DNA of 64,000 nucleotides. Origin: Fibrobacter sp. UWB11. Lineage in GTDB: Bacteria; Fibrobacterota; Fibrobacteria; Fibrobacterales; Fibrobacteraceae. The stretch spans positions 1 to 64,000 of the forward strand of contig NZ_FSRT01000004.1 in assembly GCF_900143015.1 (NCBI RefSeq), written 5' to 3'. Below, piece by piece: positions 1 through 64,000 of this stretch (positions within the stretch are counted from its first letter, which is position 1; each line of letters opens with the position of its first letter). The notes under the pieces are model-generated. The model did no database searches. It saw only the letters and a program-made list of their open reading frames with translations, and was not told the origin of the DNA. The translations under genes and the position numbers were made by a program.

Positions 1-103
<103 letters not shown>

Positions 104-110
104 ATTCACG

Positions 111-148
111 CCCCGCTTGCCGAAACACGGCGAGCGGGGCTTTTTCTT
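111..148 (+). terminator. Rho-independent terminator of the rRNA operon
   Basis: An 11-bp GC-rich stem (arms 111-121 and 129-139, one G-U pair) with a 7-nt loop is followed by C and then a T-rich run. It lies directly after the 5S rRNA. Confidence 0.9.
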
Positions 149-193
149 TTTATACAGCACGTGGCGCTTCCCCGGGAATTCCCGTTCCCGCGC

Positions 194-220
194 TGTCACC
201 CCGGACTTGTTCCGGGGCCA
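194..220. repeat. Dispersed palindromic element (GTCACCCCG type)
   Basis: TGTCACCCCGG, loop ACTTGTT, then CCGGGGCC: a short hairpin belonging to the family seen again at 10463, 37865, 38221 and 45152. It sits between the 5S terminator and the next gene, in otherwise non-coding sequence. Confidence 0.75.
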
Positions 221-279
221 CCCTGCACGGTTCCCCTTGCATACACGGTTTCAGTCGCAATTTTGTATATTCCGTACAA

Positions 280-1200
280 ATGTCTAAAATCTCCGCATAC
301 ATCCTGTTCCTCTCCCTTTTCCTCCTTGCGGCCTGCGACAGCGCGAAGAAGGAATTCGAGACATTGAAAGAGGGTGAAATACTCCTCGATATCAATACAG
401 AAGAGTACTCATTGAATGGAACGGTTCTCGGTAAGACTGCTACCGATATTTCCGTTATTGATGATGTCATTGACAAGCCTCTTTACAAAGAATTGTGTGA
501 CACAAGAGGAAAGTTTTTGGAAGAAGCTTTAGGGAATGGTGAGTCTATAGATATATTTGAATTAGCCAAGTTACATGTTGATGATAACCTTTCCTACGTA
601 GATTTTTATAAAGCCTTATCTTCAATGTACTTCTGTGGATATTCTGATTTCAACATTGCGATTGGGACTAATTATAAGGATGTTTTTCAATTAAGTATTC
701 CTAGAACCGATTATATGTGGTGTGGCCTTGTTATTCAGCGAATGAAAGGTCTAAGATATAAGTACTTGCGTAACCGTCAAAAGTTATCGCTCTCTGAAAT
801 GTCTGAGATAGATGTTGAGGATAGAGAGTGCGTTGAAGAATATAAAGGTCTTGATTTGCTATTGTCGTTTTACCGTAAAGATGATGGCATCGCCTATGTT
901 GTCAGTTTGAATGAAACTTTTTTCAATAAGGGTAGCCGGTTTGATGGCTATAACTTCTATACATTTAACAACGATGCTGATTTGTGGAAATTTATAGAAG
1001 ATATCCGTTCGAAAGTGGATCGTCAAATTGGAAATATGCCAGGTAAAAAAGAGGATAAAGTTTTAAGACTACTTGCTAATGCTCATGGTCCAAATAAAGT
1101 AATGTTAGTTTTTCAAAAAGACGTGCTGATGAAAGATATTGCCCCCATAGTCAAAAAACTAAATACTTACGGGTATAGATTTGCTTTTGATTTGGATTAA
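280..1200 (+). CDS. Lipoprotein with ExbD/TolR-like segments, function unknown
   Basis: A 306-residue protein starting at the ATG at 280. The longer frame upstream runs into the 5S rRNA and is rejected. The first 20 residues are hydrophobic and end in a lipobox, LLAAC, so it should be a lipid-anchored envelope protein. The segment just after the signal (LLDINTEEYSLNG) and the last 35 residues (VMLVFQKDVLMKDIAPIV and onward) recall the periplasmic domain of ExbD/TolR, which supports stator-like proteins of proton-driven envelope machines. This is a pattern resemblance only. The middle, with several Cys (CGY, WCG, DREC), matches nothing I recognise. A TATATT box ends 8 nt before the ATG with no Shine-Dalgarno sequence, suggesting a leaderless transcript. 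AT content is higher than in neighbouring housekeeping genes. Confidence 0.75.
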   Translation: MSKISAYILFLSLFLLAACDSAKKEFETLKEGEILLDINTEEYSLNGTVLGKTATDISVIDDVIDKPLYKELCDTRGKFLEEALGNGESIDIFELAKLHVDDNLSYVDFYKALSSMYFCGYSDFNIAIGTNYKDVFQLSIPRTDYMWCGLVIQRMKGLRYKYLRNRQKLSLSEMSEIDVEDRECVEEYKGLDLLLSFYRKDDGIAYVVSLNETFFNKGSRFDGYNFYTFNNDADLWKFIEDIRSKVDRQIGNMPGKKEDKVLRLLANAHGPNKVMLVFQKDVLMKDIAPIVKKLNTYGYRFAFDLD

Positions 1201-1372
1201 AACCGCGCCGTTATGCGGACCTGCAATATTTGGACTTTGAATATTCCAATTTACCACATTGATAAACTGTCCAAGAAACATTCTGTTTTGTAGTTTATCC
1301 TTATCGTTCATGATTATACATTATGAAACGTAGACGAGCGATGTTGCTTGCCTAGGGTGTGAGGATAAGAAC

Positions 1373-1480
1373 ATGGAAAACAATGAAATCGAAATCAAGA
1401 AAGTTGGGCCAATTGTCGAGACCGTATGGGGTGTTCTTCTGTTGGTGTCTAGCTTTGCGCTGATTTTTATTGGCGGTTGA
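1373..1480 (+). CDS. 35-residue putative single-pass membrane peptide
   Basis: ATG at 1373 to TGA at 1478-1480 encodes MENNEIEIKKVGPIVETVWG followed by a strongly hydrophobic stretch of about 15 residues ending in GG. The head is charged and the tail is one membrane span. A GAGG Shine-Dalgarno-like sequence precedes the ATG, and a hairpin with a nine-T tail starts about 20 nt after the stop, so promoter-distal context, translation signal and terminator all fit a real small gene. Function unknown. It could be a membrane toxin or modulator peptide, but no antitoxin RNA was identified. The rest of 1201-1372 shows nothing clear. Confidence 0.5.
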   Translation: MENNEIEIKKVGPIVETVWGVLLLVSSFALIFIGG

Positions 1481-1501
1481 AAAATGATTAATATTTAAAG
1501 A

Positions 1502-1537
1502 GAGTCCGTTGTTGTTGGAAACGGGCTTTTTTTTTAT
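1502..1537 (+). terminator. Terminator of the 35-residue ORF
   Basis: The stem GTCCGTT / AACGGGC (one G-U pair) is followed by a run of nine T. It directly follows the small membrane-peptide ORF. Confidence 0.75.
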
Positions 1538-1554
1538 TGGCATTTTGTAAATGC

Positions 1555-1579
1555 AAAAAAGGCGGCCATGAGGGTCGCC
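1555..1579 (-). terminator. Terminator of deaD
   Basis: On the minus strand the stem GGCG-CC / GG-CGCC, with a single mismatch, is followed by six T, starting just past the deaD stop codon. Confidence 0.65.
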
Positions 1580-1587
1580 CATGTTTT

Positions 1588-4011
1588 TTAATGTCTGCCG
1601 AAGCGGCGAGTTTTGCGGAATGGCTTGTCGCCAAAGCTACGTTCATCGCGGTCCTTGCGGAAGGGTTTGTCATCGAACTTGCCCGGCTTGCGGTCTGCGA
1701 ATTCGCGTTCACGGCGTACTTTGCGGTTTTCGAACGGCTTGTCACCAAAGCGGTCGCCACCTTCGCGATTCTTGCGGAATCCACCACGGCGTTCATCGTC
1801 GCGGAAGCCTCCCTTGCGGTCGCGATGGAAGCTGCGGCGTTCTTCGCGGCTGGCATGCGGTCTTGTACCTGGTGCGGGACCCTCGGGCGGTTCGTCGGTC
1901 ATCACGCGGAAGCGGGCGTCGTTGCCGCGAATGGTCATTTCAGACAAAATGTCGAGAACGTCTTGCGGAAGCGTGTTCGGGAGTTCAACGGTACTAAACT
2001 TGTCAAAGAGCTTGATGCGGCCGATGTTGCTGCTGTTGATGTTCGCTTCGCCAGCGATTGCTCCCACGATGTCGCGCGGGGTCACATGGTCGATGCGGCC
2101 AACGCCCAGGTAATAGCGCAAGAAGCCTTCTTCGACGCCGTTCAGGCCTTCCTTGCGTTCCTTACGCATGCGCTTCTGTTCTTCGCTATTGAGGCCGAAA
2201 TCTTCGCCATTGCCGAGGAAGTCTCTGCCTGTGCGGACCTTTTCGCGGCGTTCCTTCGGAGCTTCGAGCGGCGGGAGGTTCGGGAAGAGCGGCTGCTTTT
2301 TCTGGTACATCTTGATGACGGCGGCAGCGATGTCTTCGGCAGTCATTTCGTTGACGGAGCCATCTTCAAGGGCGACGCCATCCTTCATGTTGCAGCCTTC
2401 GGCGACGAGCGTGCGGACAAGTTCCTTGAACTGGTCGAGTTCACCGTAGCTTACGACACTCTTGACTTTAGCCTTGAATGCTTCGACGCGCTTCTTGCTA
2501 ATTTGTTCGGAAGTCGGCATTTCCATCACGTCAATCGGTTGGCGTGTAGCCTTCTCGATGGTCTTGAGCATGCGCTTTTCGCGCGGTGTGATGAACAAGA
2601 TGGCGTTACCGCTGCGGCCTGCACGGCCTGTACGGCCGATGCGGTGCACGTAGGATTCCGTGTCGTACGGAATGTCGTAATTTACAACAAGTGAAATGCG
2701 ATCCACGTCGATACCGCGGGCGGCGACGTCTGTCGCGACGACGATATCGAGCTTGCCCATTCTCAAACGGTTGATTGTACGTTCGCGCATGGACTGGGCG
2801 AGGTCTCCGTTGAGCGGGGCTACGTTGAATCCGCGGCTTTCGAGCTTCTCGGCGACTTCTGTGGTGTTCTGCTTGGTGCGCACGAAAATCAAGACGCCGT
2901 CAAATTCTTCGCCTTCGAGGACGCGGGCGAGCGCTTCGATCTTGTGTTCGTTTTTTACGAGCAAGTAGCGCTGGCAGATGTTTTCGACTGTGGTTGTCTT
3001 GCCTTCGATGCGGGCTTCTTCGTATTCGCCCAAGTGCTGGTCGATAATTTTTTTCACGCTGTCCGGCATGGTAGCGCTGAAAAGTGCGCGCTGAGCATCG
3101 GCGGGAATTTCCTTGAGGATGGTTTCAACGTCTTCCATGAAGCCCATGTCGAGCATTTCGTCGGCTTCGTCGAGGACTATTGCCTTGACCGCTCCGAGCG
3201 AGATGGAACCGCGCTTGATGTGGTCTATCAAACGTCCCGGCGTGGCAACGATGATGTTTGCCTTGCGCTTGAGGGCTCTCAACTGGATGGAAATATCCTG
3301 ACCGCCATAAACCGGGACAACGCTTATGTTCGGCATCTTGACGGCGTATTGCTGGATGGCGTCCGAAACTTGGATGGCGAGTTCACGTGTCGGCGTGAGC
3401 ACGAGCATGGACGTTTCGCGTCCGTTGAAGTTGATGCGCGAAAGGAGCGGGAGCGAGAATGCTGCTGTCTTGCCGGTACCTGTCTGTGCTGTTCCGAGAA
3501 GGTTTGCACCCTGCAAAAGCGCCGGGATGGCCTTAGCCTGGATGGGCGAGGGCGTTTCGTAACCGGCGAGCTTGACCGCTTCAAGAACTTCCGGAGAGAG
3601 ACCGAGATCGTCGAACGTCACCAAGGATTCGTCACCGACATCTTCTTCGTCTGCGGAGTCTTCATTTAAGGTTGCCGAGCTAGTCGGTGCGTCGGTTGCT
3701 TCTTCTGCGATTGTGTCATCTTCGGCTTGAATGGGCTTCTCTTTTGCGACATCACTTGTCGCTTCATCATCGTCGATAAATTCGACCTTTTCGCCTTCGC
3801 AAATCTTGGATTCTGCGCCAGCTTTGAGAACTTCGCCATTATCATCGACGATAACGCCGTTGGGATTGGTAGCGAGGAAAGCCGCTTCGTCGGCCTGGTC
3901 TTCGTCTGCTCCGCCTGCGATAGCGTTCAAGAACGCATCGGCTTCGAGATTCATGTTGGAATTGTTGTCTGGGTACAGATCTTCCGTATTGCTAGAAATA
4001 TTTTCTGCCAT
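1588..4011 (-). CDS. deaD: DEAD-box ATP-dependent RNA helicase DeaD/CsdA
   Basis: A cytoplasmic RNA helicase of 807 residues that unwinds structured RNA in ribosome assembly, mRNA decay and cold adaptation. All core motifs are present: Q motif near 133-158, AQTGTGKT (175-182), PTREL, TPGR, DEAD (281-284), SAT, the ATDVAARGID segment and HRIGRTGR (about 460). A DbpA-type RNA-binding domain follows (about 620-695). The last 100 residues are rich in Arg, Lys, Asp, Gly and Phe and are likely disordered RNA-binding tail. Unusual is an acidic N-terminal extension of about 130 residues before the Q motif, which E. coli DeaD lacks. The start is set by GAAGGTG seven nt before the ATG. The roughly 365-nt non-coding region upstream (4012-4375) could hold a long leader, as for cold-shock deaD genes elsewhere, but no riboswitch was recognised. 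A long open frame on the opposite strand is a shadow. Confidence 0.96.
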   Translation of the reverse strand: MAENISSNTEDLYPDNNSNMNLEADAFLNAIAGGADEDQADEAAFLATNPNGVIVDDNGEVLKAGAESKICEGEKVEFIDDDEATSDVAKEKPIQAEDDTIAEEATDAPTSSATLNEDSADEEDVGDESLVTFDDLGLSPEVLEAVKLAGYETPSPIQAKAIPALLQGANLLGTAQTGTGKTAAFSLPLLSRINFNGRETSMLVLTPTRELAIQVSDAIQQYAVKMPNISVVPVYGGQDISIQLRALKRKANIIVATPGRLIDHIKRGSISLGAVKAIVLDEADEMLDMGFMEDVETILKEIPADAQRALFSATMPDSVKKIIDQHLGEYEEARIEGKTTTVENICQRYLLVKNEHKIEALARVLEGEEFDGVLIFVRTKQNTTEVAEKLESRGFNVAPLNGDLAQSMRERTINRLRMGKLDIVVATDVAARGIDVDRISLVVNYDIPYDTESYVHRIGRTGRAGRSGNAILFITPREKRMLKTIEKATRQPIDVMEMPTSEQISKKRVEAFKAKVKSVVSYGELDQFKELVRTLVAEGCNMKDGVALEDGSVNEMTAEDIAAAVIKMYQKKQPLFPNLPPLEAPKERREKVRTGRDFLGNGEDFGLNSEEQKRMRKERKEGLNGVEEGFLRYYLGVGRIDHVTPRDIVGAIAGEANINSSNIGRIKLFDKFSTVELPNTLPQDVLDILSEMTIRGNDARFRVMTDEPPEGPAPGTRPHASREERRSFHRDRKGGFRDDERRGGFRKNREGGDRFGDKPFENRKVRREREFADRKPGKFDDKPFRKDRDERSFGDKPFRKTRRFGRH

Positions 4012-4335
4012 AAGTCACCTTCGGGATCCGTAAACTTCATCTGCAGCGTTTGCCGCGTCATCACATTGCTCTGTCGAGCATTCAATAAGCCCCGAAGTGC
4101 ACTCGCACTTATAAACCTGAAGTCTGTTGGGTCCCCTAATTTGTGCGCCAAATGTAGAAAATAAAGATTTGAAATCAAAGGTTTTTAAAAGGCCGCTCTC
4201 TGAAATAAGTAAAATGGAATTTATGCTGCCATTAGTAGTGTAATTTATGGGATGGGTTCATTGCTTATAAAAAGTAATTTGTGCAAGGTTTTCTATAAAA
4301 GGGAGTAAAAGATTGTTGGAAATGGTTAATGAACA

Positions 4336-4364
4336 TAGACATTTTAAATGAATTATACTATATT
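4336..4364 (+). promoter_or_regulatory. Promoter of tRNA-Ser
   Basis: TAGACA, a 17-nt spacer, then TATATT, ending 11 nt before the tRNA 5' end. The distance fits transcription starting just upstream of the mature tRNA. Confidence 0.75.
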
Positions 4365-4375
4365 ATGCAAACCTC

Positions 4376-4460
4376 GGAGAGATGCCAGAGTGGTCGAATG
4401 GGCCGGTCTCGAAATCCGGAGTCTGTCACAGGACCGAGGGTTCGAATCCCTCTCTCTCCT
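4376..4460 (+). tRNA. tRNA-Ser (anticodon CGA)
   Basis: The acceptor arms GGAGAGA and TCTCTCC pair fully. The anticodon loop CTCGAAA gives CGA, which reads UCG. The long variable arm (GTCTGTCACAGGAC region) is the class II mark of serine tRNA, and the TTCGAAT loop is present. The base of the anticodon loop is closed by an apparent U-U mismatch. CCA is not encoded, and the discriminator base is T if the annotated end is right, whereas bacterial tRNA-Ser usually has G. Confidence 0.93.
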
Positions 4461-4470
4461 TTGAAACGAA

Positions 4471-4497
4471 AAGCGAAGCCGTAAGGCTTCGCTTTTT
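4471..4497 (+). terminator. Terminator of tRNA-Ser
   Basis: A perfect 10-bp stem AAGCGAAGCC / GGCTTCGCTT with loop GTAA and five T. It lies 11 nt after the tRNA 3' end. Confidence 0.85.
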
Positions 4498-4518
4498 GTT
4501 TCAAGTGAAATAATGGGT

Positions 4519-4760
4519 GGATGAGAACCCTCGCAGAGGGTTCGACAAACTCGCCGAGAGCGAAGCGAACGCAGGCGAGTTTGAGATTACGGCCTCTGGC
4601 CGTAACCCGTAGGGCAAGACGTGAAACGAAGTGAACGTCTTGTCTAATCCCTCTCTCGTATTGAGAGAAGGGAGAATGATCGGGTTGTCCCATCCCTCTC
4701 TCTCCTTTTTGTTTCAACAGAATGGAAGCGGATGAGAACCCTCGCAGAGGGTTCGATAGA
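4519..4760. repeat. Hairpin array and duplicated tRNA-flank unit downstream of tRNA-Ser
   Basis: After the tRNA terminator come consecutive perfect or near-perfect hairpins: 4525-4543 (8 bp, 3-nt loop), 4547-4582 (9 bp, 18-nt loop), 4587-4605 (8 bp), 4615-4642 (8 bp) and 4649-4672 (about 9 bp with one bulge). The tRNA tail CCCTCTCTCTCCTTT reappears at 4694. It is followed by TTGTTTCAA and a second exact copy, at 4730-4756, of the 27-nt block found at 4519-4545. The region therefore looks like a decayed tandem duplication of tRNA 3' end plus flank, filled with stem-loops. No coding gene is credible here. The minus-strand frame crossing it also crosses the tRNA. Confidence 0.7.
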
Positions 4761-4954
4761 CCGCGCGAGAGCGAAGCTAAAAACCAAAAAAATTTTCGAA
4801 AAATCATTTTTTCCTTGCTCGTCGCGGTCTTTTTCCGAAATTTTAAAGAAAATTTATACGAAAAAGTGGTGATTTTTAGCACTTTTTTGGTCAAAAAATG
4901 AATTTGTGTAATAAAAATGTATTCTTTTGAAAAAAATATGCTATATTTCTTACG

Positions 4955-5142
4955 TGAACGTATCAGAGGGGAGCTTTGATCTGTTTGCGAATATGCAAAC
5001 GCAAATCCGCTTTTAAACGAAATAAACATCACGAGACAAGGAACCGTAAATACGGTTTTGGTGTATTTGGAGTTTATTCAAAAAGTCTCTCATTCCAACT
5101 CGTAAATTACTGTCGCCCTCCAATCGAGGGCGACTTCCCGTT
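4955..5142 (+). ncRNA. Possible small RNA or structured leader (speculative)
   Basis: A TATATTT box near 4940 opens a roughly 190-nt stretch with no credible ORF. It contains a hairpin at about 4985-5002 (GTTTGC / GCAAAC), a short one at CCGTAAATACGG, and a closing 9-10 bp GC-rich hairpin near 5113-5135 (GTCGCCCTC / GAGGGCGAC) followed by a weak T tail. Size and layout would suit a stand-alone sRNA. I considered 6S RNA, but the long paired rod was not evident. Low confidence. Confidence 0.3.
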
Positions 5143-5180
5143 TATAGGGTGCTCAATATAGAAGCGGTGCTTGTCTTTCT

Positions 5181-5214
5181 CGTCATTGCGAGGAGCGTAG
5201 CGACGCGGCAATCT
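5181..5214. repeat. Dispersed palindromic element (CGTCATTGCGAGG type)
   Basis: CGTCATTGCGAGGAGCGTAG followed by CGACGCGGCAATCT, an imperfect palindrome of a kind found as dispersed repeats in many bacterial genomes. One copy was noticed here. It lies in the non-coding interval between the sRNA candidate and the tRNA-Glu locus. Confidence 0.6.
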
Positions 5215-5270
5215 CTAATTGAATTTTTGACTGCTGGATAAATAGAGTAGGGAGGGGCTTCTCAGAGAAT

Positions 5271-5314
5271 CTTTTTATGCCCTGTGTCGCGGTTGGCTTG
5301 TGGGTACAAAAAAA
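5271..5314 (-). repeat. tRNA-Glu locus remnant unit, copy A
   Basis: The unit ATGCCCTGTGTCGCGGTTGG with flanking CTTTTT and GGGTACAAAAAAAG is closely matched at 5497-5541 and 5561-5605. Its ends resemble the tRNA-Glu 3' end (CTTTTTATACCC) and anticodon-arm edge (TGTTGCGG) with the T arm missing, so it is read as a decayed tRNA-related unit. It abuts the terminator of the promoter-distal tRNA-Glu. Confidence 0.55.
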
Positions 5315-5334
5315 GCCCAACCTTGCGGTTGAGC
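5308..5334 (-). terminator. Terminator after tRNA-Glu (copy 2)
   Basis: On the minus strand an 8-bp stem GCTCAACC / GGTTGGGC with a 4-nt loop is followed by seven T, starting 6 nt after the tRNA 3' end. Confidence 0.85.
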
Positions 5335-5340
5335 TTTTTA

Positions 5341-5413
5341 TACCCCCAAGCGGTTTCGAACCGCTGTTGCGGGAATGAAAATCCCGAGTCCTGGGCCACT
5401 AGACGATAGGGGC
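5341..5413 (-). tRNA. tRNA-Glu (anticodon UUC), copy 2
   Basis: Read on the minus strand, GCCCCTA pairs with TGGGGGT (two G-U pairs), the D arm contains TCGTCTAG, and the anticodon loop carries TTC. The T loop is TTCGAAA with stem AGCGG / CCGCT, and the discriminator is A. It is identical to the copy at 5635-5707 and lacks encoded CCA. Each copy has its own promoter and terminator. Confidence 0.94.
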
Positions 5414-5429
5414 GTTTTGTGTGGAGACA

Positions 5430-5457
5430 AATATAGGATTTTATAGAATAATGTCAA
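5430..5457 (-). promoter_or_regulatory. Promoter of tRNA-Glu copy 2
   Basis: Minus strand: TTGACA, a 16-nt spacer, then TATATT, ending 16 nt before the tRNA 5' end. The surrounding 40 nt are nearly the same as the promoter of the other copy. Confidence 0.85.
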
Positions 5458-5496
5458 GGGTGGCTGATTAAATTTTTTTTGAGAAGGGGCGTTGAT

Positions 5497-5541
5497 CTTT
5501 TTAAACCCTGTGTTGCGGTTGGCTTGGGAGTACAAAAAAAG
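5497..5541 (-). repeat. tRNA-Glu locus remnant unit, copy B
   Basis: AAACCCTGTGTTGCGGTTGG with the same CTTTTT and GAGTACAAAAAAAG edges as copy A. It lies between the two tRNA-Glu genes. Confidence 0.55.
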
Positions 5542-5561
5542 AACTTGTCTTCCGACAAGTC
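5534..5561 (-). terminator. Orphan terminator hairpin between tRNA-Glu copies
   Basis: Minus strand: 7-bp stem ACTTGTC / GACAAGT, then seven T. No intact gene lies directly before it, so it probably belonged to a lost tRNA copy. Confidence 0.6.
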
Positions 5562-5605
5562 CTTTTTATACCCTGTGTTGCGGTTTGCTCGAGGGTAACG
5601 AAAAA
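5561..5605 (-). repeat. tRNA-Glu locus remnant unit, copy C
   Basis: ATACCCTGTGTTGCGGTTTG with a more diverged right edge (CGAGGGTAACGAAAAAGG). It directly follows the terminator of tRNA-Glu copy 1. Confidence 0.5.
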
Positions 5606-5627
5606 GGCTTGCTAAAAAGCAAGCCTT
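5601..5627 (-). terminator. Terminator after tRNA-Glu (copy 1)
   Basis: Minus strand: 9-bp stem AAGGCTTGC / GCAAGCCTT followed by five T, 8 nt after the tRNA end. Confidence 0.8.
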
Positions 5628-5634
5628 TTCCTTA

Positions 5635-5707
5635 TACCCCCAAGCGGTTTCGAACCGCTGTTGCGGGAATGAAAATCCCGAGTCCTGGGCCACTAGACGA
5701 TAGGGGC
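5635..5707 (-). tRNA. tRNA-Glu (anticodon UUC), copy 1
   Basis: Sequence identical to the copy at 5341-5413 over all 73 nt: the same acceptor, D, anticodon (TTC) and T arms and A discriminator. It lies upstream of copy 2 in the direction of transcription and is preceded by its own promoter. Confidence 0.94.
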
Positions 5708-5723
5708 GTTTTAGTGTGCGCCA

Positions 5724-5751
5724 AATATAGGATTTTGTAGAATTATGTCAA
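5724..5751 (-). promoter_or_regulatory. Promoter of tRNA-Glu copy 1
   Basis: Minus strand: TTGACA, a 16-nt spacer, then TATATT, ending 16 nt before the tRNA. It is divergent from the ABC transporter gene that begins at 5784. Confidence 0.85.
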
Positions 5752-5783
5752 GGGTGTTTGTTTGATTTTTTTATTTTTCTCCC

Positions 5784-7349
5784 GTGATTTTGAAAAAAAG
5801 GCTGAAAAAGAATCTTTGGTGGTGCATTTTGCGCTTTTTGCCTGTGGCGCTCTTGGCGAGTGCTGCTGACGCTGCGTTGCTTTGGGGGATTCGCTCGTTT
5901 ATGGGGATTCTTCAAGGTGAAACCGTATTTTCGCTTGCGCAATGGTTGGCGCTGATGGTCGTTCTTTCAGTGCTCCGTTTTGTGTTTTTCCTCTTGAAAA
6001 TGAATGTTTCTGAAAAATGGCTTTTCGGAACAGGCGCTTATGTAATGGCTTGGTTCTTGCGGACTCTTCGGTCGCTTTCGCCGCGAGTGTTCCATACGCC
6101 GGAGGGGGATGCTAAGGTTGAGGCTGCTTATGAATCGACTCTAGTGTTGCAGTCCAATGGAGGTGTGTTTTTCCAAGCTGTTCAGGCCGTACTCCAATTG
6201 CTTGTGTTTTTGCCGGTTTTGCTCTATATCTCCTGGCCGCTTACGTTGTTCCTCTTTGTTGTCGTTGTACCTCTTGTGAGCTGGATGCAACGATGCTTGC
6301 ATAAGATGGGACCTGCAGAAGAAGGTGTTTTGACGGAACGCTCGAATTTTCGTGGCTCGCTTTATCTTGCTCGTAAAATTTTCCATCGTTGGAGTTCTCG
6401 GTTCGAACGTAAGGAAGTTTCAAATAATCTGGTAAATCAGTTGCGTGATCTTCGGGATGATGGCCTAGAAGTATCGTTCCGTAAGGGAACTTTATCGCTG
6501 GTGATGGAATCGGTATCGGTTCTCGCGATGATTTTTGTGCTTGCCTTCTGTGCGCTTTTGATTTCGGAAGGCTGGATGGATGGGACGGGGCTTGTTTTGT
6601 TCTGCTCGGCCGTCCTCCTTTGTTATAAACCTGTGAAAGAATGTGCACGTGTGATGCCGCAGGCTCGTTCGGCGATGAGTGCGCTTCATGTTTTGGAAAG
6701 TTTCGAAGCGTTGCCTTCGAAAAAATCGGATTCTAGTTCGGTGAATTTCTGCTGCTCGCCAGATACCGAAAATTTGGAAATTGTCCATGGCGATTTTTCG
6801 TACGAAGGTGCTTTTGAAACACTGTTCAGCAATTTCTCTCTCTGCTGGAATACGAAAAAGCCTGTACTTGTACGTGGTCGCAATGGTGTGGGTAAATCGA
6901 CGTTGTTGCGCTTGCTTGCTGGCCTAGAAGACTGGGATCATGGTAAAATTACTTGTTCTTTGCCTTTCAAAAATAATGTATTCTTTGTTGCGCAGGACTT
7001 GGAATTGCCTCCGCTTCACTTGTTGAAAAAACTTCTTGCACAAACAAATTCTGTTGCGGTTGTCGAATTTGCCCGTGCTGCCCGTGTTGATAAGATTATA
7101 GATAAAGAAGGAATGTCGGGCGGTGAACGTGCTCGTGTTGCTTTGGCCTGGGCACTTGCTTCTGATTGTGCTATGGTCTTGCTTGATGAACCTTTTGCGT
7201 CAGTTGCACTTGTAGACCGCGAACCTCTTTTGACGGCATTCCTCGATACGGCGGAACTTTTGCATAAATGGGTTGTCCTTGTAAGTCACGATGTTTTGAC
7301 TCGTGAATTAGAACAACGTTTTGAAATCGTGGAGATGGATCATGCCTAG
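5784..7349 (+). CDS. ABC transporter, fused membrane and ATPase domains
   Basis: 521 residues with a GTG start. The N-terminal 300 residues hold about five hydrophobic segments (near 13-40, 52-72, 132-165, 242-262, 268-282). The C-terminal ATPase has Walker A GRNGVGKST (about 365-373), a Q-loop AQD, signature MSGGE (444-448), Walker B MVLLDEP and the H-loop VSHD. It is somewhat shorter than typical MsbA-like half-exporters (about 580). It starts an apparent operon with a membrane methyltransferase, waaA and ispH, joined by short overlaps, so a role in lipid or LPS export is possible but unproven. No Shine-Dalgarno sequence is seen. A second possible start is the TTG two codons later. Confidence 0.88.
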   Translation: MILKKRLKKNLWWCILRFLPVALLASAADAALLWGIRSFMGILQGETVFSLAQWLALMVVLSVLRFVFFLLKMNVSEKWLFGTGAYVMAWFLRTLRSLSPRVFHTPEGDAKVEAAYESTLVLQSNGGVFFQAVQAVLQLLVFLPVLLYISWPLTLFLFVVVVPLVSWMQRCLHKMGPAEEGVLTERSNFRGSLYLARKIFHRWSSRFERKEVSNNLVNQLRDLRDDGLEVSFRKGTLSLVMESVSVLAMIFVLAFCALLISEGWMDGTGLVLFCSAVLLCYKPVKECARVMPQARSAMSALHVLESFEALPSKKSDSSSVNFCCSPDTENLEIVHGDFSYEGAFETLFSNFSLCWNTKKPVLVRGRNGVGKSTLLRLLAGLEDWDHGKITCSLPFKNNVFFVAQDLELPPLHLLKKLLAQTNSVAVVEFARAARVDKIIDKEGMSGGERARVALAWALASDCAMVLLDEPFASVALVDREPLLTAFLDTAELLHKWVVLVSHDVLTRELEQRFEIVEMDHA

Positions 7350-7980
7350 TGCAAAGCATGCTGTTTCAACGTTTATGTATCGTTTTCGCGGATATATTTT
7401 GGGGGTGATTGCTATTGCTTTGGTATGTGCCCCTCCGAGTTTTTTTTCGGAACAATTCTGTATAAATGATTGTATCGTGGGCGTTTTTGTTGCGTCCCTG
7501 CTATATGTGGCAAGTGCTCTATTGCGTGTTCGGAGTCGGCAGTTTATTGGCGAACATACTCGCGGTTACGTTCATGATGCAGATGCTCTGGTGACTTGCG
7601 GCCCTTATGCTTGGGTCAGGCATCCGCTTTATATATCCAATACCGGCTTTGCTCTTGGTGTTGCGTTTTTTCATTTGGGCGCATCGCTTTGGACTGTTCC
7701 GTTCATGGTTGTCGTTATTGCGTTTGAAGTTTTTCTTTCTCGAATTGAAGACCGTTTTTTGGAACAGAAATTTGGCGATGTGTGGCGTGCTTGGGCATTG
7801 AAAACCCCTGCGATGTTGCCTCGCTTGAGTGTTTCGCGTGCTTTTTCTTGTGATTCAGTGCACGTTCCTCCGCAAAGAACCTTTTGGCAGGCTTTTTTTG
7901 CGGATTCCTCTACTTGGTTGTGGCTTTTGTTTTGTAATTTGTTACTTGTATTGAGAAAATTGGCGGCTTTCTATGTTTAA
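7342..7980 (+). CDS. Membrane isoprenylcysteine/phospholipid methyltransferase-like protein
   Basis: 212 residues. The ATG at 7342 overlaps the end of the ABC gene by 8 nt and has GGAGA seven nt upstream, which decides the start. There are several membrane spans (about 10-30, 45-62, 100-130, 190-208). The motif CGPYAWVRHPLYISN is the signature of the ICMT/PEMT/NnrU-like membrane methyltransferase fold, in which the Arg-His-Pro loop helps bind S-adenosylmethionine. The substrate cannot be told from sequence. The setting between an ABC exporter and waaA suggests a lipid or cell-envelope substrate. The last 50 residues extend past the usual family core. Confidence 0.75.
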   Translation: MPSAKHAVSTFMYRFRGYILGVIAIALVCAPPSFFSEQFCINDCIVGVFVASLLYVASALLRVRSRQFIGEHTRGYVHDADALVTCGPYAWVRHPLYISNTGFALGVAFFHLGASLWTVPFMVVVIAFEVFLSRIEDRFLEQKFGDVWRAWALKTPAMLPRLSVSRAFSCDSVHVPPQRTFWQAFFADSSTWLWLLFCNLLLVLRKLAAFYV

Positions 7981-9151
7981 GGTAATGGACATTGCGCGTG
8001 AAGCTTTAGGGTCTGTAGCTAAAGTTGCAGCCAAGGTTCCTGTTATAGAAAACAAGTACCATGTGAAAGACCGCTTGCGTGGCCCGTGGCCTAAAGGTCC
8101 GTTCCTTTGGATGCATGGTGCAAGCCTAGGCGAATGTAAGATGCTTCTGAATGTGGCGAAGTATCTCAAGGAAGATTTGCCGAATTGTCCGCGTCTTTTG
8201 GTGACGACGCAAAAAGTCGAAGTGCTTTCGTATATCAAGGAATCGGGTGCTGATGTTGCGGCGTGTATAGCGCCTGCAGATACGCCTACGACGATGAAAT
8301 ACTTTATTTCGTCTGTGAAACCGCTTGGACTTATCCTTGCCGAAAATGAACTTTGGCCCGGTTATCTCTCTTCGATGTTGCAAATTTCGATGCGCCCTTC
8401 CGTGGCCGTTATTTCGGGTCGTTTCCATAGGGCGATTCCTGGAATGGACTATTCGGCGATTGGCTTTGCGAGTATGCAAACCGGATCTGACCTTTCGCGC
8501 TTTTTTAGCGTCTCTGCGCGTGCGAACAATTCGCGCATGATGATTGGCGGTGACTGGAAACTTTTGCCGTGGGTGCGCTCTGGCGAAAACGTTTCGGCTC
8601 CTGAAAATCCGACTGTCGATACATCGTTTATCTCGATGCATATTCAGGAATGGGCAAGCGTTTACCGCATGATTGAATCGTCAATTAAGCGTCAGGAAGC
8701 GGTGGTGCTTGTACCGCGTCGTCTTTCTGAAGTGGCCGATTTTCGCAAGTCGTTGTTGAATCAGGAAATTATCGTTGTTGACTGGCCTAAAGTGCAAAAG
8801 GGAGCCGTATCCATCGTTTCGCAGTTTGGCGTGACGAAAGATGTTTTTGCGGTTTCTAAGTCAGCTGTTGTGGGCGGCTCATTTGCGCGTGGCCTTGGAG
8901 TCCATGATTTTTGGGAACCTCTCCAACGGGGCGTTGCCACTTGCGTGGGGCCGTATGCAGAAGGGCAAAAGGAAACGGTCGCGACACTTGTTCGTGAAGG
9001 CATTATAGCTCAGTTGCAATCGACGGATGGATTCTCTCAACGGAATAAGCCCGATGTTCGCTTGGTACAGACTTTTCTTGCTCACGAAAGTGCGAAAATT
9101 AGCGACTCGTACCAGCAATTGATTGAATTTTTGAAAAATTTGTTAAAGTAA
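7973..9151 (+). CDS. waaA: 3-deoxy-D-manno-octulosonic acid (Kdo) transferase
   Basis: 392 residues, GT-B fold. It transfers Kdo from CMP-Kdo to lipid A precursor at the inner face of the inner membrane. Visible marks are HGASLGE (48-54), whose Glu matches the catalytic base region of WaaA, then ILAENELWP, and near the C-terminus VVGGSFARGLGVHDFWEPL, the CMP-Kdo-binding part with the conserved G-H-EP pattern. The N-terminus begins with an amphipathic stretch rather than the clear membrane anchor of E. coli WaaA. It overlaps the preceding methyltransferase by 8 nt. An alternative ATG lies at 7985. ispH follows after 12 nt, so the genes are likely cotranscribed. Confidence 0.93.
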   Translation: MFKVMDIAREALGSVAKVAAKVPVIENKYHVKDRLRGPWPKGPFLWMHGASLGECKMLLNVAKYLKEDLPNCPRLLVTTQKVEVLSYIKESGADVAACIAPADTPTTMKYFISSVKPLGLILAENELWPGYLSSMLQISMRPSVAVISGRFHRAIPGMDYSAIGFASMQTGSDLSRFFSVSARANNSRMMIGGDWKLLPWVRSGENVSAPENPTVDTSFISMHIQEWASVYRMIESSIKRQEAVVLVPRRLSEVADFRKSLLNQEIIVVDWPKVQKGAVSIVSQFGVTKDVFAVSKSAVVGGSFARGLGVHDFWEPLQRGVATCVGPYAEGQKETVATLVREGIIAQLQSTDGFSQRNKPDVRLVQTFLAHESAKISDSYQQLIEFLKNLLK

Positions 9152-9163
9152 ATTAGGTGAAGT

Positions 9164-10096
9164 ATGAAAAAACTCGTTTTGGCTACCCCTCGTGGATTCT
9201 GCGCTGGAGTGGACCGCGCTATCCATGTCGTTGAAAAAGCAGTCGAAAAGTTTGGTACGCCGATATATGTGCGTCACGAAATCGTGCATAATAAGTTTGT
9301 TGTAGAAACGCTCAAAAGCAAGGGTGTTGTTTTTGTCGATGAACTTGATCAGGTGCCGGAAGGTTCCGTGGTGATTTTCTCGGCTCATGGTGTTGCCGAA
9401 AGCATTTATGAAGAAGCCGAGGCACGTCATTTGAAGGTACTCGATGCTAGCTGCCCTCTGGTGCTCAAGGTTCACTTTAGTGCCAAACGTCATTTCAATG
9501 CCGGCCGCCATATTATTTTGATTGGACACGCTGGACATGCCGAAGTGATTGGAACTCTTGGACAGCTCCCGGAAGGTGCTATTACGCTTATTCGTAACGA
9601 AGCTGATGCTGAAACGGTGCAGGTGCCAGAAGGCAAGGAACTCGCCTACATTACGCAAACGACGCTCTCTGTGGCTGAAACGCGCAAGATTATTGATGCG
9701 CTCAAGAAACGCTTCCCGAATATTATTGGTCCTGAAGCGGGTGATCTCTGCTATGCAACGGGTAACCGTCAGGCTGCGGTCCTGGCACTCTGCTCTGAGG
9801 TCGATATGCTTTTGGTCGTCGGGGCAAAGAACTCGTCTAATTCGTCGCGCTTGATGGAACTGGGGCTTGAACAGGGCCTCCCGAGCCATCTGATTGCTGA
9901 TGTAAACGACCTGGATTCGTCATGGTTCGATGGAATTGAAACGGTCGGACTTTCGAGCGGGGCTAGCGCACCGGAAGTGCTGGTTCAGGGTGTTGTCGAT
10001 TGGCTGAAAGAAAAATTTGGGCCCATTGAAGTCCGAAATCTTGTAAAATTAGTGGAAAATACCAAGTTTAATTTGCCAAAGGCACTGCAAGATTAA
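9164..10096 (+). CDS. ispH: 4-hydroxy-3-methylbut-2-enyl diphosphate reductase
   Basis: The last step of the non-mevalonate isoprenoid route: an iron-sulfur enzyme making IPP and DMAPP. 310 residues, the usual size. The three cluster-binding cysteines are present in their family contexts: Cys13 in PRGFCAGVDRA, Cys97 in DASCPLV and Cys196 in DLCYATGNRQ. The His residues in RHEIVHN and SAHGV and the C-terminal SGASAPE motif are also intact. It sits 12 nt after waaA. The pathway supplies precursors for menaquinone (see mqnC) and undecaprenyl carriers used in envelope synthesis. Confidence 0.97.
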   Translation: MKKLVLATPRGFCAGVDRAIHVVEKAVEKFGTPIYVRHEIVHNKFVVETLKSKGVVFVDELDQVPEGSVVIFSAHGVAESIYEEAEARHLKVLDASCPLVLKVHFSAKRHFNAGRHIILIGHAGHAEVIGTLGQLPEGAITLIRNEADAETVQVPEGKELAYITQTTLSVAETRKIIDALKKRFPNIIGPEAGDLCYATGNRQAAVLALCSEVDMLLVVGAKNSSNSSRLMELGLEQGLPSHLIADVNDLDSSWFDGIETVGLSSGASAPEVLVQGVVDWLKEKFGPIEVRNLVKLVENTKFNLPKALQD

Positions 10097-10105
10097 ACTT
10101 TAGCC

Positions 10106-10134
10106 TTGACAATTTTGAAATTTTTAGCTAAAAT
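10106..10134 (+). promoter_or_regulatory. Promoter of rpmB
   Basis: TTGACA, a 17-nt spacer, then TAAAAT, giving a predicted start about 20 nt before the rpmB ATG. rpmB therefore has its own promoter even though it follows ispH closely. Confidence 0.85.
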
Positions 10135-10163
10135 TGCTGCCTGTAAAAACAACGGAGTTTAAT

Positions 10164-10385
10164 ATGAGCCGCATTTGTGAAGTCACCGGCAAAGCCGGTC
10201 TCGTGGGCAACATGGTTTCCCACTCTAATCGTAAGAAGTTGATCAAGCAGCTTCCGAACCTCCAGAAGAAGCGCTTCTACATTCCTGAAGAAGACCGCTG
10301 GGTGACCCTCCGCGTTAGCGCTGCTGGTCTCCGCACGATCAGCAAGCTTGGCATCCAGGCTGTTGCTCAGGAACTCGGAATCTAA
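10164..10385 (+). CDS. rpmB: 50S ribosomal protein L28
   Basis: 73 residues, starting MSRICEVTGKAGLVGNMVSH, the recognisable L28 N-terminus, with basic middle and the TLRVSAAGLRTISKLG segment typical of the family. It is a component of the large ribosomal subunit near the tRNA exit site. The ATG at 10164 is chosen because CGGAG lies 8 nt upstream and the longer frame starts inside the promoter. Of the zinc-binding cysteines found in some L28 proteins only Cys5 is present, so it is of the zinc-free type. It is followed by a strong terminator and appears to be a single-gene unit. Confidence 0.97.
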   Translation: MSRICEVTGKAGLVGNMVSHSNRKKLIKQLPNLQKKRFYIPEEDRWVTLRVSAAGLRTISKLGIQAVAQELGI

Positions 10386-10409
10386 TTTTTTAGATTAAAG
10401 GTTTGACGA

Positions 10410-10440
10410 AAGCCGCTATGCTCTGCATGGCGGTCTTTTG
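10410..10440 (+). terminator. Terminator of rpmB
   Basis: The 10-bp stem GCCGCTATGC / GCATGGCGGT (two G-U pairs) with loop TCT is followed by CTTTT. Confidence 0.85.
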
Positions 10441-10462
10441 TGTATTTATTGACGTTGGCTTT

Positions 10463-10490
10463 GTCACCCCGCACTTGTTGCGGGGTCGCC
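10463..10490. repeat. Dispersed palindromic element (GTCACCCCG type)
   Basis: GTCACCCCGCACTTGTTGCG followed by GGGTCGCC and then TTTTTT. The stem plus T run could also end transcription from the left. The same core recurs at 38221. Confidence 0.75.
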
Positions 10491-10500
10491 TTTTTTATAC

Positions 10501-10528
10501 AAAAAAGCCCCGGTGCTGAAACCGAGGC
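10501..10528 (-). terminator. Terminator of the exonuclease-acyltransferase unit
   Basis: Minus strand: 8-bp stem GCCTCGGT / ACCGGGGC with a 6-nt loop, then six T. It follows the stop of the exonuclease gene on that strand. Confidence 0.8.
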
Positions 10529-10540
10529 GGAGTTTGTAAA

Positions 10541-10570
10541 GAGGAGATTCCCGGTCAAGCCGGGAATGAC
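10541..10570. repeat. Dispersed palindromic element (ATTCCCGG type)
   Basis: GAGATTCCCGGTCAAGCCGG followed by GAATGAC. The same arms occur in reverse order at 60064. It lies 10 nt from the exonuclease stop codon. Confidence 0.7.
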
Positions 10571-10579
10571 AAGTACTGT

Positions 10580-11227
10580 CTACTTCCTGATAAACTGCGG
10601 GACGCCTTTGTACTTGGCCATGGCCTGCATGATGCTCCCCATTTCCCATTCCTTTTCTTTAAGGCGGCGGCGGAGGAGGGCTACGAACACTTCCATGAGC
10701 ATTTCGCAGTCGTACACGGAGCGGTGCATCTTTTCTTCATCGATGGTCATCGAGATTTCACCGCGCTTCATGAACATGTTGGCCATGAAACCGAGCTTGT
10801 GGTTTGCGAGTTCCGGCATGATGGTTTTGGAAATGGCGAGGCTATCGACGACGGGGTTGCCTGGTGTGAACTGCGGGTTCTGTTCGTAGGCGGTACGCAA
10901 GAAGCTCGCATCGAAGTTTGCGTTGTGAGCGAGCAAGATGGAGCCCGGGCCGCAGAATGCGGTGAACTGCTTGAGCGCTTCGCCGACCGGAGGTGCGTTT
11001 TCGACCATCTTGTCGGTAATGTGGTTCACGTTCGTAGCTTCGGCGGGAATGAGCATGTTGGGCTTTACCAGCGTGTCAAATTCCGAGATGAGCTTCGGGA
11101 CTACGCGACCGTTTTTCACTTCTACAGTGAACTTTACGGCGCCAATTTCAATGATTTCGTCTTTGCGGTTAACAAGACCAGTCGTTTCTAAGTCGAATGC
11201 GACGAATTTTGGAGGTAATGCGATCAC
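10580..11227 (-). CDS. DnaQ-like 3'-5' exonuclease (DEDDh)
   Basis: 215 residues. Exo I is FDLETTGL (about 8-15), Exo II lies in HNANFDASFLR, and Exo III is the H-x4-D in HRSVYDCEM, so the DEDDh active site is complete. The family includes the proofreading epsilon subunit of DNA polymerase III, RNase T and oligoribonuclease-like enzymes. This protein lacks an obvious clamp-binding tail I can identify, so epsilon or an accessory repair nuclease are both possible. A second, shorter DEDDh protein lies at 59425. The GTG start overlaps the upstream acyltransferase stop by 4 nt (GTGA), a translational coupling arrangement. Confidence 0.88.
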   Translation of the reverse strand: MIALPPKFVAFDLETTGLVNRKDEIIEIGAVKFTVEVKNGRVVPKLISEFDTLVKPNMLIPAEATNVNHITDKMVENAPPVGEALKQFTAFCGPGSILLAHNANFDASFLRTAYEQNPQFTPGNPVVDSLAISKTIMPELANHKLGFMANMFMKRGEISMTIDEEKMHRSVYDCEMLMEVFVALLRRRLKEKEWEMGSIMQAMAKYKGVPQFIRK

Positions 11228-11769
11228 GGCTGTGTTTCCTTATTTTGAATATTTTCGGGCAAAAGATACTTAATTTCGATGTCAATAGCTGTCAACGGGA
11301 GCGGAATTATGAAATTATCCCACCCGTTCAGTCGAAAATGCCTGCCGTACTTGATGCAAAAAAGCCAGAGGGGGCGCTCGCTTGCCTTGGAAAGCCAAAG
11401 CGAGCCAGGTTTCACCTGGAGTGCCGGCCCGTGCGGGCCGTCGAGCGCCATGCCGACAAAGCGGCCTTCTTTGAGCGACTTGAGTAGGTGGCGGACGTTT
11501 GTTGCCCCGTGTGTGTCGGAACCGCGCGTGACTTCGTAGTGGAGTTGCTTGGCCGCTTGGGCGAAGAATTCCCCGTCACTAGATTCCGAGACGAGAATGT
11601 GGACGTTCTTGTCCTTGAAGGCTGCGCAGCTTGCGAGCAGGTCCTTGTGCCACAGTCCGAGGATGCCGGGCCGGAAGTCTTCTGGGACGCGAAGGCGGAT
11701 GCGGAGACTCCTCATCCAGAGGGCGCCGAGCGTCGCAAGTAGTTTGGTCTTAATCGAGGGCTGTTTCAC
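11224..11769 (-). CDS. Lysophospholipid acyltransferase-like protein (DUF374)
   Basis: 181 residues. The pattern LGLWHKD, SESSDGE, VTRGSDTHGATNVRHLLKSL and ALDGPHGPALQVKPG matches DUF374 proteins, which are related to acyltransferases of lipid A and phospholipid synthesis. The WHKD His-Asp would be the equivalent of the acyltransferase HX4D site. It is shorter than many relatives (about 210-230). The GTG start at 11769 has no clear ribosome site. It is coupled to the exonuclease by a 4-nt overlap. A membrane-associated lipid-modifying role is inferred from family only. Confidence 0.8.
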   Translation of the reverse strand: MKQPSIKTKLLATLGALWMRSLRIRLRVPEDFRPGILGLWHKDLLASCAAFKDKNVHILVSESSDGEFFAQAAKQLHYEVTRGSDTHGATNVRHLLKSLKEGRFVGMALDGPHGPALQVKPGSLWLSKASERPLWLFCIKYGRHFRLNGWDNFIIPLPLTAIDIEIKYLLPENIQNKETQP

Positions 11770-11843
11770 GCGTAAAAAATAGGTAATGGAGGGGGTCTAA
11801 ACAATGAAAATGAATTTTTTTTGACTTTTTTTACTTTGCCCCC

Positions 11844-11872
11844 TTGTATAAGTTCAAATAAATACTTATATT
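11844..11872 (+). promoter_or_regulatory. Promoter of tRNA-Cys
   Basis: TTGTAT, a 17-nt spacer, then TATATT, ending 14 nt before the tRNA. The -35 is weak, but the -10 matches that of the other tRNA genes here. Confidence 0.6.
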
Positions 11873-11886
11873 GCGTCTGCAATTAT

Positions 11887-11959
11887 GGCGACGTACCCAA
11901 GTTGGTAAGGGGCGAGTCTGCAAAACTCTTATTCGGCGGTTCGAGTCCGCCCGTTGCCT
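11887..11959 (+). tRNA. tRNA-Cys (anticodon GCA)
   Basis: GGCGACG pairs with CGTTGCC, the anticodon loop CTGCAAA gives GCA, the T arm is GGCGG-TTCGAGT-CCGCC, and the discriminator is U, the identity base for cysteine. No CCA is encoded. Confidence 0.95.
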
Positions 11960-11967
11960 CTGAAAAA

Positions 11968-11995
11968 CCCTTCTGTGAAAGCAGAAGGGCTTTTT
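11968..11995 (+). terminator. Terminator of tRNA-Cys
   Basis: An 8-bp stem CCCTTCTG / CAGAAGGG with a 6-nt loop, followed by C and five T. Confidence 0.85.
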
Positions 11996-12057
11996 GTTTG
12001 TTCTTGTTTGTTTTCGCGGGAGTCGCGCATTCGGTAAAAAATACCTGCGTGCTCAAA

Positions 12058-12088
12058 TAAAAATGCCCGCGCACTTAACGTGGCGGGC
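12058..12088 (-). terminator. Terminator of the AT-hook-like gene
   Basis: Minus strand: GCCCGCCAC and GTGCGCGGGC pair around a short loop with one bulge, then ATTTTT. It follows the stop at 12097. Confidence 0.75.
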
Positions 12089-12096
12089 TGTGAAAC

Positions 12097-12738
12097 TTAT
12101 TCTGCCGGCGGAAGCGGATTCTTGCGGGGACGGCCGCGAGGACGCTTGACAGGCATTTCGGCGGCAGCTTCCGGGTGCAGAGCCTTGTTCTTTGCCATGA
12201 GCGCTTCGCGAATCTTTTTGGCGCGCTCTTCGATGCGCTGGCGTGCGAGGTCTGCTGCAGAGACGATTACGGTTTTTGGCTTGTCGCCCGGTTTAACTCC
12301 GAACGAGCCCTTGAGGACGCGTCCAGAAGGTGGTTTGGGCGGTTCTGAAATGACGCTCTTGAGCACTCGTTTGGGCGGTTCTGTGGGCGTTGCTTGCACG
12401 GGGGCTTTCTTGACTTCGGCATCTTCGCTCTTCGGTGCATTGGCGTGAATCTTCTTTAGGATGCTCTTGATTTCGGCATCGTTTTCAGATTCTTGAGACT
12501 TGGAAGAGTCGGCCTTGTTGTATTTGGCCGCAAGCGAATTGAACTTGGCTTTTTCGTTTTGCTCTTTGAGCTTTTGGCGTTCTCGCTTGGACGGGCGTTT
12601 TGCGCCGTTGTGCTTTTTACCGATAAATTTTTTCTCTTTGCTTTCCGAGTTTTTGATGATTTCTTCATCGGAAAGACCACGCAGTTCGGGCGGAACTTCA
12701 GTGATTTGAAGAGCCTCTTTTCTAGTGGAATCAGTCAT
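12097..12738 (-). CDS. Charged, low-complexity protein with AT-hook-like C-terminus
   Basis: 213 residues, rich in Lys, Glu, Ala, Pro and Ser, with no predicted compact domain that I recognise. The C-terminus carries KRPRGRPRKNP, a close match to the AT-hook (GRP core), which binds the minor groove of AT-rich DNA in nucleoid and chromatin proteins. A basic stretch KRPSKRERQKLKEQ lies near residue 47. A short helical segment around 165-185 (ARQRIEERAKKIREALMAK) may form a coil. A DNA- or RNA-binding, nucleoid-associated role is an inference from these features alone. It is a single-gene unit with its own terminator. Confidence 0.75.
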   Translation of the reverse strand: MTDSTRKEALQITEVPPELRGLSDEEIIKNSESKEKKFIGKKHNGAKRPSKRERQKLKEQNEKAKFNSLAAKYNKADSSKSQESENDAEIKSILKKIHANAPKSEDAEVKKAPVQATPTEPPKRVLKSVISEPPKPPSGRVLKGSFGVKPGDKPKTVIVSAADLARQRIEERAKKIREALMAKNKALHPEAAAEMPVKRPRGRPRKNPLPPAE

Positions 12739-12887
12739 GATTTCTGGGTCTTTAAGCGGTTTTTAGCTTTGTCAAGGTTTTTTTTGCACTTTTTTTGCAA
12801 AAAATCTGAGAAAAATTTAAAAAAATTTAAAAAAAATGCTTGTCAAGGTCTAGAAAAAAAATTCTTTATGGACTATTTTTGGTGTAC

Positions 12888-13550
12888 ATGCTTCGGTTTA
12901 CACAAGAAATATCTCTCGCTTTGCGCTCTATCGCTAATGAAGAAGAGTCGCATGAAATGTCTAAGAAGGCTAGGGAGCAATTTGAATTTCTCGGAATCAG
13001 ATTGGTTCCCCGTCGTGAAGTCACGTACCCGATTTTCGACAAGTACCCGCCAAAGGACGGGGACGAACTCGTATCGAGGGTTGAGGACATGTGGGCACAG
13101 CCGTATAGGGAATTCCAGTACGCGGCTTGTGACTACCTGTTCCGTCATCGTGTGCTTCTCGGTGGCCAGCATTTGAATTTTTTGAAAAAGCTCATCAAGA
13201 CTAGGGCTTGGCGCGACACTGTTGATACCCTCGCTTCTTGCGTTTTGGGTGACTTGGCGCTCCGTTTGCCTGCGCTGCGTACAAAAATTGCATCCTGGAT
13301 CCGTGACCCGAATATCTGGGTTCGCCGTAGTGCGATCATCTTCCAGGTGCAGTACAAGGACCGCACGGATTGGCCGCTTTTGCGCCAGTTCTGCCTCACT
13401 TGCGCGAAGGACGACGACTATTACATTCGCAATGGCATTGGTCGTGCTCTTTCGGAATACGCACGAATTAATCCGACGGAAGTACGTCGCTTTGTCCAAG
13501 ACAACGCGTTTGCTGAACAAACGGCTCAGGAAATTCTCCGCCTCATTTAA
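12888..13550 (+). CDS. DNA alkylation repair protein, AlkD-like
   Basis: 220 residues built of helical HEAT-like repeats. RAWRDTVDTLAS has the Trp and Asp spaced as in the AlkD lesion pocket, and NIWVRRSAIIFQ carries the conserved Arg of the same family, which excises bulky or charged N3- and N7-alkyl purines without base flipping. The ATG at 12888 is preceded 8 nt upstream by TATTTT with no Shine-Dalgarno sequence, so the mRNA may be leaderless. The longer frame starting at 12840 would lie in the promoter. Overall length is close to known AlkD proteins (about 235). Confidence 0.85.
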   Translation: MLRFTQEISLALRSIANEEESHEMSKKAREQFEFLGIRLVPRREVTYPIFDKYPPKDGDELVSRVEDMWAQPYREFQYAACDYLFRHRVLLGGQHLNFLKKLIKTRAWRDTVDTLASCVLGDLALRLPALRTKIASWIRDPNIWVRRSAIIFQVQYKDRTDWPLLRQFCLTCAKDDDYYIRNGIGRALSEYARINPTEVRRFVQDNAFAEQTAQEILRLI

Positions 13551-13600
13551 GTGTGGTATTGACGGGGTAATCGCAAAAATTTGCGAATTTCCGGCTTTTA

Positions 13601-13628
13601 AAGACTCTCGAAAGAGGGTCTTTTTTTT
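13601..13628 (+). terminator. Terminator of the AlkD-like gene
   Basis: The 7-bp stem GACTCTC / GAGGGTC (one G-U pair) with a GAAA tetraloop is followed by eight T. Confidence 0.9.
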
Positions 13629-13634
13629 GTGTAT

Positions 13635-13665
13635 TGTCATGCCCGCCACCGAGCGGGCATCTCCC
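13635..13665. repeat. Dispersed palindromic element (GTCATGCCCGCC type)
   Basis: TGTCATGCCCGCCACCGAGC followed by GGGCATCTCCC: a palindrome with the same GTCAT and ATCTCC edges as those at 13839 and 30538. It lies in the convergent gap after the AlkD-like gene. Confidence 0.75.
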
Positions 13666-13812
13666 TTATTTACTTTTCTTTTCGGCTTTCGTTTTTTCCT
13701 TTAGCGGAAAGGCGAACTTGCCTTGAAGGACGCAACCTTTTGCCCCCGGGTCACATTCCTGTTTGCGTTTTTCGCAAAACGTCTCGTTGAGGTATTTACA
13801 TTCCCAGCTCAT
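13666..13812 (-). CDS. 48-residue Cys-rich miniprotein
   Basis: The minus-strand ATG at 13812 is preceded by AAGGAG at ideal spacing. The product begins MSWECKYLNETFCEKRKQEC and continues DPGAKGCVLQGKF, ending in a Lys-rich tail. Four cysteines (5, 13, 20, 27) at near-regular spacing and the Gly-Cys-Val-Leu motif look like a small metal-binding or iron-sulfur module. I believe similar short Ser-Trp-(Asp/Glu)-Cys proteins occur in other anaerobes, but this was not searched. The gene was missed by a length cutoff. Palindromic elements lie on both sides of it. Confidence 0.75.
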   Translation of the reverse strand: MSWECKYLNETFCEKRKQECDPGAKGCVLQGKFAFPLKEKTKAEKKSK

Positions 13813-13838
13813 AAGAATCTCCTTCTTTAAGTGAGTTT

Positions 13839-13869
13839 GTCATGCCCCACGTTGATGGGGCATCTCCTT
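13839..13869. repeat. Dispersed palindromic element (GTCATGCCCC type)
   Basis: TGTCATGCCCCACGTTGATG followed by GGGCATCTCCTT, a hairpin of the same design as at 13635, upstream of the Cys-rich miniprotein. Confidence 0.75.
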
Positions 13870-13948
13870 TAATTTAAACAAAAAGCGGGCAAATAAGTCT
13901 ATAATTTTGAGCTGAAAATGGTCTAATTAAAATGTATATTGCTTGTAA

Positions 13949-14380
13949 ATGAAGAAAAAACAAGCGAAAAAATCGTACAAAGCGAAAAGTCTAGTGGGTG
14001 TTTGCCTTTTTTTAATACCTGCACTTTTTGTGTTTGTTGTGTTCGGAGTTCAAGTTGGTTACGATTTTATTGTAAATGATTTTGACGACATTAGAGAACA
14101 TTTATCTATATGGTTCATTGTCGTGTATTATGTTTTTATTGGTTTTATACTCTTTTTGATTTTGAACCTTAACCCGGTAAGGATAAATATTGATGGTGAT
14201 GAAATTGAGTTTGTCTATGTTTGCCGGAATAAAATCCGCGTGAATATTGATGATGTAAAAGTGCTGAGCTATGTGGACTATGGAAAAACGTGGTATGCCA
14301 TAGTGCATGTGCGCATGCGATTGATGCGTATTTCTTCAGCGGAATTCCCGGCTTTGAAATTTTTGTTTGAAAAAACTTAA
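13949..14380 (+). CDS. Two-span membrane protein with PH-like tail, unknown
   Basis: 143 residues. A Lys-rich start is followed by two membrane spans (about 15-38 and 52-73), then a soluble segment of about 70 residues, beginning PVRINIDGDEIEFVYVCRNK, predicted as beta strands. The pattern (two spans, then a short beta-rich domain with a turn ID-GDEI) resembles small bacterial PH-domain membrane proteins, but the match is not strong enough to name. The gene is AT-rich against its neighbours and may be lineage-specific. A terminator-like hairpin follows. Confidence 0.65.
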   Translation: MKKKQAKKSYKAKSLVGVCLFLIPALFVFVVFGVQVGYDFIVNDFDDIREHLSIWFIVVYYVFIGFILFLILNLNPVRINIDGDEIEFVYVCRNKIRVNIDDVKVLSYVDYGKTWYAIVHVRMRLMRISSAEFPALKFLFEKT

Positions 14381-14402
14381 AACGCTCGCCTTAATCAAAG
14401 TG

Positions 14403-14425
14403 GCACTACTAGCGTAGTGCGTTTT
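14403..14425 (+). terminator. Terminator-like hairpin after the PH-like gene
   Basis: A 7-bp stem GCACTAC / GTAGTGC with loop TAGC, then GTTTTG. Confidence 0.6.
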
Positions 14426-14440
14426 GTGACGGCTCGGTTA

Positions 14441-14464
14441 TGAAAACAAGCTTGCTTGTTTTCA
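14441..14464. repeat. Perfect 11-bp inverted repeat downstream of mqnC
   Basis: TGAAAACAAGC, two T, then GCTTGTTTTCA. It lies 11 nt beyond the mqnC stop on that strand and could end transcription or protect the mRNA 3' end. A short direct repeat, CTCGCCTTA-TC-AAA, flanks it at about 14384 and 14467. Confidence 0.6.
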
Positions 14465-14475
14465 CAACACTCGCC

Positions 14476-15510
14476 TTAGTCGAAATTGAGACTTCTGCGG
14501 TAGGGGGTGAAACCGGCGTTTTTGATGAACGTTTCGGCTTGCTCGATGGTCGTGAGCCCGTGGTTCTTAAGCACGTTCTCTTCGATGACGATGCTGTTGA
14601 TGTCATCGGCGCCAGCGTGCAGCCCGAGTTCACCGAGCGAAAGTCCCATGCCAAGCAGCGAAACTTCAATGTGTGGGACGTTGTCGAGGTACAGGCGGCT
14701 GAGCGCGAGCAACTTGAGGTATTCGTCGCCGCGCACATGGCGGATGGGGAACTTGTCGGTCTGCGGCTGGAACGTCCAGACGACAAAGCTCTTGAATCCG
14801 CCCGCGATGTCCTGCGTTTTGCGCACGTATTCCAAATGTTCTATGACTTCTTCGGCGGTTTCTGCACTGCCAATGACGATGTTCGCGCTGCCGGGGAGGC
14901 CTTTCTTGTGGCAGGCGGCAAGTGTGTCGCACCACTGCTGCGCGGGGAGCTTCTTGGGGCTCAGAATTTGACGCATGCGGTCAGAGAGAATCTCGGCGCC
15001 TGCGCCTGGAACGGAACTGAGGCCTGCATCCTTGAAAATGTCAAGCAGTTCGTCGAGCGTTATCCCGTTGAATTCCGCGATGCGGACAAGTTCAACCGGC
15101 GAGAATCCGCGCACCTTAATGCCCAATTCTTGCGTGAGCATCTTGAGAACGTCAGTGTAATAGTTGAGCGGAATTTCCTTGTTGACGCCACCTTGCAGAA
15201 AAATCTGGTCGGCACCCTTTGCCTTGGCTTCGAGAGTCTTTTGGCGGATTTCGTCTAAACTCAAGACATATGCTTCGGGGCTGTGGGCACTTCGGCAAAA
15301 ACTGCAAAAACTGCAAGTCACTTCGCAGACGTTCGTGTAGTTCACGATGCGAAATGCGGTATAACCCACGCGGTTTCCGGGGAGTTTTGCTTGGCGCACG
15401 GTATCGGCCGCCTCGACGACTTCTGTCCATGGCACGTTTCTCAAAATTTCGAGACCTTCCACTGGTGTCAATCGTTCTTGATCAATAGCTTTTTTTAGCA
15501 AAGAATTCAT
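14476..15510 (-). CDS. mqnC: Cyclic dehypoxanthinyl futalosine synthase
   Basis: 344 residues. A radical SAM enzyme of the futalosine route to menaquinone, which cyclises dehypoxanthine futalosine. The cluster motif CEVTCSFC (Cys62, 66, 69) is intact. The later segments with VWTFQP and IEENVL are nearer to MqnC than to the related MqnE (aminofutalosine synthase), which is the main alternative. The ATG at 15510 is preferred over a TTG six codons earlier because no ribosome site supports the longer form. The pathway fits an anaerobe that uses menaquinone in fumarate reduction. ispH in this window supplies prenyl precursors. Confidence 0.9.
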   Translation of the reverse strand: MNSLLKKAIDQERLTPVEGLEILRNVPWTEVVEAADTVRQAKLPGNRVGYTAFRIVNYTNVCEVTCSFCSFCRSAHSPEAYVLSLDEIRQKTLEAKAKGADQIFLQGGVNKEIPLNYYTDVLKMLTQELGIKVRGFSPVELVRIAEFNGITLDELLDIFKDAGLSSVPGAGAEILSDRMRQILSPKKLPAQQWCDTLAACHKKGLPGSANIVIGSAETAEEVIEHLEYVRKTQDIAGGFKSFVVWTFQPQTDKFPIRHVRGDEYLKLLALSRLYLDNVPHIEVSLLGMGLSLGELGLHAGADDINSIVIEENVLKNHGLTTIEQAETFIKNAGFTPYRRSLNFD

Positions 15511-15566
15511 TACATTGAATAATAGCAAAGTTTTGTATTTTTAAGTTGTAAGGAGGATACATTAAC

Positions 15567-16346
15567 ATGTTCAAAAAAATCGTTCTTGCGGGTACTCTCG
15601 CAACGGTTTCGTCTTTTGCCACTTGGGACTTGTTCCCGGTTCGTGAAAACCATAAGGGCCAGGTTAAAATCGGAGCATCTTTCTCTACGTATGAATTCGA
15701 AGACCGTGATTTCGGTGCTTTCGATGTTTATGCCGGTTTGCGAAGCTCTATATACCCCGGTTGGGAAATCGCGTTCAATGTTCCTTATCGCGTGTTTACG
15801 CACGAAAAGGGCTACGATGCGGAAATGGATGGTGTTGGGAATATCGGTTTTTCGACACGTTATCAATTTATCCCTTTTATGAACGCTTTTTTTGATGTGT
15901 CTCTCCCTGTTGGTGACAAGTCCTATAACGAGGATGACGATTGGAACTTCGATGTTGGTTTGCAATATTCCACGCAATTTAACGCATTGCTTAACTTCGG
16001 TTCTCAGCTTGGGTTCAATTTTGCGACTAAAGGCGAAAATGAAGAAGCTCCCATATCAATGAAAACAGCTGTAGAACTTGATTTTAAAATTATTCCAGAA
16101 GAATTTACTGCATACGTTGGCTTGGATTTTAATCTATTTCTGGGTAGATTTACAGATCATGGTTACCAATATTCCCATGATGGAGGGGGTGTCTATCTAG
16201 GGCCCTATGCCGGTGTTACCTATAACTTTGAACAACTGGACATGCTTTCTGTTGATGCCTCGCTGCGATTCGGTAAATGTATCAACATGCATGATTACCC
16301 CGATAACCTTCTAATCGTTAATTTGGCTTTTTTACTCGATTTTTAA
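15567..16346 (+). CDS. Outer-membrane beta-barrel protein, unknown
   Basis: 259 residues with a short signal peptide (about 1-18, ending SSFA) and alternating aromatic and polar strands throughout, closing with a C-terminal Phe, the usual signature for BAM-inserted barrels. About ten to twelve strands could be drawn from the sequence. It has no plug or OmpA domain. AAGGAGG lies 10 nt before the ATG. It resembles the meta-pathway or transporter-like barrels often annotated in Fibrobacter, but the substrate is unknown. It is divergent from mqnC, with a gap of 56 nt holding both promoters. Confidence 0.75.
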   Translation: MFKKIVLAGTLATVSSFATWDLFPVRENHKGQVKIGASFSTYEFEDRDFGAFDVYAGLRSSIYPGWEIAFNVPYRVFTHEKGYDAEMDGVGNIGFSTRYQFIPFMNAFFDVSLPVGDKSYNEDDDWNFDVGLQYSTQFNALLNFGSQLGFNFATKGENEEAPISMKTAVELDFKIIPEEFTAYVGLDFNLFLGRFTDHGYQYSHDGGGVYLGPYAGVTYNFEQLDMLSVDASLRFGKCINMHDYPDNLLIVNLAFLLDF

Positions 16347-16409
16347 ATGCTTGTTTTTCATTCGCGCCATTGACTAATTATCCATGATACTGTGTTTGTG
16401 CTTTGTGAC

Positions 16410-16438
16410 TTGACTCACAAACGAAGATATATTATAAG
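16410..16438 (+). promoter_or_regulatory. Promoter of the secreted esterase gene
   Basis: TTGACT, a 17-nt spacer, then TATAAG. The predicted start near 16445 leaves a leader of about 145 nt before the ATG at 16591. Confidence 0.8.
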
Positions 16439-16444
16439 TGGGTT

Positions 16445-16590
16445 TAGTTAGGAAGAACACTGGTGTGTTCATGCTTGGTTTTGTGTAGCCACGCAGTTAC
16501 GTGGTGTATCTCCTTGCGTGTATCAAATCAGTTTGGAGGACTTGTCCCATCGGGAAAAAGAGTTAGGAATGATACAACAGGAGAACAAGT
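16445..16590 (+). promoter_or_regulatory. Structured 5' leader of the esterase mRNA
   Basis: This leader contains GAACAC-TGGT-GTGTTC, CCACG-CAGTTA-CGTGG and TCCC-ATC-GGGA hairpins in a row, then CAGGAG as ribosome site 9 nt before the ATG. No known riboswitch class was recognised. The structure could stabilise the mRNA or sense a signal. Confidence 0.4.
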
Positions 16591-18030
16591 ATGAAATATC
16601 TTGGTATGAAGTGTGCTGCGCTGGCACTTGCTTTTGCGGCATCGGCTCAGGCTTTTACGCTTACGGGTAAAGTAAGTGACGAAAGCGGCAAGGCCATTGA
16701 AAAGGCCTCTGTAGAACTTTTGAAGGAAGGTCTCAAGACGACGACCGATTCAAAGGGTGAATTTAAGCTTGCTAAGGAAACGATTGGCATTCACGCTGTG
16801 CGTCCGAGGCTCGGTTATGTGAGCGTGATGAACGGCGTACTTTCTTACTCTCAGAGTACAAATGAACCCGTCCGCGTGCAAGTTTTTGATGCCGTAGGTA
16901 CCCGTGTCTTGAACGAAACCGTTTACGGCTCGGGCACTTTAGATATGCAGTCTGTCGTGCGTTCGCAGGGGGCGTATTTTGCCCGCGTGAGCGTTGGCAG
17001 TGCACAGAGCAACTTCCGTTTCACATCTAATGGCAATTACAAAGCCTCGTTCGGTGAAGCTGTTGCTCGTGGTCTTGCGAAAGAAGGCGAAGGCGACGAG
17101 CTTCGCGTGATTGCTACGGATTATGATACGTTGACAGTTGCTCTTTCTAACTTGGATACAAATGTGACGCTAAAGCTCAAAAAGACCGTCAAGCAGCCGG
17201 AATACGCTTACGGTTGGGGACTCAAGAACGATCCGGTTCCTACACGCGGTTGCGGCAAGGATACGAAGCTTGACTACAAGTATCGTGGTGATAAGCCGTA
17301 TATCGAATTCAAGTGGAGCAAGGGTTCGCGTACCGTGCGTCTTGACATTCCGAAGAATTACGACAAGAATAAACCGTACAAACTCATTTTCGGCATGCAG
17401 TGTATGGGCGGCTGGGCCGGTGGCGTGCAGGATGAAGGTTACTATGGCCTGAAACCGCTCGATACGGAAAATACCGCTATCTTCGTCGCTCCGGAAGGCA
17501 ATGGAAACCAGGCCCCGTGGGGTCAGGATGACTACACGCTCTTCGATGAACTCCTTGCATACCTCGAAGGCAACTTCTGCATTGACTCTTCTCGCGTGTT
17601 CTCGACCGGCTTTAGCTACGGCTCTATGTTCTCTAATGGTCTTTCTTGGAACCATCAGGACGTGCTCCGCGCTGTTGCCGTGTACGAAACCGCTGAACGC
17701 AATATTTGGCTCCCGCAGCGCAAGAAGATGGGCATTGGCTGGATGGGCGTGCTCGGCTTGCAGGATAACCTCTGCACTCCGGTCATGGGTCGCGCAGCTC
17801 GCGATATCATCTTGGAACTCAACTCCGAAGGTGGCAAGGCCAAGAACGAGCGTGCTCAGGAATACGGTGGCAACGGTCCGCACGTTTGCTATGACTACAC
17901 GACTGTCGAAGAACGCTTCCCAGTTCGCTGGTGCACGCAGAACGGCGGCCACATTTGGGACCACAAGGATCCGGGTTCGAACCAGTCTTGGGTGCCGAAG
18001 ACCACTTGGGATTTCTTCAACAAGTTCTAA
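16591..18030 (+). CDS. Secreted CE1-like esterase with N-terminal carboxypeptidase-regulatory-like domain
   Basis: 479 residues. Signal peptide 1-21 (ending AQA), a beta-sandwich of the carboxypeptidase-regulatory type (about 22-60), a middle region to about 200 that resembles a small beta domain, and an alpha/beta-hydrolase from about 225. The nucleophile elbow is GFSYGS, the acid probably the Asp of GLQDNLC, and the His lies in GGHIWDHKDPG. The layout matches PHB-depolymerase-like carbohydrate esterases such as feruloyl or acetylxylan esterases, which free plant xylan from ester links. This suits a fibre-degrading bacterium. Substrate is inferred. It has its own promoter, long leader and terminator. 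Confidence 0.87.
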   Translation: MKYLGMKCAALALAFAASAQAFTLTGKVSDESGKAIEKASVELLKEGLKTTTDSKGEFKLAKETIGIHAVRPRLGYVSVMNGVLSYSQSTNEPVRVQVFDAVGTRVLNETVYGSGTLDMQSVVRSQGAYFARVSVGSAQSNFRFTSNGNYKASFGEAVARGLAKEGEGDELRVIATDYDTLTVALSNLDTNVTLKLKKTVKQPEYAYGWGLKNDPVPTRGCGKDTKLDYKYRGDKPYIEFKWSKGSRTVRLDIPKNYDKNKPYKLIFGMQCMGGWAGGVQDEGYYGLKPLDTENTAIFVAPEGNGNQAPWGQDDYTLFDELLAYLEGNFCIDSSRVFSTGFSYGSMFSNGLSWNHQDVLRAVAVYETAERNIWLPQRKKMGIGWMGVLGLQDNLCTPVMGRAARDIILELNSEGGKAKNERAQEYGGNGPHVCYDYTTVEERFPVRWCTQNGGHIWDHKDPGSNQSWVPKTTWDFFNKF

Positions 18031-18058
18031 TTCATAAACATCTTTCCCCCTCACTTAG

Positions 18059-18086
18059 CTCTCGGTGTAACAGCCGGGAGTTTTTT
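18059..18086 (+). terminator. Terminator of the esterase gene
   Basis: The 8-bp stem CTCTCGGT / GCCGGGAG (two G-U pairs) is followed by six T. Confidence 0.85.
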
Positions 18087-18126
18087 GATTGCTATAATTA
18101 ATCATTATTTGGAAGGAACTCTAAAA

Positions 18127-19452
18127 ATGCGTAAGAAAAAGAATAATGTAACTGTTTTAAAGATTGTTTTGTCGATTGTAATACCCTTGGTTGTGGCCGG
18201 TATTCAAATATATCTAGATTATAAACGTAGTGAATATTGGGCGGTAGAGAACAAGGGTATGGAAGCCATGAATTTTTTTGCATCCTCCTTGGAATTGGAA
18301 AAAGGAATTTGGTGTGGGACTGGGCTGTCATATCTAGGGTCATTAAATCGAATTGAAAATGATTTGGAAATAGGTTCTGTTGTTGATGTGAACAACGGGA
18401 AATATCGATATGAAAAAGACTCACTTAAAGGTGACGAACGTTTAAAGTGGGGTGCGGGTGTTATAACTAGTGAATATTCGAAATATGATAGTTGCTTTCA
18501 GAGTATAAAACTCATTGAAGTGGATGATGCTGATTCCGTAAAAATTACGAAAATTGATAATGTATGGGGTGAAACAACACGATATATCGGAAAACGCCAA
18601 AATGCTATTGTGACGGAGTGCTCGGTTTGCAGAATGGAGAATGGCCTTTGTAAAGATACGATTTCTGTTGAACGAATCGAATTGAATCCAATATCAGGAA
18701 AGCGTGAAAAACGTTTTTATAAAACCAAGTATAGCGATAATACGGAAACATTCTTTTACGATAGTTTGGGACGGCTTGTTGAAGTGAAAATGGATGAGAA
18801 CGTTTATCGCTATGAACATTTTACGAATGATACGGCGGATCTTGATGTAAAAATGTTTGATAAAACAGGACGGGAGCTTGGCTTTTATAAGAGAACGTAT
18901 AAAACGGATGAACGTCAAAAAACGGTTCAATACAAGAAAAAAAATAGCAACGAGGTAGTAAAAGAAATATATGAAAATGGAAAATTAAAGTTAAAAATTT
19001 CGGTTGAGAGTATTGCCTATGGTTTGATCGAAAAAGTTTTTTATCGTTCAAGCGATGATTTTTACCGTTCAAATAATTTTAAAGCAACGTATTATGATTC
19101 TGTTGGTGCCGCCGTTTACGATTCATCTTATAGTGAACAAGAATATTTATCTGACGAAAAATCTATAGCGATTTCGTATGTTGATAAGGTGAAACATGGA
19201 ACCAATGGAAAAGTCGAAAAGATAGTGCATTATGAAGAGCCTTTTTATAGATCTAAGTCTAAATCTCCGTGGAAGTCTTTGGGGTTGAAAAAAATTGGAA
19301 TTGACGAATTTAAATTTTATAAAGGGAATATTGAAAATATCAATGAGTGTAAAGAATCGTTAAATTTATCTAGGGTTATTGAGGCGTTGATGAAGGTTAT
19401 GGAAAAACAAAACTCGAAAAAATCGGACTCGTCAGATAATTCGCAAAAATAA
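18127..19452 (+). CDS. Membrane-anchored protein, tandem paralogue 1, unknown
   Basis: 441 residues. After a Lys-rich start there is one membrane span (about 12-30). The rest should lie outside the cytoplasm. Short YD-like modules appear, for example YDSLGRLVEVKMDENVYRYE and KTGRELGFYKRTYK, and a conserved CxxC-like pair is seen (ECSVCRMENGLC). The neighbour at 19455 shares the whole plan, so the two arose by duplication. Start chosen at 18127 because GGAAGGAAC precedes it. No known family was recognised. AT-rich with weak codon bias, as for lineage-specific envelope genes. The spacing of 2 nt to the next gene implies cotranscription. Confidence 0.7.
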   Translation: MRKKKNNVTVLKIVLSIVIPLVVAGIQIYLDYKRSEYWAVENKGMEAMNFFASSLELEKGIWCGTGLSYLGSLNRIENDLEIGSVVDVNNGKYRYEKDSLKGDERLKWGAGVITSEYSKYDSCFQSIKLIEVDDADSVKITKIDNVWGETTRYIGKRQNAIVTECSVCRMENGLCKDTISVERIELNPISGKREKRFYKTKYSDNTETFFYDSLGRLVEVKMDENVYRYEHFTNDTADLDVKMFDKTGRELGFYKRTYKTDERQKTVQYKKKNSNEVVKEIYENGKLKLKISVESIAYGLIEKVFYRSSDDFYRSNNFKATYYDSVGAAVYDSSYSEQEYLSDEKSIAISYVDKVKHGTNGKVEKIVHYEEPFYRSKSKSPWKSLGLKKIGIDEFKFYKGNIENINECKESLNLSRVIEALMKVMEKQNSKKSDSSDNSQK

Positions 19453-19454
19453 AA

Positions 19455-20846
19455 ATGCGTAAGAAGTTTGTCCTGAAAATCCTGCTAATCATTGCCGCTC
19501 CGTTTTTGCTTTTTACGGCATTTTGCGGTTATCACATTTTTCGCATGATTTCTCTGGATCCGGGATTCAACTTGTCGGGCGATAACTTTGCGGATCCTGA
19601 AAGTGCGCTTAACATGTTGCTCGGTTCAAGCTATTTGGCAAATGGAATTACTTGTGGAACGTTGCCAAGTCATTTGAGGGCTGATTATTTGGATCCGCTG
19701 GATTATTTGGAAGCGGGGTTTTCTGCGGAATATTTTTATCAGACGTATGATATCAATGAAAAACGCCTAAAATCTGAAATCACTCAACGATACGAAAAAG
19801 ATTCGCTGGAAGGAGAACTTCGTTCGAGGTGGGGCAAGGGAACCGTAATTACCCAATATGTAAAAGAAGATAGTTGCTATCGCGCATCGAAAAAGATTAA
19901 AGCAGAATCTGCGGATTCTGCGGTCGTAGTCGAATTAGACAAACCGCTGGGTACATCCCATTTGTATGTGGGTAAACTCCAAAATGGAAAAATGACAGAA
20001 TGTATTGTGTGTAAATTAAAGGATGGTCGTTGCGATAGTGTGATTAACGAAAGCCGGATAGAATTCGACCCTGTTTCGGGAAAATTGCTCAGTTCTTTTG
20101 TCAAAACGCGAGAGACCTATATCGAAGGAAGTTTGTATGAAGTGAAAAATGTTTATTCCGATAAGGAATCTTTCGATAGCTTGGGGCGACTTGTCGAATT
20201 GAATATGGACGGCAGGATCTTCCGTTATGAATATTCTTCAAGTGATACTGCAAATTACAGCGTGAAAATTCTTAATAAGTCGGGACGCAAGGTCGGCTTT
20301 TATAAGAGAAAATTTAAGGGTAATCGCGAAACGGTCCAATACGGAACGGACCGCCATGAAGAGGAAATTAATCGTTACTTTGAAAACGGAAAATTGGTCA
20401 AGGAAACCTCAAAGAATTTTGATTTTTACAGGTCTGTGATGTTCCGTGTAAAATTGTTTAATGTAACTGGCGACATTGTGCTGGATTCCGCTTTTTATGA
20501 AGATGCTTATTTCCCGGGGCTGCGTACGGATTCTTACGCTGATATCATCAAATGGGAATATGATGAAAACGGAAAACCCCAAAAATATGTGCAATTCGAG
20601 GAACATTTTATTAGACCGCTCCCGTTCGTATTTATCCCGCTACAGTCGGAATCAAGAAACGAGGTCGTAAGGTACGTGTTTGCCTACGATGATGCCGGTC
20701 AATTGATTTCGATAACGGATGAAAGCGAAGATGAAATTCAGAAGGTACGGAATACATACCCGTATGGATTGCATCGGGTTGTCTATTCGAAGGGGAAACT
20801 CGAAAAAATCAAAGAGTGTAAAGAGCCGGAGAATCCGCAAGAATAA
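19455..20846 (+). CDS. Membrane-anchored protein, tandem paralogue 2, unknown
   Basis: 463 residues, with an N-terminal span (about 7-28) and the same repeated signatures as its upstream twin: FDSLGRLVELNMDGRIFRYE, KSGRKVGFYKR, and a Cys-rich ECIVCKLKDGRC. The two share clear blocks but have diverged widely elsewhere, more than expected for a recent copy. The YD-like repeats recall RHS/YD modules that bind or form a shell, but they are few and short here. A possible role in surface or periplasmic assembly is guesswork. A terminator follows. Confidence 0.7.
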   Translation: MRKKFVLKILLIIAAPFLLFTAFCGYHIFRMISLDPGFNLSGDNFADPESALNMLLGSSYLANGITCGTLPSHLRADYLDPLDYLEAGFSAEYFYQTYDINEKRLKSEITQRYEKDSLEGELRSRWGKGTVITQYVKEDSCYRASKKIKAESADSAVVVELDKPLGTSHLYVGKLQNGKMTECIVCKLKDGRCDSVINESRIEFDPVSGKLLSSFVKTRETYIEGSLYEVKNVYSDKESFDSLGRLVELNMDGRIFRYEYSSSDTANYSVKILNKSGRKVGFYKRKFKGNRETVQYGTDRHEEEINRYFENGKLVKETSKNFDFYRSVMFRVKLFNVTGDIVLDSAFYEDAYFPGLRTDSYADIIKWEYDENGKPQKYVQFEEHFIRPLPFVFIPLQSESRNEVVRYVFAYDDAGQLISITDESEDEIQKVRNTYPYGLHRVVYSKGKLEKIKECKEPENPQE

Positions 20847-20864
20847 AAAATGTCAATTTTTTGA

Positions 20865-20889
20865 GGGGTGCCATTTGGCGCCCCTTTTT
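20865..20889 (+). terminator. Terminator of the tandem paralogue pair
   Basis: An 8-bp stem GGGGTGCC / GGCGCCCC with loop ATTT and five T. It directly precedes the -10 region of the next gene. Confidence 0.85.
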
Positions 20890-20903
20890 CTATCTTTGGG
20901 CGC

Positions 20904-22367
20904 ATGGAATTCAAGCGCTTTGAAGCTCTGATTGAGATGTTTCCGCAGGTGCAAATTTTCAGCACTGAGGGCGAAGATCTTGACCGAGTCATTACTCATT
21001 TTTTGAATCAACGTAAAAATGTCTCCACGATGTCGGAGGCTATGCAACGTAAAATCCAGCAGGCGTTGGCCCCGTTCTTCCAGCAGCGTTTTATCAGCTT
21101 GCATGATGCGGAAGCCCCGTTGGTGCGCAACCTGCTTTTGGACAAGAAGTTCTTTTTGCAGACGGACCGCTACATTGACGATATGGCGTGGCCGCTGACC
21201 GACCCCGAAAAGCTTGGCGAAGCTTTGAACATCGCTGACCTTGCCGAAGGGATTCTCGATCGTAAATTGTTGAGCCTTTCGAATGGTGAGTTGCGCCGAG
21301 TGCTCTTGGCCCGCATGTGGATGGAAAAGCCGGAATGGGTTTATTTCAATGACTTGTTTGGCGGACTTGATCCGGAGTACCGTGCGCATTTGGCAGGCTG
21401 CGTTGCTGACCTTGCAAAGCGCCCTGGCTTGAATGTTGTGGTGCGCCTCGCTCGCGAAGATGAACTGCTCCCGGAAATTCCGGCGTTTGTTTATGCGGAC
21501 AAGACGTTCACGCAGTATGCGGGTGAACTCCCAAAAGCCGCTGCAACTCCGAAGTTCAAAAAAGCAGAACTCAAGGATTACGAAATTGTTGATTTGAGAG
21601 GCGGCGCGCATTGTCATCCTGAGCAAACGAAGTGCGTCGAAGGATCTCAAAAAGCTTTGGATTCTTCGACTTCGCCTAACGGCTCCGCTCAGAATGACAC
21701 GGATGCTGAAATCCTCTTTGACCTTAAGCACGTGAATGTTCGTTTTGGCGACACGGATGTGCTCAAGGATTTGAACTGGACGGTCCACAAGGGTGAACAT
21801 TGGGCCGTGATGGGCGAGAATGGTGCTGGCAAGAGTACGCTTTTGGGCTTGCTTACTGCTGACCATCCGCAGATTTACAACAACGACATTACGCTCCTCG
21901 GTGAACGCCCGGGGCATGGTCTTAACATTTGGGATCACAAAGCAAAGCTTGGTTTCTTCTCTCCAGAAATGGCACTCCAGTATCGCGAAGACTTGAGCCT
22001 TTTGGATGTGCTTTGCACGGGCTTTACGCCGAACCTCTGCCGTGCCGAAAACATCACATGGGAAGAGAAGGCGAAGGCGCGCGAATGGCTTACGTATTTG
22101 GGCTTTGAAGATACTTCGATTTCTATCCGTAAGATTTCACCGATTGACAAACGCTTGGTGCTGATGGCTCGTGCTGCAATCCGCCCGCCGAAAGTGCTGT
22201 TGCTTGACGAACCGACGCAAGGTCTTAAAGGCGAATATCGCGAAAAGTTGTTCCACCTGTTGCAATTGCTTTCAACGGAAACGACGCTCATCTTGGTGAG
22301 CCATTATGAAGAAGAATGGCCGCCCTGCATGACACATCTCCTTCGCATGCCGAAGTTCTCGTTGTAG
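20904..22367 (+). CDS. Duplicated ABC ATPase, ModF/PhrA-like
   Basis: 487 residues, two ATPase halves and no membrane domain. The second half is complete for Walker A GENGAGKST (305-313) and Walker B KVLLLDEP, but its signature is ISPIDKR rather than LSGGQ. The first half has signature LSNGE but no Walker A, and its Walker B is weak (WVYFNDLFGG). ModF of E. coli has the same size and tandem plan. Its role is unclear. Between the halves lies an in-frame 90-bp palindromic element (about residues 237-267). TATCTT stands 7 nt before the ATG with no ribosome site. Confidence 0.82.
   Translation: MEFKRFEALIEMFPQVQIFSTEGEDLDRVITHFLNQRKNVSTMSEAMQRKIQQALAPFFQQRFISLHDAEAPLVRNLLLDKKFFLQTDRYIDDMAWPLTDPEKLGEALNIADLAEGILDRKLLSLSNGELRRVLLARMWMEKPEWVYFNDLFGGLDPEYRAHLAGCVADLAKRPGLNVVVRLAREDELLPEIPAFVYADKTFTQYAGELPKAAATPKFKKAELKDYEIVDLRGGAHCHPEQTKCVEGSQKALDSSTSPNGSAQNDTDAEILFDLKHVNVRFGDTDVLKDLNWTVHKGEHWAVMGENGAGKSTLLGLLTADHPQIYNNDITLLGERPGHGLNIWDHKAKLGFFSPEMALQYREDLSLLDVLCTGFTPNLCRAENITWEEKAKAREWLTYLGFEDTSISIRKISPIDKRLVLMARAAIRPPKVLLLDEPTQGLKGEYREKLFHLLQLLSTETTLILVSHYEEEWPPCMTHLLRMPKFSL
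21611..21700. repeat. 90-bp palindromic element inside the ModF-like ORF
   Basis: The outer arms are GTCATCCTGAGC and GCTCAGAATGAC and the inner arms GTCGAAGGATC and GATTCTTCGAC. Together they can fold into one long hairpin. It is read in frame and adds about 30 residues to the linker between the two ATPase halves. A partial relative lies at 43551. Confidence 0.85.
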
Positions 22368-22392
22368 TAGGTTGCTTTAAAAAGGTCCCGAA

Positions 22393-22761
22393 ATGAATTA
22401 TTTATACGTGGCAATCGGTGGTGCTCTCGGTAGCGTATTGCGTTACTTCCTCTCATTGGTGATTCCCAAGGTTGCGGGATTCCCGTGGCCGACCTTTGTC
22501 GCAAATGTCTTGGGTTGCCTTTGCATTGGAATTTTTTCGGGACTCTTCCTTAAATGCGGTAGCTTGTCGCCAAACCTCAAACTCTTTTTGGTGACGGGCT
22601 TTTGCGGCGGCTTTACGACGTTCAGCACTTTTGCAAACGAGAACCTTGCTCTCCTCCAAAGCGGAAAAGTCGGAATGTTCGCTGCATACGCACTTGCTAG
22701 CTTTGTACTTGGTGTTGCCGCCTGCGCTGCAGGCTTTTATATCGCAGGATTCAATCGTTAA
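22393..22761 (+). CDS. crcB: Fluoride ion exporter CrcB (Fluc)
   Basis: 122 residues, four membrane spans, the usual size for the dimeric fluoride channel. GGALGSVLRYFLS near the start and GFCGGFTTFSTF at about 75-86 (the Phe and Thr residues of the pore and sodium site) are the family marks. It exports cytoplasmic fluoride down its gradient. It starts 25 nt after the ModF-like gene with no fluoride riboswitch in between, so it may be constitutive or cotranscribed. Confidence 0.95.
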   Translation: MNYLYVAIGGALGSVLRYFLSLVIPKVAGFPWPTFVANVLGCLCIGIFSGLFLKCGSLSPNLKLFLVTGFCGGFTTFSTFANENLALLQSGKVGMFAAYALASFVLGVAACAAGFYIAGFNR

Positions 22762-22889
22762 ATAGTTTGTTAAAATTTACAAACATGCGTGCTTTTTTAT
22801 AACGTTAGATGTATTTTGTAAATTAATCATAATTTGATTGTAGAATACAAAATAACATTCTTAAAATAACGTTTCATAAGGAGTGCGTG

Positions 22890-23477
22890 ATGGCAAAAGC
22901 TGCTAAAAAAGTTCTACTTCTCTGTGGTGATTTTACCGAAGACTACGAAACGATGGTTCCGTTCCAGTCTATGTCCATGCTTGGCTATCAGGTAGATGCC
23001 GTGTGCCCTGACAAGAAGGCTGGCGAAACTGTTGCTACTGCAATCCATGATTTCTTGGGCGAACAGACTTATTCTGAATCTCGAGGCCATAACTTTGCCC
23101 TTACGGCAGATTTCGATGCAGTGAATGTTAAGGATTACGAAGGCCTGTTCATTACGGGCGGTCGAGCTCCGGAATACATTCGCTTGAATCCGCAGGTCAT
23201 CAAGATTGTGAAGGAATTTTTCAAGGCCAAGAAACCTGTGGCTGCTATTTGCCATGGTCCGCAGGTGCTTGCTGCTGCGGGCGTGCTGAAAGGATACAAG
23301 GCTACGGCTTATCCTGCTGTTGGCCCAGATATTACTCTTGCTGGCGGTAAGTATGAGGCTGTGAATGTTGACGAAGCTGTTGTGGACCGCAACTTGGTTA
23401 CGGCACCGGCATGGCCTGGCGACACTGCTATTGTTCGCGAATTCGTGAAACTCATGGGTGCAAAAATCAAGATTTAA
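22890..23477 (+). CDS. DJ-1/PfpI family protein
   Basis: 195 residues. The nucleophile elbow AICHGPQ holds the conserved Cys, and the GG-Arg segment ([10 protein letters not shown]) and a Glu in the early strand complete the pattern. Relatives act as glyoxalase III-type deglycases, proteases or chaperones. The exact activity is not predictable. The ATG at 22890 is preferred, as AAGGAG lies 8 nt upstream, though a GTG in the same frame lies one codon before. The 128-nt upstream gap holds a hairpin GTTTGT / ACAAAC that may end crcB transcription, and AT-rich promoter-like sequence. Confidence 0.85.
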
Positions 23478-23532
23478 TTTTTGCGCGCTTTTGTATTTTC
23501 ATGGCGCAGAAAAAAAATGTTTTCTCCAAAAT

Positions 23533-23561
23533 GACATGTACCATCGGTATATGTCTTTTTT
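23533..23561 (+). terminator. Terminator after the DJ-1/PfpI gene
   Basis: A 10-bp stem GACATGTACC / GGTATATGTC (one G-U pair) with loop ATC, followed by six T. Confidence 0.8.
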
Positions 23562-23626
23562 GTTTTGTGAAAAAGTCTAAATTTCCGTCAAGAAAATCAC
23601 TTCTTACAGTCTACTTCTAACAGCCT

Positions 23627-24754
23627 ATGCAACTGAATGAACAAAATATTTTAAGTGCTTTGCGTGCAGTCCAAGATCCAGACTTGCACAAGAATATTGT
23701 AGAACTAAACTTTGTTCAAAACCTAAAAATTGAAGGCACTAAGGTTTCTTTCGATTTGCGTCTCACGACCCCGGCATGCCCGATTCGCGACCGTTTCAAG
23801 GACCAGTGCATTGCCATCGTGAAAAGCCTTGGTGCAACCGAAGTTGAAGTCTCGCTCACTTCTTCGCAGGGTCGCGTGGGCGAAGACAATTCCGCTGCAA
23901 AGGCTCCGCAGAATTCGCACATTGGCGAAGTTGCGCATGTGGTTGCAGTGGCGAGTGGCAAGGGCGGTGTGGGCAAATCGACCGTGACGGCGAACCTCGC
24001 TATGGCGCTCAGCCTTTCTGGTGCTCGCGTGGGAATTCTCGATGCGGATATTTACGGCCCCTCCATGGGTCTCATGTTTGGCATTGACAAGGCGCCTGAA
24101 GTTTTCGAAGACAATACGATTGCTCCTGTCGAAGCGAAGGGTGGCATTAGCATCGTCTCGATGTGCATGTTTGCAGACTCCGATAAGGCGACCATCTGGC
24201 GTGGACCGATGGTTTCGCAAATGATCCAGCACTTCATTCACCATGTGCGTTGGGGCAAACTCGACTATCTCCTTGTGGATTTTCCTCCAGGAACCGGTGA
24301 TATCCAGCTGACGCTCACGCAGAATTGCCCGATGGCAGGTGCGGTTGTCGTGACGACTCCGCAGGAGGTGGCTCTCGCGGACTGCCGTAAGGGGCTTGCC
24401 ATGTTCGATAACGTGGGCGTTCCTGTGATTGGCGTCGTCGAAAACATGAGCTATTTCATTTGTGATGAGTGCGGCAAGCATCACAATATTTTCCCTGCGG
24501 GTGGCGGTCAGAAAATTGCTGAAAAATGGGGCGTGCCGCTTATTGGCAAGGTCCCGCTAGAACCTGCTGTTGCGGGTTGCGGCGATGAAGGTACTCCTGC
24601 TGTGCTCCGTTATCCGAACTCCGAATCGGCGAAGGTCTTTATGGATACGGCAGAAACTGTAGTCCGCACTCTTGCCGTGTTTGAATCCGAAGGCGATGGA
24701 GTCCTCAAAAACTTCAATTACGATTTCGAACAGCTACCTGTGGAGGAAGTATGA
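23627..24754 (+). CDS. mrp: Mrp/ApbC-type iron-sulfur cluster carrier ATPase
   Basis: 375 residues. An N-terminal MIP18/DUF59 domain (about 1-95, with ACPIRD) is fused to a ParA-like deviant Walker ATPase (SGKGGVGKST, about 108-117). Its FICDECG CxxC (about 278-284) is the cluster-binding site of Mrp/NBP35 proteins, which bind and pass 4Fe-4S clusters to apoproteins in the cytosol. Such clusters are needed by IspH and MqnC in this window. It overlaps the following DUF971 gene by 4 nt (ATGA), a common partner. Confidence 0.93.
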   Translation: MQLNEQNILSALRAVQDPDLHKNIVELNFVQNLKIEGTKVSFDLRLTTPACPIRDRFKDQCIAIVKSLGATEVEVSLTSSQGRVGEDNSAAKAPQNSHIGEVAHVVAVASGKGGVGKSTVTANLAMALSLSGARVGILDADIYGPSMGLMFGIDKAPEVFEDNTIAPVEAKGGISIVSMCMFADSDKATIWRGPMVSQMIQHFIHHVRWGKLDYLLVDFPPGTGDIQLTLTQNCPMAGAVVVTTPQEVALADCRKGLAMFDNVGVPVIGVVENMSYFICDECGKHHNIFPAGGGQKIAEKWGVPLIGKVPLEPAVAGCGDEGTPAVLRYPNSESAKVFMDTAETVVRTLAVFESEGDGVLKNFNYDFEQLPVEEV

Positions 24755-25047
24755 TCCAGCCAAAGAAAGTTTTCAGAACAAAAGAGGGCAAACTTGGCTT
24801 TGAATGGAACGATGGAACTCGCACCGCATGCGATGTCCGCAAACTCCGCTTAGCTTGTCCGTGTGCGCTCTGCGTTGATGAACATACAGGCGAAAAGCTC
24901 TTGGACGAATCAACAGTTCCCTTGGATGTAAAGCTTGAACATATCCAGTCGATTGGCCGCTATGCAGTGGGGCTCTCTTTTAGCGATGGACATCGTTCGG
25001 GAATTTACCCGTATGATAAACTCAAGGAATTGACGAAATCTGCATAA
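24751..25047 (+). CDS. DUF971 family protein
   Basis: 98 residues. The pattern of a short beta-rich domain with CDVRKLRLACPCALC, then IGRYAVGLSFSDGH and IYPYDKL, matches DUF971, named after the N-terminal domain of gamma-butyrobetaine hydroxylase. Its cysteine cluster suggests metal or iron-sulfur binding. It is often encoded with or fused to Mrp-type carriers, and the ATGA overlap here supports joint action. Function not established. Confidence 0.88.
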   Translation: MIQPKKVFRTKEGKLGFEWNDGTRTACDVRKLRLACPCALCVDEHTGEKLLDESTVPLDVKLEHIQSIGRYAVGLSFSDGHRSGIYPYDKLKELTKSA

Positions 25048-25104
25048 AAAACCATATTTTAAACTGTCGATGGCGGTTTGTCCAAGACAAAAGGTGTTGT
25101 TTTT

Positions 25105-25953
25105 ATGAGTGATTTTAACGAAGCTCTTTATTTTCGTGACTTGAATAGGTATCCTACGCTGACTCCGCAGGAGGAATCGGCGCTGTTGAAAATCATCAAG
25201 AACGGTGAAACCGAAGAAATTCGAAAGTCTGCCTTGCAGCGCCTTATCCGTGGTAACTTGCGATTTGTGGTGAGTGTTGCCCGCAAGTACCAAGGTCGTG
25301 GCCTTTCCCTTTTGGATTTGATTAACGAAGGTAACCTCGGTCTTTTCAAGGCGGCTAAGCGCTTTGATATGGACAAGGACGTGAAGTTTATCAGCTACGC
25401 CGTGTGGTGGATCCGTCAGTCTATCCAGAAGGCTTTGTTCGAACAGGTGGGCGCAGTCCGCATTCCGCCTAACAAGCTTGCTCTTGTAAATCGCTTCAAG
25501 CGCGCCTTGATGCAGAACGGCGGTGACTACGACAAGACCATCTCGATGGAAGAATTTGCTCCGTACGAACGCGACATCGTCGAAGTCATGGAAAAGATTG
25601 TTGATATTTCGCTCGATGCTCCGATTGGCGACGATGCCGGTGTTTCCAGTGCCGACTCCGTGAGTACGCTTATGGACGTGCTCGGTAGCGATGGCAATCA
25701 GGACGAGGACATGGAACGCGAAGAGCGCAAAAAGCTCATTCAGGAAACGCTTTCGTCCCTCCCGCAGCGTGAAGAAGAAATCCTCCGCATGTTCTATGGT
25801 CTCGATACCGTCGAAGATACGACCCTCAAGGACATTGGCGAAGATTTGAAACTGAGCCGTGAACGTGTCCGCCAGATCAAGAACAAGACTTTGCGCCGCT
25901 TGCAGAAGAGCAAGGAGCACAAAGAAAAACTGGCTGACTTTTTGGAAATTTAA
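25105..25953 (+). CDS. RNA polymerase sigma-70 factor (RpoD/SigA-like)
   Basis: 282 residues with regions 1.2 (about 1-35), 2 (RGRGLSLLDLINEGNLGL type 2.1-2.4, then YAVWWIRQSI, the -10 recognition helix), 3 and 4 (LKDIGEDLKLSRERVRQIK, the -35 recognition helix-turn-helix). It lacks the acidic region 1.1 and is as short as the primary sigma of Bacteroidota (about 285), so it may be the main sigma of this cell, or a group 2 factor. ATG 25105 is chosen since AAGGTG lies 9 nt before it. It precedes two TPR proteins and rlpA on the same strand. Confidence 0.92.
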   Translation: MSDFNEALYFRDLNRYPTLTPQEESALLKIIKNGETEEIRKSALQRLIRGNLRFVVSVARKYQGRGLSLLDLINEGNLGLFKAAKRFDMDKDVKFISYAVWWIRQSIQKALFEQVGAVRIPPNKLALVNRFKRALMQNGGDYDKTISMEEFAPYERDIVEVMEKIVDISLDAPIGDDAGVSSADSVSTLMDVLGSDGNQDEDMEREERKKLIQETLSSLPQREEEILRMFYGLDTVEDTTLKDIGEDLKLSRERVRQIKNKTLRRLQKSKEHKEKLADFLEI

Positions 25954-25977
25954 TTAGAACTCTAAATAGGGATTCTG

Positions 25978-27699
25978 ATGGCGACAACCTCATCTGCTTC
26001 TCGCACTGCAGCGTACCTTTTTCTGTTTTGTTTCTTTGGGGCGCTGATTGCGTATGGTGGGTACAAACTTTACAATAAATATGGTCCCTCAAAAATTGTA
26101 GTGGGGGAAATCCCGTTCGGACTTGAATCTGGCACGTCTGTGCTGAATGGAGATGCTCCGAACTTCAAAGCCGATGTCGAAAGGCTCCCGGTGCAGGCTC
26201 AAGCCGAATTCCGCCGTGCAGGTGAACTCTCTCGTAGCGGGGCGACTAAGGCCGCTTATGAAATTTACGATGCGCTTGTACTTTTGTACCCGAATGTCGA
26301 TGCTGCTGTTTGGGGCGAAGTCAATACGTTATTCCACATGGATTCCGTAACGGAAGTGATGCGCGACCGTGCCGAACTGTTGATCGGGCGCCTGATGGCT
26401 CGTTACCCCAATACGGGAATCAGTTTTTATCTCGATAGCCGCAAGTCGCTCCTTGCTGGGAATTTGACCGTTGCCGTTGAACTTGCAAAAATGGCAAGCA
26501 ACCGCTCTCCGTCTATTTACGAAATCAGACTGTGGTATGCGGAACTCCTGCTCAAGAATGGAAACATGAGGGAAGCCGCAGGCGAATGTCGCGCCGCCAT
26601 CAGTCTTTCTTCGGGCGATTCGCAACGTGCATTTGAACTTTTGGCCAAGATTTATCATGACGAAGGCGTGCTCGATAGTGCAGCCCTTGTTATCGATTAT
26701 GCTTTGACGCAGTTCCCGCTTTCGTCGGATTTGCTTTTGTTGCGTGGACATCTTGCCGAATACAATGGCAAGTTCGATGAGGCCGAAAAGACGTACCAGC
26801 GTATTATTGCGTTCCGTCCCGATTTTGAAAAGGCCCGCCGCGCCATGGCGACGATTGGTGAAAAGACTCCTCCCGGCAAGAACGGAATGTACGCGGGGTC
26901 TTCTAGGGATCGTGCTCAGGTTGCATGCGACATTCTCGCTCCGCTCGTAGAACGTTACCCGGAAAACTTGCCGCTCCGCGAAGCGCTTGGCATCGCTTAT
27001 ACTAAAGGCCACATGTTCGATATGGCTCGCCGCGAGTTCAACTACATCCTCAAGAACGACCCGGAATACCCGGACATCAAGGCTCGCATCAGTGAACTTG
27101 AACAAGTCCGCAGGGCCGCCATTGAAGAATACAATAACGGCCTTACCGCTAACTTGAACCGCGCTGTGGATAGCCTTCGTGAAAACATGATGCCCGAAAA
27201 GAAACATGACTTCTCGACGAAATTGGGCCATTATCTTGTTCGTTACGGTGCATCTTCGCAGGAATTCTTTAGAAAGTATTCTCCGGCTAATTTTAAACAA
27301 GTGAAACGTTTTGTGTGGCAGGAATCCTTCTATGAAAATCCTTACCACCATACCTATACGGTCGTCTTTGATTCGTTGAACCGCTTTAAGGAAGTTCATG
27401 TGGTTGTTTTTGATTCCGCATCGAATTCTAACCATTTGGGGGTTGCTCCTGAGATTTTCTCTCGTCTTCTCAAGCAGAATTCCAGAATTTCGGGAATCGG
27501 CAATAACACCGGTGAAACGGATTGTGGAAACGGCGTTGTCTTGGATGCAGCCGTTTGGGAAACCCGCGATAACTTCGAAATTTTGGCCCGCATTGTCGGA
27601 AAACCGGCCGAAGTTCGCATGGTTCGCCTCGATCGCAAAACTTTGCCCCCGTCAGGCATGAAACTTTGCGATTATCTGCCGCTTCTTATGGAATTTTAG
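25978..27699 (+). CDS. Anchored TPR-repeat protein
   Basis: 573 residues. One membrane span (about 10-30), then roughly seven to ten TPR-like helical repeats (Ala and Tyr spaced about 34 apart) to about residue 390, then a C-terminal beta-rich region of about 150 residues that I do not recognise. The protein should face the periplasm. AGGGAT lies 6 nt before the ATG. It directly follows the sigma gene (24 nt). TPR scaffolds of this type assist assembly of envelope complexes. No specific partner can be named. Confidence 0.75.
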   Translation: MATTSSASRTAAYLFLFCFFGALIAYGGYKLYNKYGPSKIVVGEIPFGLESGTSVLNGDAPNFKADVERLPVQAQAEFRRAGELSRSGATKAAYEIYDALVLLYPNVDAAVWGEVNTLFHMDSVTEVMRDRAELLIGRLMARYPNTGISFYLDSRKSLLAGNLTVAVELAKMASNRSPSIYEIRLWYAELLLKNGNMREAAGECRAAISLSSGDSQRAFELLAKIYHDEGVLDSAALVIDYALTQFPLSSDLLLLRGHLAEYNGKFDEAEKTYQRIIAFRPDFEKARRAMATIGEKTPPGKNGMYAGSSRDRAQVACDILAPLVERYPENLPLREALGIAYTKGHMFDMARREFNYILKNDPEYPDIKARISELEQVRRAAIEEYNNGLTANLNRAVDSLRENMMPEKKHDFSTKLGHYLVRYGASSQEFFRKYSPANFKQVKRFVWQESFYENPYHHTYTVVFDSLNRFKEVHVVVFDSASNSNHLGVAPEIFSRLLKQNSRISGIGNNTGETDCGNGVVLDAAVWETRDNFEILARIVGKPAEVRMVRLDRKTLPPSGMKLCDYLPLLMEF

Positions 27700-27725
27700 C
27701 TCGCAATTATCTATTTTGTAGCTAT

Positions 27726-29642
27726 ATGTTCCGTGGTCGTTTTTTTGCTTTAGTTTTGTTTGCTGCGTTGTTGGAAGGTTGCACTTGCTGCGCCTACTTG
27801 AATCACATGTTCAATGCAGAGCGGCTATATGACGAAGCGACCGAACTCCGTACTGCGCGTTTGGATAGCGTCCCCGACGAAACTCAGTCTTACCCGGGCA
27901 GCGAAGAATCCCAGAAGTACGAAAAAATCATCGAAAAAGGCTCCCGTGTGTTGGAACGCTTCCCCAAAAACAAGAAGCGCACCGCCGAGGCCGTTTTCCT
28001 CATTGCGGAGTCTTACAGACATAAGGCCGATTGGCCCAAGGCTATCACCAAGTACGATGAATACGAACGTTATTTTGCCGATAACGATTCTATGCGCGCC
28101 GTAGAATACCAGCGTGCCTATTGCCTTTATCGTAACCAGGAATTCAATATCAGCCGTTTTGCGCTGGAACCCGTAGTTGCCGATAAGAACCACCCTTACT
28201 ATTTTCAGGGTTTGAACCTCCTTTCGCTTTTGGATGAAAAATCTGAAGCGCCCGAGCAGGCGATTGCCGCTTTGGAAGCCGTGCTTGCCGATACAAGCGG
28301 AACTCCGTACATGAAGGGCAAGGCTCATTTCCGTTTGGCCGGGCTCTACTTCAAGATGGAAAATTGGGAAAAGGCCCACCATCATTATAATGCCAAGGAA
28401 ATCGAAAACTTGAACGATCGCGAACGCCAGACGGCGGGCGAGCAGTCGGCGGAATGCCTTGTGAACTCGAAGGAATACCTCAAGGCCGCAGACGAATTCA
28501 AGCAACTGTACAAGAACGATGCTTATGAAAAGCAACGTGCAATTTACCTGGTCCGTATAGGTGAAACAACGCTTTGGGCCGGTCGCAAAGCCGATGCCTA
28601 CGTGATTTTCAATAAGGTCAATACGGAGTATCCCAAGACGGAACCTTCTTCGCGCAGTTACTTTAACATGGGCGATTATGAACAGACCAAGACGCTGAAT
28701 TACGACCTTGCCATGTCTTATTACGACAGCAGTTATATTGCAAGATCAATTAGCGAATATGGTAGAAAGTCCCGTGAACGTCGCTATGCATTGAGAAGCC
28801 TTGTTTCGATGCGTGACCGCAACGAGGAAATTCTCCAAAGCAAAGATTCTGTCCCCAATATGAAGTCGTTCTTCAAGAATGAGTTTATGATTGCGGAACT
28901 CTTTTTGCTCAAGCTTTCCGAAGCGGATAGCGCCCTTGCAAGGCTTACGAACGTGATTGAAAAGTCCGACGACACGGCAAGCGTGATGCGTGCTTCTTAT
29001 GCACGAGCTTTTATCTATGATGAATTTTTGCATGATCCGGATACGGCCGAAGAACTGTACAAGGAAATCATCGAGAAATACCCGAATACGGATTACGCTA
29101 AGCAGGCCCAGGCAAATATTGGCATGCGCGTGACAATGAAAACGCGTGAAGACGAAGCTCGTGACCGTTACATGGAGGCTGAAAGCCTGTGGACGGTGGC
29201 TTCGGAAATGCCGGTGAACAAGATGGAGCTGGTGGACTCCGCTTATGCGACTGCATTCTATGCGTTTGACAATGTCTATAAGGACTATCCGCAGACTCAG
29301 TCCGGTGTGCAGGCTCTTTACATGAAGGCCGTTTATTTCCAGATGAATCCTGAAAGATTGGATAGCGCTGCTGCGATTTATCGATATCTTCGCGATCATC
29401 ATGGTCAGACCGCTTGGGGCAAGCAGGCTGCTTACGTGCTTAATACGCGCCTTACGACAACGGATGATGACCTTGCCAAATTGCGCAAGCGTACTGCCAA
29501 AACTATTGAGAATTTGGATAGAAATTCTGCTAGATATTACGAAGAATTGAATGCCAAGCCCGAAGAAAAGAAGGCTGAAATCATAAGCAAAGAAGACGAA
29601 ATCCTCGAGAATACATATAACAGCATGTACGATTTTGAATAA
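27726..29642 (+). CDS. TPR-repeat lipoprotein, BamD/YbgF-like
   Basis: 638 residues. Signal peptide with lipobox LLEGC (Cys about 19), so probably outer-membrane anchored. About twelve TPR-type repeats follow (for example EYPKTEPSSRSYFNMGDY and KYPNTDYAKQAQANIG), similar in character to BamD and CpoB/YbgF but much longer. Short Arg/Glu-rich coil near the C-terminus. ATG 27726 is chosen because the lipobox begins there; the earlier in-frame start lies inside the previous gene. TATTTT lies 8 nt before the ATG, and no Shine-Dalgarno sequence is seen. A scaffold role in outer-membrane assembly is inferred. Confidence 0.78.
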   Translation: MFRGRFFALVLFAALLEGCTCCAYLNHMFNAERLYDEATELRTARLDSVPDETQSYPGSEESQKYEKIIEKGSRVLERFPKNKKRTAEAVFLIAESYRHKADWPKAITKYDEYERYFADNDSMRAVEYQRAYCLYRNQEFNISRFALEPVVADKNHPYYFQGLNLLSLLDEKSEAPEQAIAALEAVLADTSGTPYMKGKAHFRLAGLYFKMENWEKAHHHYNAKEIENLNDRERQTAGEQSAECLVNSKEYLKAADEFKQLYKNDAYEKQRAIYLVRIGETTLWAGRKADAYVIFNKVNTEYPKTEPSSRSYFNMGDYEQTKTLNYDLAMSYYDSSYIARSISEYGRKSRERRYALRSLVSMRDRNEEILQSKDSVPNMKSFFKNEFMIAELFLLKLSEADSALARLTNVIEKSDDTASVMRASYARAFIYDEFLHDPDTAEELYKEIIEKYPNTDYAKQAQANIGMRVTMKTREDEARDRYMEAESLWTVASEMPVNKMELVDSAYATAFYAFDNVYKDYPQTQSGVQALYMKAVYFQMNPERLDSAAAIYRYLRDHHGQTAWGKQAAYVLNTRLTTTDDDLAKLRKRTAKTIENLDRNSARYYEELNAKPEEKKAEIISKEDEILENTYNSMYDFE

Positions 29643-29649
29643 GGGTTGT

Positions 29650-30075
29650 ATGCATTCTCTCCGTTTTGTCGTAATTCTTTTGTGTGTCATGTTCGCCTTT
29701 TCGGGGTGCAGTGGCGCCACTCACCGCAAAGGGTATACCCGCGTTACAAAAGCATCTCGAGTTCAGGAAAAGGCCGAAATAGGTTATACCTTTTCGGGTG
29801 ATGCTAGTTTTTACGGTAAGGGGTTTGATGGCAAGAAAACTGCAAGTGGCGAAATCTTTGATAGGGATGAATTGACTTGCGCTCATCGAACACTCCCGTT
29901 TGGGACTAAGTTAAAGGTTGTCCGTGTTAAAACGGGGGCATCTGTTATTGTTCGTGTAAATGACCGTGGCCCTTATGCAAAAAAGCGTGTGCTGGATTTG
30001 AGCGAAGCTGCCGCAAAGGCCATTGGGCTTGATAAAGCCGGCCATGGACAAATCAAAGCTACAGTCGTAGAATAG
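29650..30075 (+). CDS. rlpA: RlpA-family septal lytic transglycosylase-like lipoprotein
   Basis: 141 residues. Signal with lipobox (FSGC, Cys about 19), then a double-psi beta-barrel: ASFYGKGFDGKKTASGE, HRTLPFGT and VNDRGPYAKKRVLDLSEAAA are the standard RlpA signatures, and the catalytic-site residues His and Asp lie in them. RlpA cuts naked glycan strands at the septum in Pseudomonas. There is no SPOR domain here, unlike the E. coli protein, while a SPOR protein is encoded separately at 53143. Start chosen at ATG 29650 after AAGGG. It lies right after the TPR lipoprotein. Confidence 0.9.
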   Translation: MHSLRFVVILLCVMFAFSGCSGATHRKGYTRVTKASRVQEKAEIGYTFSGDASFYGKGFDGKKTASGEIFDRDELTCAHRTLPFGTKLKVVRVKTGASVIVRVNDRGPYAKKRVLDLSEAAAKAIGLDKAGHGQIKATVVE

Positions 30076-30089
30076 GCGGCTTGTCACTA

Positions 30090-30172
30090 CAGTCATCCCG
30101 CACTTGTTGTCTTTGACTACTTGCAGCTTTGCTGCTTAGTAGTCATGATCCGCGAATGGGGACGGGATCGCC
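30090..30172. repeat. Nested palindromic element
   Basis: An outer GTCATCCCGCACTTGTTG and CGGGATCGCC pair (family core) is interrupted by an inserted inverted repeat GACTACTTGCAGC / GCTGCTTAGTAGTC and further sequence. It looks as though one repeat was inserted in another. It lies downstream of rlpA. Confidence 0.65.
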
Positions 30173-30270
30173 TTACACATTTTTTTTGCGATTTGTTGAA
30201 ATGTCAGCTTTTGACACCTTGTGATTCTATATTAGTGCTCGTAAAAACACTAAGTCACTGAAGGTGAAAA

Positions 30271-30507
30271 ATGAAGCGCAAAACAGTTAAGGTCAATAAG
30301 CATGTAGTCGAAATCCCTGAACAGTCTCTTTGGGATGCTTCTTCGCAAGATTCCGGCTTTTCCATTTTCAAACGCCGCATTGGGGAACTGATGCAATTGA
30401 ATGGCAATGACGATTCCGCAATAGACGACGATGATTTAATTCCGTTCTACCGCATGGGTGAAAGCGAAACGTTTGTTCTCTCCGCTCTCGGCTGCACCGG
30501 ATACTAA
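30271..30507 (+). CDS. Small acidic protein, unknown
   Basis: 78 residues with no membrane span. It opens with a basic stretch (KRKTVKVNKH), ends acidic with a DDSAIDDDD run and closes with GCTGY. GAAGGTG lies 7 nt before the ATG. No family recognised. The palindromic element after the stop at 30538 and the convergent prmC end are its only context. It may be a species-level hypothetical gene. Confidence 0.55.
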   Translation: MKRKTVKVNKHVVEIPEQSLWDASSQDSGFSIFKRRIGELMQLNGNDDSAIDDDDLIPFYRMGESETFVLSALGCTGY

Positions 30508-30537
30508 AAAAGCGGCCATTGCCGCACGCATTATGAC

Positions 30538-30569
30538 ATGTCATTCCCCACTTGATGGGGAATCTCCAA
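30538..30569. repeat. Dispersed palindromic element (ATTCCCCACTT type)
   Basis: ATGTCATTCCCCACTTGATG followed by GGGAATCTCCA, in the convergent gap between the small acidic gene and prmC. A GCGGC-CATT-GCCGC hairpin stands beside it. Confidence 0.7.
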
Positions 30570-30577
30570 TGTTGTCG

Positions 30578-31534
30578 CTACTTTGCTTTATAGCTGACAA
30601 AGCGGATGTTGTTGCAGAAGTCTTTGTGAATCCCCGTGAATTCTAGCCACGGATATTTTTCTGCTTCGGCCTTGAGCATTTCGCCCTGTTCCGAACCGAT
30701 TTCGAGCAAAATAGAAGCTCCTGGCTTGAGCTTGCCTTCGGTCTGCTGCAAAAGTTTGCGGACAAGGTCAAGGCCGTCAGCACCGCCGAACAAGGCGAGT
30801 GCAGGGTCGTACTTTGCGACTTCGGGCTGGAGCTTGTCTTTTTCGCTGTCCGGAATGTAGGGGAGGTTTGCGATAAGGCCATCAATTTTGGCAGAGGTGT
30901 CGCCAGCGACTTTCGCGATAACATCTGCGGTGACGGCGTTCAGCAAGTCGCCCTGGGCGAAGGTCAATGTGCTTGCTGCGGTTTGCGAGTCCGTCGGAGT
31001 GTCCGCGCTTCCAGCCGCGTCAGGATTGCCCGCGAGACCATTCGCTTCAGCGTTTGTACGTGCTAACGCAAGAGCGTCTTCGGAAACGTCTGTTGCAAGA
31101 ACGCGTGCGCCCTTGATTTCTTTGGCGCAAGCAATTGAAATGGCACCTGTGCCGGTGCCGATTTCGACGATGAACGGATTTTCGATGCCTTTCAAACTGT
31201 CTGCCGCCATGTCAACGAGCGATTCTGTTTCCGGGCGCGGGATAAGCGCACGGCGGTCGCACTTGATAATGAATCCGCGGAAGCTGGTGTCGCCGATGAT
31301 GTGCTGTAGCGGCTCACGCGTTGCACGGCGTGCAACCATCGTGCGAAGCACGTCCAGCTCCGCTGGCGTGAGCGGCTTTTCGAAGTTCAGGTACAAGTCC
31401 ATGCGGTTCTTCATCTTGAGACCGTAGCTGATGATGTACTCGGCATCGAGACGTGCATCAGGAATGCCCTTCTTTTCAAAGAAGACCTTGGTACGGTTCA
31501 AAATTTCAAGAACTGTCATCTGCGGCTGTGGCAT
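30578..31534 (-). CDS. prmC: Peptide chain release factor N5-glutamine methyltransferase
   Basis: 318 residues. It methylates the Gln of the GGQ motif of release factors. It has an N-terminal helical domain, the SAM-binding motif VEIGTGTGAISIACA (about 145-159) and the catalytic loop. The loop is IANLPYIPDSE: the family almost always has NPPY, so NLPY is notable and could weaken or alter substrate handling. Between the strand after ANAEANGL and TFAQGD is a low-complexity insertion of about 25 residues (GNPDAAGSADTPTDSQTAAS). It is the downstream partner of prfA, gap 20 nt, a common operon. GTGAGG sits 9 nt before the ATG. Confidence 0.9.
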   Translation of the reverse strand: MPQPQMTVLEILNRTKVFFEKKGIPDARLDAEYIISYGLKMKNRMDLYLNFEKPLTPAELDVLRTMVARRATREPLQHIIGDTSFRGFIIKCDRRALIPRPETESLVDMAADSLKGIENPFIVEIGTGTGAISIACAKEIKGARVLATDVSEDALALARTNAEANGLAGNPDAAGSADTPTDSQTAASTLTFAQGDLLNAVTADVIAKVAGDTSAKIDGLIANLPYIPDSEKDKLQPEVAKYDPALALFGGADGLDLVRKLLQQTEGKLKPGASILLEIGSEQGEMLKAEAEKYPWLEFTGIHKDFCNNIRFVSYKAK

Positions 31535-31554
31535 TGGACTTACCTCACGACCCC

Positions 31555-32622
31555 TTACGCGTTGAACTTTCCGAGCTTTTCCTGGGCGTTTGCCATCTGG
31601 AGACCGTTGATGATTTCATCAAGATCGCCTGTGACAACCTTGTCCAAGTTGTAAACGGTGAGGCCAATGCGATGGTCCGTCACGCGGTTCTGCGGATAGT
31701 TGTAAGTGCGAATCTTGGCAGAACGGTCGCCTGTACCCACGAGGGCCTTGCGGTTTGCCGCTTCTTCCTTTTCTTTCTTGGCGATGACGGCGTCAAGAAT
31801 CTTGGAACGCAACATTTCCATGGCGTGGAGTCTGTTCTGCAACTGGCTACGTTCGGTCTGGCAGCTCACCACCACACCCGTCGGGATATGCGTCAAACGC
31901 ACGGCGGAGTCCGTCTTGTTGATGTACTGACCGCCAGCACCCGAAGAACGGTAGGTGTCCATATGGATGTCGGCTTCGCGGATTTCCACGTCGACTTCTT
32001 CTGCTTCCGGGAGGATAGCGACTGTTGCTGCCGACGTATGCACACGGCCCTGCGTTTCCGTTTCCGGCACGCGCTGCACGCGGTGAACGCCACTTTCGAA
32101 CTTGAGCGTTCCATAGACGCTGTCGCCTTCGATGAACACGCGGATTTCCTTGTAGCCTCCCACCGTGCCTTCGCTCAAGTCCTGGATGGTCATCTTCCAG
32201 CCCATCTTGTCGCAGTAGCCGCGATACATGCGGAACAGGTCACCTGCGAAAAGTGCGGATTCGTCGCCACCCGTTCCGCCACGAATTTCGAGCGTTGCGT
32301 TACGGTAGTCCCACGGATCCTTCGGCACCATCAAAATCTGGAGTTCGTCCGTCACTTCGGGGAGCTTCTTTTCGATCTCCGAAATTTCGGCCTTGGCCAT
32401 CGCGACCATTTCCGGGTCGGAATCGCCGAGAGCGATCTTGTATTCTTCAAGATCGTCCATCATCTGCAGGTATTCCTTGGCCTTCAAAACAGCCTTTTCG
32501 ATACCCTTGTACTGCTTATGAATCTTGTTGTAACGAGCCTGGTCACCGAGAACATCCGGGTTGCCGAGTTCCGATTCCAGTTCTTCGTACTTTTCAATGA
32601 GTTTTTTAGCCTTTTCTTTCAT
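31555..32622 (-). CDS. prfA: Peptide chain release factor 1
   Basis: 355 residues. It reads UAA and UAG in the ribosomal A site and triggers peptide release. The GGQ region is SGAGGQYINKTDSAVRLTH and the family C-terminal RTYNYPQNRVTDHRIG block is intact. The expected Gln for PrmC modification is present. ATG 32622 is preferred to a TTG three codons upstream. A TAAATT box ends 8 nt before it and there is no ribosome site, a possible leaderless start. prmC follows at once. Confidence 0.96.
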   Translation of the reverse strand: MKEKAKKLIEKYEELESELGNPDVLGDQARYNKIHKQYKGIEKAVLKAKEYLQMMDDLEEYKIALGDSDPEMVAMAKAEISEIEKKLPEVTDELQILMVPKDPWDYRNATLEIRGGTGGDESALFAGDLFRMYRGYCDKMGWKMTIQDLSEGTVGGYKEIRVFIEGDSVYGTLKFESGVHRVQRVPETETQGRVHTSAATVAILPEAEEVDVEIREADIHMDTYRSSGAGGQYINKTDSAVRLTHIPTGVVVSCQTERSQLQNRLHAMEMLRSKILDAVIAKKEKEEAANRKALVGTGDRSAKIRTYNYPQNRVTDHRIGLTVYNLDKVVTGDLDEIINGLQMANAQEKLGKFNA

Positions 32623-32652
32623 CGTGCCCAAATTTAGAATATTTCCCTTTTA

Positions 32653-32680
32653 TTGACTTTTTACAAATTTTATATATATC
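32653..32680 (+). promoter_or_regulatory. Promoter of the DUF805 gene
   Basis: TTGACT, 16 nt, then TATATC. It runs divergent from prfA. The long TATATATAT tract makes the exact -10 uncertain. Confidence 0.5.
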
Positions 32681-32773
32681 CATATTTGAAACGTTAAAAT
32701 TTTCGTAATAAGAATGTATCTTTTGGAAAGGAATTTTTTCGAAGTCTTAAACCATAATCACAAGGAGAAAAAA

Positions 32774-33148
32774 ATGGAATACTTCAAAAACTGCATCCTA
32801 AAACATTATGCGGACTTTAACGGGCGTGCGAGGAGAAAGGAATATTGGTTCTTCGCCTTGTTCCAGATGATTGCTATCATTCTCGTCTCTATTTTGGGTG
32901 GCTTGGTGGACTATATTCTCGGAACAGCGGGCATTGTGTCTTCTGTTCTTATTGTACTGCTCTCGCTTGGTCTTCTTTTGCCCGCATTGGCAGTGCTCTT
33001 CCGCCGTTTGCACGATATTGGCAAGAGCGGCTGGTGGATATTCATTAGCTTAGTGCCTTGCATTGGCAGTATTATTTTGCTTGTATTCATGTTCTTGGAC
33101 AGTCAGCCAGGCACGAACAAGTACGGTCCAAATCCGAAAGGTGTTTAA
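32774..33148 (+). CDS. DUF805 family membrane protein
   Basis: 124 residues with about three or four membrane spans. The N-terminal FNGRARRKEYWFFALFQ and the later LFRRLHDIGKSGWW and KYGPNP segments are typical of DUF805. The role of the family is not known. An AAGGAG ribosome site is well placed. It is a single gene bracketed by a promoter and a terminator. Confidence 0.92.
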   Translation: MEYFKNCILKHYADFNGRARRKEYWFFALFQMIAIILVSILGGLVDYILGTAGIVSSVLIVLLSLGLLLPALAVLFRRLHDIGKSGWWIFISLVPCIGSIILLVFMFLDSQPGTNKYGPNPKGV

Positions 33149-33155
33149 TTACAAC

Positions 33156-33179
33156 GCTCCCCTCGCGGGAGCCTTTTTT
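33156..33179 (+). terminator. Terminator of the DUF805 gene
   Basis: A 6-bp stem GCTCCC / GGGAGC with a 5-nt loop, followed by C and six T. Confidence 0.8.
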
Positions 33180-33247
33180 GCAAACGGTTGATTCGTCTAT
33201 TCTGTCAAAGATTTCTCTTGTGGCGATCCTGATTTGGACGATTTAAA

Positions 33248-33270
33248 GCCTCGGTTTTGCCGGGGCTTTT
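33248..33270 (+). terminator. Second terminator upstream of trmO
   Basis: The 7-bp stem GCCTCGG / CCGGGGC with loop TTTTG is followed by TTTT. About 70 nt without an ORF lies between it and the first terminator. Confidence 0.55.
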
Positions 33271-33301
33271 CTCCTGTAGTGAATATTCTATATTTCCTTG
33301 C

Positions 33302-34096
33302 ATGCAAATTTCTCCCATTGGTACATTTTTCGGCGATGCCGTTTACAAGTATGATGCTCCGCGCCAAGGGCGCCTTTTTGCTGGGCATCCTGGGCGCATT
33401 GTGCTGAATCCGGGACAGAATTTCGAAATGGCGCTTCGCGATCTCGATGGCTTTGAACGCCTATGGGTGATTTTTCAATTTCACGAAAATGCGGGTTGGC
33501 GACCGACAACGCGACCACCTGTACCGCCCAAGGGCAAAGACCGCGTGGGCACATTTGCAAGTCGCAGTCCTTACCGCCCGAATCCGATTGGACTCAGTTG
33601 CGTACGCCTTCTCAAAATTGAGGGTCTTACTTTATTTGTAGATGAAGCGGACCTTTTGAACGAAACTCCGATTCTTGATATCAAACCGTACATTCCGATG
33701 GCCGATGCATTCCCCGATGCGAAGGCGGGTTGGGTCGAAGAACAGGTCGGCGATTTGTGGGCCATCGAAAAATCCGATGTTTTTACAGCTCAAAATAGCT
33801 GGATTGCAGAACGCAGTGCGTTTGACTTGGAGAGCTTTGCTCAGGTGCAACTTTCGCGCGGAAATTTCTCGAAGGATGTCTTTGATAGCTCTCGCCGTCG
33901 TTTAACGGTTGACGAAAACGCAAAGACAGGAGTTCTTGCTTACCGCACGTTCCGTATTCATTTTTCCTATGACGAATCTTTACGCAAGGTCTGTCTGCAA
34001 AAAATCATGAGCGGCTACACTGCCGATGAATTGCAAAATGCAGAAGATAAGTACGGCGATAAACAGTTGCATCGGGGTTTTATCGAAAAATTCTAG
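33302..34096 (+). CDS. trmO: tRNA (t6A37) N6-methyltransferase TrmO
   Basis: 264 residues. It adds a methyl group to the N6-threonylcarbamoyl-A37 of tRNA-Thr. The UPF0066 beta-barrel carries RSPYRPNPIGLS (about 99-110) and LDIKPY, the SAM-binding and family marks. A C-terminal domain of about 70 residues follows, as in E. coli TrmO. TATATT ends 7 nt before the ATG at 33302 and no Shine-Dalgarno sequence is seen, so leaderless translation is likely. Longer in-frame starts run through the terminator and are rejected. Confidence 0.93.
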   Translation: MQISPIGTFFGDAVYKYDAPRQGRLFAGHPGRIVLNPGQNFEMALRDLDGFERLWVIFQFHENAGWRPTTRPPVPPKGKDRVGTFASRSPYRPNPIGLSCVRLLKIEGLTLFVDEADLLNETPILDIKPYIPMADAFPDAKAGWVEEQVGDLWAIEKSDVFTAQNSWIAERSAFDLESFAQVQLSRGNFSKDVFDSSRRRLTVDENAKTGVLAYRTFRIHFSYDESLRKVCLQKIMSGYTADELQNAEDKYGDKQLHRGFIEKF

Positions 34097-34177
34097 TTTT
34101 TCCCTTAAAAAAGCGTTTTTTGAATGATTTTTGCCCATACTGGGGGGGGCAATACGGGCGAAAAAAGATTAGTTTTC

Positions 34178-34195
34178 TATTAGGTCGACCTAATA
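34178..34195. promoter_or_regulatory. Perfect 18-bp palindrome upstream of the HD-GYP gene
   Basis: TATTAGGTCGACCTAATA equals its own reverse complement. It lies 17 nt before the ATG, overlapping where a promoter start or leader would be. An eight-G run lies 30 nt upstream. It is an operator candidate for a dimeric repressor. Confidence 0.5.
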
Positions 34196-34212
34196 ATGTC
34201 TGGGAGCGCATT

Positions 34213-36642
34213 ATGGAAAATGGAAGTCTAATCACGTTTATCGCGTTGTCGATTATTGTTGTCGTTGCATCGCTATATGTGGGACTGGTTTCTTTGAAAT
34301 CCAAAAAGAGCGACTTGAAGTGGATTACTGCTAGTGCGTGCTTTGGAGCCTTGTCGGTTGTCTTTTGTATTTGCCGAATCTTTTCCGATGAGAGTGGAGC
34401 GTTTATAACGCTATCGTCATTTAGCTTTACCAGCATTGCCGCTTCGATATATTTCTTTATGCTGTTCGTAAACGTTTACGCCCACATGGCTCGCGTTTAT
34501 TGGATTCAACTTTTGCTTCGGTTTTTCTTAGTCGCGTTGCTTTTCGATGTGGTAATTTGGATTGTGAATCCGTTTTGTGGGTGGGCTTTGGGCTGCGAAC
34601 CGAGTTCGGGTATTGCATTTTTTCAATCGGCTCACGAAGGTGCCCTTTATTATTACCATTTGATTTTGGCTCATTTGATATTCCTCTTTTCGATGGGAAT
34701 GTTGTTCTATCGTTTCGTAAAAGCTCCGAAGGTTTTCAGAAAGCGTTATCAGGGCATAATTGTCTCGGTGCTGTTTTTTATTTTGCTGAATTTTTTACTC
34801 AAAAGATTTATTGAACTCGAGTATTCAATTCATTTTTACTGTTTGCTTCCGATAAGCGCGTATTGGTCTAGCCGGTATGCGGTAATGGATATCTTGAATT
34901 ATTTTAAAGATAACGTGTTTGAAACAATAGAACAGGGAATTGTTCTGTTTGATTTTAAAGGTGCGTTGATTTTCCATAATGTCAGGTCAGAAAAACTTCT
35001 GGCCGGTATTTCGTTCGATGAGTTCCTGTCTCAAGATTTTTTTGTAAAATCCTGCAATGTTGAAATTCCTGATTCCAAGGATGTTTATTTTGCGCAATGC
35101 TACATTGACATAGATAATAAAATAAAACCGATGCGCATTGATTTTCACAGAATTAAAGACGGAAAAGGTCGTGGACTTGCAAATTTATTTGTTATCTCGG
35201 ATCCTGCAGTGAAAACGGACTTGTTGACGGGGTTTAGCAGTTGGGATAGCTTCAAGAACTTTGCCGAGAAAGATTCCTTTGCAACGAAGTTACCTTTGAC
35301 CATGATTGTTTGTGACTTGAACAACCTTTCTAGTTTGAATAACTCCAAAGGACGCGATGTGGGAGACCGCTTGTTGCGCAATTTGGCAGTGACTCTCAAG
35401 AATAATTTTCCGCAAGGTTCTTATTTTGTTCGTGGGGAAGATGCAAAACTTGTGGTGCTTGCGCCACGTATGAGTTTGAACTCTGTCGAACAAATTATGG
35501 CTCAAGTGAAACGCTCCATTAATTGCAAGTTACAGTATGCAGTTGATGAACTTTCAGCGAATAATTCTGATTTTGTTGTCGTTATAGAATCAGCCACGCA
35601 GACACTGAACCAGAAAAAACTGTTGGATAAAGGTTCTGCCCGTTCCGAACTTTTAACGTCGCTCGAAAAGGCTTTACAAGAATGTGATAGCGATACCGAG
35701 GCTCATGTTCATCGTACCCAGCGCATGGGGGCTGCTCTCGGAAAACGTATTGGACTTACCGATAAACAACAAAGTAGTCTTTCGCTCCTGTGCTTACTGC
35801 ATGATATTGGTAAAATCGGTGTGCCGCTAGATATCTTGAATAAACCAGGAAAACTGACCGATGAAGAATGGAACTATATTAAAACCCACGTGCATAAGGG
35901 CTACCAAATTGCAAAGAGTTCCAAGGGCCTGAACGAAATTGCCGATATGATTTTGCACCATCATGAACGTTGGGATGGCAAGGGTTATCCGGATGGACTC
36001 AAGGAAGATGAAATTCCGCTGTTGTCAAGAATCATAAGCGTTGTCGATGCTTTCGATGCGATGGTAAGTAACCGTTCTTACAGGGCCGCAAAGTCTGTTG
36101 ACGAGGCCGTTGCCGAGCTGGAACGTTGTTCAGGAACGCAATTCGATCCTTATCTGGTCAAGGAATTTGTACCGATATGTCGTGACATGGTCGGAAATGT
36201 TGTTCCCGACGAAGAAAAACTTAAAACTCCGGTGGATACGATTGTCGAAAAAACAAAAACACTGGTGCCTGACCACAGTGGCAGACATAATGTGCACAAA
36301 GTCGAATATAGCCGCTATGTGCTGAATTCGCGCAACGTTATCATAGATGTTGATGATAAATTTGAAAAAATTACGGGCTATTCTAGAGATGATATCAAGG
36401 AAAAAACGATGGAACAGCAGGATTTGGTTCCGGAAGAAGACCTGACGGAATACCTGTGCTTTGTATCGGAAACCTTGGCGAATAATCCTATAGCGTATTG
36501 TACGCATCGCGTTAAACGTAAGGACGGGACTGTCATTAATGTTATTTGTGTTGGCAAGGTGGTGTACGATTCCGCAAGCCACGAAACGCGTTCTGAAATA
36601 CTAATGTCGAATCTACAGGGGATCAATCCCGTTGACGAGTAA
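34213..36642 (+). CDS. Membrane sensor with degenerate GGDEF and HD-GYP c-di-GMP phosphodiesterase
   Basis: 809 residues. About seven membrane spans fill residues 1-230. Then comes a PAS-like region (235-340), a GGDEF-like domain whose signature is RGEDA (cyclase activity probably lost, perhaps regulatory), and an HD-GYP domain: HD in LLHDIGKIGVP, KTHVHKGY and HHHERWDGKGYPDGL, so the phosphodiesterase is likely active. A PAS-like domain ends the protein, an unusual position after HD-GYP. It cleaves c-di-GMP in response to an unknown signal. GGGAG is 7 nt before the ATG at 34213. The 3' end overlaps the convergent RmlD-like gene by 30 nt. An active GGDEF partner lies at 47160. Confidence 0.9.
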   Translation: MENGSLITFIALSIIVVVASLYVGLVSLKSKKSDLKWITASACFGALSVVFCICRIFSDESGAFITLSSFSFTSIAASIYFFMLFVNVYAHMARVYWIQLLLRFFLVALLFDVVIWIVNPFCGWALGCEPSSGIAFFQSAHEGALYYYHLILAHLIFLFSMGMLFYRFVKAPKVFRKRYQGIIVSVLFFILLNFLLKRFIELEYSIHFYCLLPISAYWSSRYAVMDILNYFKDNVFETIEQGIVLFDFKGALIFHNVRSEKLLAGISFDEFLSQDFFVKSCNVEIPDSKDVYFAQCYIDIDNKIKPMRIDFHRIKDGKGRGLANLFVISDPAVKTDLLTGFSSWDSFKNFAEKDSFATKLPLTMIVCDLNNLSSLNNSKGRDVGDRLLRNLAVTLKNNFPQGSYFVRGEDAKLVVLAPRMSLNSVEQIMAQVKRSINCKLQYAVDELSANNSDFVVVIESATQTLNQKKLLDKGSARSELLTSLEKALQECDSDTEAHVHRTQRMGAALGKRIGLTDKQQSSLSLLCLLHDIGKIGVPLDILNKPGKLTDEEWNYIKTHVHKGYQIAKSSKGLNEIADMILHHHERWDGKGYPDGLKEDEIPLLSRIISVVDAFDAMVSNRSYRAAKSVDEAVAELERCSGTQFDPYLVKEFVPICRDMVGNVVPDEEKLKTPVDTIVEKTKTLVPDHSGRHNVHKVEYSRYVLNSRNVIIDVDDKFEKITGYSRDDIKEKTMEQQDLVPEEDLTEYLCFVSETLANNPIAYCTHRVKRKDGTVINVICVGKVVYDSASHETRSEILMSNLQGINPVDE

Positions 36643-37659
36643 ATTTGTAATCGCTTCGTCGCTGCCCATTTTGCTTTTGTCTTTAATATTACGTCCAAAA
36701 GTCTTGTGCCAGTCGAAACTGTCGGGCACGAGCCAATCGAAAACAGGCCACGGCTTGATGAACCCTGGCGGCAATAGCTTGTAAAGCTTGCTCGAATTGA
36801 TACTGATGTCGCCGACGCGCGGGGGCATGGAGCCACCTTCGATTCGCGGCACGCCATGGAGAAGTTCTGCGGGGTAGCCGCCAACGGCATTCACGATTTG
36901 CCCGACGTTGTAAAGCGAAACGCGACGCGGCCCGCCGCAGTTGTAGATGCCTGCGGGGAATTTATGTTCAAGAATGTATTGCACGGTGCGGCAAAGGTCT
37001 GGGCCCGAAAGCGGGTTGCGAAATTCGTCCGTGAACAAGGTTGCCGGGCGACCGGGGCGGAACCGGTACGTAATCCAGTCAATGGCGCCGGCGCATCCGC
37101 CGGGCGCATAGTCCATCGGGAGCGGCACGCGCAAAATCACGGCATCGGGCTTGATGGCAGAAATCGCATCTTCGGCTTCTGCCTGGTGCTTGCCGTAATT
37201 GTGGATGGGGTCTTTGGGGTCGGTTTCGACGTAAGGGCGGTTCGGCTTTGTCTTTTCGTCACCGCTAAAGACCATGTCTGCAGAAATGCGGATGAGTGTC
37301 GCGTTGTAGCGTGCGGCGAATGTGGCGGCATCGACGCCTTGGCTGTAGTTCAAAAGGCGGCTGCGGGCTGGGTCGCATTCGCAGGCCTTCAGGGCGCAGT
37401 TTCCGCTCGCGTCAATGACGGTCCCGAAATGAAACTTTTCAAAAAGTTCGCCCAAGCGTTCCGTTTCTTCGGCATCGATTCCATAAACGTTGTCGCCAAA
37501 AACGCAAGGGTGTTTGATGGGGCGTATGCCAACGACACCAGGGGCGCCTTGCGCATTTGTTGCCCCGTAGAGTTTGTTGAAATGCCTGAAAAGTGCAAAA
37601 CCGGGAACGCCATTCAGCCCGAGAATTAAAATCGGGAGGCGGATTGCGATAATTTCCAC
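36613..37659 (-). CDS. RmlD-like NAD(P)-dependent sugar reductase/epimerase
   Basis: 348 residues, extended SDR family. The Rossmann start ILILGLNGVPG is atypical (family GxxGxxG reads GLNGVPG), the strand-loop RISADMVFSG matches RmlD TDYVF-G, and YGKHQAE is the YxxxK catalytic pair. RmlD reduces dTDP-4-dehydrorhamnose in O-antigen and cell-wall sugar synthesis. No rmlA, B or C lies nearby, so another sugar or SAM-synthase-like role cannot be excluded. The GTG start overlaps the NUDIX gene by 34 nt and the end overlaps the convergent HD-GYP gene by 30 nt, a very tight arrangement. Confidence 0.75.
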   Translation of the reverse strand: MEIIAIRLPILILGLNGVPGFALFRHFNKLYGATNAQGAPGVVGIRPIKHPCVFGDNVYGIDAEETERLGELFEKFHFGTVIDASGNCALKACECDPARSRLLNYSQGVDAATFAARYNATLIRISADMVFSGDEKTKPNRPYVETDPKDPIHNYGKHQAEAEDAISAIKPDAVILRVPLPMDYAPGGCAGAIDWITYRFRPGRPATLFTDEFRNPLSGPDLCRTVQYILEHKFPAGIYNCGGPRRVSLYNVGQIVNAVGGYPAELLHGVPRIEGGSMPPRVGDISINSSKLYKLLPPGFIKPWPVFDWLVPDSFDWHKTFGRNIKDKSKMGSDEAITNLLVNGIDPL

Positions 37660-38198
37660 TTGAAATAGCCTGCGATTTGAAGCGGGTGATTGAACGTGCC
37701 GTCGGCGACTTTTGCCTGAAATTCTTCGTCCGTGTACAAAAACGTCTCGATATCTTCTGTATCGTCAAAGCTCGTTTTGCCCAAGCGTTCCACGTCGTCG
37801 ATAAACACCACATGAAACTTTCCGCGATGCCTATCCGGATTCACCGGAAAAGAACCAAGATACATTGTCACCCCGGCCTTAGTGCCGGGGGCGCCTTTTA
37901 CCCCGTACCCGCATTCCTCTTGCAATTCTCTAATGGCTGCTTCTTCCGGCGTTTCGCCTTTGTCAATAATCCCGGCAGGGAACTCAAGCGCAATCTTTCC
38001 CGTTCCGTGGCGATACTGTTCCGTCATGACCCACTTGCCTTCTGTGGTGCGAGCAAGAATTAAAACCCAGTCGGGTTGCCATAACGTATAAAAATCGTCG
38101 ATGATCTTGCCGTTCGGCAGTTCGCACGTTTCCTTTGCGACCTTCAGCCACGGCGCATCCACCAAAAATTCCGAATTTAACAGTTTCCACGGTTTCAT
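37626..38198 (-). CDS. NUDIX hydrolase, ADP-ribose pyrophosphatase-like
   Basis: 190 residues. The NUDIX box GIIDKGETPEEAAIRELQEE (starting about 76) and following CGYG match GX5EX7REUXEEXGU fully. The DNA layout and the preceding EFPAG suggest an ADP-ribose or nucleoside-diphosphate-sugar hydrolase. Just after the box, residues about 100-111 (GVKGAPGTKAGV) are encoded by a palindromic element read in frame (37865-37898). TAAATT lies 6 nt before the ATG; GGAG is also present but close. It overlaps the RmlD-like gene, so they are likely cotranscribed. Confidence 0.9.
   Translation of the reverse strand: MKPWKLLNSEFLVDAPWLKVAKETCELPNGKIIDDFYTLWQPDWVLILARTTEGKWVMTEQYRHGTGKIALEFPAGIIDKGETPEEAAIRELQEECGYGVKGAPGTKAGVTMYLGSFPVNPDRHRGKFHVVFIDDVERLGKTSFDDTEDIETFLYTDEEFQAKVADGTFNHPLQIAGYFKWKLSQSASRF
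37865..37898. repeat. Palindromic element inside the NUDIX ORF
   Basis: TTGTCACCCCGGCCTTAGTG followed by CCGGGGGCGCC, the same GTCACCCCGG type as intergenic copies. Read in the minus frame it adds about 11 residues right after the NUDIX box without breaking the gene. Confidence 0.85.
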
Positions 38199-38220
38199 AC
38201 TCCAAATTTAGAAAAAAGCG

Positions 38221-38250
38221 TTGTCACCCCGCACTTGTTGCGGGGGCGCC
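38221..38250. repeat. Dispersed palindromic element (GTCACCCCG type)
   Basis: TTGTCACCCCGCACTTGTTG followed by CGGGGGCGCC, almost the same as the copy at 10463. It lies in the divergent gap upstream of the NUDIX gene, covering the place of its -35 box. Confidence 0.75.
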
Positions 38251-38380
38251 TTACTCGGTTCCAATATCACCTCTGATTCATCTGTATTTACTAGTGATTC
38301 ATTAAATTTTAAAAATTTTCGAAATTTGCAAAATTTGCGAATTTCTGCTAAAAATCGAAATCTTTGTATCATTTTATCTA

Positions 38381-38409
38381 TTGCAAGGCTATATCGAATG
38401 AGGTATATT
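38381..38409 (+). promoter_or_regulatory. Promoter of the TIGR02147 regulator
   Basis: TTGCAA, 17 nt, then TATATT. The start would fall near 38416, leaving a short leader that contains an AAGGAGG ribosome site. Confidence 0.65.
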
Positions 38410-38431
38410 TGTGCCTGTAAGGAGGTTAAAC

Positions 38432-39247
38432 ATGAAACCGATAACAGAATATCAAGATTACCGAAAGTACATGCTTGATTATTTTGACTGGCGCAAAAGA
38501 ACATCCGTGTTTTCTTGGCGCGAGTTTTCGAAACAGGCGGGGTTCTCTTCGCCATCGTATTTGAAACTAGTATGCGATGGAAAAAGTTCCCTGAGTCGCG
38601 TGGGTGTGCTGCAAGTGGCTGCCGCCATGGAATTGAGTGAATTTGAGTGTGAATATTTCAAGCACATGGTCGATTTCACGAATGCAAAAGACGATGACAA
38701 GAAAAAAATTGCCTTCCGCAAAATGGAAGAACTTGCGAACGAGCAGCATGCGCGTGTTTTGAATGCCGATGCGTTCGACTATTACGAATCTGCGGTGAAT
38801 TCAATTGTTCGTGAACTTGCTCCGCTCATGCCGGGGGCGCTCCCAGGTGATCTTGCCAAAAAGATTAAGCACAATTTTACGGCTCAGGAAATCCGCGACT
38901 CGCTAAAACTTTTGGTGAAGTTGAATTTTCTAAAGACTAAAGGCGAAAATATTTACGAGCAGACGAATAAAGTAATTACTGGTTCTTGCGATTCCCTTGC
39001 ACTTGCGCTTCGCTCCATGAACCGCCAGATGATTGATCTCGCTCGTGAAGCCATTGATAAAATTGATCCTGCCGAACGTAATGTTTCGGGTGTGACTGTT
39101 GGCGTCAATGCGGATGCTCTTAAGCGCATTACGGATGCTGTCAACGCTTGCCGCAAGCAAGTTGTTGACATTGCTAGCGAATGTAATAAAATCGATCAAG
39201 TCTATCGCTTGAATTTACAACTTTTCCCGCTTTCGGAAAAAGTGTAA
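38432..39247 (+). CDS. TIGR02147/DUF4423-type HTH regulator
   Basis: 271 residues. The N-terminal part is a lambda-repressor-like helix-turn-helix (FSKQAGFSSPSYLKLVCDGK, about 25-44, recognition helix near SSPSYL), followed by a DUF4423-like domain of helices. TIGR02147 proteins occur in tens of copies in Fibrobacter genomes. It is followed by three lipoprotein genes on the same strand with gaps of 12 to 17 nt, so it may be the first gene of the operon and its own controller. AAGGAGG lies 7 nt before the ATG. Direct evidence for function is lacking. Confidence 0.85.
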   Translation: MKPITEYQDYRKYMLDYFDWRKRTSVFSWREFSKQAGFSSPSYLKLVCDGKSSLSRVGVLQVAAAMELSEFECEYFKHMVDFTNAKDDDKKKIAFRKMEELANEQHARVLNADAFDYYESAVNSIVRELAPLMPGALPGDLAKKIKHNFTAQEIRDSLKLLVKLNFLKTKGENIYEQTNKVITGSCDSLALALRSMNRQMIDLAREAIDKIDPAERNVSGVTVGVNADALKRITDAVNACRKQVVDIASECNKIDQVYRLNLQLFPLSEKV

Positions 39248-39259
39248 GGAGGAAACATT

Positions 39260-40147
39260 ATGAATATGAAAAAAATCATTCCGCTTTCGCTTGTTGCGTT
39301 GAGTGTCGTGGGGGCGTTAAGCGGTTGTTCTGAAAATCACGTTGCTGGTGCCGACATCCAGGATAATTCTATTTCGGATAAAAATGCCTATGATTCAAAG
39401 GCTATTCTGAAAAAAATGATATCCCGAGTGAAAGAACGTAAGTCTGAGGCTCCTATAGCAATTGTCTCTGATGTGGCTACTACACAAGTTTCGAACGATA
39501 CTGCTTTTGTTGTAAATGTTTTGAAAAATGAGCTTGTTGAAGATTCTGTTACGGCTCAAGAAACATTTGATAACGTTGTTGATTCTTTGAAAAATAGCGG
39601 TGTATTTGTGAAAACGCCGGCTGTTGGAAATTTTGGGGATACAGTTCCTTACTTTAATGTGTTTTCTGGTGTATATCGCGATGAAAATAATGTTGTTCAT
39701 GGCCCCATTGAACTGCTTGAAATGCATTTGAAACATAGATATGTCCTATGTGATTTAGCGCGTCTCGACAAGAGTTTGCTTGCTAAAACTGGACATTATG
39801 AATTGAATGTGCAGGCTGTAGAAGTGCCAACGGATGGCCTCCAGGCGCCAAGCCCCGCGAACGAGTACCGCGTAAAGAAATCTTTGATTATTTATGATTC
39901 TTCAATAGTGGAACAATTTGAAAATGATTGTTCTCTTGAAAATGGTTCCTTTGCGTATAGTGATTCTACCGCAACGTGCGCGTTTTCTGTTACACCAACC
40001 GAAGGCGATGTCGCTTATACGGACCCCTATTGGGAAAAATATGTATCGCAGGTTATAAACCGTTGTGTGGTTCCTGCTGATTCTTTAGACCTTTTAGAGC
40101 TTGATCTTTTTGATAATTCCGATAATTCGGAAGAGTCGGAACAATAA
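39260..40147 (+). CDS. Paralogous lipoprotein 1 of 3 (regulator-linked)
   Basis: 295 residues. Signal MNMKKIIPLSLVALSVVG with lipobox LSGC (Cys about 23), then GADIQ. No known domain. Blocks shared with the next two genes: a TAQETFDNVV-like helix, FENDCSLENG and YTDPYWEKY, each with a conserved Cys. The first about 110 nt are nearly the same in all three genes while the mature parts are far apart. AAGGAGG lies 7 nt before the ATG. It should be anchored in the envelope, perhaps at the cell surface. Function unknown. Confidence 0.75.
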   Translation: MNMKKIIPLSLVALSVVGALSGCSENHVAGADIQDNSISDKNAYDSKAILKKMISRVKERKSEAPIAIVSDVATTQVSNDTAFVVNVLKNELVEDSVTAQETFDNVVDSLKNSGVFVKTPAVGNFGDTVPYFNVFSGVYRDENNVVHGPIELLEMHLKHRYVLCDLARLDKSLLAKTGHYELNVQAVEVPTDGLQAPSPANEYRVKKSLIIYDSSIVEQFENDCSLENGSFAYSDSTATCAFSVTPTEGDVAYTDPYWEKYVSQVINRCVVPADSLDLLELDLFDNSDNSEESEQ

Positions 40148-40164
40148 TGTGAGGAGGAAACATT

Positions 40165-41082
40165 ATGAATAACAAAAAAATCATACCACTTACGTTTGCT
40201 ACGCTGAGTGTCGCGGGTGCGCTAAGTGCGTGTTCTGATACTGCCGTTGTCGGCGCTGATGTTCAGGGCAATTCGGTGGCTTTGAGTTCAAGCTCTGTTA
40301 CTGAACCGGGCTCGTCAAATTCTCTAAATGGAATTCCGTATCTAAATGAAGAAGGAGCTTTGGCCGCTTTAAGAAGTGTAGGTAAAGGAACCGCAGTGAC
40401 TTTTAGTCATGTGGCTGGTGAGTCTAGTTATCAAACGGATTCGGTTACGGCTCATGAATCTTTTGATAGGGCTGTTCAGACAATCCTTGATGTCGATCCA
40501 ACTGTGCATCTTATTGATGAAGAACTTGTCGGTTATGATGCTTGGTATGGTATACATAAAATGAATCGTACAACCTACGTGGTAATGAAGGACGAGGAAG
40601 GTTTGGTTCATGGAGATATTCGTTTTAGTAAAGGTAGTATGGTTTTCCTTGAACGTGAAATAGACGTTGGCTGTGGAATTCCATATGTTGAAAAAAAAGA
40701 CGGGAGCATTGTGCAAATGAGTTTCGAAGATTGCATAAATTCTGATGATTGCGATTTCAGTGGGGGATTTGGAACTCATTATGAAGTCTTTTTTAACGAC
40801 AAATCGCATCCTTTCCATAAAGAACTTACTGCTATAAAATATTTGGTTACGATTGATTCTACTATCAAAGCGGAATTTGAAAAGGATTGCGCTCTCGAAA
40901 ATGGTGTACTTGAATCTAATGATGATATCCAACAGGCTTGTTTAGTCAAGGCTGAATTGAAGGATGGTGTTGAAACTTACACAGATCCTTATTGGAAAAA
41001 GTATGCTACGTATATGATAGAAAGTTGCATATTAGCTCGAGACTTTGAGGACGTTATTAGCCGCCCTAAAAACTTTATGTAA
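40165..41082 (+). CDS. Paralogous lipoprotein 2 of 3 (regulator-linked)
   Basis: 305 residues with the same lipobox leader (IIPLTFATLSVAGALSAC), a short Ser-rich stretch and the shared blocks FEKDCALENG and YTDPYWKKYATYMIESC. It is AT-rich, as its neighbours. GGAGG lies 8 nt before the ATG, and the gap to the previous gene is 17 nt. No domain could be named. Confidence 0.75.
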   Translation: MNNKKIIPLTFATLSVAGALSACSDTAVVGADVQGNSVALSSSSVTEPGSSNSLNGIPYLNEEGALAALRSVGKGTAVTFSHVAGESSYQTDSVTAHESFDRAVQTILDVDPTVHLIDEELVGYDAWYGIHKMNRTTYVVMKDEEGLVHGDIRFSKGSMVFLEREIDVGCGIPYVEKKDGSIVQMSFEDCINSDDCDFSGGFGTHYEVFFNDKSHPFHKELTAIKYLVTIDSTIKAEFEKDCALENGVLESNDDIQQACLVKAELKDGVETYTDPYWKKYATYMIESCILARDFEDVISRPKNFM

Positions 41083-41093
41083 AGGAGTCGTTT

Positions 41094-41960
41094 ATGAATA
41101 TCAAAAAAATCATTCCGCTTTCGTTTGCTGCGTTGAGTGTCGCAGGTGCGTTAAGTGCTTGTTCTGATTCTGCTGTTGTCGGTGCTGATGAACAAGCTAA
41201 CACGATGGCTGAAAATTTACTGGTCGAACAATATGACAAGATTCTAGCCAATTTAAAACAAATATCAAAACCTAATGTCGCTACTGCAGTTATTTTATCT
41301 TACGATAATGTAATTAATGTCGATTCAGTTAATGCGCATGAAACTTATAATAATGCAATTCGCGCTATGATTGATAATGATTCTGTTGCAACTTCGTTTG
41401 AAAATGAAGAAGAATGGAGGCATTCGTCTGACAATCATTTCTCAAGCAAAATGAGTCATTATTATTCAATGTTTGATGAAAATGGCGTAATGTATGGAAA
41501 AATTATGGTTTCAGAAGGTATTACGCAACCAGGTATTTTTACTAAAGGTTTTTATTGCTTTAATGAAAGCAAGTGGTATATGCTAAATAATGATGTTTAT
41601 GAAATAGATGAACATTATAATTTTGGTGTCACATCAAAATCAGTTCATATGGAAATTCGCTCTAAAGATTCTGTTATGTTGGCTCAGTTTACGGAAGATT
41701 GTGCTCTCGAAAATGGTCAGTTAGAGTCGACGGGAAATCCTTTTGTAATTGACAAAGGAACAGCCAATGAACATATTGAATTGTATCCTGCCTATTCATG
41801 CGATATTCCCCTAGAACAAAGAGCGGGGACTCTTTATAAAGATCCGCTTTGGAAAAAGTATGCTACATATGTAGCCGACAATTGTAGATCTGATTATGAG
41901 GGAGTCGAAAAGTTTATTGTTATGCCCTGTCCCGATGACGGATGCCCAAATTTCCAATAA
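41094..41960 (+). CDS. Paralogous lipoprotein 3 of 3 (regulator-linked)
   Basis: 288 residues, leader IIPLSFAALSVAGALSAC, closest in its first third to copy 2. Shared block FTEDCALENG and the C-terminal DPLWKKYATYVADNC. An extra Cys-rich end (CPDDGCPNF) is unique. AAAGGAG is 7 nt before the ATG and the gap after copy 2 is 11 nt. The set of three looks like repeated duplication of one ancestor with rapid change of the mature part. Confidence 0.75.
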   Translation: MNIKKIIPLSFAALSVAGALSACSDSAVVGADEQANTMAENLLVEQYDKILANLKQISKPNVATAVILSYDNVINVDSVNAHETYNNAIRAMIDNDSVATSFENEEEWRHSSDNHFSSKMSHYYSMFDENGVMYGKIMVSEGITQPGIFTKGFYCFNESKWYMLNNDVYEIDEHYNFGVTSKSVHMEIRSKDSVMLAQFTEDCALENGQLESTGNPFVIDKGTANEHIELYPAYSCDIPLEQRAGTLYKDPLWKKYATYVADNCRSDYEGVEKFIVMPCPDDGCPNFQ

Positions 41961-41996
41961 ATATAGTATCCCATATCTCCTGAAATAAAGTAAACT

Positions 41997-42014
41997 CCCG
42001 TTCATGTGAGCGGG
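41997..42014 (+). terminator. Hairpin after the lipoprotein operon
   Basis: CCCGTTC-ATGT-GAGCGGG, 7 bp. The T run is weak, so termination is uncertain without the next hairpin at 42049. Confidence 0.45.
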
Positions 42015-42048
42015 GGCTATTCATGTTTACCCTATCAATAAACAAGAA

Positions 42049-42073
42049 GCCCGCTCCAATCGGAGCGGGCTTT
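42049..42073. terminator. Bidirectional terminator
   Basis: A perfect 9-bp stem GCCCGCTCC / GGAGCGGGC with loop AATC, T-rich on the plus side and TTCTTGTTT on the minus side. It separates the lipoprotein operon from the convergent deacetylase gene. Confidence 0.8.
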
Positions 42074-42097
42074 CCCTAAACCACAAACTTTTTTGAA

Positions 42098-43414
42098 TTA
42101 CTTGATATTTACGGCCTTGGCCTGGTTGCCGACTTTCACGACATACATGCCCTTGGCGCCTGTGTAGACCTTTTGCACGAAGCCGATGCCCTTCGTGGTG
42201 CGGACAACGTTACCGAGGCTGTTGAACACGGTAATGCTCAAGCCCTGTGCGCCCTGAACGGTAATATAGCCGCTTGCGTCTACGTATGCAGCGAGGTGGC
42301 GACCGTCAAATACTTGTGTTGGGAGTGCGCTTGTGCCGCTGGAACTAGATTCTTCAACTTTGCTAGAAGAACTTGCAGGCGGTTCAGAGCTGGAGCTGGA
42401 TTCCGGCTTCGGAGCTTCACCGCCAGAAATCACGATGTCGCCTGCGTTCGGAACTGCGTCAAAGTAAACGTATCCACCGTCAATCTTGGATTCGAGTTTT
42501 GCGTCGCCCTGTTTGACTTCGGCCTTGGAACCGTCATACTTCACGCGGATGGAAAGCGGATAGTCGTATTTGGAAATGTTGTCGGCGATGTTATGGGTGA
42601 GCTTGACGGTGATGTTTCCACCGCTGCTGCTTGCTTCGACCTTGGAGGCCTTGCGTTCCTTGAGGTACATGGCGACATGGCCCATCGGGGCAACCCAGAT
42701 GTCCTTATCGTTCTGCTGGGCCCACTTGAGGGCACCATCGATGGCGTTGATATCTGTCGGCGAGTAGTTGGCGTTGCCGTTTTGCTTGCCCTGGAAACCA
42801 TGGGTGAGGAATGCGGCCCAGCCGTTGCTCTGGATGACTTTCTGCATTCTGCCGGTAAAGTCGTTCGTGCTCTTGAGCTGGCCTTCGGCACCGGTCATGG
42901 TGGCAGGGACCTGAGCCCAGTTGGAGGGACCGTCCTTGCCCATTTCGTCGCCCATGCCCTTCCAGCTGCCGTTGCAGATGCGGCCCACGATGTAGTTCTG
43001 CTTGACCGCGCTTTCGTTAGGCACGTTGCAGTTCGGGTAGGCGACAGTGATAATACCGTATTTCTGTTTGATATGGCTTTCGATATTTTTTTTCGAGGAG
43101 GCTTCTTCGCCACTCATGTTATTGCCGTGGCTATTGCTGTGGCTTGCGATTTCGTGCCCTTCGTCGGCCAGACCCTGGAATCCGCTCCAGTTGGGGTTCC
43201 AGTTCACCACCAGGTTGAAGGTAGCCTTGTAGCCATACTTCTTGAACATCGGACCAGCGTCGGTCACGTGGCTCGGAGCACCATCGTCAAATGTGAAGGA
43301 AGCGGCGCCCTTGCGGAAACCAGACCAAGTTGCAATTTCGGCATCCTGAGCGAAAGCAGAGCCTGCCGCAAACATTCCAACTGTAATCGCAGCGATAGAA
43401 ATTTTGTTATTCAT
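42098..43414 (-). CDS. Secreted polysaccharide deacetylase with sorting-like C-terminus
   Basis: 438 residues. Signal 1-22 (ending AFA), NodB domain with FTFDDG (Asp-Asp) and the HSNSH zinc motif, so a metal-dependent de-N- or O-acetylase of chitin, peptidoglycan or xylan. After about residue 300 come a beta-sandwich, a linker rich in Ser, Glu and Pro, and a last part (GYITVQGAQGLSITVFNSLG and onward) of about 70 residues resembling type IX secretion-type A tails, which guide proteins out and attach them. The start at 43414 is chosen for the signal peptide; the longer frame has 17 extra residues. It faces the lipoprotein operon across a shared terminator. Confidence 0.87.
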   Translation of the reverse strand: MNNKISIAAITVGMFAAGSAFAQDAEIATWSGFRKGAASFTFDDGAPSHVTDAGPMFKKYGYKATFNLVVNWNPNWSGFQGLADEGHEIASHSNSHGNNMSGEEASSKKNIESHIKQKYGIITVAYPNCNVPNESAVKQNYIVGRICNGSWKGMGDEMGKDGPSNWAQVPATMTGAEGQLKSTNDFTGRMQKVIQSNGWAAFLTHGFQGKQNGNANYSPTDINAIDGALKWAQQNDKDIWVAPMGHVAMYLKERKASKVEASSSGGNITVKLTHNIADNISKYDYPLSIRVKYDGSKAEVKQGDAKLESKIDGGYVYFDAVPNAGDIVISGGEAPKPESSSSSEPPASSSSKVEESSSSGTSALPTQVFDGRHLAAYVDASGYITVQGAQGLSITVFNSLGNVVRTTKGIGFVQKVYTGAKGMYVVKVGNQAKAVNIK

Positions 43415-43550
43415 TATCCACACCTTTGAGAGTATATTATGTAACTCTAATCTAAGATTATCCATATTAAATGGGCTTTGTAAATTTTCTTTTTGTTGTA
43501 TTCTGTTGTAACTTTACCAATAAGCTTTATTTTTCACAGTTCCCTGCTAG

Positions 43551-43581
43551 TGTCATCTTGAGCGGAGTCGAAGGATCTCGG
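43551..43581. repeat. Partial palindromic element (GTCATCTTGAGC type)
   Basis: TGTCATCTTGAGCGGAGTCG followed by AAGGATCTCGG. It matches the left half of the 90-bp element at 21611. It lies just before the -10 region of the next gene, in the divergent gap. Confidence 0.7.
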
Positions 43582-43618
43582 AGTAGGCTTCTTGTCTAAA
43601 AATCCTATATTTCTCTTT

Positions 43619-44842
43619 ATGGATTTGCAGTCGATTCTTTCTTCCGTTCTTGACGAAGTCTACGAAAAAAACGAATATCCGGCATTAGCCGCGCTCGAAG
43701 CTGAATGGTCCGAAACGCGCCCTTTCGAAGGGCTCCGTGTGCTGGTGGCGACCCCGATTTACCGCAATACGATGACTCAGTATCGCGCTCTTTTGGCGGG
43801 TGGGGCATCGCTTTTGGTCGGTTTTTCGGGTATGAACGACCCCGATGTTGTCGATTTTTTGAAAGATTGGGGCATTCCCGTCGTGATTCCGGCAGAAATG
43901 CTCGAAGCGGAGTCCCGTGGTGAATTTGTGGACTTGGTGCTCGACTGTGCGGGACCTTTTGCGGCTCTCCATCCGAAAATCGGCTTTGTGGAACTCACCC
44001 GTTCGGGCGTTCAGTACTACCAAAACGCTAAAAAGCCCGTTTTTGTTGCCGATAGCGGAATCGTCAAGCGGATCGAGACGTCTTTAGGCACCGGTGATGG
44101 CTATTTTAGGGCGCTTGAAAAGCTCGGCTTGGGTGCAGGCGAAAATGCGTCTGGCGCCGATTTCGAAGGAAAAAAGTTATTGGTTTTTGGTAGTGGCAAG
44201 GTCGGTTCGGGAATTGCGCTCCAGGGTGTGCGCCGCGGTTGCGCTGTATCCGTAGTGACGGACCTGAATCGTGCATCGTCTGAAAACGCTCCTGAAAACG
44301 CTCCTGAAAATGCCGCAAATTCGATGCCTGCAGGTGATTTTTCGGCGGTTTTAGAGCAAAATGGTGTCAATGTGGTCGATTGCCATGACTATGCGACCGT
44401 CTCCGCGCTGATTGAAAAGGCTGACTTTGTGGTGACTGCAACGGGCATAAAAGATGCTCTTGCTGCCCCGGAACTTCAAAAATCGCTCCTTTCGACATCG
44501 GCTGTTCTTGCGAATATGGGCGTCGAAGATGAATACGGTGAAGCTGTTCCCGTCGAAAAGGTGCTCAATGCCAAAGGTCCTTTGAATTTTATTCTCGAAG
44601 AACCGACGCATCTCAAGTATATCGAGACTTCGCTTGCGCTCCATGCGGCCCTTGCCGAACGCTTGGTGCAGGAGGCTGCCGGCAGTACCCAAAGCGGTTC
44701 GGATTGCGCGGCTATTGATGAAGGTCTCCGTTTCCCTCCGCAAGAAATTGAACAGCGCTTGCTTACCATTGCCATTCAAAATGGTGTTATCGGCCCTGAA
44801 ATTTGCAGCATGCTTGGCGGCATCCCCACAGAAATGGACTAA
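43619..44842 (+). CDS. SAHH-like NAD-binding Rossmann protein, unknown substrate
   Basis: 407 residues. The pattern (N-terminal domain, then a Rossmann core with VFGSGKVGSGIA, about 193-204, and DFVVTATG, and the C-terminal region FILEEPTHLKY) recalls adenosylhomocysteinase and dipicolinate synthase-like dehydrogenases, but the SAHH active-site motifs are not all visible. An ENAPENAPENA micro-repeat lies at about 226-236, likely from slippage. The start 43619 follows TATATT by 7 nt and lacks a ribosome site. The NAT-like gene follows after only 3 nt, so they form a unit, with joint substrate unknown. Confidence 0.7.
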   Translation: MDLQSILSSVLDEVYEKNEYPALAALEAEWSETRPFEGLRVLVATPIYRNTMTQYRALLAGGASLLVGFSGMNDPDVVDFLKDWGIPVVIPAEMLEAESRGEFVDLVLDCAGPFAALHPKIGFVELTRSGVQYYQNAKKPVFVADSGIVKRIETSLGTGDGYFRALEKLGLGAGENASGADFEGKKLLVFGSGKVGSGIALQGVRRGCAVSVVTDLNRASSENAPENAPENAANSMPAGDFSAVLEQNGVNVVDCHDYATVSALIEKADFVVTATGIKDALAAPELQKSLLSTSAVLANMGVEDEYGEAVPVEKVLNAKGPLNFILEEPTHLKYIETSLALHAALAERLVQEAAGSTQSGSDCAAIDEGLRFPPQEIEQRLLTIAIQNGVIGPEICSMLGGIPTEMD

Positions 44843-44845
44843 AAT

Positions 44846-45658
44846 ATGACCCCCGAGAACATGAAAAAGGTCGTAGACCTCTGCAATCAAGTTTCGAACA
44901 TCACCTACGAGAACTTGACGAAAATCATCCGTCTGGAACAGACGGGAAGTGCCGCCGGTGCGCGCAAACTCGACGATAGCGACCAGAATGATATCGATTC
45001 CTGGATGGGTGGGGGCACTTGCTTTAGCATGACGTGGCACATGTTCCAAGCACTCATGGACATGGGCTTCAAGCCGCGTCTTGTCATGGGGCACAAGCGC
45101 AAGGAACGTAACATCCACTGCGCCCTCATCTTGCCCGACCCCGACGGCAGCATTGTCACCCCGGACGCCGTTCCGGGGTCGCCACTCACGTTTAATTCCG
45201 AATTCTTACTCGATCCCGGTTACTTGATTTTCGACCCGCTCCCAATGCCCCTCCCGCAGCCGTTTGGCACTGGCGAAGCCTTTTTCCCGCTTTCCCCGAA
45301 CTGCGTGCGTCTCGTGCGTCCGACCATGGAATCCATGGAACTTTGGACGGGTGGCGCAGGCGCGCCCATGAAGCTCCGTTTCGAGTACCCTGTGGAGGGC
45401 GTTTCCGTCGAAGAATTCAAGCACCATTGGAACGAAAGCTTCTATCGCGAAATGATGACCTACCCGGTCTTGAACCGCCTTGACCGCGAAAAGGGTATCC
45501 AGTATTACTATCAGAAGGGAAACCTCGTCGTTCGCGATGCGGCTGGTTCAAAAATGACGAAAATCGAGCCCGCCGACCGCGTCCAAACCCTCAGCGACAT
45601 CTTCAAACTATCGCCGGATATCATCGAAAGAGCGCTGAAAATCCTAGAAAAAAGATAA
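44846..45658 (+). CDS. Arylamine N-acetyltransferase-like Cys-His-Asp enzyme
   Basis: 270 residues. Cys59 in GGGTCFSMTW, His91 in NIHCALIL and Asp123 in LLDPGY line up with the Cys-His-Asp triad of NAT and transglutaminase-fold enzymes. Length is typical of NAT (about 275). Acyl-CoA-dependent acetylation or amide exchange of small amines is possible, but the donor is unclear. Residues about 102-113 are coded by a palindromic element (45152-45183) read in frame, between catalytic His and Asp. The gene follows the SAHH-like gene by 3 nt. Confidence 0.72.
   Translation: MTPENMKKVVDLCNQVSNITYENLTKIIRLEQTGSAAGARKLDDSDQNDIDSWMGGGTCFSMTWHMFQALMDMGFKPRLVMGHKRKERNIHCALILPDPDGSIVTPDAVPGSPLTFNSEFLLDPGYLIFDPLPMPLPQPFGTGEAFFPLSPNCVRLVRPTMESMELWTGGAGAPMKLRFEYPVEGVSVEEFKHHWNESFYREMMTYPVLNRLDREKGIQYYYQKGNLVVRDAAGSKMTKIEPADRVQTLSDIFKLSPDIIERALKILEKR
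45152..45183. repeat. Palindromic element inside the NAT-like ORF
   Basis: ATTGTCACCCCGGACGCCGT followed by TCCGGGGTCGCC. It belongs to the GTCACCCCGG type and is read in frame (IVTPDAVPGSP), between the codons for catalytic His91 and Asp123. Confidence 0.85.
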
Positions 45659-45689
45659 GAGTTATGATGGGCGGTGAGCCCTGATTAAC

Positions 45690-47075
45690 TTATTTCAGCT
45701 TCTTGAGTTCGTGCATCATCATTGCCATGCCGATGATGGCTGCGCCTGTATCGGCAATGGGCTGTGCTAAGAACACACCTTTCAATTCAAAGTAGTGCGG
45801 TAAAACGAGCAGGAACGGAATCAAGAGAATCACCTGACGGCACGCGTTCAAGAACATAGCTCTGAGCGCCTTTCCTGTTCCCTGGAAAAAGTTTCCCGAC
45901 ACCATGCCAAAAGGAATCATGAAGAATGCGGCGGTAAAGATTCTCATGGCCCAAGCGGAAACTTGTTGCAATTCGAGATCGTTCGGGGCGAACGGGGCGA
46001 CGAATGCTTCTGCTTTCCACATCACGGCGGCCCAGCAAATGAACATGAACGCGCCTGCATAAATAAACGAGAACTTGAGCGTTTCGCGAACGCGGCCATT
46101 GAGCCTAGCGCCGTAATTGTAGCCGATAATCGGTTGCGTTCCGTGGACAAATCCCAAGAGCGGAAGCACTATAATCGAAACAACGCTGTTGATAATGCCG
46201 AATGCCGAAATCGCCAAATCGCCACCCGAGAGAACTCCGGTCGGTTTGATGCTGATGTTTCCGTAAGTCGTGAGGCTCCAGGCGAGAATTGCGTTCATAA
46301 GGCTGTTGCAAATCTGCATTACCGAAGGCGGCAATCCCAAAATGTAAATCTTGCGAACGTAGGCGGCATGCAGTTTCATGTGGCGCCAGCGAATCTTGAT
46401 GGGCGAAGACTTTTTCACGAAGAACTGCGTAATCAGGCTGCTTGCGACCAACTGCGAACAGATGGTTGCCCAGGCGGCGCCTTCGATACCCCAGTGGAAC
46501 TTCATGATGAACAGCCAGTCCAAAATAATGTTGGTCACGGCGCCTGCGATTTCGCGGAACATGGCGGTTTTGGGGTGACCCATCGAACGGATAAAGTGGT
46601 TCATGCCGGGCGCGATTGTCTGGAATACGGCACCGCACAGCAAAATGCGCATGTAGCTTTCGGCAACGGGGAGGGTCTGTTCGCTAGCTCCGAAAAGCTT
46701 GAGGAGCGGAGTCATGAAAACCTCGCCAAATGTAAAAGCGAGAATCGCCATGATAATCAGGAGCGAAAACGAGTTGTTTAAAATGATGCTCGCCTGGATG
46801 TATTTCTTTTGCCCAAGGCGAATGGCAAAAAGCGTGTTGCCGCCCACGCCGACCATCATCGATAACGCCATGATAAATAGGCAAATGGGGAAGCAGAGCG
46901 TAATGCCTGCAATGCCCAAACTTCCGACACCCTGGCCAACAAAGAATCGGTCTACAATATTATAGAGAGCGTTCACGCACATGCTTATGATGGCGGGAAC
47001 TGAAAACTGCAAGACAAGCTTCGGGATGCTTGCTGTGCCAAAAGAATTAAGGCGTTCGGAGTAAAATTCACTCAT
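45690..47075 (-). CDS. MATE-family efflux transporter
   Basis: 461 residues, twelve predicted membrane spans in two matching halves. PAIISMCVNALYNIVDRFFVG near the N-terminus is the usual MATE/DinF signature. It exports cationic drugs or metabolites using a sodium or proton gradient. ATG 47075 is chosen for the good -10 box ending 8 nt upstream and the MATE-typical N-terminus. It is not preceded by a ribosome site, a probable leaderless transcript. The promoter overlaps a perfect inverted repeat, so it may be controlled by a repressor. Confidence 0.92.
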   Translation of the reverse strand: MSEFYSERLNSFGTASIPKLVLQFSVPAIISMCVNALYNIVDRFFVGQGVGSLGIAGITLCFPICLFIMALSMMVGVGGNTLFAIRLGQKKYIQASIILNNSFSLLIIMAILAFTFGEVFMTPLLKLFGASEQTLPVAESYMRILLCGAVFQTIAPGMNHFIRSMGHPKTAMFREIAGAVTNIILDWLFIMKFHWGIEGAAWATICSQLVASSLITQFFVKKSSPIKIRWRHMKLHAAYVRKIYILGLPPSVMQICNSLMNAILAWSLTTYGNISIKPTGVLSGGDLAISAFGIINSVVSIIVLPLLGFVHGTQPIIGYNYGARLNGRVRETLKFSFIYAGAFMFICWAAVMWKAEAFVAPFAPNDLELQQVSAWAMRIFTAAFFMIPFGMVSGNFFQGTGKALRAMFLNACRQVILLIPFLLVLPHYFELKGVFLAQPIADTGAAIIGMAMMMHELKKLK

Positions 47076-47083
47076 CGCGCCCA

Positions 47084-47112
47084 AATATAGCAAAAGGCGA
47101 GTGTAGCGCCAA
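47084..47112 (-). promoter_or_regulatory. Promoter of the MATE gene
   Basis: Minus strand: TTGGCG, 17 nt, then TATATT ending 8 nt before the ATG. The -35 box lies within one arm of the inverted repeat at 47108-47125. Confidence 0.65.
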
Positions 47113-47125
47113 TACTTGTATTGGC
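47108..47125. promoter_or_regulatory. Perfect inverted repeat at the MATE promoter (operator candidate)
   Basis: GCCAATAC-TT-GTATTGGC, 8 bp arms, overlapping the -35 region. It suits a dimeric TetR or MarR-type repressor site. It could also act as a terminator for the upstream cyclase gene, but no T run follows. Confidence 0.5.
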
Positions 47126-47159
47126 ATTACCGAGCCGAGCTATATTTTTACCTTTTTCG

Positions 47160-48038
47160 CTAGGGCGCAGCCACCTGGTTTTTGCCGCAGTTTTTGGCTA
47201 CATACAGCAATTTGTCGCTTTGGGCGATAAGTTCGGTGATTTGAGTCACGTCGGCCCCTTTCTGCGATGCAAGCCCAAGGGAAATCGTCACCGGGATAAT
47301 CGTATCCATCCATGAGAAAATGTGGCGCTCGATGGTAAAACGCAATTTTTCGGCGCGCTTCTTGGCATCTTCTGGAGAAATATCGCTCATGAGCAGCAAA
47401 AATTCTTCTCCGCCGTAGCGGGCGAGCAGGTCGGAATCACGCTTTTCGTCGTTCAGCAACCGGGCCACTTCTTTTAAAATGAGGTCCCCGCATTGGTGCC
47501 CCCAAGTGTCGTTCACGTGCTTGAAGTTGTCTACATCGATCATCACGACATGGACAAACGTGTCGTTGCGGCGTGCAAATACAAGTTCTCCGGCCGAACG
47601 GTCCATGAATGCTTGGCGGTTCAAAATGCCTGTCAGTGAATCCATGGTCGCTGCTTCGTAGAGCTCACGGCTAAAAGCTTCTTCGCTCGGGTCCTTGTAG
47701 GCAACCTTTAAAACCATCTTGCCAATCTGAAGCCTGTTGTCAGAATCAAGAATTTGCTTGTGGATGAAGTTCCCGTCGACAAACGTTCCATTTGTGCTGC
47801 CAAGGTCTTCGACCGTGACATTCTGTCCGTCAAACGAAAGGGAACAGTGCTTGCGGCTTACCAGTTCGTCTTCGAAACGAATGTCGGCGTCTTGCCCGCG
47901 TCCGAGAATCACGGTCCCCTTTTCGAGAGGTATTTGTGCAAACGCGCTTTGCGGGTACAGAACTATTAAATGTGGATGAATGACCATCGGGTTAAACATG
48001 ATGGTGTTGTCTTTATTGATGATGGTTTCATCTTCCAT
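47160..48038 (-). CDS. FHA-GGDEF diguanylate cyclase
   Basis: 292 residues. An FHA domain (about 40-115: ILGRGQDADIRFED, SRKHCSL, STNGTFVDG), which binds phosphothreonine, is fused to a GGDEF domain with an intact active-site RYGGEEF (about 203-209). It makes c-di-GMP. The fusion suggests control by Ser/Thr kinase signalling. GAGGGA lies 5-7 nt before the ATG. Opposite in effect to the HD-GYP protein at 34213. Confidence 0.93.
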   Translation of the reverse strand: MEDETIINKDNTIMFNPMVIHPHLIVLYPQSAFAQIPLEKGTVILGRGQDADIRFEDELVSRKHCSLSFDGQNVTVEDLGSTNGTFVDGNFIHKQILDSDNRLQIGKMVLKVAYKDPSEEAFSRELYEAATMDSLTGILNRQAFMDRSAGELVFARRNDTFVHVVMIDVDNFKHVNDTWGHQCGDLILKEVARLLNDEKRDSDLLARYGGEEFLLLMSDISPEDAKKRAEKLRFTIERHIFSWMDTIIPVTISLGLASQKGADVTQITELIAQSDKLLYVAKNCGKNQVAAP

Positions 48039-48380
48039 AATAATCCCTCGCGTTAGCGCTATCCCTATTTAAAATATAGAAGTAGTTTTAAGATTGGTTT
48101 GAAATAGTTTGAACTTTGAACTTCGAATTATCCATATAATACAGGCATGATACGCCTTGTTTTGTAAGTAGATTTTTACAATGTTTAAACAAATTTTCAA
48201 AACGTAAGTTTTGTGTTGAAAAAGTGTGAATAAAAGCACGGATTGGCTTACATAAATTTTTTTTCACATATCTTTAATAGAAAAAATTTCCTTTTTTCAA
48301 TTAAAAAAGTAGATTTCATGCGGTGTAGTATATCAAGGAGGGCTTCTTCTTGATGTTCTGCGTGGTCAGAGAGAACCAAA

Positions 48381-51300
48381 ATGGATAGAAACACAATGAA
48401 GAACACAATTAAATCCTTAAAACTATGGGTATTGGGCTGTGCTATGCTCATTGCAGGTGTGCAAAGTGCATCGGCAACATTGACCGGGTGTGAGGGAACC
48501 GTTTATCTAAAGCTTCCTGATGGATGGACTGCCGCTTATTCCGCTGCTGGTGGTCAGTTTGTTGCTTTTTCGAAGAGCACTAAGTATACCGGCTGGTATG
48601 AAATTAGCACTGCTAAAATCGGTGGTACAAACGGAGCGACTGATTTCTACATCTCGAAGGCTTTGAATGACTATGGCCAGACGGGTGGTATTACTCCGAC
48701 TCAGATTGGTGCCAATGTTCAATTTGCTAATGGCAAGGGCTTCTCTTGCGCCGATTTTGGCTCAAAGACGAATGAACTTTGGATCCAACAGGATTTCACG
48801 GATCCGACCAAGCCTTATGTCAAGGGAGATCCTCCAGACGTAAAGTATTTCTACGTGTTCTTGCCGGATGACAAGGTTTGGAAGAGCTCTGTGCCGATGA
48901 TTAGCGAAAACGGCAAAGATAAAGAAATGGATATCGATGCCGATAACTGCGGTTGGTATTACAGACGTTATGTCGATGAAGCCCTTCCGACGGAAGTCTT
49001 CATCCATAGAGATGATGACGAAACGTTGCAGTATGCCATCGGTATGCAAGGTGAAGGTGCTGAAACGCTTGAAAAGATTGACTTGGACGGTTTGTTTAAT
49101 GGTGTTTTCAATAGCGAACCGGGCTATAGTGGCGCATTGTTCTTTGTTGCTGACCAGAAGAAGGCTGCTGAACTTCCCAGCATAATGTCTGGGTGGTATG
49201 TTGAAAGACCGGCTATCAATGGTAGCTGCTCCTATAACCTTGCAGCTCGTATTTATGACTCCGATGCTAAGTTGCATCCGGCATTCTCTTGCTATAGTGG
49301 TCCTGGTGATGGCCCGGCTAATGACGGTTGCCAGAAAGTAGACCAAACGAATGCTGCTGCTGGTGCAAATCCGACTGTCGCTCTTAATGCTATTTATGAC
49401 TGTATCGGTGTGACTCCGGGCATTGTGGAATCGACTCTTGACCGCGCCACTAAGAAGCCGAAGCTCACGGCTGCTGGTAAAAAGTGCTTTATTGATGAGA
49501 AGTATTTCAACATGCTTTTCAATTACACTCCTGGTGTGAACGAAGTGACTTGCTTTGATATGCCGTTTACCCGTGCTGACGATGGCAAGTGGGAATTTGA
49601 CTCTGACTTCTATACAAGCCCTGGTCTTGAAACCCCTGTTCAGGGTGGTTTCTACCCGGTTGAAGCTACCGATGAAAAGAAACTCAAGGATGCTGACTCT
49701 ACGCAGCAAGCTGCTCCGTTAGCTCGTACAAAGCGTACTGCAGAAGGTCCTGTGTTCTATGGTCCGAATCTTCGTGAACTTCACCCGACTGAAAAGATTC
49801 CGATGATTGACGTGATTTGCAATGGCCCGGGTTGGAAGGGCGGTCATAAGTGCGATGGTCTCTTCGCTGATGGCGATGGCACCGAAGCCTTCTATACTGG
49901 CCTTAGCCCGGCTAACACTGGTGCTTGCGTCTTTGGTTGGAGCTGCCCGGATAAGGCTCCTGCAAATTGGGCATTCTTTGTGGATGGAACTGAAACTTCT
50001 GCTGCTTCGGGTAGCCCGCGTTGGAAGTCCGAAGAAGGCGGTAAGGGCAATGCCGGTCGTAACCAGCATTTCTGCTTCGAATCCCATGCTGAATTCCGCT
50101 TCAAGAAGGGACTCAAGTTCAGCTTCCGTGGTGACGATGACATTTGGGTTTATATTGATAACAAGCTTGCTGTGGACCTTGGTGGTACTCACCTCGCTGC
50201 TCCGGGCTATGTGGACTTGGATACGTTTATGCCCAATGGCAAGGCTGATTCCACCTATGATATCGATATCTTCTTCTGCGACCGTCGTACTACGATGAGT
50301 AACGTCCGTATCAAGACGAACATGTTCATTGAACAGACCGTGGGTATTAAGGCCGAAGGTCACCAGAATAGCAATGAAGACTATAGGCTGACTGGTGGTA
50401 ACAACAAGTTCAAGCTGAAGTATTCTCAGTCTGGTGGTGGTAGCTGCGCTGCTGCAAGAGGTACTGCAGTCGTGTTGGAAGGCAAACAGATTACGGATGC
50501 AGGCTATAAGATTACTTATACGCTCACCACTGATAAGAGTGGTTCTGACCCGACCAAGACGATTATTTCTGCAGAAGAATTCGAAGCTAATCCGGTTCAG
50601 TTAGATGGCATCATCGATGTCACAGAACCGGGTGAACCGATGATTAACGAAATCAAGTTGAAGAAGAGACTTACTCCGGATACGTACTATCTGCGCATTA
50701 CGATTGGTACTGATGTCTATATTATGTCCTGGGAAATTAAGGGTAGCGTTGCTGTTGCTAACCGTGATGCCGTTATTGTTGACGCAACTGGTTACAAGAG
50801 CCCGGTGATGCCGTTCAAGAGTTCTGCAATGGCTACAAATGCAGCCGATGTTACGGTTGACCAGCTTATCCCGCTCTACATTGCTCCGATTACGGATCCG
50901 TGTGGTGGTACACCTTCTGCTACTTGCACCCAGCCGGTCCAGTTGAGCGCTGCTGTTGGTTCTGAATATTCCTTGGATGTTAAGGACGCTGCAGGCAATG
51001 CTTCTACTCTGGTTACCTTCTACAAGTTGGAAAACGGACAACTTTCAATGGTTGACCCGGTCAAGTACAATCGTAAGATTGGTGCCGGTGGTGTTGATAC
51101 CCTTTATGCAACTATCCCGTTCAACCAGTTCACGACATCTCAAAATGAGACTGTGGTCATCAGTGTAAAGGATAGTCCTTATAAGGCTACGCTCTCGTTC
51201 TTCGTGCCGACGATTGCGTTCGTTGAATCTGAAACGTCTTTGACTGTTAAGACTTCGGAACCGGATAACGTAACTCACTTGAAGTCCGAAGAAGTTGACT

Positions 51301-53081
51301 TCTACTTGATCGCTCTTGACCCGACTAAGAATAACTCTCCGTGCGGTGATGCTTGCAACTTTAAGGTGACTGCTGGTTCTGAACTCTCTAAGGGCTTGGA
51401 AATCCTTTATGGTCCTGATTCCACCGTTCACGTTGTGAATGGTCGTGCAACGGTTACCGTCAAGTCTTCTATGGTTTATGAATTGCCGACTTCTTCTGCA
51501 ACTCTCCATGTGAAGGGCCCGAGTGCTACTATGATGCAGGCTAAGGTTGTCAACTTGCAGTTTATTGAACCGCCGGTTCCGACACCGCTCTTGGCCGATA
51601 TCTTCGACGTCCATGGCGAACTTCCGGCTTCTTCGATGAACATCCCGGCTGAATACTTCAGCATGCAGACGGAATACCTCGATGGTATTGGTGACTCCCT
51701 TGCTATTTACTACTACCGTCCGTTTATCAACCACGAAGACTCCCTCCCGAATAAGATTGCAGTCTTCTGGGATGAAGATGAAAAGGATTCTGTGGTCTTT
51801 GAAAAGGCTGAAATTAAGGCTGGTACTGTTTGCGGTGCTGCTGCATCTCTGCCTGATTCTCTCTGCTTGCCGCGAATCACTCTCGGTGGCAAGAAACTCT
51901 CCAAGAATGTGAAGACCTCTGGTAAGGGTAAGCTCAAGTCTTGGGCTACTTACACGGCTCGCGGTACTGTTGTGACGAACTTCTACTCTTGCGCAATTTA
52001 TGACCGCATTGCCCCGATCATCGTCTCTGCAAGAGCTATGACCGAAACTATGGGCGGTGTTGACTTGGCTAAGCTCAAGATCGAATTCTCTGAACCTGTT
52101 CAGAAAACGACCGAAGGCGATGCTAAGGGTGATGCAGTTCTTTCCTTCTACATTAACAATGGAAAGCAGCCGCAGTTTACCGAATATATACCGCTGAACC
52201 CGGGTTCTTCGATTCCGCCTTCTACGAACTCGAACACCATGAATTTGCTTTACAGCGCAAATGGCTTGTTCCCGCAGTCTGGTGACTATATCCACTTCGG
52301 TAGCATTGCAGGTGTGGGCCTCTTTACGGACCAGTCTGACTATGCAACTTATCCTGGTGGCGATACTCTCCGTCCGGCTGATGATGCTACTTATGGTTGG
52401 AACATTGCTCCGGGCTATAATGCAAGTGGACGTCTCCCGTCTCCGTGGGTATTGATCTCTGGTGATGTGAGTGCCTACGCTGTCAGAATCATTCCGTCCG
52501 CAATGGGTGGCATTCCGAGAACTCCGGCTGAAGCCGCTAACCTTGATGCGTTCGACATCTTTACCTACGACGCAAACAAGGATGACGACAACTTCAGAGC
52601 AGACATCCTTGCTGGTCAGGGCGAATTTGAAAAGTATGGCTTTATTCCGCATGGCTGGTATGTCAAGACCGATATGGGTGCCATGATCGAATCCAAGGAA
52701 GATTTTGTCAACTCCAACAAGAAGAACGTGTTCTTTGATTACGAACTCAGTTTCTTCACGAACTTGGGCTCTCATGTGGCAACAAAGAAGGGCCGCATCT
52801 TCTGCGATGACGACAAGAACTTTGAAGTCAACCAGAAGTACTACTTCGGTGGTGCAGGTCACAACTGCGTTGAAACCCGTAGGAACTTCTACATCGTGTG
52901 GAACATGAAGTCCGACAAGAACCGCCTCGTTGGTTCTGGCGCCTTCATCACCAAGCTCAAGACTTACGTCCAGCTTGATAACCACGGTAAGAAGAACAAG
53001 TTCGACAAGACCGAAATGTGGGGCGTCCGCCATAACGCTAAGACGATTGGCAGCTTCCCGGTCTACAAGGCCAATCCGTAA
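48381..53081 (+). CDS. Fibro-slime domain surface protein
   Basis: 1566 residues. Signal peptide near 1-33 (ending SASA). The fibro-slime domain (about 500-650) shows FFVDGTE, FSFRGDDDIWVYIDNKLAVD, and a Cys-rich CDRRTTMSN; it is PA14-related and known from Fibrobacter and Dictyostelium, where such proteins serve in adhesion to cellulose. N-terminal part unlike known families. C-terminal 700 residues are beta-rich, with Ig-like repeats (for example RIAPIIVSARAMTETMGG). No clear sorting tail. It carries many Cys for an envelope protein. The 340-nt upstream interval (48039-48380) shows a hairpin TCAAG / CTTGA near 48333 but no confident promoter. Well-biased codon use implies high expression. 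Confidence 0.9.
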   Translation: MDRNTMKNTIKSLKLWVLGCAMLIAGVQSASATLTGCEGTVYLKLPDGWTAAYSAAGGQFVAFSKSTKYTGWYEISTAKIGGTNGATDFYISKALNDYGQTGGITPTQIGANVQFANGKGFSCADFGSKTNELWIQQDFTDPTKPYVKGDPPDVKYFYVFLPDDKVWKSSVPMISENGKDKEMDIDADNCGWYYRRYVDEALPTEVFIHRDDDETLQYAIGMQGEGAETLEKIDLDGLFNGVFNSEPGYSGALFFVADQKKAAELPSIMSGWYVERPAINGSCSYNLAARIYDSDAKLHPAFSCYSGPGDGPANDGCQKVDQTNAAAGANPTVALNAIYDCIGVTPGIVESTLDRATKKPKLTAAGKKCFIDEKYFNMLFNYTPGVNEVTCFDMPFTRADDGKWEFDSDFYTSPGLETPVQGGFYPVEATDEKKLKDADSTQQAAPLARTKRTAEGPVFYGPNLRELHPTEKIPMIDVICNGPGWKGGHKCDGLFADGDGTEAFYTGLSPANTGACVFGWSCPDKAPANWAFFVDGTETSAASGSPRWKSEEGGKGNAGRNQHFCFESHAEFRFKKGLKFSFRGDDDIWVYIDNKLAVDLGGTHLAAPGYVDLDTFMPNGKADSTYDIDIFFCDRRTTMSNVRIKTNMFIEQTVGIKAEGHQNSNEDYRLTGGNNKFKLKYSQSGGGSCAAARGTAVVLEGKQITDAGYKITYTLTTDKSGSDPTKTIISAEEFEANPVQLDGIIDVTEPGEPMINEIKLKKRLTPDTYYLRITIGTDVYIMSWEIKGSVAVANRDAVIVDATGYKSPVMPFKSSAMATNAADVTVDQLIPLYIAPITDPCGGTPSATCTQPVQLSAAVGSEYSLDVKDAAGNASTLVTFYKLENGQLSMVDPVKYNRKIGAGGVDTLYATIPFNQFTTSQNETVVISVKDSPYKATLSFFVPTIAFVESETSLTVKTSEPDNVTHLKSEEVDFYLIALDPTKNNSPCGDACNFKVTAGSELSKGLEILYGPDSTVHVVNGRATVTVKSSMVYELPTSSATLHVKGPSATMMQAKVVNLQFIEPPVPTPLLADIFDVHGELPASSMNIPAEYFSMQTEYLDGIGDSLAIYYYRPFINHEDSLPNKIAVFWDEDEKDSVVFEKAEIKAGTVCGAAASLPDSLCLPRITLGGKKLSKNVKTSGKGKLKSWATYTARGTVVTNFYSCAIYDRIAPIIVSARAMTETMGGVDLAKLKIEFSEPVQKTTEGDAKGDAVLSFYINNGKQPQFTEYIPLNPGSSIPPSTNSNTMNLLYSANGLFPQSGDYIHFGSIAGVGLFTDQSDYATYPGGDTLRPADDATYGWNIAPGYNASGRLPSPWVLISGDVSAYAVRIIPSAMGGIPRTPAEAANLDAFDIFTYDANKDDDNFRADILAGQGEFEKYGFIPHGWYVKTDMGAMIESKEDFVNSNKKNVFFDYELSFFTNLGSHVATKKGRIFCDDDKNFEVNQKYYFGGAGHNCVETRRNFYIVWNMKSDKNRLVGSGAFITKLKTYVQLDNHGKKNKFDKTEMWGVRHNAKTIGSFPVYKANP

Positions 53082-53103
53082 TAGAGATCTTTAAGGTTTC
53101 AGA

Positions 53104-53129
53104 AAGCCTCCCTTCGGGGAGGCTTTTTC
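53104..53129 (+). terminator. Terminator of the fibro-slime gene
   Basis: A 9-bp stem AAGCCTCCC / GGGAGGCTT with a UUCG tetraloop, then a T run. It ends in the -10 box of the next gene. Confidence 0.9.
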
Positions 53130-53142
53130 TATATTTCTATAC

Positions 53143-53544
53143 ATGCGAAAGTTTATAATTGCAGCTTCTTTATGCGCTATGGCTTGGGCCGGATCGCCAA
53201 CTGATATGGACTCTCTTTTCCGCGGAAACGAGTACAAGCCGACGCTTAGTGCATCGCTCCGCGATACGACAAGCAATTCTGCAGTACCTGCCAAGGTCTC
53301 TGGCAAGAATGACAAGGGTGATGGGTTCTACATGCTCCAGTTCGAAGCTGTAGGCGATTTTGACGCCGCTCAGAGGCGCAAGGCTCAGCTCTCCGCTAGC
53401 ACCGGCTATACCATCCAGGTCGTGTTCGATACACCGTTCTACAAGCTTCGCGGCGGTGGATGGAACAAACGCAAGGTCGCTGAGGACAAGGCTCGCGAAC
53501 TCTCCGCGTACAATATCAACGCCTTTGTTGTAAAGATCCGATAA
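53143..53544 (+). CDS. Secreted SPOR-like domain protein
   Basis: 133 residues with signal peptide (cleavage near AWAG), a short low-complexity part, and a C-terminal SPOR-type beta-alpha-beta fold of about 70 residues (YMLQFEAVGDFDAAQRRKAQ and the GWNKRKVAEDKARELSAY helix). SPOR domains bind denuded glycan strands at the division septum. RlpA in this window has no SPOR domain, so the two could act together, but they lie 23 kb apart. TATATT ends 7 nt before the ATG, with no ribosome site. Confidence 0.8.
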   Translation: MRKFIIAASLCAMAWAGSPTDMDSLFRGNEYKPTLSASLRDTTSNSAVPAKVSGKNDKGDGFYMLQFEAVGDFDAAQRRKAQLSASTGYTIQVVFDTPFYKLRGGGWNKRKVAEDKARELSAYNINAFVVKIR

Positions 53545-53570
53545 GCGCGTATAAAAGCGCTAAACGCACA

Positions 53571-53602
53571 AAGAGCAGGCTAGGCCTGCTCTTGTTGTTT
53601 TT
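53571..53602. terminator. Terminator between SPOR gene and helicase-like gene
   Basis: A perfect 10-bp stem AAGAGCAGGC / GCCTGCTCTT with loop TAG, followed by GTTGTTTTTT. Confidence 0.85.
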
Positions 53603-53627
53603 TAATTCAGAATTGCGCCGTAGGCGC

Positions 53628-56600
53628 CTACAGCACGCCAAGAATCTGCTTGATGCTGTGGTCGTCTAGCTTTAACAGCGCACGTTCCTCTGGGGGCACG
53701 TAAGCCATCTTGCGCTCGTTGTCGGGCCTCTTGGTGCGGTCTCGGAGCACTATCGCTTTGTTCTTGAGCGAGTAGAAGAATGGGCCTGTCTTGACAAATT
53801 GCTTTTGGTGCAGCGCTTGCTTGATGGCATCGCTTAATACGGCAGTAATCTTGGGTGTCGCGTGTTCAACGTTGTGCAATTCCAGAAGTCTCTGCAACAA
53901 TAATTCTCCATGGATCGGGGATTCGCTATCGACATAGAACTTTAGCTGTTCGATAAGCTTGTCCACCGGGAGCTCTTGAATGGGCAAATCGTCTCCGGAG
54001 CCTTCCTTTGCAAAGTGGACCACATTGTAAGGCTCGGCTTGAATATCGCTGTTCTGTTCCGCATCGTCAATAGAAAGGTCTTCTTGCGGTGGCGGTGCGA
54101 CGCTCTGTTCAATTGCAATGGTGGCAATCAGATTTTCTTTTTCGTCTGCGTTCGAAATGTTCCAGAGCGGAAGCCACATGGGGAGGACCTTCCAGCCGAG
54201 TCTCGTAAATGCATTCGGACGAGTGTATTCGCGATCTTCAATCGACTCGTTGTATAGTCCGTAGCTGCAATCGCTTTCGATTACCGCAAGGAAACGCTTG
54301 GAATTGTTGGCGTCAACGATGACCGGCCCCACCGGTATGTTGCATGGGGCTATGTAGTCCTTAAATGCAATGGATTCTGCCTTGAGAACTTCTTTAATTT
54401 GTTTGCTGAACGGTGTGTCGATGACGTTGGTGGTGCCCGTTGCATTTTCGCTTGTGGACTTACTCTTGAGCGAAACAACCCATTCTTGGAATAGACCTTC
54501 TTTTTCTGTTAACTTGTCTGATTCTTCGTTGTTCAAGAACAGGCAAAGGCTCTGCTTTGCAAGTGTGGAGCCTATGGCGAGTTTGCGGCTTTCTGTAGCA
54601 TTCGAAACATCGTCGATGTCTACGCAAACCAGAATTTCGTCACGGTATAAATCTACAGCGCGTTCAATGGTTTTGATGTAGAACTTGTTTTGCAGAGTTC
54701 CTTGAGTAAAGAACTTGGCAACGTTGGGATTCTTTTCTAAATGATTTTGTAGTGCGACTTCGATTTCTTTGCAAAGAGCCTGGCTAGAAGCTACAATTCC
54801 AAGTGTTTGGCTCGGATTCTTTGTCGCATGTTGGATAGCCTTTTCTGCAATGGCCGAAATCTTGTCGTGAACGACTTTTACGGTCTGAGACTTGCCTGTT
54901 GTAATCGTTGAATTCGGGAATTGCGCAATTTCGTTGTTGTAAATTTTGTTATTTGCAAAACGGAACAACGCCGGGTTTGCGTATTGCATTGTATAACTGA
55001 TAACGCGTGTAGGAATTCCCTTGCGAAGCGCTGCAGAAAGCACGTTGTCTTTAAAGAAAATCGATTGTGAAGAAACTTCCATATTGCAGGCGTCCATGGG
55101 GAGCGCCTCAAGCGTTGGCTCGCAGGGGTTTCCAAATAGAATGACTTTCTTGGAATTGAAAATTCCTGGCATGGCTTCGGCTATCGTCATGCAATCGGCA
55201 TCCAATAGCAATGCGACATCAAATGATTCAAAGTCTGGATGGTATGATTGTGATAAAGTAACGATTTGCAATCGGGCGGGATTTTTTTCGACCGTTTCGT
55301 GCATGGCACGGAAGTTTGCGTTCGAGAATTGGTCTAGCAATGTTCTGTATTGCTTGCCCTGTTGCTTGCGGTTCTTCGAAGACGGACTGAACAATTCCGG
55401 ACATTCTGCGGTAGCCGCTTGCATTTGGCTGTTTGTCCATGAACGGGCAAATGCCATTGCAACGTCTTTACTAGCGTTCTTGGAATCCTTTACGAATTGC
55501 GCAAGATTTTCACATGGCGAATCGTTGATGTTTTCGATGTGCTCGCAAATCTGCAAGTAAACGTCTTGCTTGTCCCACTGGGTGGACCAACGCTCGATTT
55601 TATCTGTCCACAAATCAATATTTTGCGATTCCAAGGATTCGCTTAAATTGAGCGATTTGCTGATGCTCTGGAGCGCCTTTAGCAGTTCTTCGACGCTAGC
55701 CTGGATTTTGTCTAAATTCTCGGCAAACGGTTTGAACAAGTGCCATTTTGCAAGCAACTGCATCAGATAATCATGCTGGTCGCTGTTCTTGATTCGTGCG
55801 CGGAACACGTAGTAATGGCGGATCTTGTTTGCTAAATCATTCCAGTCGGTCTTTTCGTATTTCCAGTCTTTACCGAACAGACGCGTGGCAAGTACAGAGG
55901 AATCTTTGTACTTGCGTCTGTATTCTTGCATTTCGATAAGCTTGTCGATTTGCTCGATAAGCATGTCATCGGAGGTAATGCTCTTTGGGTTCTTGAAAAC
56001 GCTAAGCAAAATGCGCTTGGGTCTGCGGTAGTGATCCGAGAGCGACTTGAGTGCGGAATTGAGACTATCGTAAAATTCGTTGCGGGCTGCAACAATGTTT
56101 ACGTCAATGGCATCTTCCAAAAAGATGTCGGAGCCCTTGCGGCGATAACTAGACCAACGGGCGCCTGCACTTGGCAAATCGTTGAGGTCATCTTGGTAGG
56201 CTATCCATCCGTTTGAATGGAGATTCCAGTCTTCAAGGCCCGGCATATCCTTGTCGAAATTTTTCTTGAAGACATTTATCAAAGTAAGAATGTCCGAAAG
56301 ATTGAATCCATCGAGATAGAGCTTAGATTTGACGACGCTCTCGATGAATGGCTTGATGGTCTCGATTAAGTCTTTTGCTCGAGAAAGCTCTTCGCCAATC
56401 AAATTTTTGCGTTCTTTCGAAACAGCCGGCAACGTTATTCCTTGGAATGCGTTGTAGACTTCTATTCCGTTTTGTTCAAAAAATAGCTGAGTCATTTCTT
56501 CAAGGCTTGAATGTATTGCCTTGAATTTGTCATAACGGACATCTGCAATGTTCTTGAATAAGTCACTTGCGAATTTTGACTTGACGTTTTTTAATTTTGT

Positions 56601-57716
56601 AATTTCGTCGAGCAATTCCGTGAGTGTTGCACCGCAGGGTTTGAGCGGAAAGTTGACGGAATCGTAGTACGTGACGAGTTTTGCACGGAGCTCGCTCAAC
56701 GTGCTTTTAATCGTATCACGGTCGGGACCTTGAAACGATCGGAATGGCGGCTTCCAGGCGTTTTCAAAGTTAAACTTAGTGATGGCCCTACGGCTAATCA
56801 CACAGACTTTTTTCTTTTGCTGGATGAGCTCTGCGGTTATGTTTACAGCGGCTTTAGCCTTTTCTGCTCCTGGGAGCGTTTGGATGGCATAAGCTGAATA
56901 TTTTTCATCTAGTGCATCGATGACAGCCTTGTTTGTTTGCGAATCCGTAATGTATGGAAAATAGTGTTCCGCTGGATTGAAAACGTGGTCGTAAGGTTCT
57001 TCGTCAAAGAGCGATGGCTGCGGCAAGAATCCTTCGTTTCCGATAGTCGCAATGAAAAATTCGTTATTGGCTGCTTTTGCGGTTGTCCAGCACTCGCTTG
57101 TGAGTTTCTTTTTGAGAAGAATTTTGTTTGTGCTGTAAAACGTGATGCAATAGCCGTTGCGTGTAAACTTCCAATCTGTTTTAGCTGCAATCTTTTTTTC
57201 GAGCGTGTCGAAAAATTTTTGGATGTTGAACGTCTTGTTCTTGTAGAAATCCGAGGCTATTGGGAACTTGATGTTTTTATCGAGCGATTGGAGCGCGATA
57301 TTTTCGATAGGTGCACAATCTGAAATGGTTAATGTATCGTGCTCGGTATCGTAGGTAAGCGGGATAAGGATTGCTGGGGCGAGCATCTTTTCGCCGCACT
57401 TGATAAATCCCGTTGCCATGTACAGGTCTTGGTTGCAAAAGTCTTCGACTTTTGATTTTAGAATTTTACGGAAAGTCTCGAGATCTGCTGTTTGCCTTTC
57501 TTCGTTATATTTGGCAGAAACAGGGAAAAAATGCGCGAGAGTGCGAGGCTTGGATTCATTTTGCCAAGTCTCAAAAAATAGGTCTCCGTTGTCTAACAGC
57601 AGCGGGGATTGAAACTTGTTTTTTTGCGAGAAGCTGAGGAGTCGGTCTTTGGTTTCAAAGGCTGCTGCTTCTTCGCGAATTCTTTCTATGGTAGTAGACA
57701 CAGACGTTGATGCCAT
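53628..57716 (-). CDS. Giant DUF4011/DUF3320-type protein with eroded SF1 helicase and Vsr-like nuclease region
   Basis: 1362 residues. The N-terminus recalls DUF4011 (RLLSFSQKNKFQSPLLL). At about 281-290 stands TLPGAEKAKA where an SF1 helicase has GPPGTGKS, and the expected DEAS of Walker B is DADC, so both ATP motifs have decayed. Near 1129-1190 is a MTES_1575/Vsr-like nuclease region (LAVIESDCSYGLYN, then RLGWKVLPMWLPLW). The last 95 residues resemble DUF3320 (LLQRLLELHNVEHATPKI). Such giant proteins are often found near phage-defence genes. TATATT ends 6 nt before the ATG. It is a single gene. Whether it works as an ATP-independent nuclease, a decoy or is failing is unknown. Confidence 0.7.
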   Translation of the reverse strand: MASTSVSTTIERIREEAAAFETKDRLLSFSQKNKFQSPLLLDNGDLFFETWQNESKPRTLAHFFPVSAKYNEERQTADLETFRKILKSKVEDFCNQDLYMATGFIKCGEKMLAPAILIPLTYDTEHDTLTISDCAPIENIALQSLDKNIKFPIASDFYKNKTFNIQKFFDTLEKKIAAKTDWKFTRNGYCITFYSTNKILLKKKLTSECWTTAKAANNEFFIATIGNEGFLPQPSLFDEEPYDHVFNPAEHYFPYITDSQTNKAVIDALDEKYSAYAIQTLPGAEKAKAAVNITAELIQQKKKVCVISRRAITKFNFENAWKPPFRSFQGPDRDTIKSTLSELRAKLVTYYDSVNFPLKPCGATLTELLDEITKLKNVKSKFASDLFKNIADVRYDKFKAIHSSLEEMTQLFFEQNGIEVYNAFQGITLPAVSKERKNLIGEELSRAKDLIETIKPFIESVVKSKLYLDGFNLSDILTLINVFKKNFDKDMPGLEDWNLHSNGWIAYQDDLNDLPSAGARWSSYRRKGSDIFLEDAIDVNIVAARNEFYDSLNSALKSLSDHYRRPKRILLSVFKNPKSITSDDMLIEQIDKLIEMQEYRRKYKDSSVLATRLFGKDWKYEKTDWNDLANKIRHYYVFRARIKNSDQHDYLMQLLAKWHLFKPFAENLDKIQASVEELLKALQSISKSLNLSESLESQNIDLWTDKIERWSTQWDKQDVYLQICEHIENINDSPCENLAQFVKDSKNASKDVAMAFARSWTNSQMQAATAECPELFSPSSKNRKQQGKQYRTLLDQFSNANFRAMHETVEKNPARLQIVTLSQSYHPDFESFDVALLLDADCMTIAEAMPGIFNSKKVILFGNPCEPTLEALPMDACNMEVSSQSIFFKDNVLSAALRKGIPTRVISYTMQYANPALFRFANNKIYNNEIAQFPNSTITTGKSQTVKVVHDKISAIAEKAIQHATKNPSQTLGIVASSQALCKEIEVALQNHLEKNPNVAKFFTQGTLQNKFYIKTIERAVDLYRDEILVCVDIDDVSNATESRKLAIGSTLAKQSLCLFLNNEESDKLTEKEGLFQEWVVSLKSKSTSENATGTTNVIDTPFSKQIKEVLKAESIAFKDYIAPCNIPVGPVIVDANNSKRFLAVIESDCSYGLYNESIEDREYTRPNAFTRLGWKVLPMWLPLWNISNADEKENLIATIAIEQSVAPPPQEDLSIDDAEQNSDIQAEPYNVVHFAKEGSGDDLPIQELPVDKLIEQLKFYVDSESPIHGELLLQRLLELHNVEHATPKITAVLSDAIKQALHQKQFVKTGPFFYSLKNKAIVLRDRTKRPDNERKMAYVPPEERALLKLDDHSIKQILGVL

Positions 57717-57795
57717 ACCATGAATATAAATTTTTTTTAACCCATGTGAATACTAGTTGTAGCCCGTATGTATGGATATAGCGTCAATGCTTTCG

Positions 57796-58665
57796 TTACA
57801 GGGGTGGGAGCGTGTTTGCGACGAGTGTGATGGCGTCTTGTAGCGAAAGGGGGGCATTGTTTTGGGTGAGATGCGCCTTGAAGCAGACTCGTCCGAAAAG
57901 CATTTCGGGAGTAATGCCGGCCTCTTTGTCTTGCCTTAAACTGTGTGCGAGCTCACGCTTGGAAAGTTTTTTATTGTTGGCATCGACGATTAAGGGGTGG
58001 TGTAGGTAAATGGGGCGGTCTGTGCGTCCAAGGGCTTCCATTAAGGCGATTTGTCGAGCTGTAGAATTGCGGATGTCTTCGCCTCTCACGATATGCGTGA
58101 TGTTTTCGTCGATATCATCGACACAGACTGCAAATTGGTATGTCCATTGGTTGTCCCTATCGCGGATAGGGAAGTCACCACATTGAAGTTTCGGATTTTC
58201 ATGAAAGTCTCCCAAACGGAGATCGTGCCAGTCGATAACTTTATTTGGAACGATAAAGCGCAAATTGTGCGGAAGGGGGAGGCTGTGCGGTTCGTGCAAG
58301 CATTTTCCTTGATAAACGATTTCGCCTGTTTCGCTTTGCGGATTATCGGCAAGGAGTTGTTTGCGACTGCAATAGCACGGGTAAACTAACGATTTTTCTT
58401 CGAGCTTTTGGAGTGCTACATTATAAACATCATTTCGTGCGCTCTGAATACTTTCTGAATCATGCTTGAATCCCAACCAAGCTAAATCTTCACGGATTCC
58501 TTCGATGTAGGCGGGGCGCGCACGACTTTGATCGTGATCTTCTATTCTTAAGTGGATCTTTAAGTTCCATTTTTTTGCAGCAGCCCACACATAAAGTGCC
58601 GAAAGTAGATGGCCTTCGTGGAGATAGCCCGTGGGGCTTGGTGCGAATCGAATTTTTCCTGACAT
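57796..58665 (-). CDS. gluQ: Glutamyl-Q tRNA(Asp) synthetase
   Basis: 289 residues, a truncated class I synthetase catalytic domain. It glutamylates the queuosine of tRNA-Asp, not the 3' end. Marks: APSPTGYLHEGHL (HIGH variant), a zinc site CYC ... YxxxC, and KLSKR for KMSKS. No anticodon-binding domain is present, as expected. ATG 58665 is taken in preference to a GTG six codons upstream. It is a single gene on its strand. Confidence 0.93.
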   Translation of the reverse strand: MSGKIRFAPSPTGYLHEGHLLSALYVWAAAKKWNLKIHLRIEDHDQSRARPAYIEGIREDLAWLGFKHDSESIQSARNDVYNVALQKLEEKSLVYPCYCSRKQLLADNPQSETGEIVYQGKCLHEPHSLPLPHNLRFIVPNKVIDWHDLRLGDFHENPKLQCGDFPIRDRDNQWTYQFAVCVDDIDENITHIVRGEDIRNSTARQIALMEALGRTDRPIYLHHPLIVDANNKKLSKRELAHSLRQDKEAGITPEMLFGRVCFKAHLTQNNAPLSLQDAITLVANTLPPL

Positions 58666-58830
58666 ATTGCTTTTGTATGACACATCACAAATATAAGTTG
58701 TAAAATTGTTACTAAAGTCACATATTTTTTATGAAAAAACATAAATATTTTGTTTTTTTCGTAAAAAGCGATTTTGTTATATATATTATTGTCATTAAAG
58801 GGATGTGTATCCTTGGAAGACGGAGTAATT

Positions 58831-59418
58831 ATGGGTGGAATGAGAATTCTTTCGAGAGCCTGTGTGGCTCTTTTCTTTGCTTTTGCAGCAAGTGCATTTG
58901 CAGAAGATGTTGTTGCAATGGCTTCTAACGGCTCGACTGTTATCTTGCATGACAATGGTCGTTGGGAATATCATCAGAACAACAGCAAAATTCGTGATGT
59001 GCGCGAGAGTGCAATTCCCGAAGATGCGAAGTTCAATGTGATTGTCGAATACGAAAAGCCCGAAATGGTGCGTAAGAACGTGCGACTTGCCATGGAGGCT
59101 GCTTTTGCGACTGAAGAAGAAATTCGTGACAGTTTGAGAAATGTACCGAAGGGCGGTTACATTTATTTTCAGGTAAAGACTTCACAAATCAAGAAGGGAA
59201 TGCCTCGCAAGTTGACTTACTCCTTGTTCGATGGCAGCAAGAAACCTATATTTAAGAAAACGGTTTCTGATACCGAAGCGGTCCCGAGCGAACAGAGAGG
59301 AATATCGAATTTGCTCGTCGTTCCTGTGTATGGGCACCCCAAGTCCAACGTTATGTTGGCTCGTGTCGAGGCTCGTGACGGGATGGAGACGCTTGATATC
59401 GATATCCCCATTAGGTAA
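58831..59418 (+). CDS. Secreted periplasmic protein, unknown
   Basis: 195 residues. A hydrophobic signal (about 5-24, ending SAFA), then the motif GSTVILHDNGRWEY, common in small exported proteins of unknown role, and a C-terminal beta-rich domain. GGAG is 8 nt before ATG 58831, which decides the start against several upstream in-frame codons. The exonuclease starts just after. No function can be named. Confidence 0.7.
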   Translation: MGGMRILSRACVALFFAFAASAFAEDVVAMASNGSTVILHDNGRWEYHQNNSKIRDVRESAIPEDAKFNVIVEYEKPEMVRKNVRLAMEAAFATEEEIRDSLRNVPKGGYIYFQVKTSQIKKGMPRKLTYSLFDGSKKPIFKKTVSDTEAVPSEQRGISNLLVVPVYGHPKSNVMLARVEARDGMETLDIDIPIR

Positions 59419-59424
59419 TTTGCA

Positions 59425-59991
59425 TTGCTAAAATTTGCGGTAGTCGATCTAGAAACGACCGGCGGACATGGTGAAGATAATCGAATAATGGAAATCGGAA
59501 TCGCCCTGATGGACGGTTCCGAAATTGTTGGTACGTTCCACTCGCTTGTGGACCCCGGGCAGCCGATTACACCGTTTGTTCGGGAACTTACTGGCATCAC
59601 TGACGACATGGTCAACGGCCAACCGCAATTTGGTGAGATTGCAGAACATGTGGCGGAACTTTTGCAGGACCGCATATTCGTGGCGCATAATGTGCAGTTC
59701 GATAACAAATTCATGACTGCTGAATTGAAGCGCTGCTGCATCAAGTTTAATCCTCCGAGACTTTGTACGGTTAAACTTGCGAGGAAAATATTTCCGGGAC
59801 AACCGAGCTACAGTTTGCACAAACTCACGGAATCGTTAGGACTTCCGGATTTTAATCATCACCGCGCTTTGGACGACACGTTGGCTGCGGCTGCTATTTT
59901 GAAAGCTGCTTTGAAAAAAGTGGGCGAGGCTGGGGTGTTTAAAAATGTAGTGAATTTGTCTGTTGCCAAGAAACAGGCAATTAATAAGTAG
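59425..59991 (+). CDS. DnaQ-like 3'-5' exonuclease (DEDDh), second
   Basis: 188 residues. Exo I VVDLETTG, Exo II HNVQFDNKF and Exo III HHRALDDTLAA, a full DEDDh set. It is shorter than, and clearly diverged from, the protein at 10580. TTG start at 59425 after AGG. It is close to the upstream secreted-protein gene (6 nt) and probably cotranscribed. Which of the two serves as proofreading subunit is not clear. Confidence 0.85.
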   Translation: MLKFAVVDLETTGGHGEDNRIMEIGIALMDGSEIVGTFHSLVDPGQPITPFVRELTGITDDMVNGQPQFGEIAEHVAELLQDRIFVAHNVQFDNKFMTAELKRCCIKFNPPRLCTVKLARKIFPGQPSYSLHKLTESLGLPDFNHHRALDDTLAAAAILKAALKKVGEAGVFKNVVNLSVAKKQAINK

Positions 59992-60018
59992 TTGTTGGTC
60001 GTTTGCTATTGCCCCCTT

Positions 60019-60091
60019 CGCCATCCTGAGTGGCGATAAGTTCTATGCTCAGCCAACTGCGTGCGGAATCCCGGCTTGACCGGGAATCTCC
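60019..60091. repeat. Two palindromic elements in the convergent gap
   Basis: A partial ATCCTGAG-type element at 60019-60053 and a full one, CGGAATCCCGGCTTGACCGG followed by GAATCTCC, at 60064-60091, then TTTTTTCT. The latter shares the arms of the one at 10541 in opposite order. It lies between the exonuclease and the GH3 gene ends and may serve both as terminator. Confidence 0.7.
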
Positions 60092-60097
60092 TTTTTT

Positions 60098-61390
60098 CTA
60101 CTTCAAAATTCCGGCTTTATATTTCAGCTTCAAGATACGAGCGGCGGATTCTTCGATGCGCTTCTTGTATTTTGAGTTCTTTTCGGAAAGTTCCATCATG
60201 ATGTTGAGCATGTCCTTGGCTTTGGACGTGTAAGAAATCATGAGCATATCGTTGCCTGCATCGATGATGGCGGTGATGAGTCGCTTGAAGTCTTTATCGG
60301 GGTAGTTTTTGCGCGGTGGAATTTGCGTTTTGCCGCTTGCCCAGGCGCGAAGCGATGTGCCCCAGAGGTCATCGGTAAGCATAATCATGTCTGGGGAATA
60401 CTTGCGGGCAATCTTGACGATGTTGGCGTCAAAGACGGCGGGGCGGCTGGAAATGCGCAAAAAGTGGACGCTCGACATCATCGTGACGGGGATGTCTTTG
60501 GAAAGAGTCCTGAAAAAGCTTATGTTCTGGTCGATTTTTTCTTTGGGCGATGCGCTGATGGCAATTTGATGGTCGCTGTTTGTCCAGGAATCATAACCGG
60601 GGAAGTGCTTTGAAACGCAGATGATGCCGTTGTCACGCATGCCATTGACGAATGCTCTTACTTTATAAGCATTTGTTGTGTCGTTTCCCCACGAACGGCG
60701 GCTTTCTTCCATGAATGAATTGGACTCGCGATGGTCCTTAGACGGGTCCAAAACGGGTGCCAAATTCATGTTGATTTTGATGTCTTTAAGCGCGCGTCCG
60801 ATTTTCTTTGCAAGCGTGTGAATTTTTGTGGAATCCATGCGGCGCATTTCGCGTGCGCTTGGGGTATTGTGCCAATGATCGGAATACGATGCCAAACGAT
60901 TGACAAGGCCGCCTTCTTGGTCGATAGCGGTGAATACTGGAATTTTTAAGTTCGAGTTGATTTCTTCAACTTTGTGCAGGTAATTATCCGTTTCCTTGAG
61001 GTGCTTGCCGGTAATGAGCAATCCTCCGATTTCGTTCTCGATTGCAAATTCAGACGTTGTAAGGAATACCATAATCATTTGCGCCGCCTTTTGGCGGAGT
61101 GTCATGGATTCCCATAAGGGCATAAGAGCGTCTGGTAAACCATAAGGGTTTTTGCCGGACTTTGCAGCGGAAGAAGATTGTGCGATTGCTGAAGACGATT
61201 GCGCAATTGATGACGAAGACTGCACAAAACTTACAGAGTCTTTTATGGAACAAATTTGCGACTCGTTTTTGGGCAGAAGGGATTCTGTTAATGAATTTAT
61301 TGGGGTAAAGCGGCGATCGGACATGTCGTCGGAAAAGGCTGCTGAAAAAGCTCCCAAAATTGTAATTACTAACAGAATATTTTTGTACAT
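60098..61390 (-). CDS. Secreted GH3-family beta-N-acetylhexosaminidase-like protein
   Basis: 430 residues. Signal peptide (about 1-20, ending FS), then a Ser/Gln linker (SSSSIAQSSSAIAQ), then a GH3 barrel. The NagZ loop is KHFPGYDSWTNSDH, where the family usually has KHFPGHG and then DSH: the first His is Tyr here, but Asp-His at the end remains. The nucleophile is the first Asp of LTDDLWG. NagZ enzymes cut GlcNAc-anhydroMurNAc; this one is exported, which suggests cell-wall or chitin-related substrates. ATG 61390 lies 13 nt after the topB stop, and the two are likely cotranscribed. The altered His is odd and may change the mechanism or specificity. Confidence 0.82.
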   Translation of the reverse strand: MYKNILLVITILGAFSAAFSDDMSDRRFTPINSLTESLLPKNESQICSIKDSVSFVQSSSSIAQSSSAIAQSSSAAKSGKNPYGLPDALMPLWESMTLRQKAAQMIMVFLTTSEFAIENEIGGLLITGKHLKETDNYLHKVEEINSNLKIPVFTAIDQEGGLVNRLASYSDHWHNTPSAREMRRMDSTKIHTLAKKIGRALKDIKINMNLAPVLDPSKDHRESNSFMEESRRSWGNDTTNAYKVRAFVNGMRDNGIICVSKHFPGYDSWTNSDHQIAISASPKEKIDQNISFFRTLSKDIPVTMMSSVHFLRISSRPAVFDANIVKIARKYSPDMIMLTDDLWGTSLRAWASGKTQIPPRKNYPDKDFKRLITAIIDAGNDMLMISYTSKAKDMLNIMMELSEKNSKYKKRIEESAARILKLKYKAGILK

Positions 61391-61403
61391 GCGGTAAAAA
61401 CTG

Positions 61404-63932
61404 CTAACCACTAGTCTTCTTTGCAAAACGGCGCGGTTTGAATTCACGCGGAGGGAACTCGAACTTGAGCTTGCCTTTCACGAGTGTGAGGTAGGCGTCG
61501 AACAGGCGACGAGTCTTGTTGCTGCGGAAACCCTTGATAAGCGAGGTCTTTTCACCAGCGAGCAGTTTCTTGATGTCGTCTAGCGGGAGTTCCTTGCCTA
61601 AAAGAATCTTCGGGAGCGTGATGCCGCTTGGTTCCTTCTTCACATAGCTTTCGGAGACGTAGCCCGTGAGCGTTTCATAAACGTCGGAACCGTCAACAGG
61701 CGATTTGCCGATAACTTCACCGAGTTCAATTTCTTCTGGCTTTTCGTCAAAGACAAATTCGATTTTGTTTTCGTCGTTTATGGTAAGAACGGCAGAAAAT
61801 TCGGCACCTTTCTTGCTGCGGAAACCGGTCAGAGGACCAATCTTTCGCTTTGTCAAAAGTTCGATGATTTCGCTTTCGGTGAGGTGCTTTCCGCCGACAA
61901 TCTTGCGGATTACGATGCCATCTTCAGTTCTGTAACGGCTGACGGTTTCAAAAACCTTCTTGCCATTCACGGGGCTAAAGCTAGCTTCGTTTTCGGTATC
62001 GTCTTCCTTGAATCCCTTGATGTTTTTCACCATGGTCTTGGTCATTTCGACGATGCCGCTCATGAATGCTTCGCGAGATTCCTTGCCCTTCGAGATGAGG
62101 TCCATCTTGTATTCCCATTCGCCGGTGAGTTCCGGGCTGGTGAGGGCTTCGCAGTTCATAGCAGAAAGGACCTTGATGAGGTCGAATGCCTTTGCTGTCG
62201 GAATCATTTCCTTGCCGTCGCGGATAACGTACTTGTCGCTCACGAGCTTTTCGATAATGGCTGCTCGTGTAGCCGGCGTTCCAAGGCCGCGCTCCTTCAT
62301 GGCGTCGCGCAGTTCATCATCTTCGACGAGCTTACCGGCACTTTCCATCATCGAAAGGAGCGTGCTTTCGGTGTAGTGTGCTGGCGGCTTGGTAAAGTCT
62401 TCCTTGGCGTCAATTTCAAGCATCTTGGCGGTGTTGCCATTGAGCTGTGGAATGTTCGATTCTTCGTCGGATTCCTTGCCGTAAATTGCCTTGAAGCCCG
62501 GATCCACAAGAATCTTGCCTTCGGTAATGAACGTTTCGTTTTCGACTGTCGTGATGCGTGTCGTGTTCAAGTACTGCGCTGGCGGGAAGAAAACCGCGAT
62601 AAAGCGCTGGCAAATCATCGTGTAGATTTTTTCTTCGGCTTCGGAGAGACCCTTCGGCACGACACCTGTCGGGATAATGGCGAAGTGGTCCGAAATCTTC
62701 GAGTTGTCGAAGACCTTCGGTGTGCGCTTCACGTAATTCTTGTCGAGCGCTTCTTGGGCGAACTTGGCGAGCGGGCCTTCGATTTTGCCGAGCGTTGCCT
62801 TTACCGGGGCCACGTAGTCTTCGGGCAAGCAACGGCTATCGGTACGCGGATAGGTCGTTGCCTTGTAATGTTCGTAAAGCGACTGGGCTATGGAAAGCGT
62901 CGTCTTGGCGCTGAATCCAAAGCGGTTGTTTGCTTCGCGCTGGAGCGTGGTGAGGTCATAGAGCTGACCGCACTTCTGCTGGCTCGGGGCGGTAGTCTCT
63001 TCGATGGAGCCTTTCTTCCCCTTGCACTTGGCGAGAATTTCCTGAGCGCGGGCTTCGTCAAAAATTTGCTTGACGCGGTCCTTGCCGTTTTCTTTATCGA
63101 CGGTGAACCACTTGCCTTGGTAACCGGCTCCGGAGTTGTCGAACGAGGCTTCGATTGTCCAGAATTTTTGCGGTACAAAGCGGTTGCGTTCTTCTTCGCG
63201 CTTTACGATGATGGCGAGCGTCGGGGTCTGCACGCGGCCGCACGGCGTAATCTGGAACCCGCCCATGGAACTGTTGTACGCGGTGAGGCCGCGACTTCCG
63301 TTCATGCCTACAAGCCAGTCGGCTTCGCTACGGCAGAGGGCGGCGTTTCGCAGGTTCACCATGTCTTCTTCGGTGCGGAGGTGCTCAAAGGCGTCCTTGA
63401 TGGCGGCTGGCGTCATGCTCTGCATCCAAAGTCTCTTGAATGTCTTGCCCTTGAAGTTCCCCTTGAGAATGTAATCTACGATGTAATAGAAAATCAGTTC
63501 ACCTTCGCGGCCCGCATCGCACGCATTTATAATTGTCGTGACGTCCTTGCGTTTGATGAGTTTGCCGAGTGCGCTGAGGTGGCTTCTGGTCGTGGGGAGG
63601 GCGACGAGTGGGAATTTTTCCGGGAGCATGGGGAGCGTTTTCATGTCCCATGCCTTGTAACGTTCGTCAATATCTTTTGGGTCCGCGATACCTACGAGGT
63701 GACCTATCGCATGGCTTACGATGGTCGTGTCGCTTTCGTAATAGGCGGTTTCTTTTTTGAATGTTTTGGCGCCGAGTACTTTGACCAAGTCTGCTGCTAC
63801 GCTCGGTTTTTCTGCGATAATAAGGGTCTTACCCTCTGCAACCGGTTTTGCAGCTTTTGTAGCTGTCTTGGTGGCGGTTTTCTTTGTAGTGGTTTTGGTT
63901 GTCGCCTTAGTTGTAGTTTTAGTCGTTGCCAT
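61404..63932 (-). CDS. topB: DNA topoisomerase III-type (type IA)
   Basis: 842 residues. Toprim domain with LIIAEKPSVAADLVKVLG and NACDAGREGELIF, the active-site Tyr in TTYPRTDSR, and the GLGTPATRAAIIEKL helix. Two or three C-terminal Toprim_Crpt-type repeats replace zinc fingers (FSPVNGKKVFETVSRY, KSPVDGSDVYETLTGY). The first about 35 residues are Thr/Lys repeats (TTKTTTKATTKTTTKK), like histone-tail or DNA-binding tails in GC-mid bacteria. It decatenates DNA and relaxes negative supercoils. ATG 63932 is chosen against a GTG four codons upstream. No gene is visible from 63945 to the window end. Confidence 0.93.
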   Translation of the reverse strand: MATTKTTTKATTKTTTKKTATKTATKAAKPVAEGKTLIIAEKPSVAADLVKVLGAKTFKKETAYYESDTTIVSHAIGHLVGIADPKDIDERYKAWDMKTLPMLPEKFPLVALPTTRSHLSALGKLIKRKDVTTIINACDAGREGELIFYYIVDYILKGNFKGKTFKRLWMQSMTPAAIKDAFEHLRTEEDMVNLRNAALCRSEADWLVGMNGSRGLTAYNSSMGGFQITPCGRVQTPTLAIIVKREEERNRFVPQKFWTIEASFDNSGAGYQGKWFTVDKENGKDRVKQIFDEARAQEILAKCKGKKGSIEETTAPSQQKCGQLYDLTTLQREANNRFGFSAKTTLSIAQSLYEHYKATTYPRTDSRCLPEDYVAPVKATLGKIEGPLAKFAQEALDKNYVKRTPKVFDNSKISDHFAIIPTGVVPKGLSEAEEKIYTMICQRFIAVFFPPAQYLNTTRITTVENETFITEGKILVDPGFKAIYGKESDEESNIPQLNGNTAKMLEIDAKEDFTKPPAHYTESTLLSMMESAGKLVEDDELRDAMKERGLGTPATRAAIIEKLVSDKYVIRDGKEMIPTAKAFDLIKVLSAMNCEALTSPELTGEWEYKMDLISKGKESREAFMSGIVEMTKTMVKNIKGFKEDDTENEASFSPVNGKKVFETVSRYRTEDGIVIRKIVGGKHLTESEIIELLTKRKIGPLTGFRSKKGAEFSAVLTINDENKIEFVFDEKPEEIELGEVIGKSPVDGSDVYETLTGYVSESYVKKEPSGITLPKILLGKELPLDDIKKLLAGEKTSLIKGFRSNKTRRLFDAYLTLVKGKLKFEFPPREFKPRRFAKKTSG

Positions 63933-64000
63933 TTTTATTTCCACTTGAATCGTCCGAACAGTCCGAACAATACGGCCAGAACGGTAAAGGGGGCGTGTAT

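What the first reader, a model, noticed from the sequence alone, without database searches (positions are those of the whole stretch)
53628..57716. Helicase-nuclease giant with eroded ATP sites
The protein keeps the layout of DUF4011/SF1 helicase/Vsr-like nuclease/DUF3320 giants, yet both Walker A (TLPGAEKAKA) and Walker B (DADC) have lost key residues. The rest of the 1362 residues shows an unbroken frame and normal codon use, so it is under constraint. It might be a regulator or a nuclease with a new mode of control, possibly in phage defence.
Basis: partly seen in the sequence, partly recalled or inferred. Interest (0 to 1): 0.65.

Follow-up and report, generated by a model that had tools for sequence, protein, structure and literature searches.

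The report
Fibrobacter core pseudo-helicase beside gluQ
A giant anti-phage-type DNA helicase/nuclease has been turned, throughout the gut bacterium Fibrobacter and its close relatives, into a permanently kept protein that has lost the key residues of its ATP motor and its nuclease, so it probably now works as a binding scaffold instead of an enzyme.

Summary
The ORF (minus strand, 53628-57716, 1362 aa) is intact and full-length homologous to DUF4011/SF1-helicase/Vsr/DUF3320 giants (profile-profile E 1.9e-50). In 52 distinct relatives, Walker A Gly and Walker B Asp are never canonical. Neither are the motif III Gln, motif VI Arg and the nuclease's first catalytic Asp. The Walker A Ser/Thr is Ser in 2 of 52. 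Nine giants outside this family, four from the same genus, keep the Walker A motif, and the genus four keep all of them bar details.

The protein is strongly constrained: dN/dS is about 0.03-0.16 in the seven closest pairs. It occurs in 78 of 80 Fibrobacter genomes and six neighbouring genera. It sits at a fixed locus just downstream of a GluQRS-like gene in 67 of 69 genomes examined. It is not in phage records and not in a defence island. AlphaFold2 still predicts a UPF1-like two-RecA core, a Vsr-fold domain and a winged helix.

Best reading: a ProA/Hhe-type anti-phage helicase-nuclease exapted once into a core pseudo-enzyme, probably an ATP-independent nucleic-acid-binding scaffold. The exaptation and erosion are well supported. 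The mechanism and partner are inference. Phage defence is not supported.

The parts
53628..57716 (-). Pseudo-helicase/pseudo-nuclease gene, 1362 aa
   Evidence: ORF; full-length homology to intact giants, E 1.9e-50; dN/dS 0.03-0.16 in the seven closest pairs
57117..57716 (-). N-terminal DUF4011-like region (residues 1-200)
   Evidence: Pfam PF13195: window E 0.048, below cut-off; many family members over the cut-off, best 45.9 bits
56727..56969 (-). First half of RecA-like domain 1 (residues 250-330)
   Evidence: Alignment; AlphaFold2 model matches UPF1/Ighmbp2 core, Z about 19
56850..56879 (-). Eroded Walker A, TLPGAEKAKA (residues 280-289); Gly to Glu, Lys kept here, Ser to Ala
   Evidence: Gly 0/52, Lys 40/52, Ser 2/52 and Thr 0/52 in the family; GK[ST] intact in 9/9 relatives outside the family
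55281..56726 (-). Large all-helical insert (residues 331-812)
   Evidence: Model secondary structure; covers the strongest PADLOC PDC-S37 stretch, residues 332-813
55041..55280 (-). Second half of RecA-like domain 1 (residues 813-892)
55191..55205 (-). Eroded Walker B, LDADC (residues 838-842); ungapped alignment gives Asp to Leu838 and Glu to Asp839
   Evidence: canonical Asp 0/52; Asp839 52/52; alignment
54522..55040 (-). RecA-like domain 2 (residues 893-1065) with eroded motifs IV-VI; motif VI Arg replaced by Leu or His
54102..54425 (-). Vsr/MTES_1575-fold pseudo-nuclease domain (residues 1098-1205)
   Evidence: C-terminal model matches I-Bth0305I Z 10.6 and Vsr Z 9.2; Pfam PF18741 matches 30/30 members, window below cut-off
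53763..53996 (-). DUF3320 winged-helix domain (residues 1241-1318)
   Evidence: Pfam PF11784 matches 24/30 members; winged-helix matches, Z about 7
53631..53762 (-). Conserved basic C-terminal tail, RDR..RP..ERK..YV.PEER (residues 1319-1362)
   Evidence: Invariant columns; pI 9.7
57796..58683 (-). GluQRS-like gene directly upstream, same strand
   Evidence: Best NCBIfam model TIGR03838, 240.9 bits against a cut-off of 276.7; directly upstream in 67 of 69 genomes
53143..53544 (+). Convergent SPOR-domain gene, the usual downstream neighbour
   Evidence: Pfam PF05036; homologue in 17 of 19 loci compared

Best explanation
A ProA/Hhe-type (DUF4011-SF1 helicase-Vsr-DUF3320) anti-phage giant was acquired once, in the ancestor of Fibrobacter and its closest sister genera, at a locus next to a GluQRS-like gene. 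It lost helicase and nuclease catalytic residues before those genera split and has since been kept as a core gene under purifying selection. It most likely works as an ATP-independent scaffold: the UPF1-like two-RecA cleft, the helical insert, the Vsr-fold domain and the C-terminal winged helix are kept as nucleic-acid and/or protein binding surfaces, as in the pseudohelicase Utp25 or in RecC. Shown: homology to the giants, predicted fold, loss of catalytic residues, constraint, fixed locus. Inferred: the single acquisition (from distribution), loss of activity, nucleic-acid binding, partner and pathway.
For: Full-length homology to intact giants, one of which scores 1240 bits for NCBIfam ProA and 1407 for PADLOC PDC-S37. 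Catalytic positions are not canonical in 52/52 or nearly so, against intact relatives. dN/dS is 0.03-0.16 in the seven closest pairs, with median 0.05-0.11 in every region. Distribution is 78/80 genus genomes plus six genera, forming one clade in rpoB (g22 could not be placed, since no rpoB was found). GluQRS-like adjacency 67/69. Predicted UPF1-like core and Vsr fold retained. Precedent for a retained dead helicase: Utp25 (PMC9539457).
Against: No biochemical data. The Walker Lys is kept in 40 of 52, and Asp839, Asp841 (Asp or Glu), Arg1025-Asp1026, Glu1147 and Asp1149 are invariant, so an altered NTP- or metal-binding site is not excluded. The protein as a whole is acidic, pI 5.9, which argues mildly against general DNA binding; RecA1a, RecA2 and the tail are basic.
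Confidence: 0.55

Rival explanations
1. A translation- or tRNA-linked factor working with the GluQRS-like enzyme: the dead helicase core and Vsr-fold domain bind tRNA or another RNA, and the two genes form one operon.
For: Adjacent, same strand, short gaps (median 35 nt) in six genera. The genera g15, g17 and g21, which lack one, also lack the other. The closest helicase folds include the RNA helicases UPF1 and Ighmbp2.
Against: The two genes separate: G160 keeps the pseudo-helicase without a GluQRS-like gene, while G165 and G095 keep that gene without the pseudo-helicase. Linkage by shared descent is enough to explain adjacency. A promoter-like site lies between the two genes in the window, but such sites are at the chance rate in the region.
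Confidence: 0.15
2. A rewired but still active enzyme: catalytic residues have migrated (Asp839/Asp841, Arg1025-Asp1026; Asp1135, Glu1147, Asp1149, Glu1160, Asp1161), leaving NTP binding or nuclease activity.
For: These acids are invariant or nearly so over 52 proteins. Residue migration is known in PD-(D/E)XK enzymes (general knowledge).
Against: The phosphate-binding Gly, the Walker B Asp, the motif III Gln and the motif VI Arg are all gone (0/52 each), and the Walker A Ser/Thr is Ser in only 2/52. The Walker Lys is Trp, Ala, Gly, Leu, Arg or Asn in 12 of 52. Loss of all of these together fits inactivation better than rewiring.
Confidence: 0.15
3. Still an anti-phage protein, for example a sensor or regulator of active giants.
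For: Closest named families are the anti-phage proteins ProA and Hhe and the candidate PDC-S37. Four genus genomes also carry an intact giant of this general type.
Against: Present in nearly every genome at one fixed locus. Flanked by a GluQRS-like gene, an exonuclease, a topoisomerase-like gene and a SPOR gene. No match in phage records or in viral contigs. Kept in the many genomes with no intact DUF4011 giant, including the window's own.
Confidence: 0.08
4. A decaying pseudogene or assembly artefact.
For: Catalytic motifs lost; one internal TAG and one split copy among 78.
Against: Intact frames in 74 of 78 genus genomes, dN/dS well below 1 in every region, many invariant residues over 46 diverse rows.
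Confidence: 0.02

Closest known systems
ProA (NCBIfam NF058533) / PADLOC PDC-S37 anti-phage giants
   Same: Same domain order, full-length homology over 1266 columns to genus giants of this type; window hits PDC-S37 at E 1e-105 and ProA at E 7e-62
   Different: Window scores 209 bits against a ProA cut-off of 1500; catalytic residues lost; core gene at a fixed locus
Hhe, DUF4011 domain-containing anti-phage protein (NF042953)
   Same: Homologous helicase and Vsr segments (51 bits; PADLOC Hhe over residues 828-1193)
   Different: Cut-off 2000 bits not met; motifs lost; not in a defence locus
UPF1/Ighmbp2 SF1B helicases
   Same: Predicted two-RecA core, Z 19.4, rmsd 3.1 over 367 residues with Ighmbp2
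   Different: ATP-site residues lost; giant helical insert; extra Vsr and winged-helix domains
RecC of RecBCD
   Same: A dead SF1 helicase and nuclease fold used as a scaffold (general knowledge); Chi is recognised in a tunnel in RecC (PMC7644769 abstract)
   Different: RecC does not appear among the rows shown in the fold searches; no RecB or RecD partner known; different domain set
Utp25 pseudohelicase (PMC9539457)
   Same: Helicase fold kept while the helicase motifs are dispensable
   Different: DEAD-box type, eukaryotic small-subunit processome

Membership tests
DUF4011-SF1-Vsr-DUF3320 giants (ProA / PDC-S37 / Hhe) | Domain order DUF4011, split SF1 helicase with large insert, MTES_1575 REase, DUF3320 | tested here: met
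   hhalign 100% probability, E 1.9e-50, residues 9-1361; Pfam matches across the family
DUF4011-SF1-Vsr-DUF3320 giants (ProA / PDC-S37 / Hhe) | Intact SF1 motifs GxxxxGK[ST], DExx, QGxExD, motif VI Arg | tested here: not met
   0/52 for Walker A Gly, Walker B Asp and motif VI Arg; Walker A Ser/Thr 2/52; Walker A intact in 9/9 other giants, all motifs in the four genus giants
DUF4011-SF1-Vsr-DUF3320 giants (ProA / PDC-S37 / Hhe) | NCBIfam equivalog cut-off for ProA (1500 bits) or Hhe (2000 bits) | tested here: not met
   Window 209 and 51 bits; note that the intact genus giant L037 also stays below, at 1240.7 and 861.6
DUF4011-SF1-Vsr-DUF3320 giants (ProA / PDC-S37 / Hhe) | Patchy occurrence in defence or mobile surroundings | tested here: not met
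   78/80 genus genomes, fixed locus
DUF4011-SF1-Vsr-DUF3320 giants (ProA / PDC-S37 / Hhe) | Anti-phage activity | not testable with these tools
   Needs plaque assays
UPF1-like SF1B helicase fold | Two RecA-like domains in UPF1-like arrangement | tested here: met
   AlphaFold2 mean pLDDT 85.2; Z 19.4 to 4b3g, rmsd 3.1 over 367 residues
Vsr/MTES_1575 restriction-endonuclease-like nuclease | Vsr fold | tested here: met
   Z 10.6 to 3r3p, Z 9.2 to 1cw0; PF18741 over its cut-off in L135, 57.3 bits, below it in the window, 21.3 bits
Vsr/MTES_1575 restriction-endonuclease-like nuclease | Catalytic Asp of the first core strand | tested here: not met
   That column holds Pro, Leu, Phe, Ala or Met in 52/52, never Asp; the pairing rests on the hhalign alignment
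Pseudo-enzyme | Catalytic residues lost while the protein stays under purifying selection | tested here: met
Pseudo-enzyme | No catalytic activity | not testable with these tools
   Needs biochemistry
GluQRS (neighbouring gene) | NCBIfam TIGR03838 cut-off 276.7 bits | tested here: not met
   240.9 bits; still the best-scoring model, above gltX_bact at 206.5; called GluQRS-like here

The most novel reading that the evidence does not exclude
A domesticated anti-phage helicase-nuclease that became a clade-specific housekeeping pseudo-enzyme acting on RNA or tRNA together with the GluQRS-like enzyme, or as a RecC-like scanning scaffold for an active partner: a bacterial defence machine repurposed into a core structural component.
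Probability: 0.2. Interest if true: 0.75.

Novelty: new variant of a known kind. Interest (0 to 1): 0.52.

Why it matters
It gives a clear case, placed on a species tree, of a defence-type helicase-nuclease losing the residues of both catalytic centres yet becoming a core gene of a bacterial clade. That makes the question of what such giants do besides enzymology directly testable. It also warns that homology to defence models (PADLOC PDC-S37, E 1e-105) could flag this gene as a phage-defence candidate in Fibrobacter genomes, when its catalytic residues are missing and its distribution is that of a core gene.

Tried and rejected
Pseudogene or frameshift artefact: rejected by dN/dS and frame conservation. 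Intact motifs elsewhere in the protein: none found. Phage origin: no tblastn match in 50,697 phage records and none in viral contigs. Plasmid relatives listed are distant, about 20-23% identity, and those read are intact giants. PDB sequence search gave only SMUBP-2 (Ighmbp2), weakly, for the Walker A region, plus chance-level hits. No RecC or AddB chain appears among the 50 rows shown of each fold search; that list cannot exclude the fold. Obligate partnership with the GluQRS-like gene: weakened by G160, G165 and G095. The first rpoB tree took wrong frames for some rows and was rebuilt. In the protein tree genus g24 sits on a long branch near the root, unlike rpoB where it is sister to g1; read as fast evolution of g24, with transfer not excluded. 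Literature: DUF4011/DUF3320 appears in four papers held, and none was found that describes this family in Fibrobacter.
Full report
What was checked. The ORF lies on the minus strand, 53628-57716, 1362 aa, uninterrupted. Pfam sees only weak MTES_1575, DUF3320 and DUF4011 matches in the window protein and no AAA domain. PADLOC gives candidate defence family PDC-S37 at E 1e-105, mainly over residues 332-813, and Hhe at 5e-10. NCBIfam gives anti-phage ProA at 209 bits against a cut-off of 1500. A profile of the family aligned with four giants from the same genus gives one full-length alignment: 100% probability, E 1.9e-50, 1266 columns, residues 9-1361. The claimed layout is therefore right.

How eroded it is. 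That alignment pairs QGPPGTGKSQTITN with QTLPGAEKAKAAVN, FDTVIFDEAS with FDVALLLDAD, QGDERD with VDLYRD, TRAK with TLAK, and ECDG with ESDC. Over 52 distinct homologues, the Walker A Gly is 0/52, Lys 40/52, Ser 2/52 and Thr 0/52. The Walker B Asp is 0/52, replaced by Leu in 51, and the catalytic Glu position is Asp in 52/52. The motif III Gln is 0/52, and the motif VI Arg is 0/52 (Leu 43, His 9). The Walker B pairing is ungapped; a one-residue shift would instead read D-A-D/E for D-E-A, and either way DE is lost. The column paired with the first catalytic Asp of the Vsr-type nuclease is never Asp, while Glu1147 and Asp1149 are invariant. As a control, the four giants of the same genus and five from plasmid records all keep GxxxxGK[ST], and the genus giants keep the helicase motifs. 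No member of 30 matches a Pfam AAA/helicase model at E 0.01.

It is functional. Pairwise dN/dS (Nei-Gojobori) for the seven closest pairs is 0.03-0.16. The 22 pairs listed run from 0.03 to 0.37, the highest values where dS is about 1. Every region is constrained, with medians 0.05-0.11. Seventy-four of 78 genus genomes have a full-length frame with no stop.

Who has it. In the phylum search, 78 of 80 genomes of the genus match; the two without are 65% and 71% complete. Genera g18, g19, g20, g22, g23 and g24 of the same family also have it. Genera g15, g16 and g21, and g17 apart from one weak partial match in G098, do not. In the other families of the phylum the only trace is one weak hit to residues 486-552 (G042). 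Named records show the genus is Fibrobacter. In an rpoB tree the carriers form one clade with g21 and g17 outside, so one gain and one loss (G165) suffice. Genera g15, g16 and g22 could not be placed in that tree. In the protein tree the groupings g23+g19 and g20+g18 agree with rpoB, but g24 sits on a long branch near the root instead of next to g1.

Where it sits. The gene is directly downstream of a GluQRS-like gene on the same strand in 67 of 69 genomes in hand. One of the other two is the split copy G117, where the measured start is displaced; the other is G160, which has lost the GluQRS-like gene. Median gap is 35 nt. In the window the gap is 79 nt and holds a promoter-like match, but such matches are at the chance rate in the region, so co-transcription is possible and unproven. 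Downstream is a convergent SPOR-domain gene with a stem-loop between. The neighbourhood also holds an RNase T-type exonuclease, a glycoside hydrolase family 3 gene and a topoisomerase-like gene (the last named from its sequence only). None looks like a defence gene. Intact relatives on plasmids lie beside DUF262, SIR2 and CRISPR genes. No match was found in phage records or viral contigs. The window genome has no DUF4011 match at E 0.001.

Structure. AlphaFold2 of residues 163-1362 with 46 rows has mean pLDDT 85.2 and pTM 0.64. It matches UPF1-type SF1B helicases, best Ighmbp2 Z 19.4, rmsd 3.1 over 367 residues, with a long helical insert between the halves of RecA domain 1. A separate model of residues 1085-1362 (pLDDT 83.0) holds a Vsr-fold domain (I-Bth0305I Z 10.6; Vsr Z 9.2) and a winged helix. 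Two large-subunit proteins of the Toxoplasma mitoribosome also match the Vsr domain at Z about 10. They may be RAP-type RNA-binding proteins, which is from memory and only a lead.

Interpretation. Catalysis is very likely gone from both centres, while fold, many surface and core residues and the frame are kept. The most economical reading is exaptation of a ProA/Hhe-type anti-phage giant into a core pseudo-enzyme scaffold. Precedents are Utp25, a validated pseudohelicase (PMC9539457), and RecC, where Chi is recognised (PMC7644769). A DUF4011 gene has also been reported as a core gene in P. aeruginosa (PMC10250203); whether its motifs are intact was not tested. A tie to tRNA biology through the GluQRS-like gene is attractive, but the genes separate in three genomes, so it is kept as a rival. 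Activity, ligand and partner are untested.

Noticed in passing
L037 4734-9338, L038 5008-10956, L149 131-5998, L150 3342-7958: Four other Fibrobacter genomes (G033, G006, G132, G150) carry giants of this general type with intact helicase motifs, two of them with a long N-terminal extension.
   Followed up: partly
L185 (G160) 4092-8129: Genus g20 keeps the pseudo-helicase at the usual locus although its GluQRS-like gene is gone.
   Followed up: partly
L183 (G165) 4630-5652: G165 keeps the GluQRS-like gene, but no pseudo-helicase was found in its assembly.
   Followed up: no
53571-53593: A 10-pair stem-loop lies between the convergent SPOR gene and the pseudo-helicase, a possible bidirectional terminator.
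   Followed up: no
48381-53081: Large 1566-aa ORF downstream with a signal-like N-terminus; homologues follow the pseudo-helicase in 14 of 19 loci compared.
   Followed up: no
58774-59418: Conserved 214-aa protein divergent from the GluQRS-like gene with no Pfam match; relatives flank the locus in several other genera, including L185.
   Followed up: no
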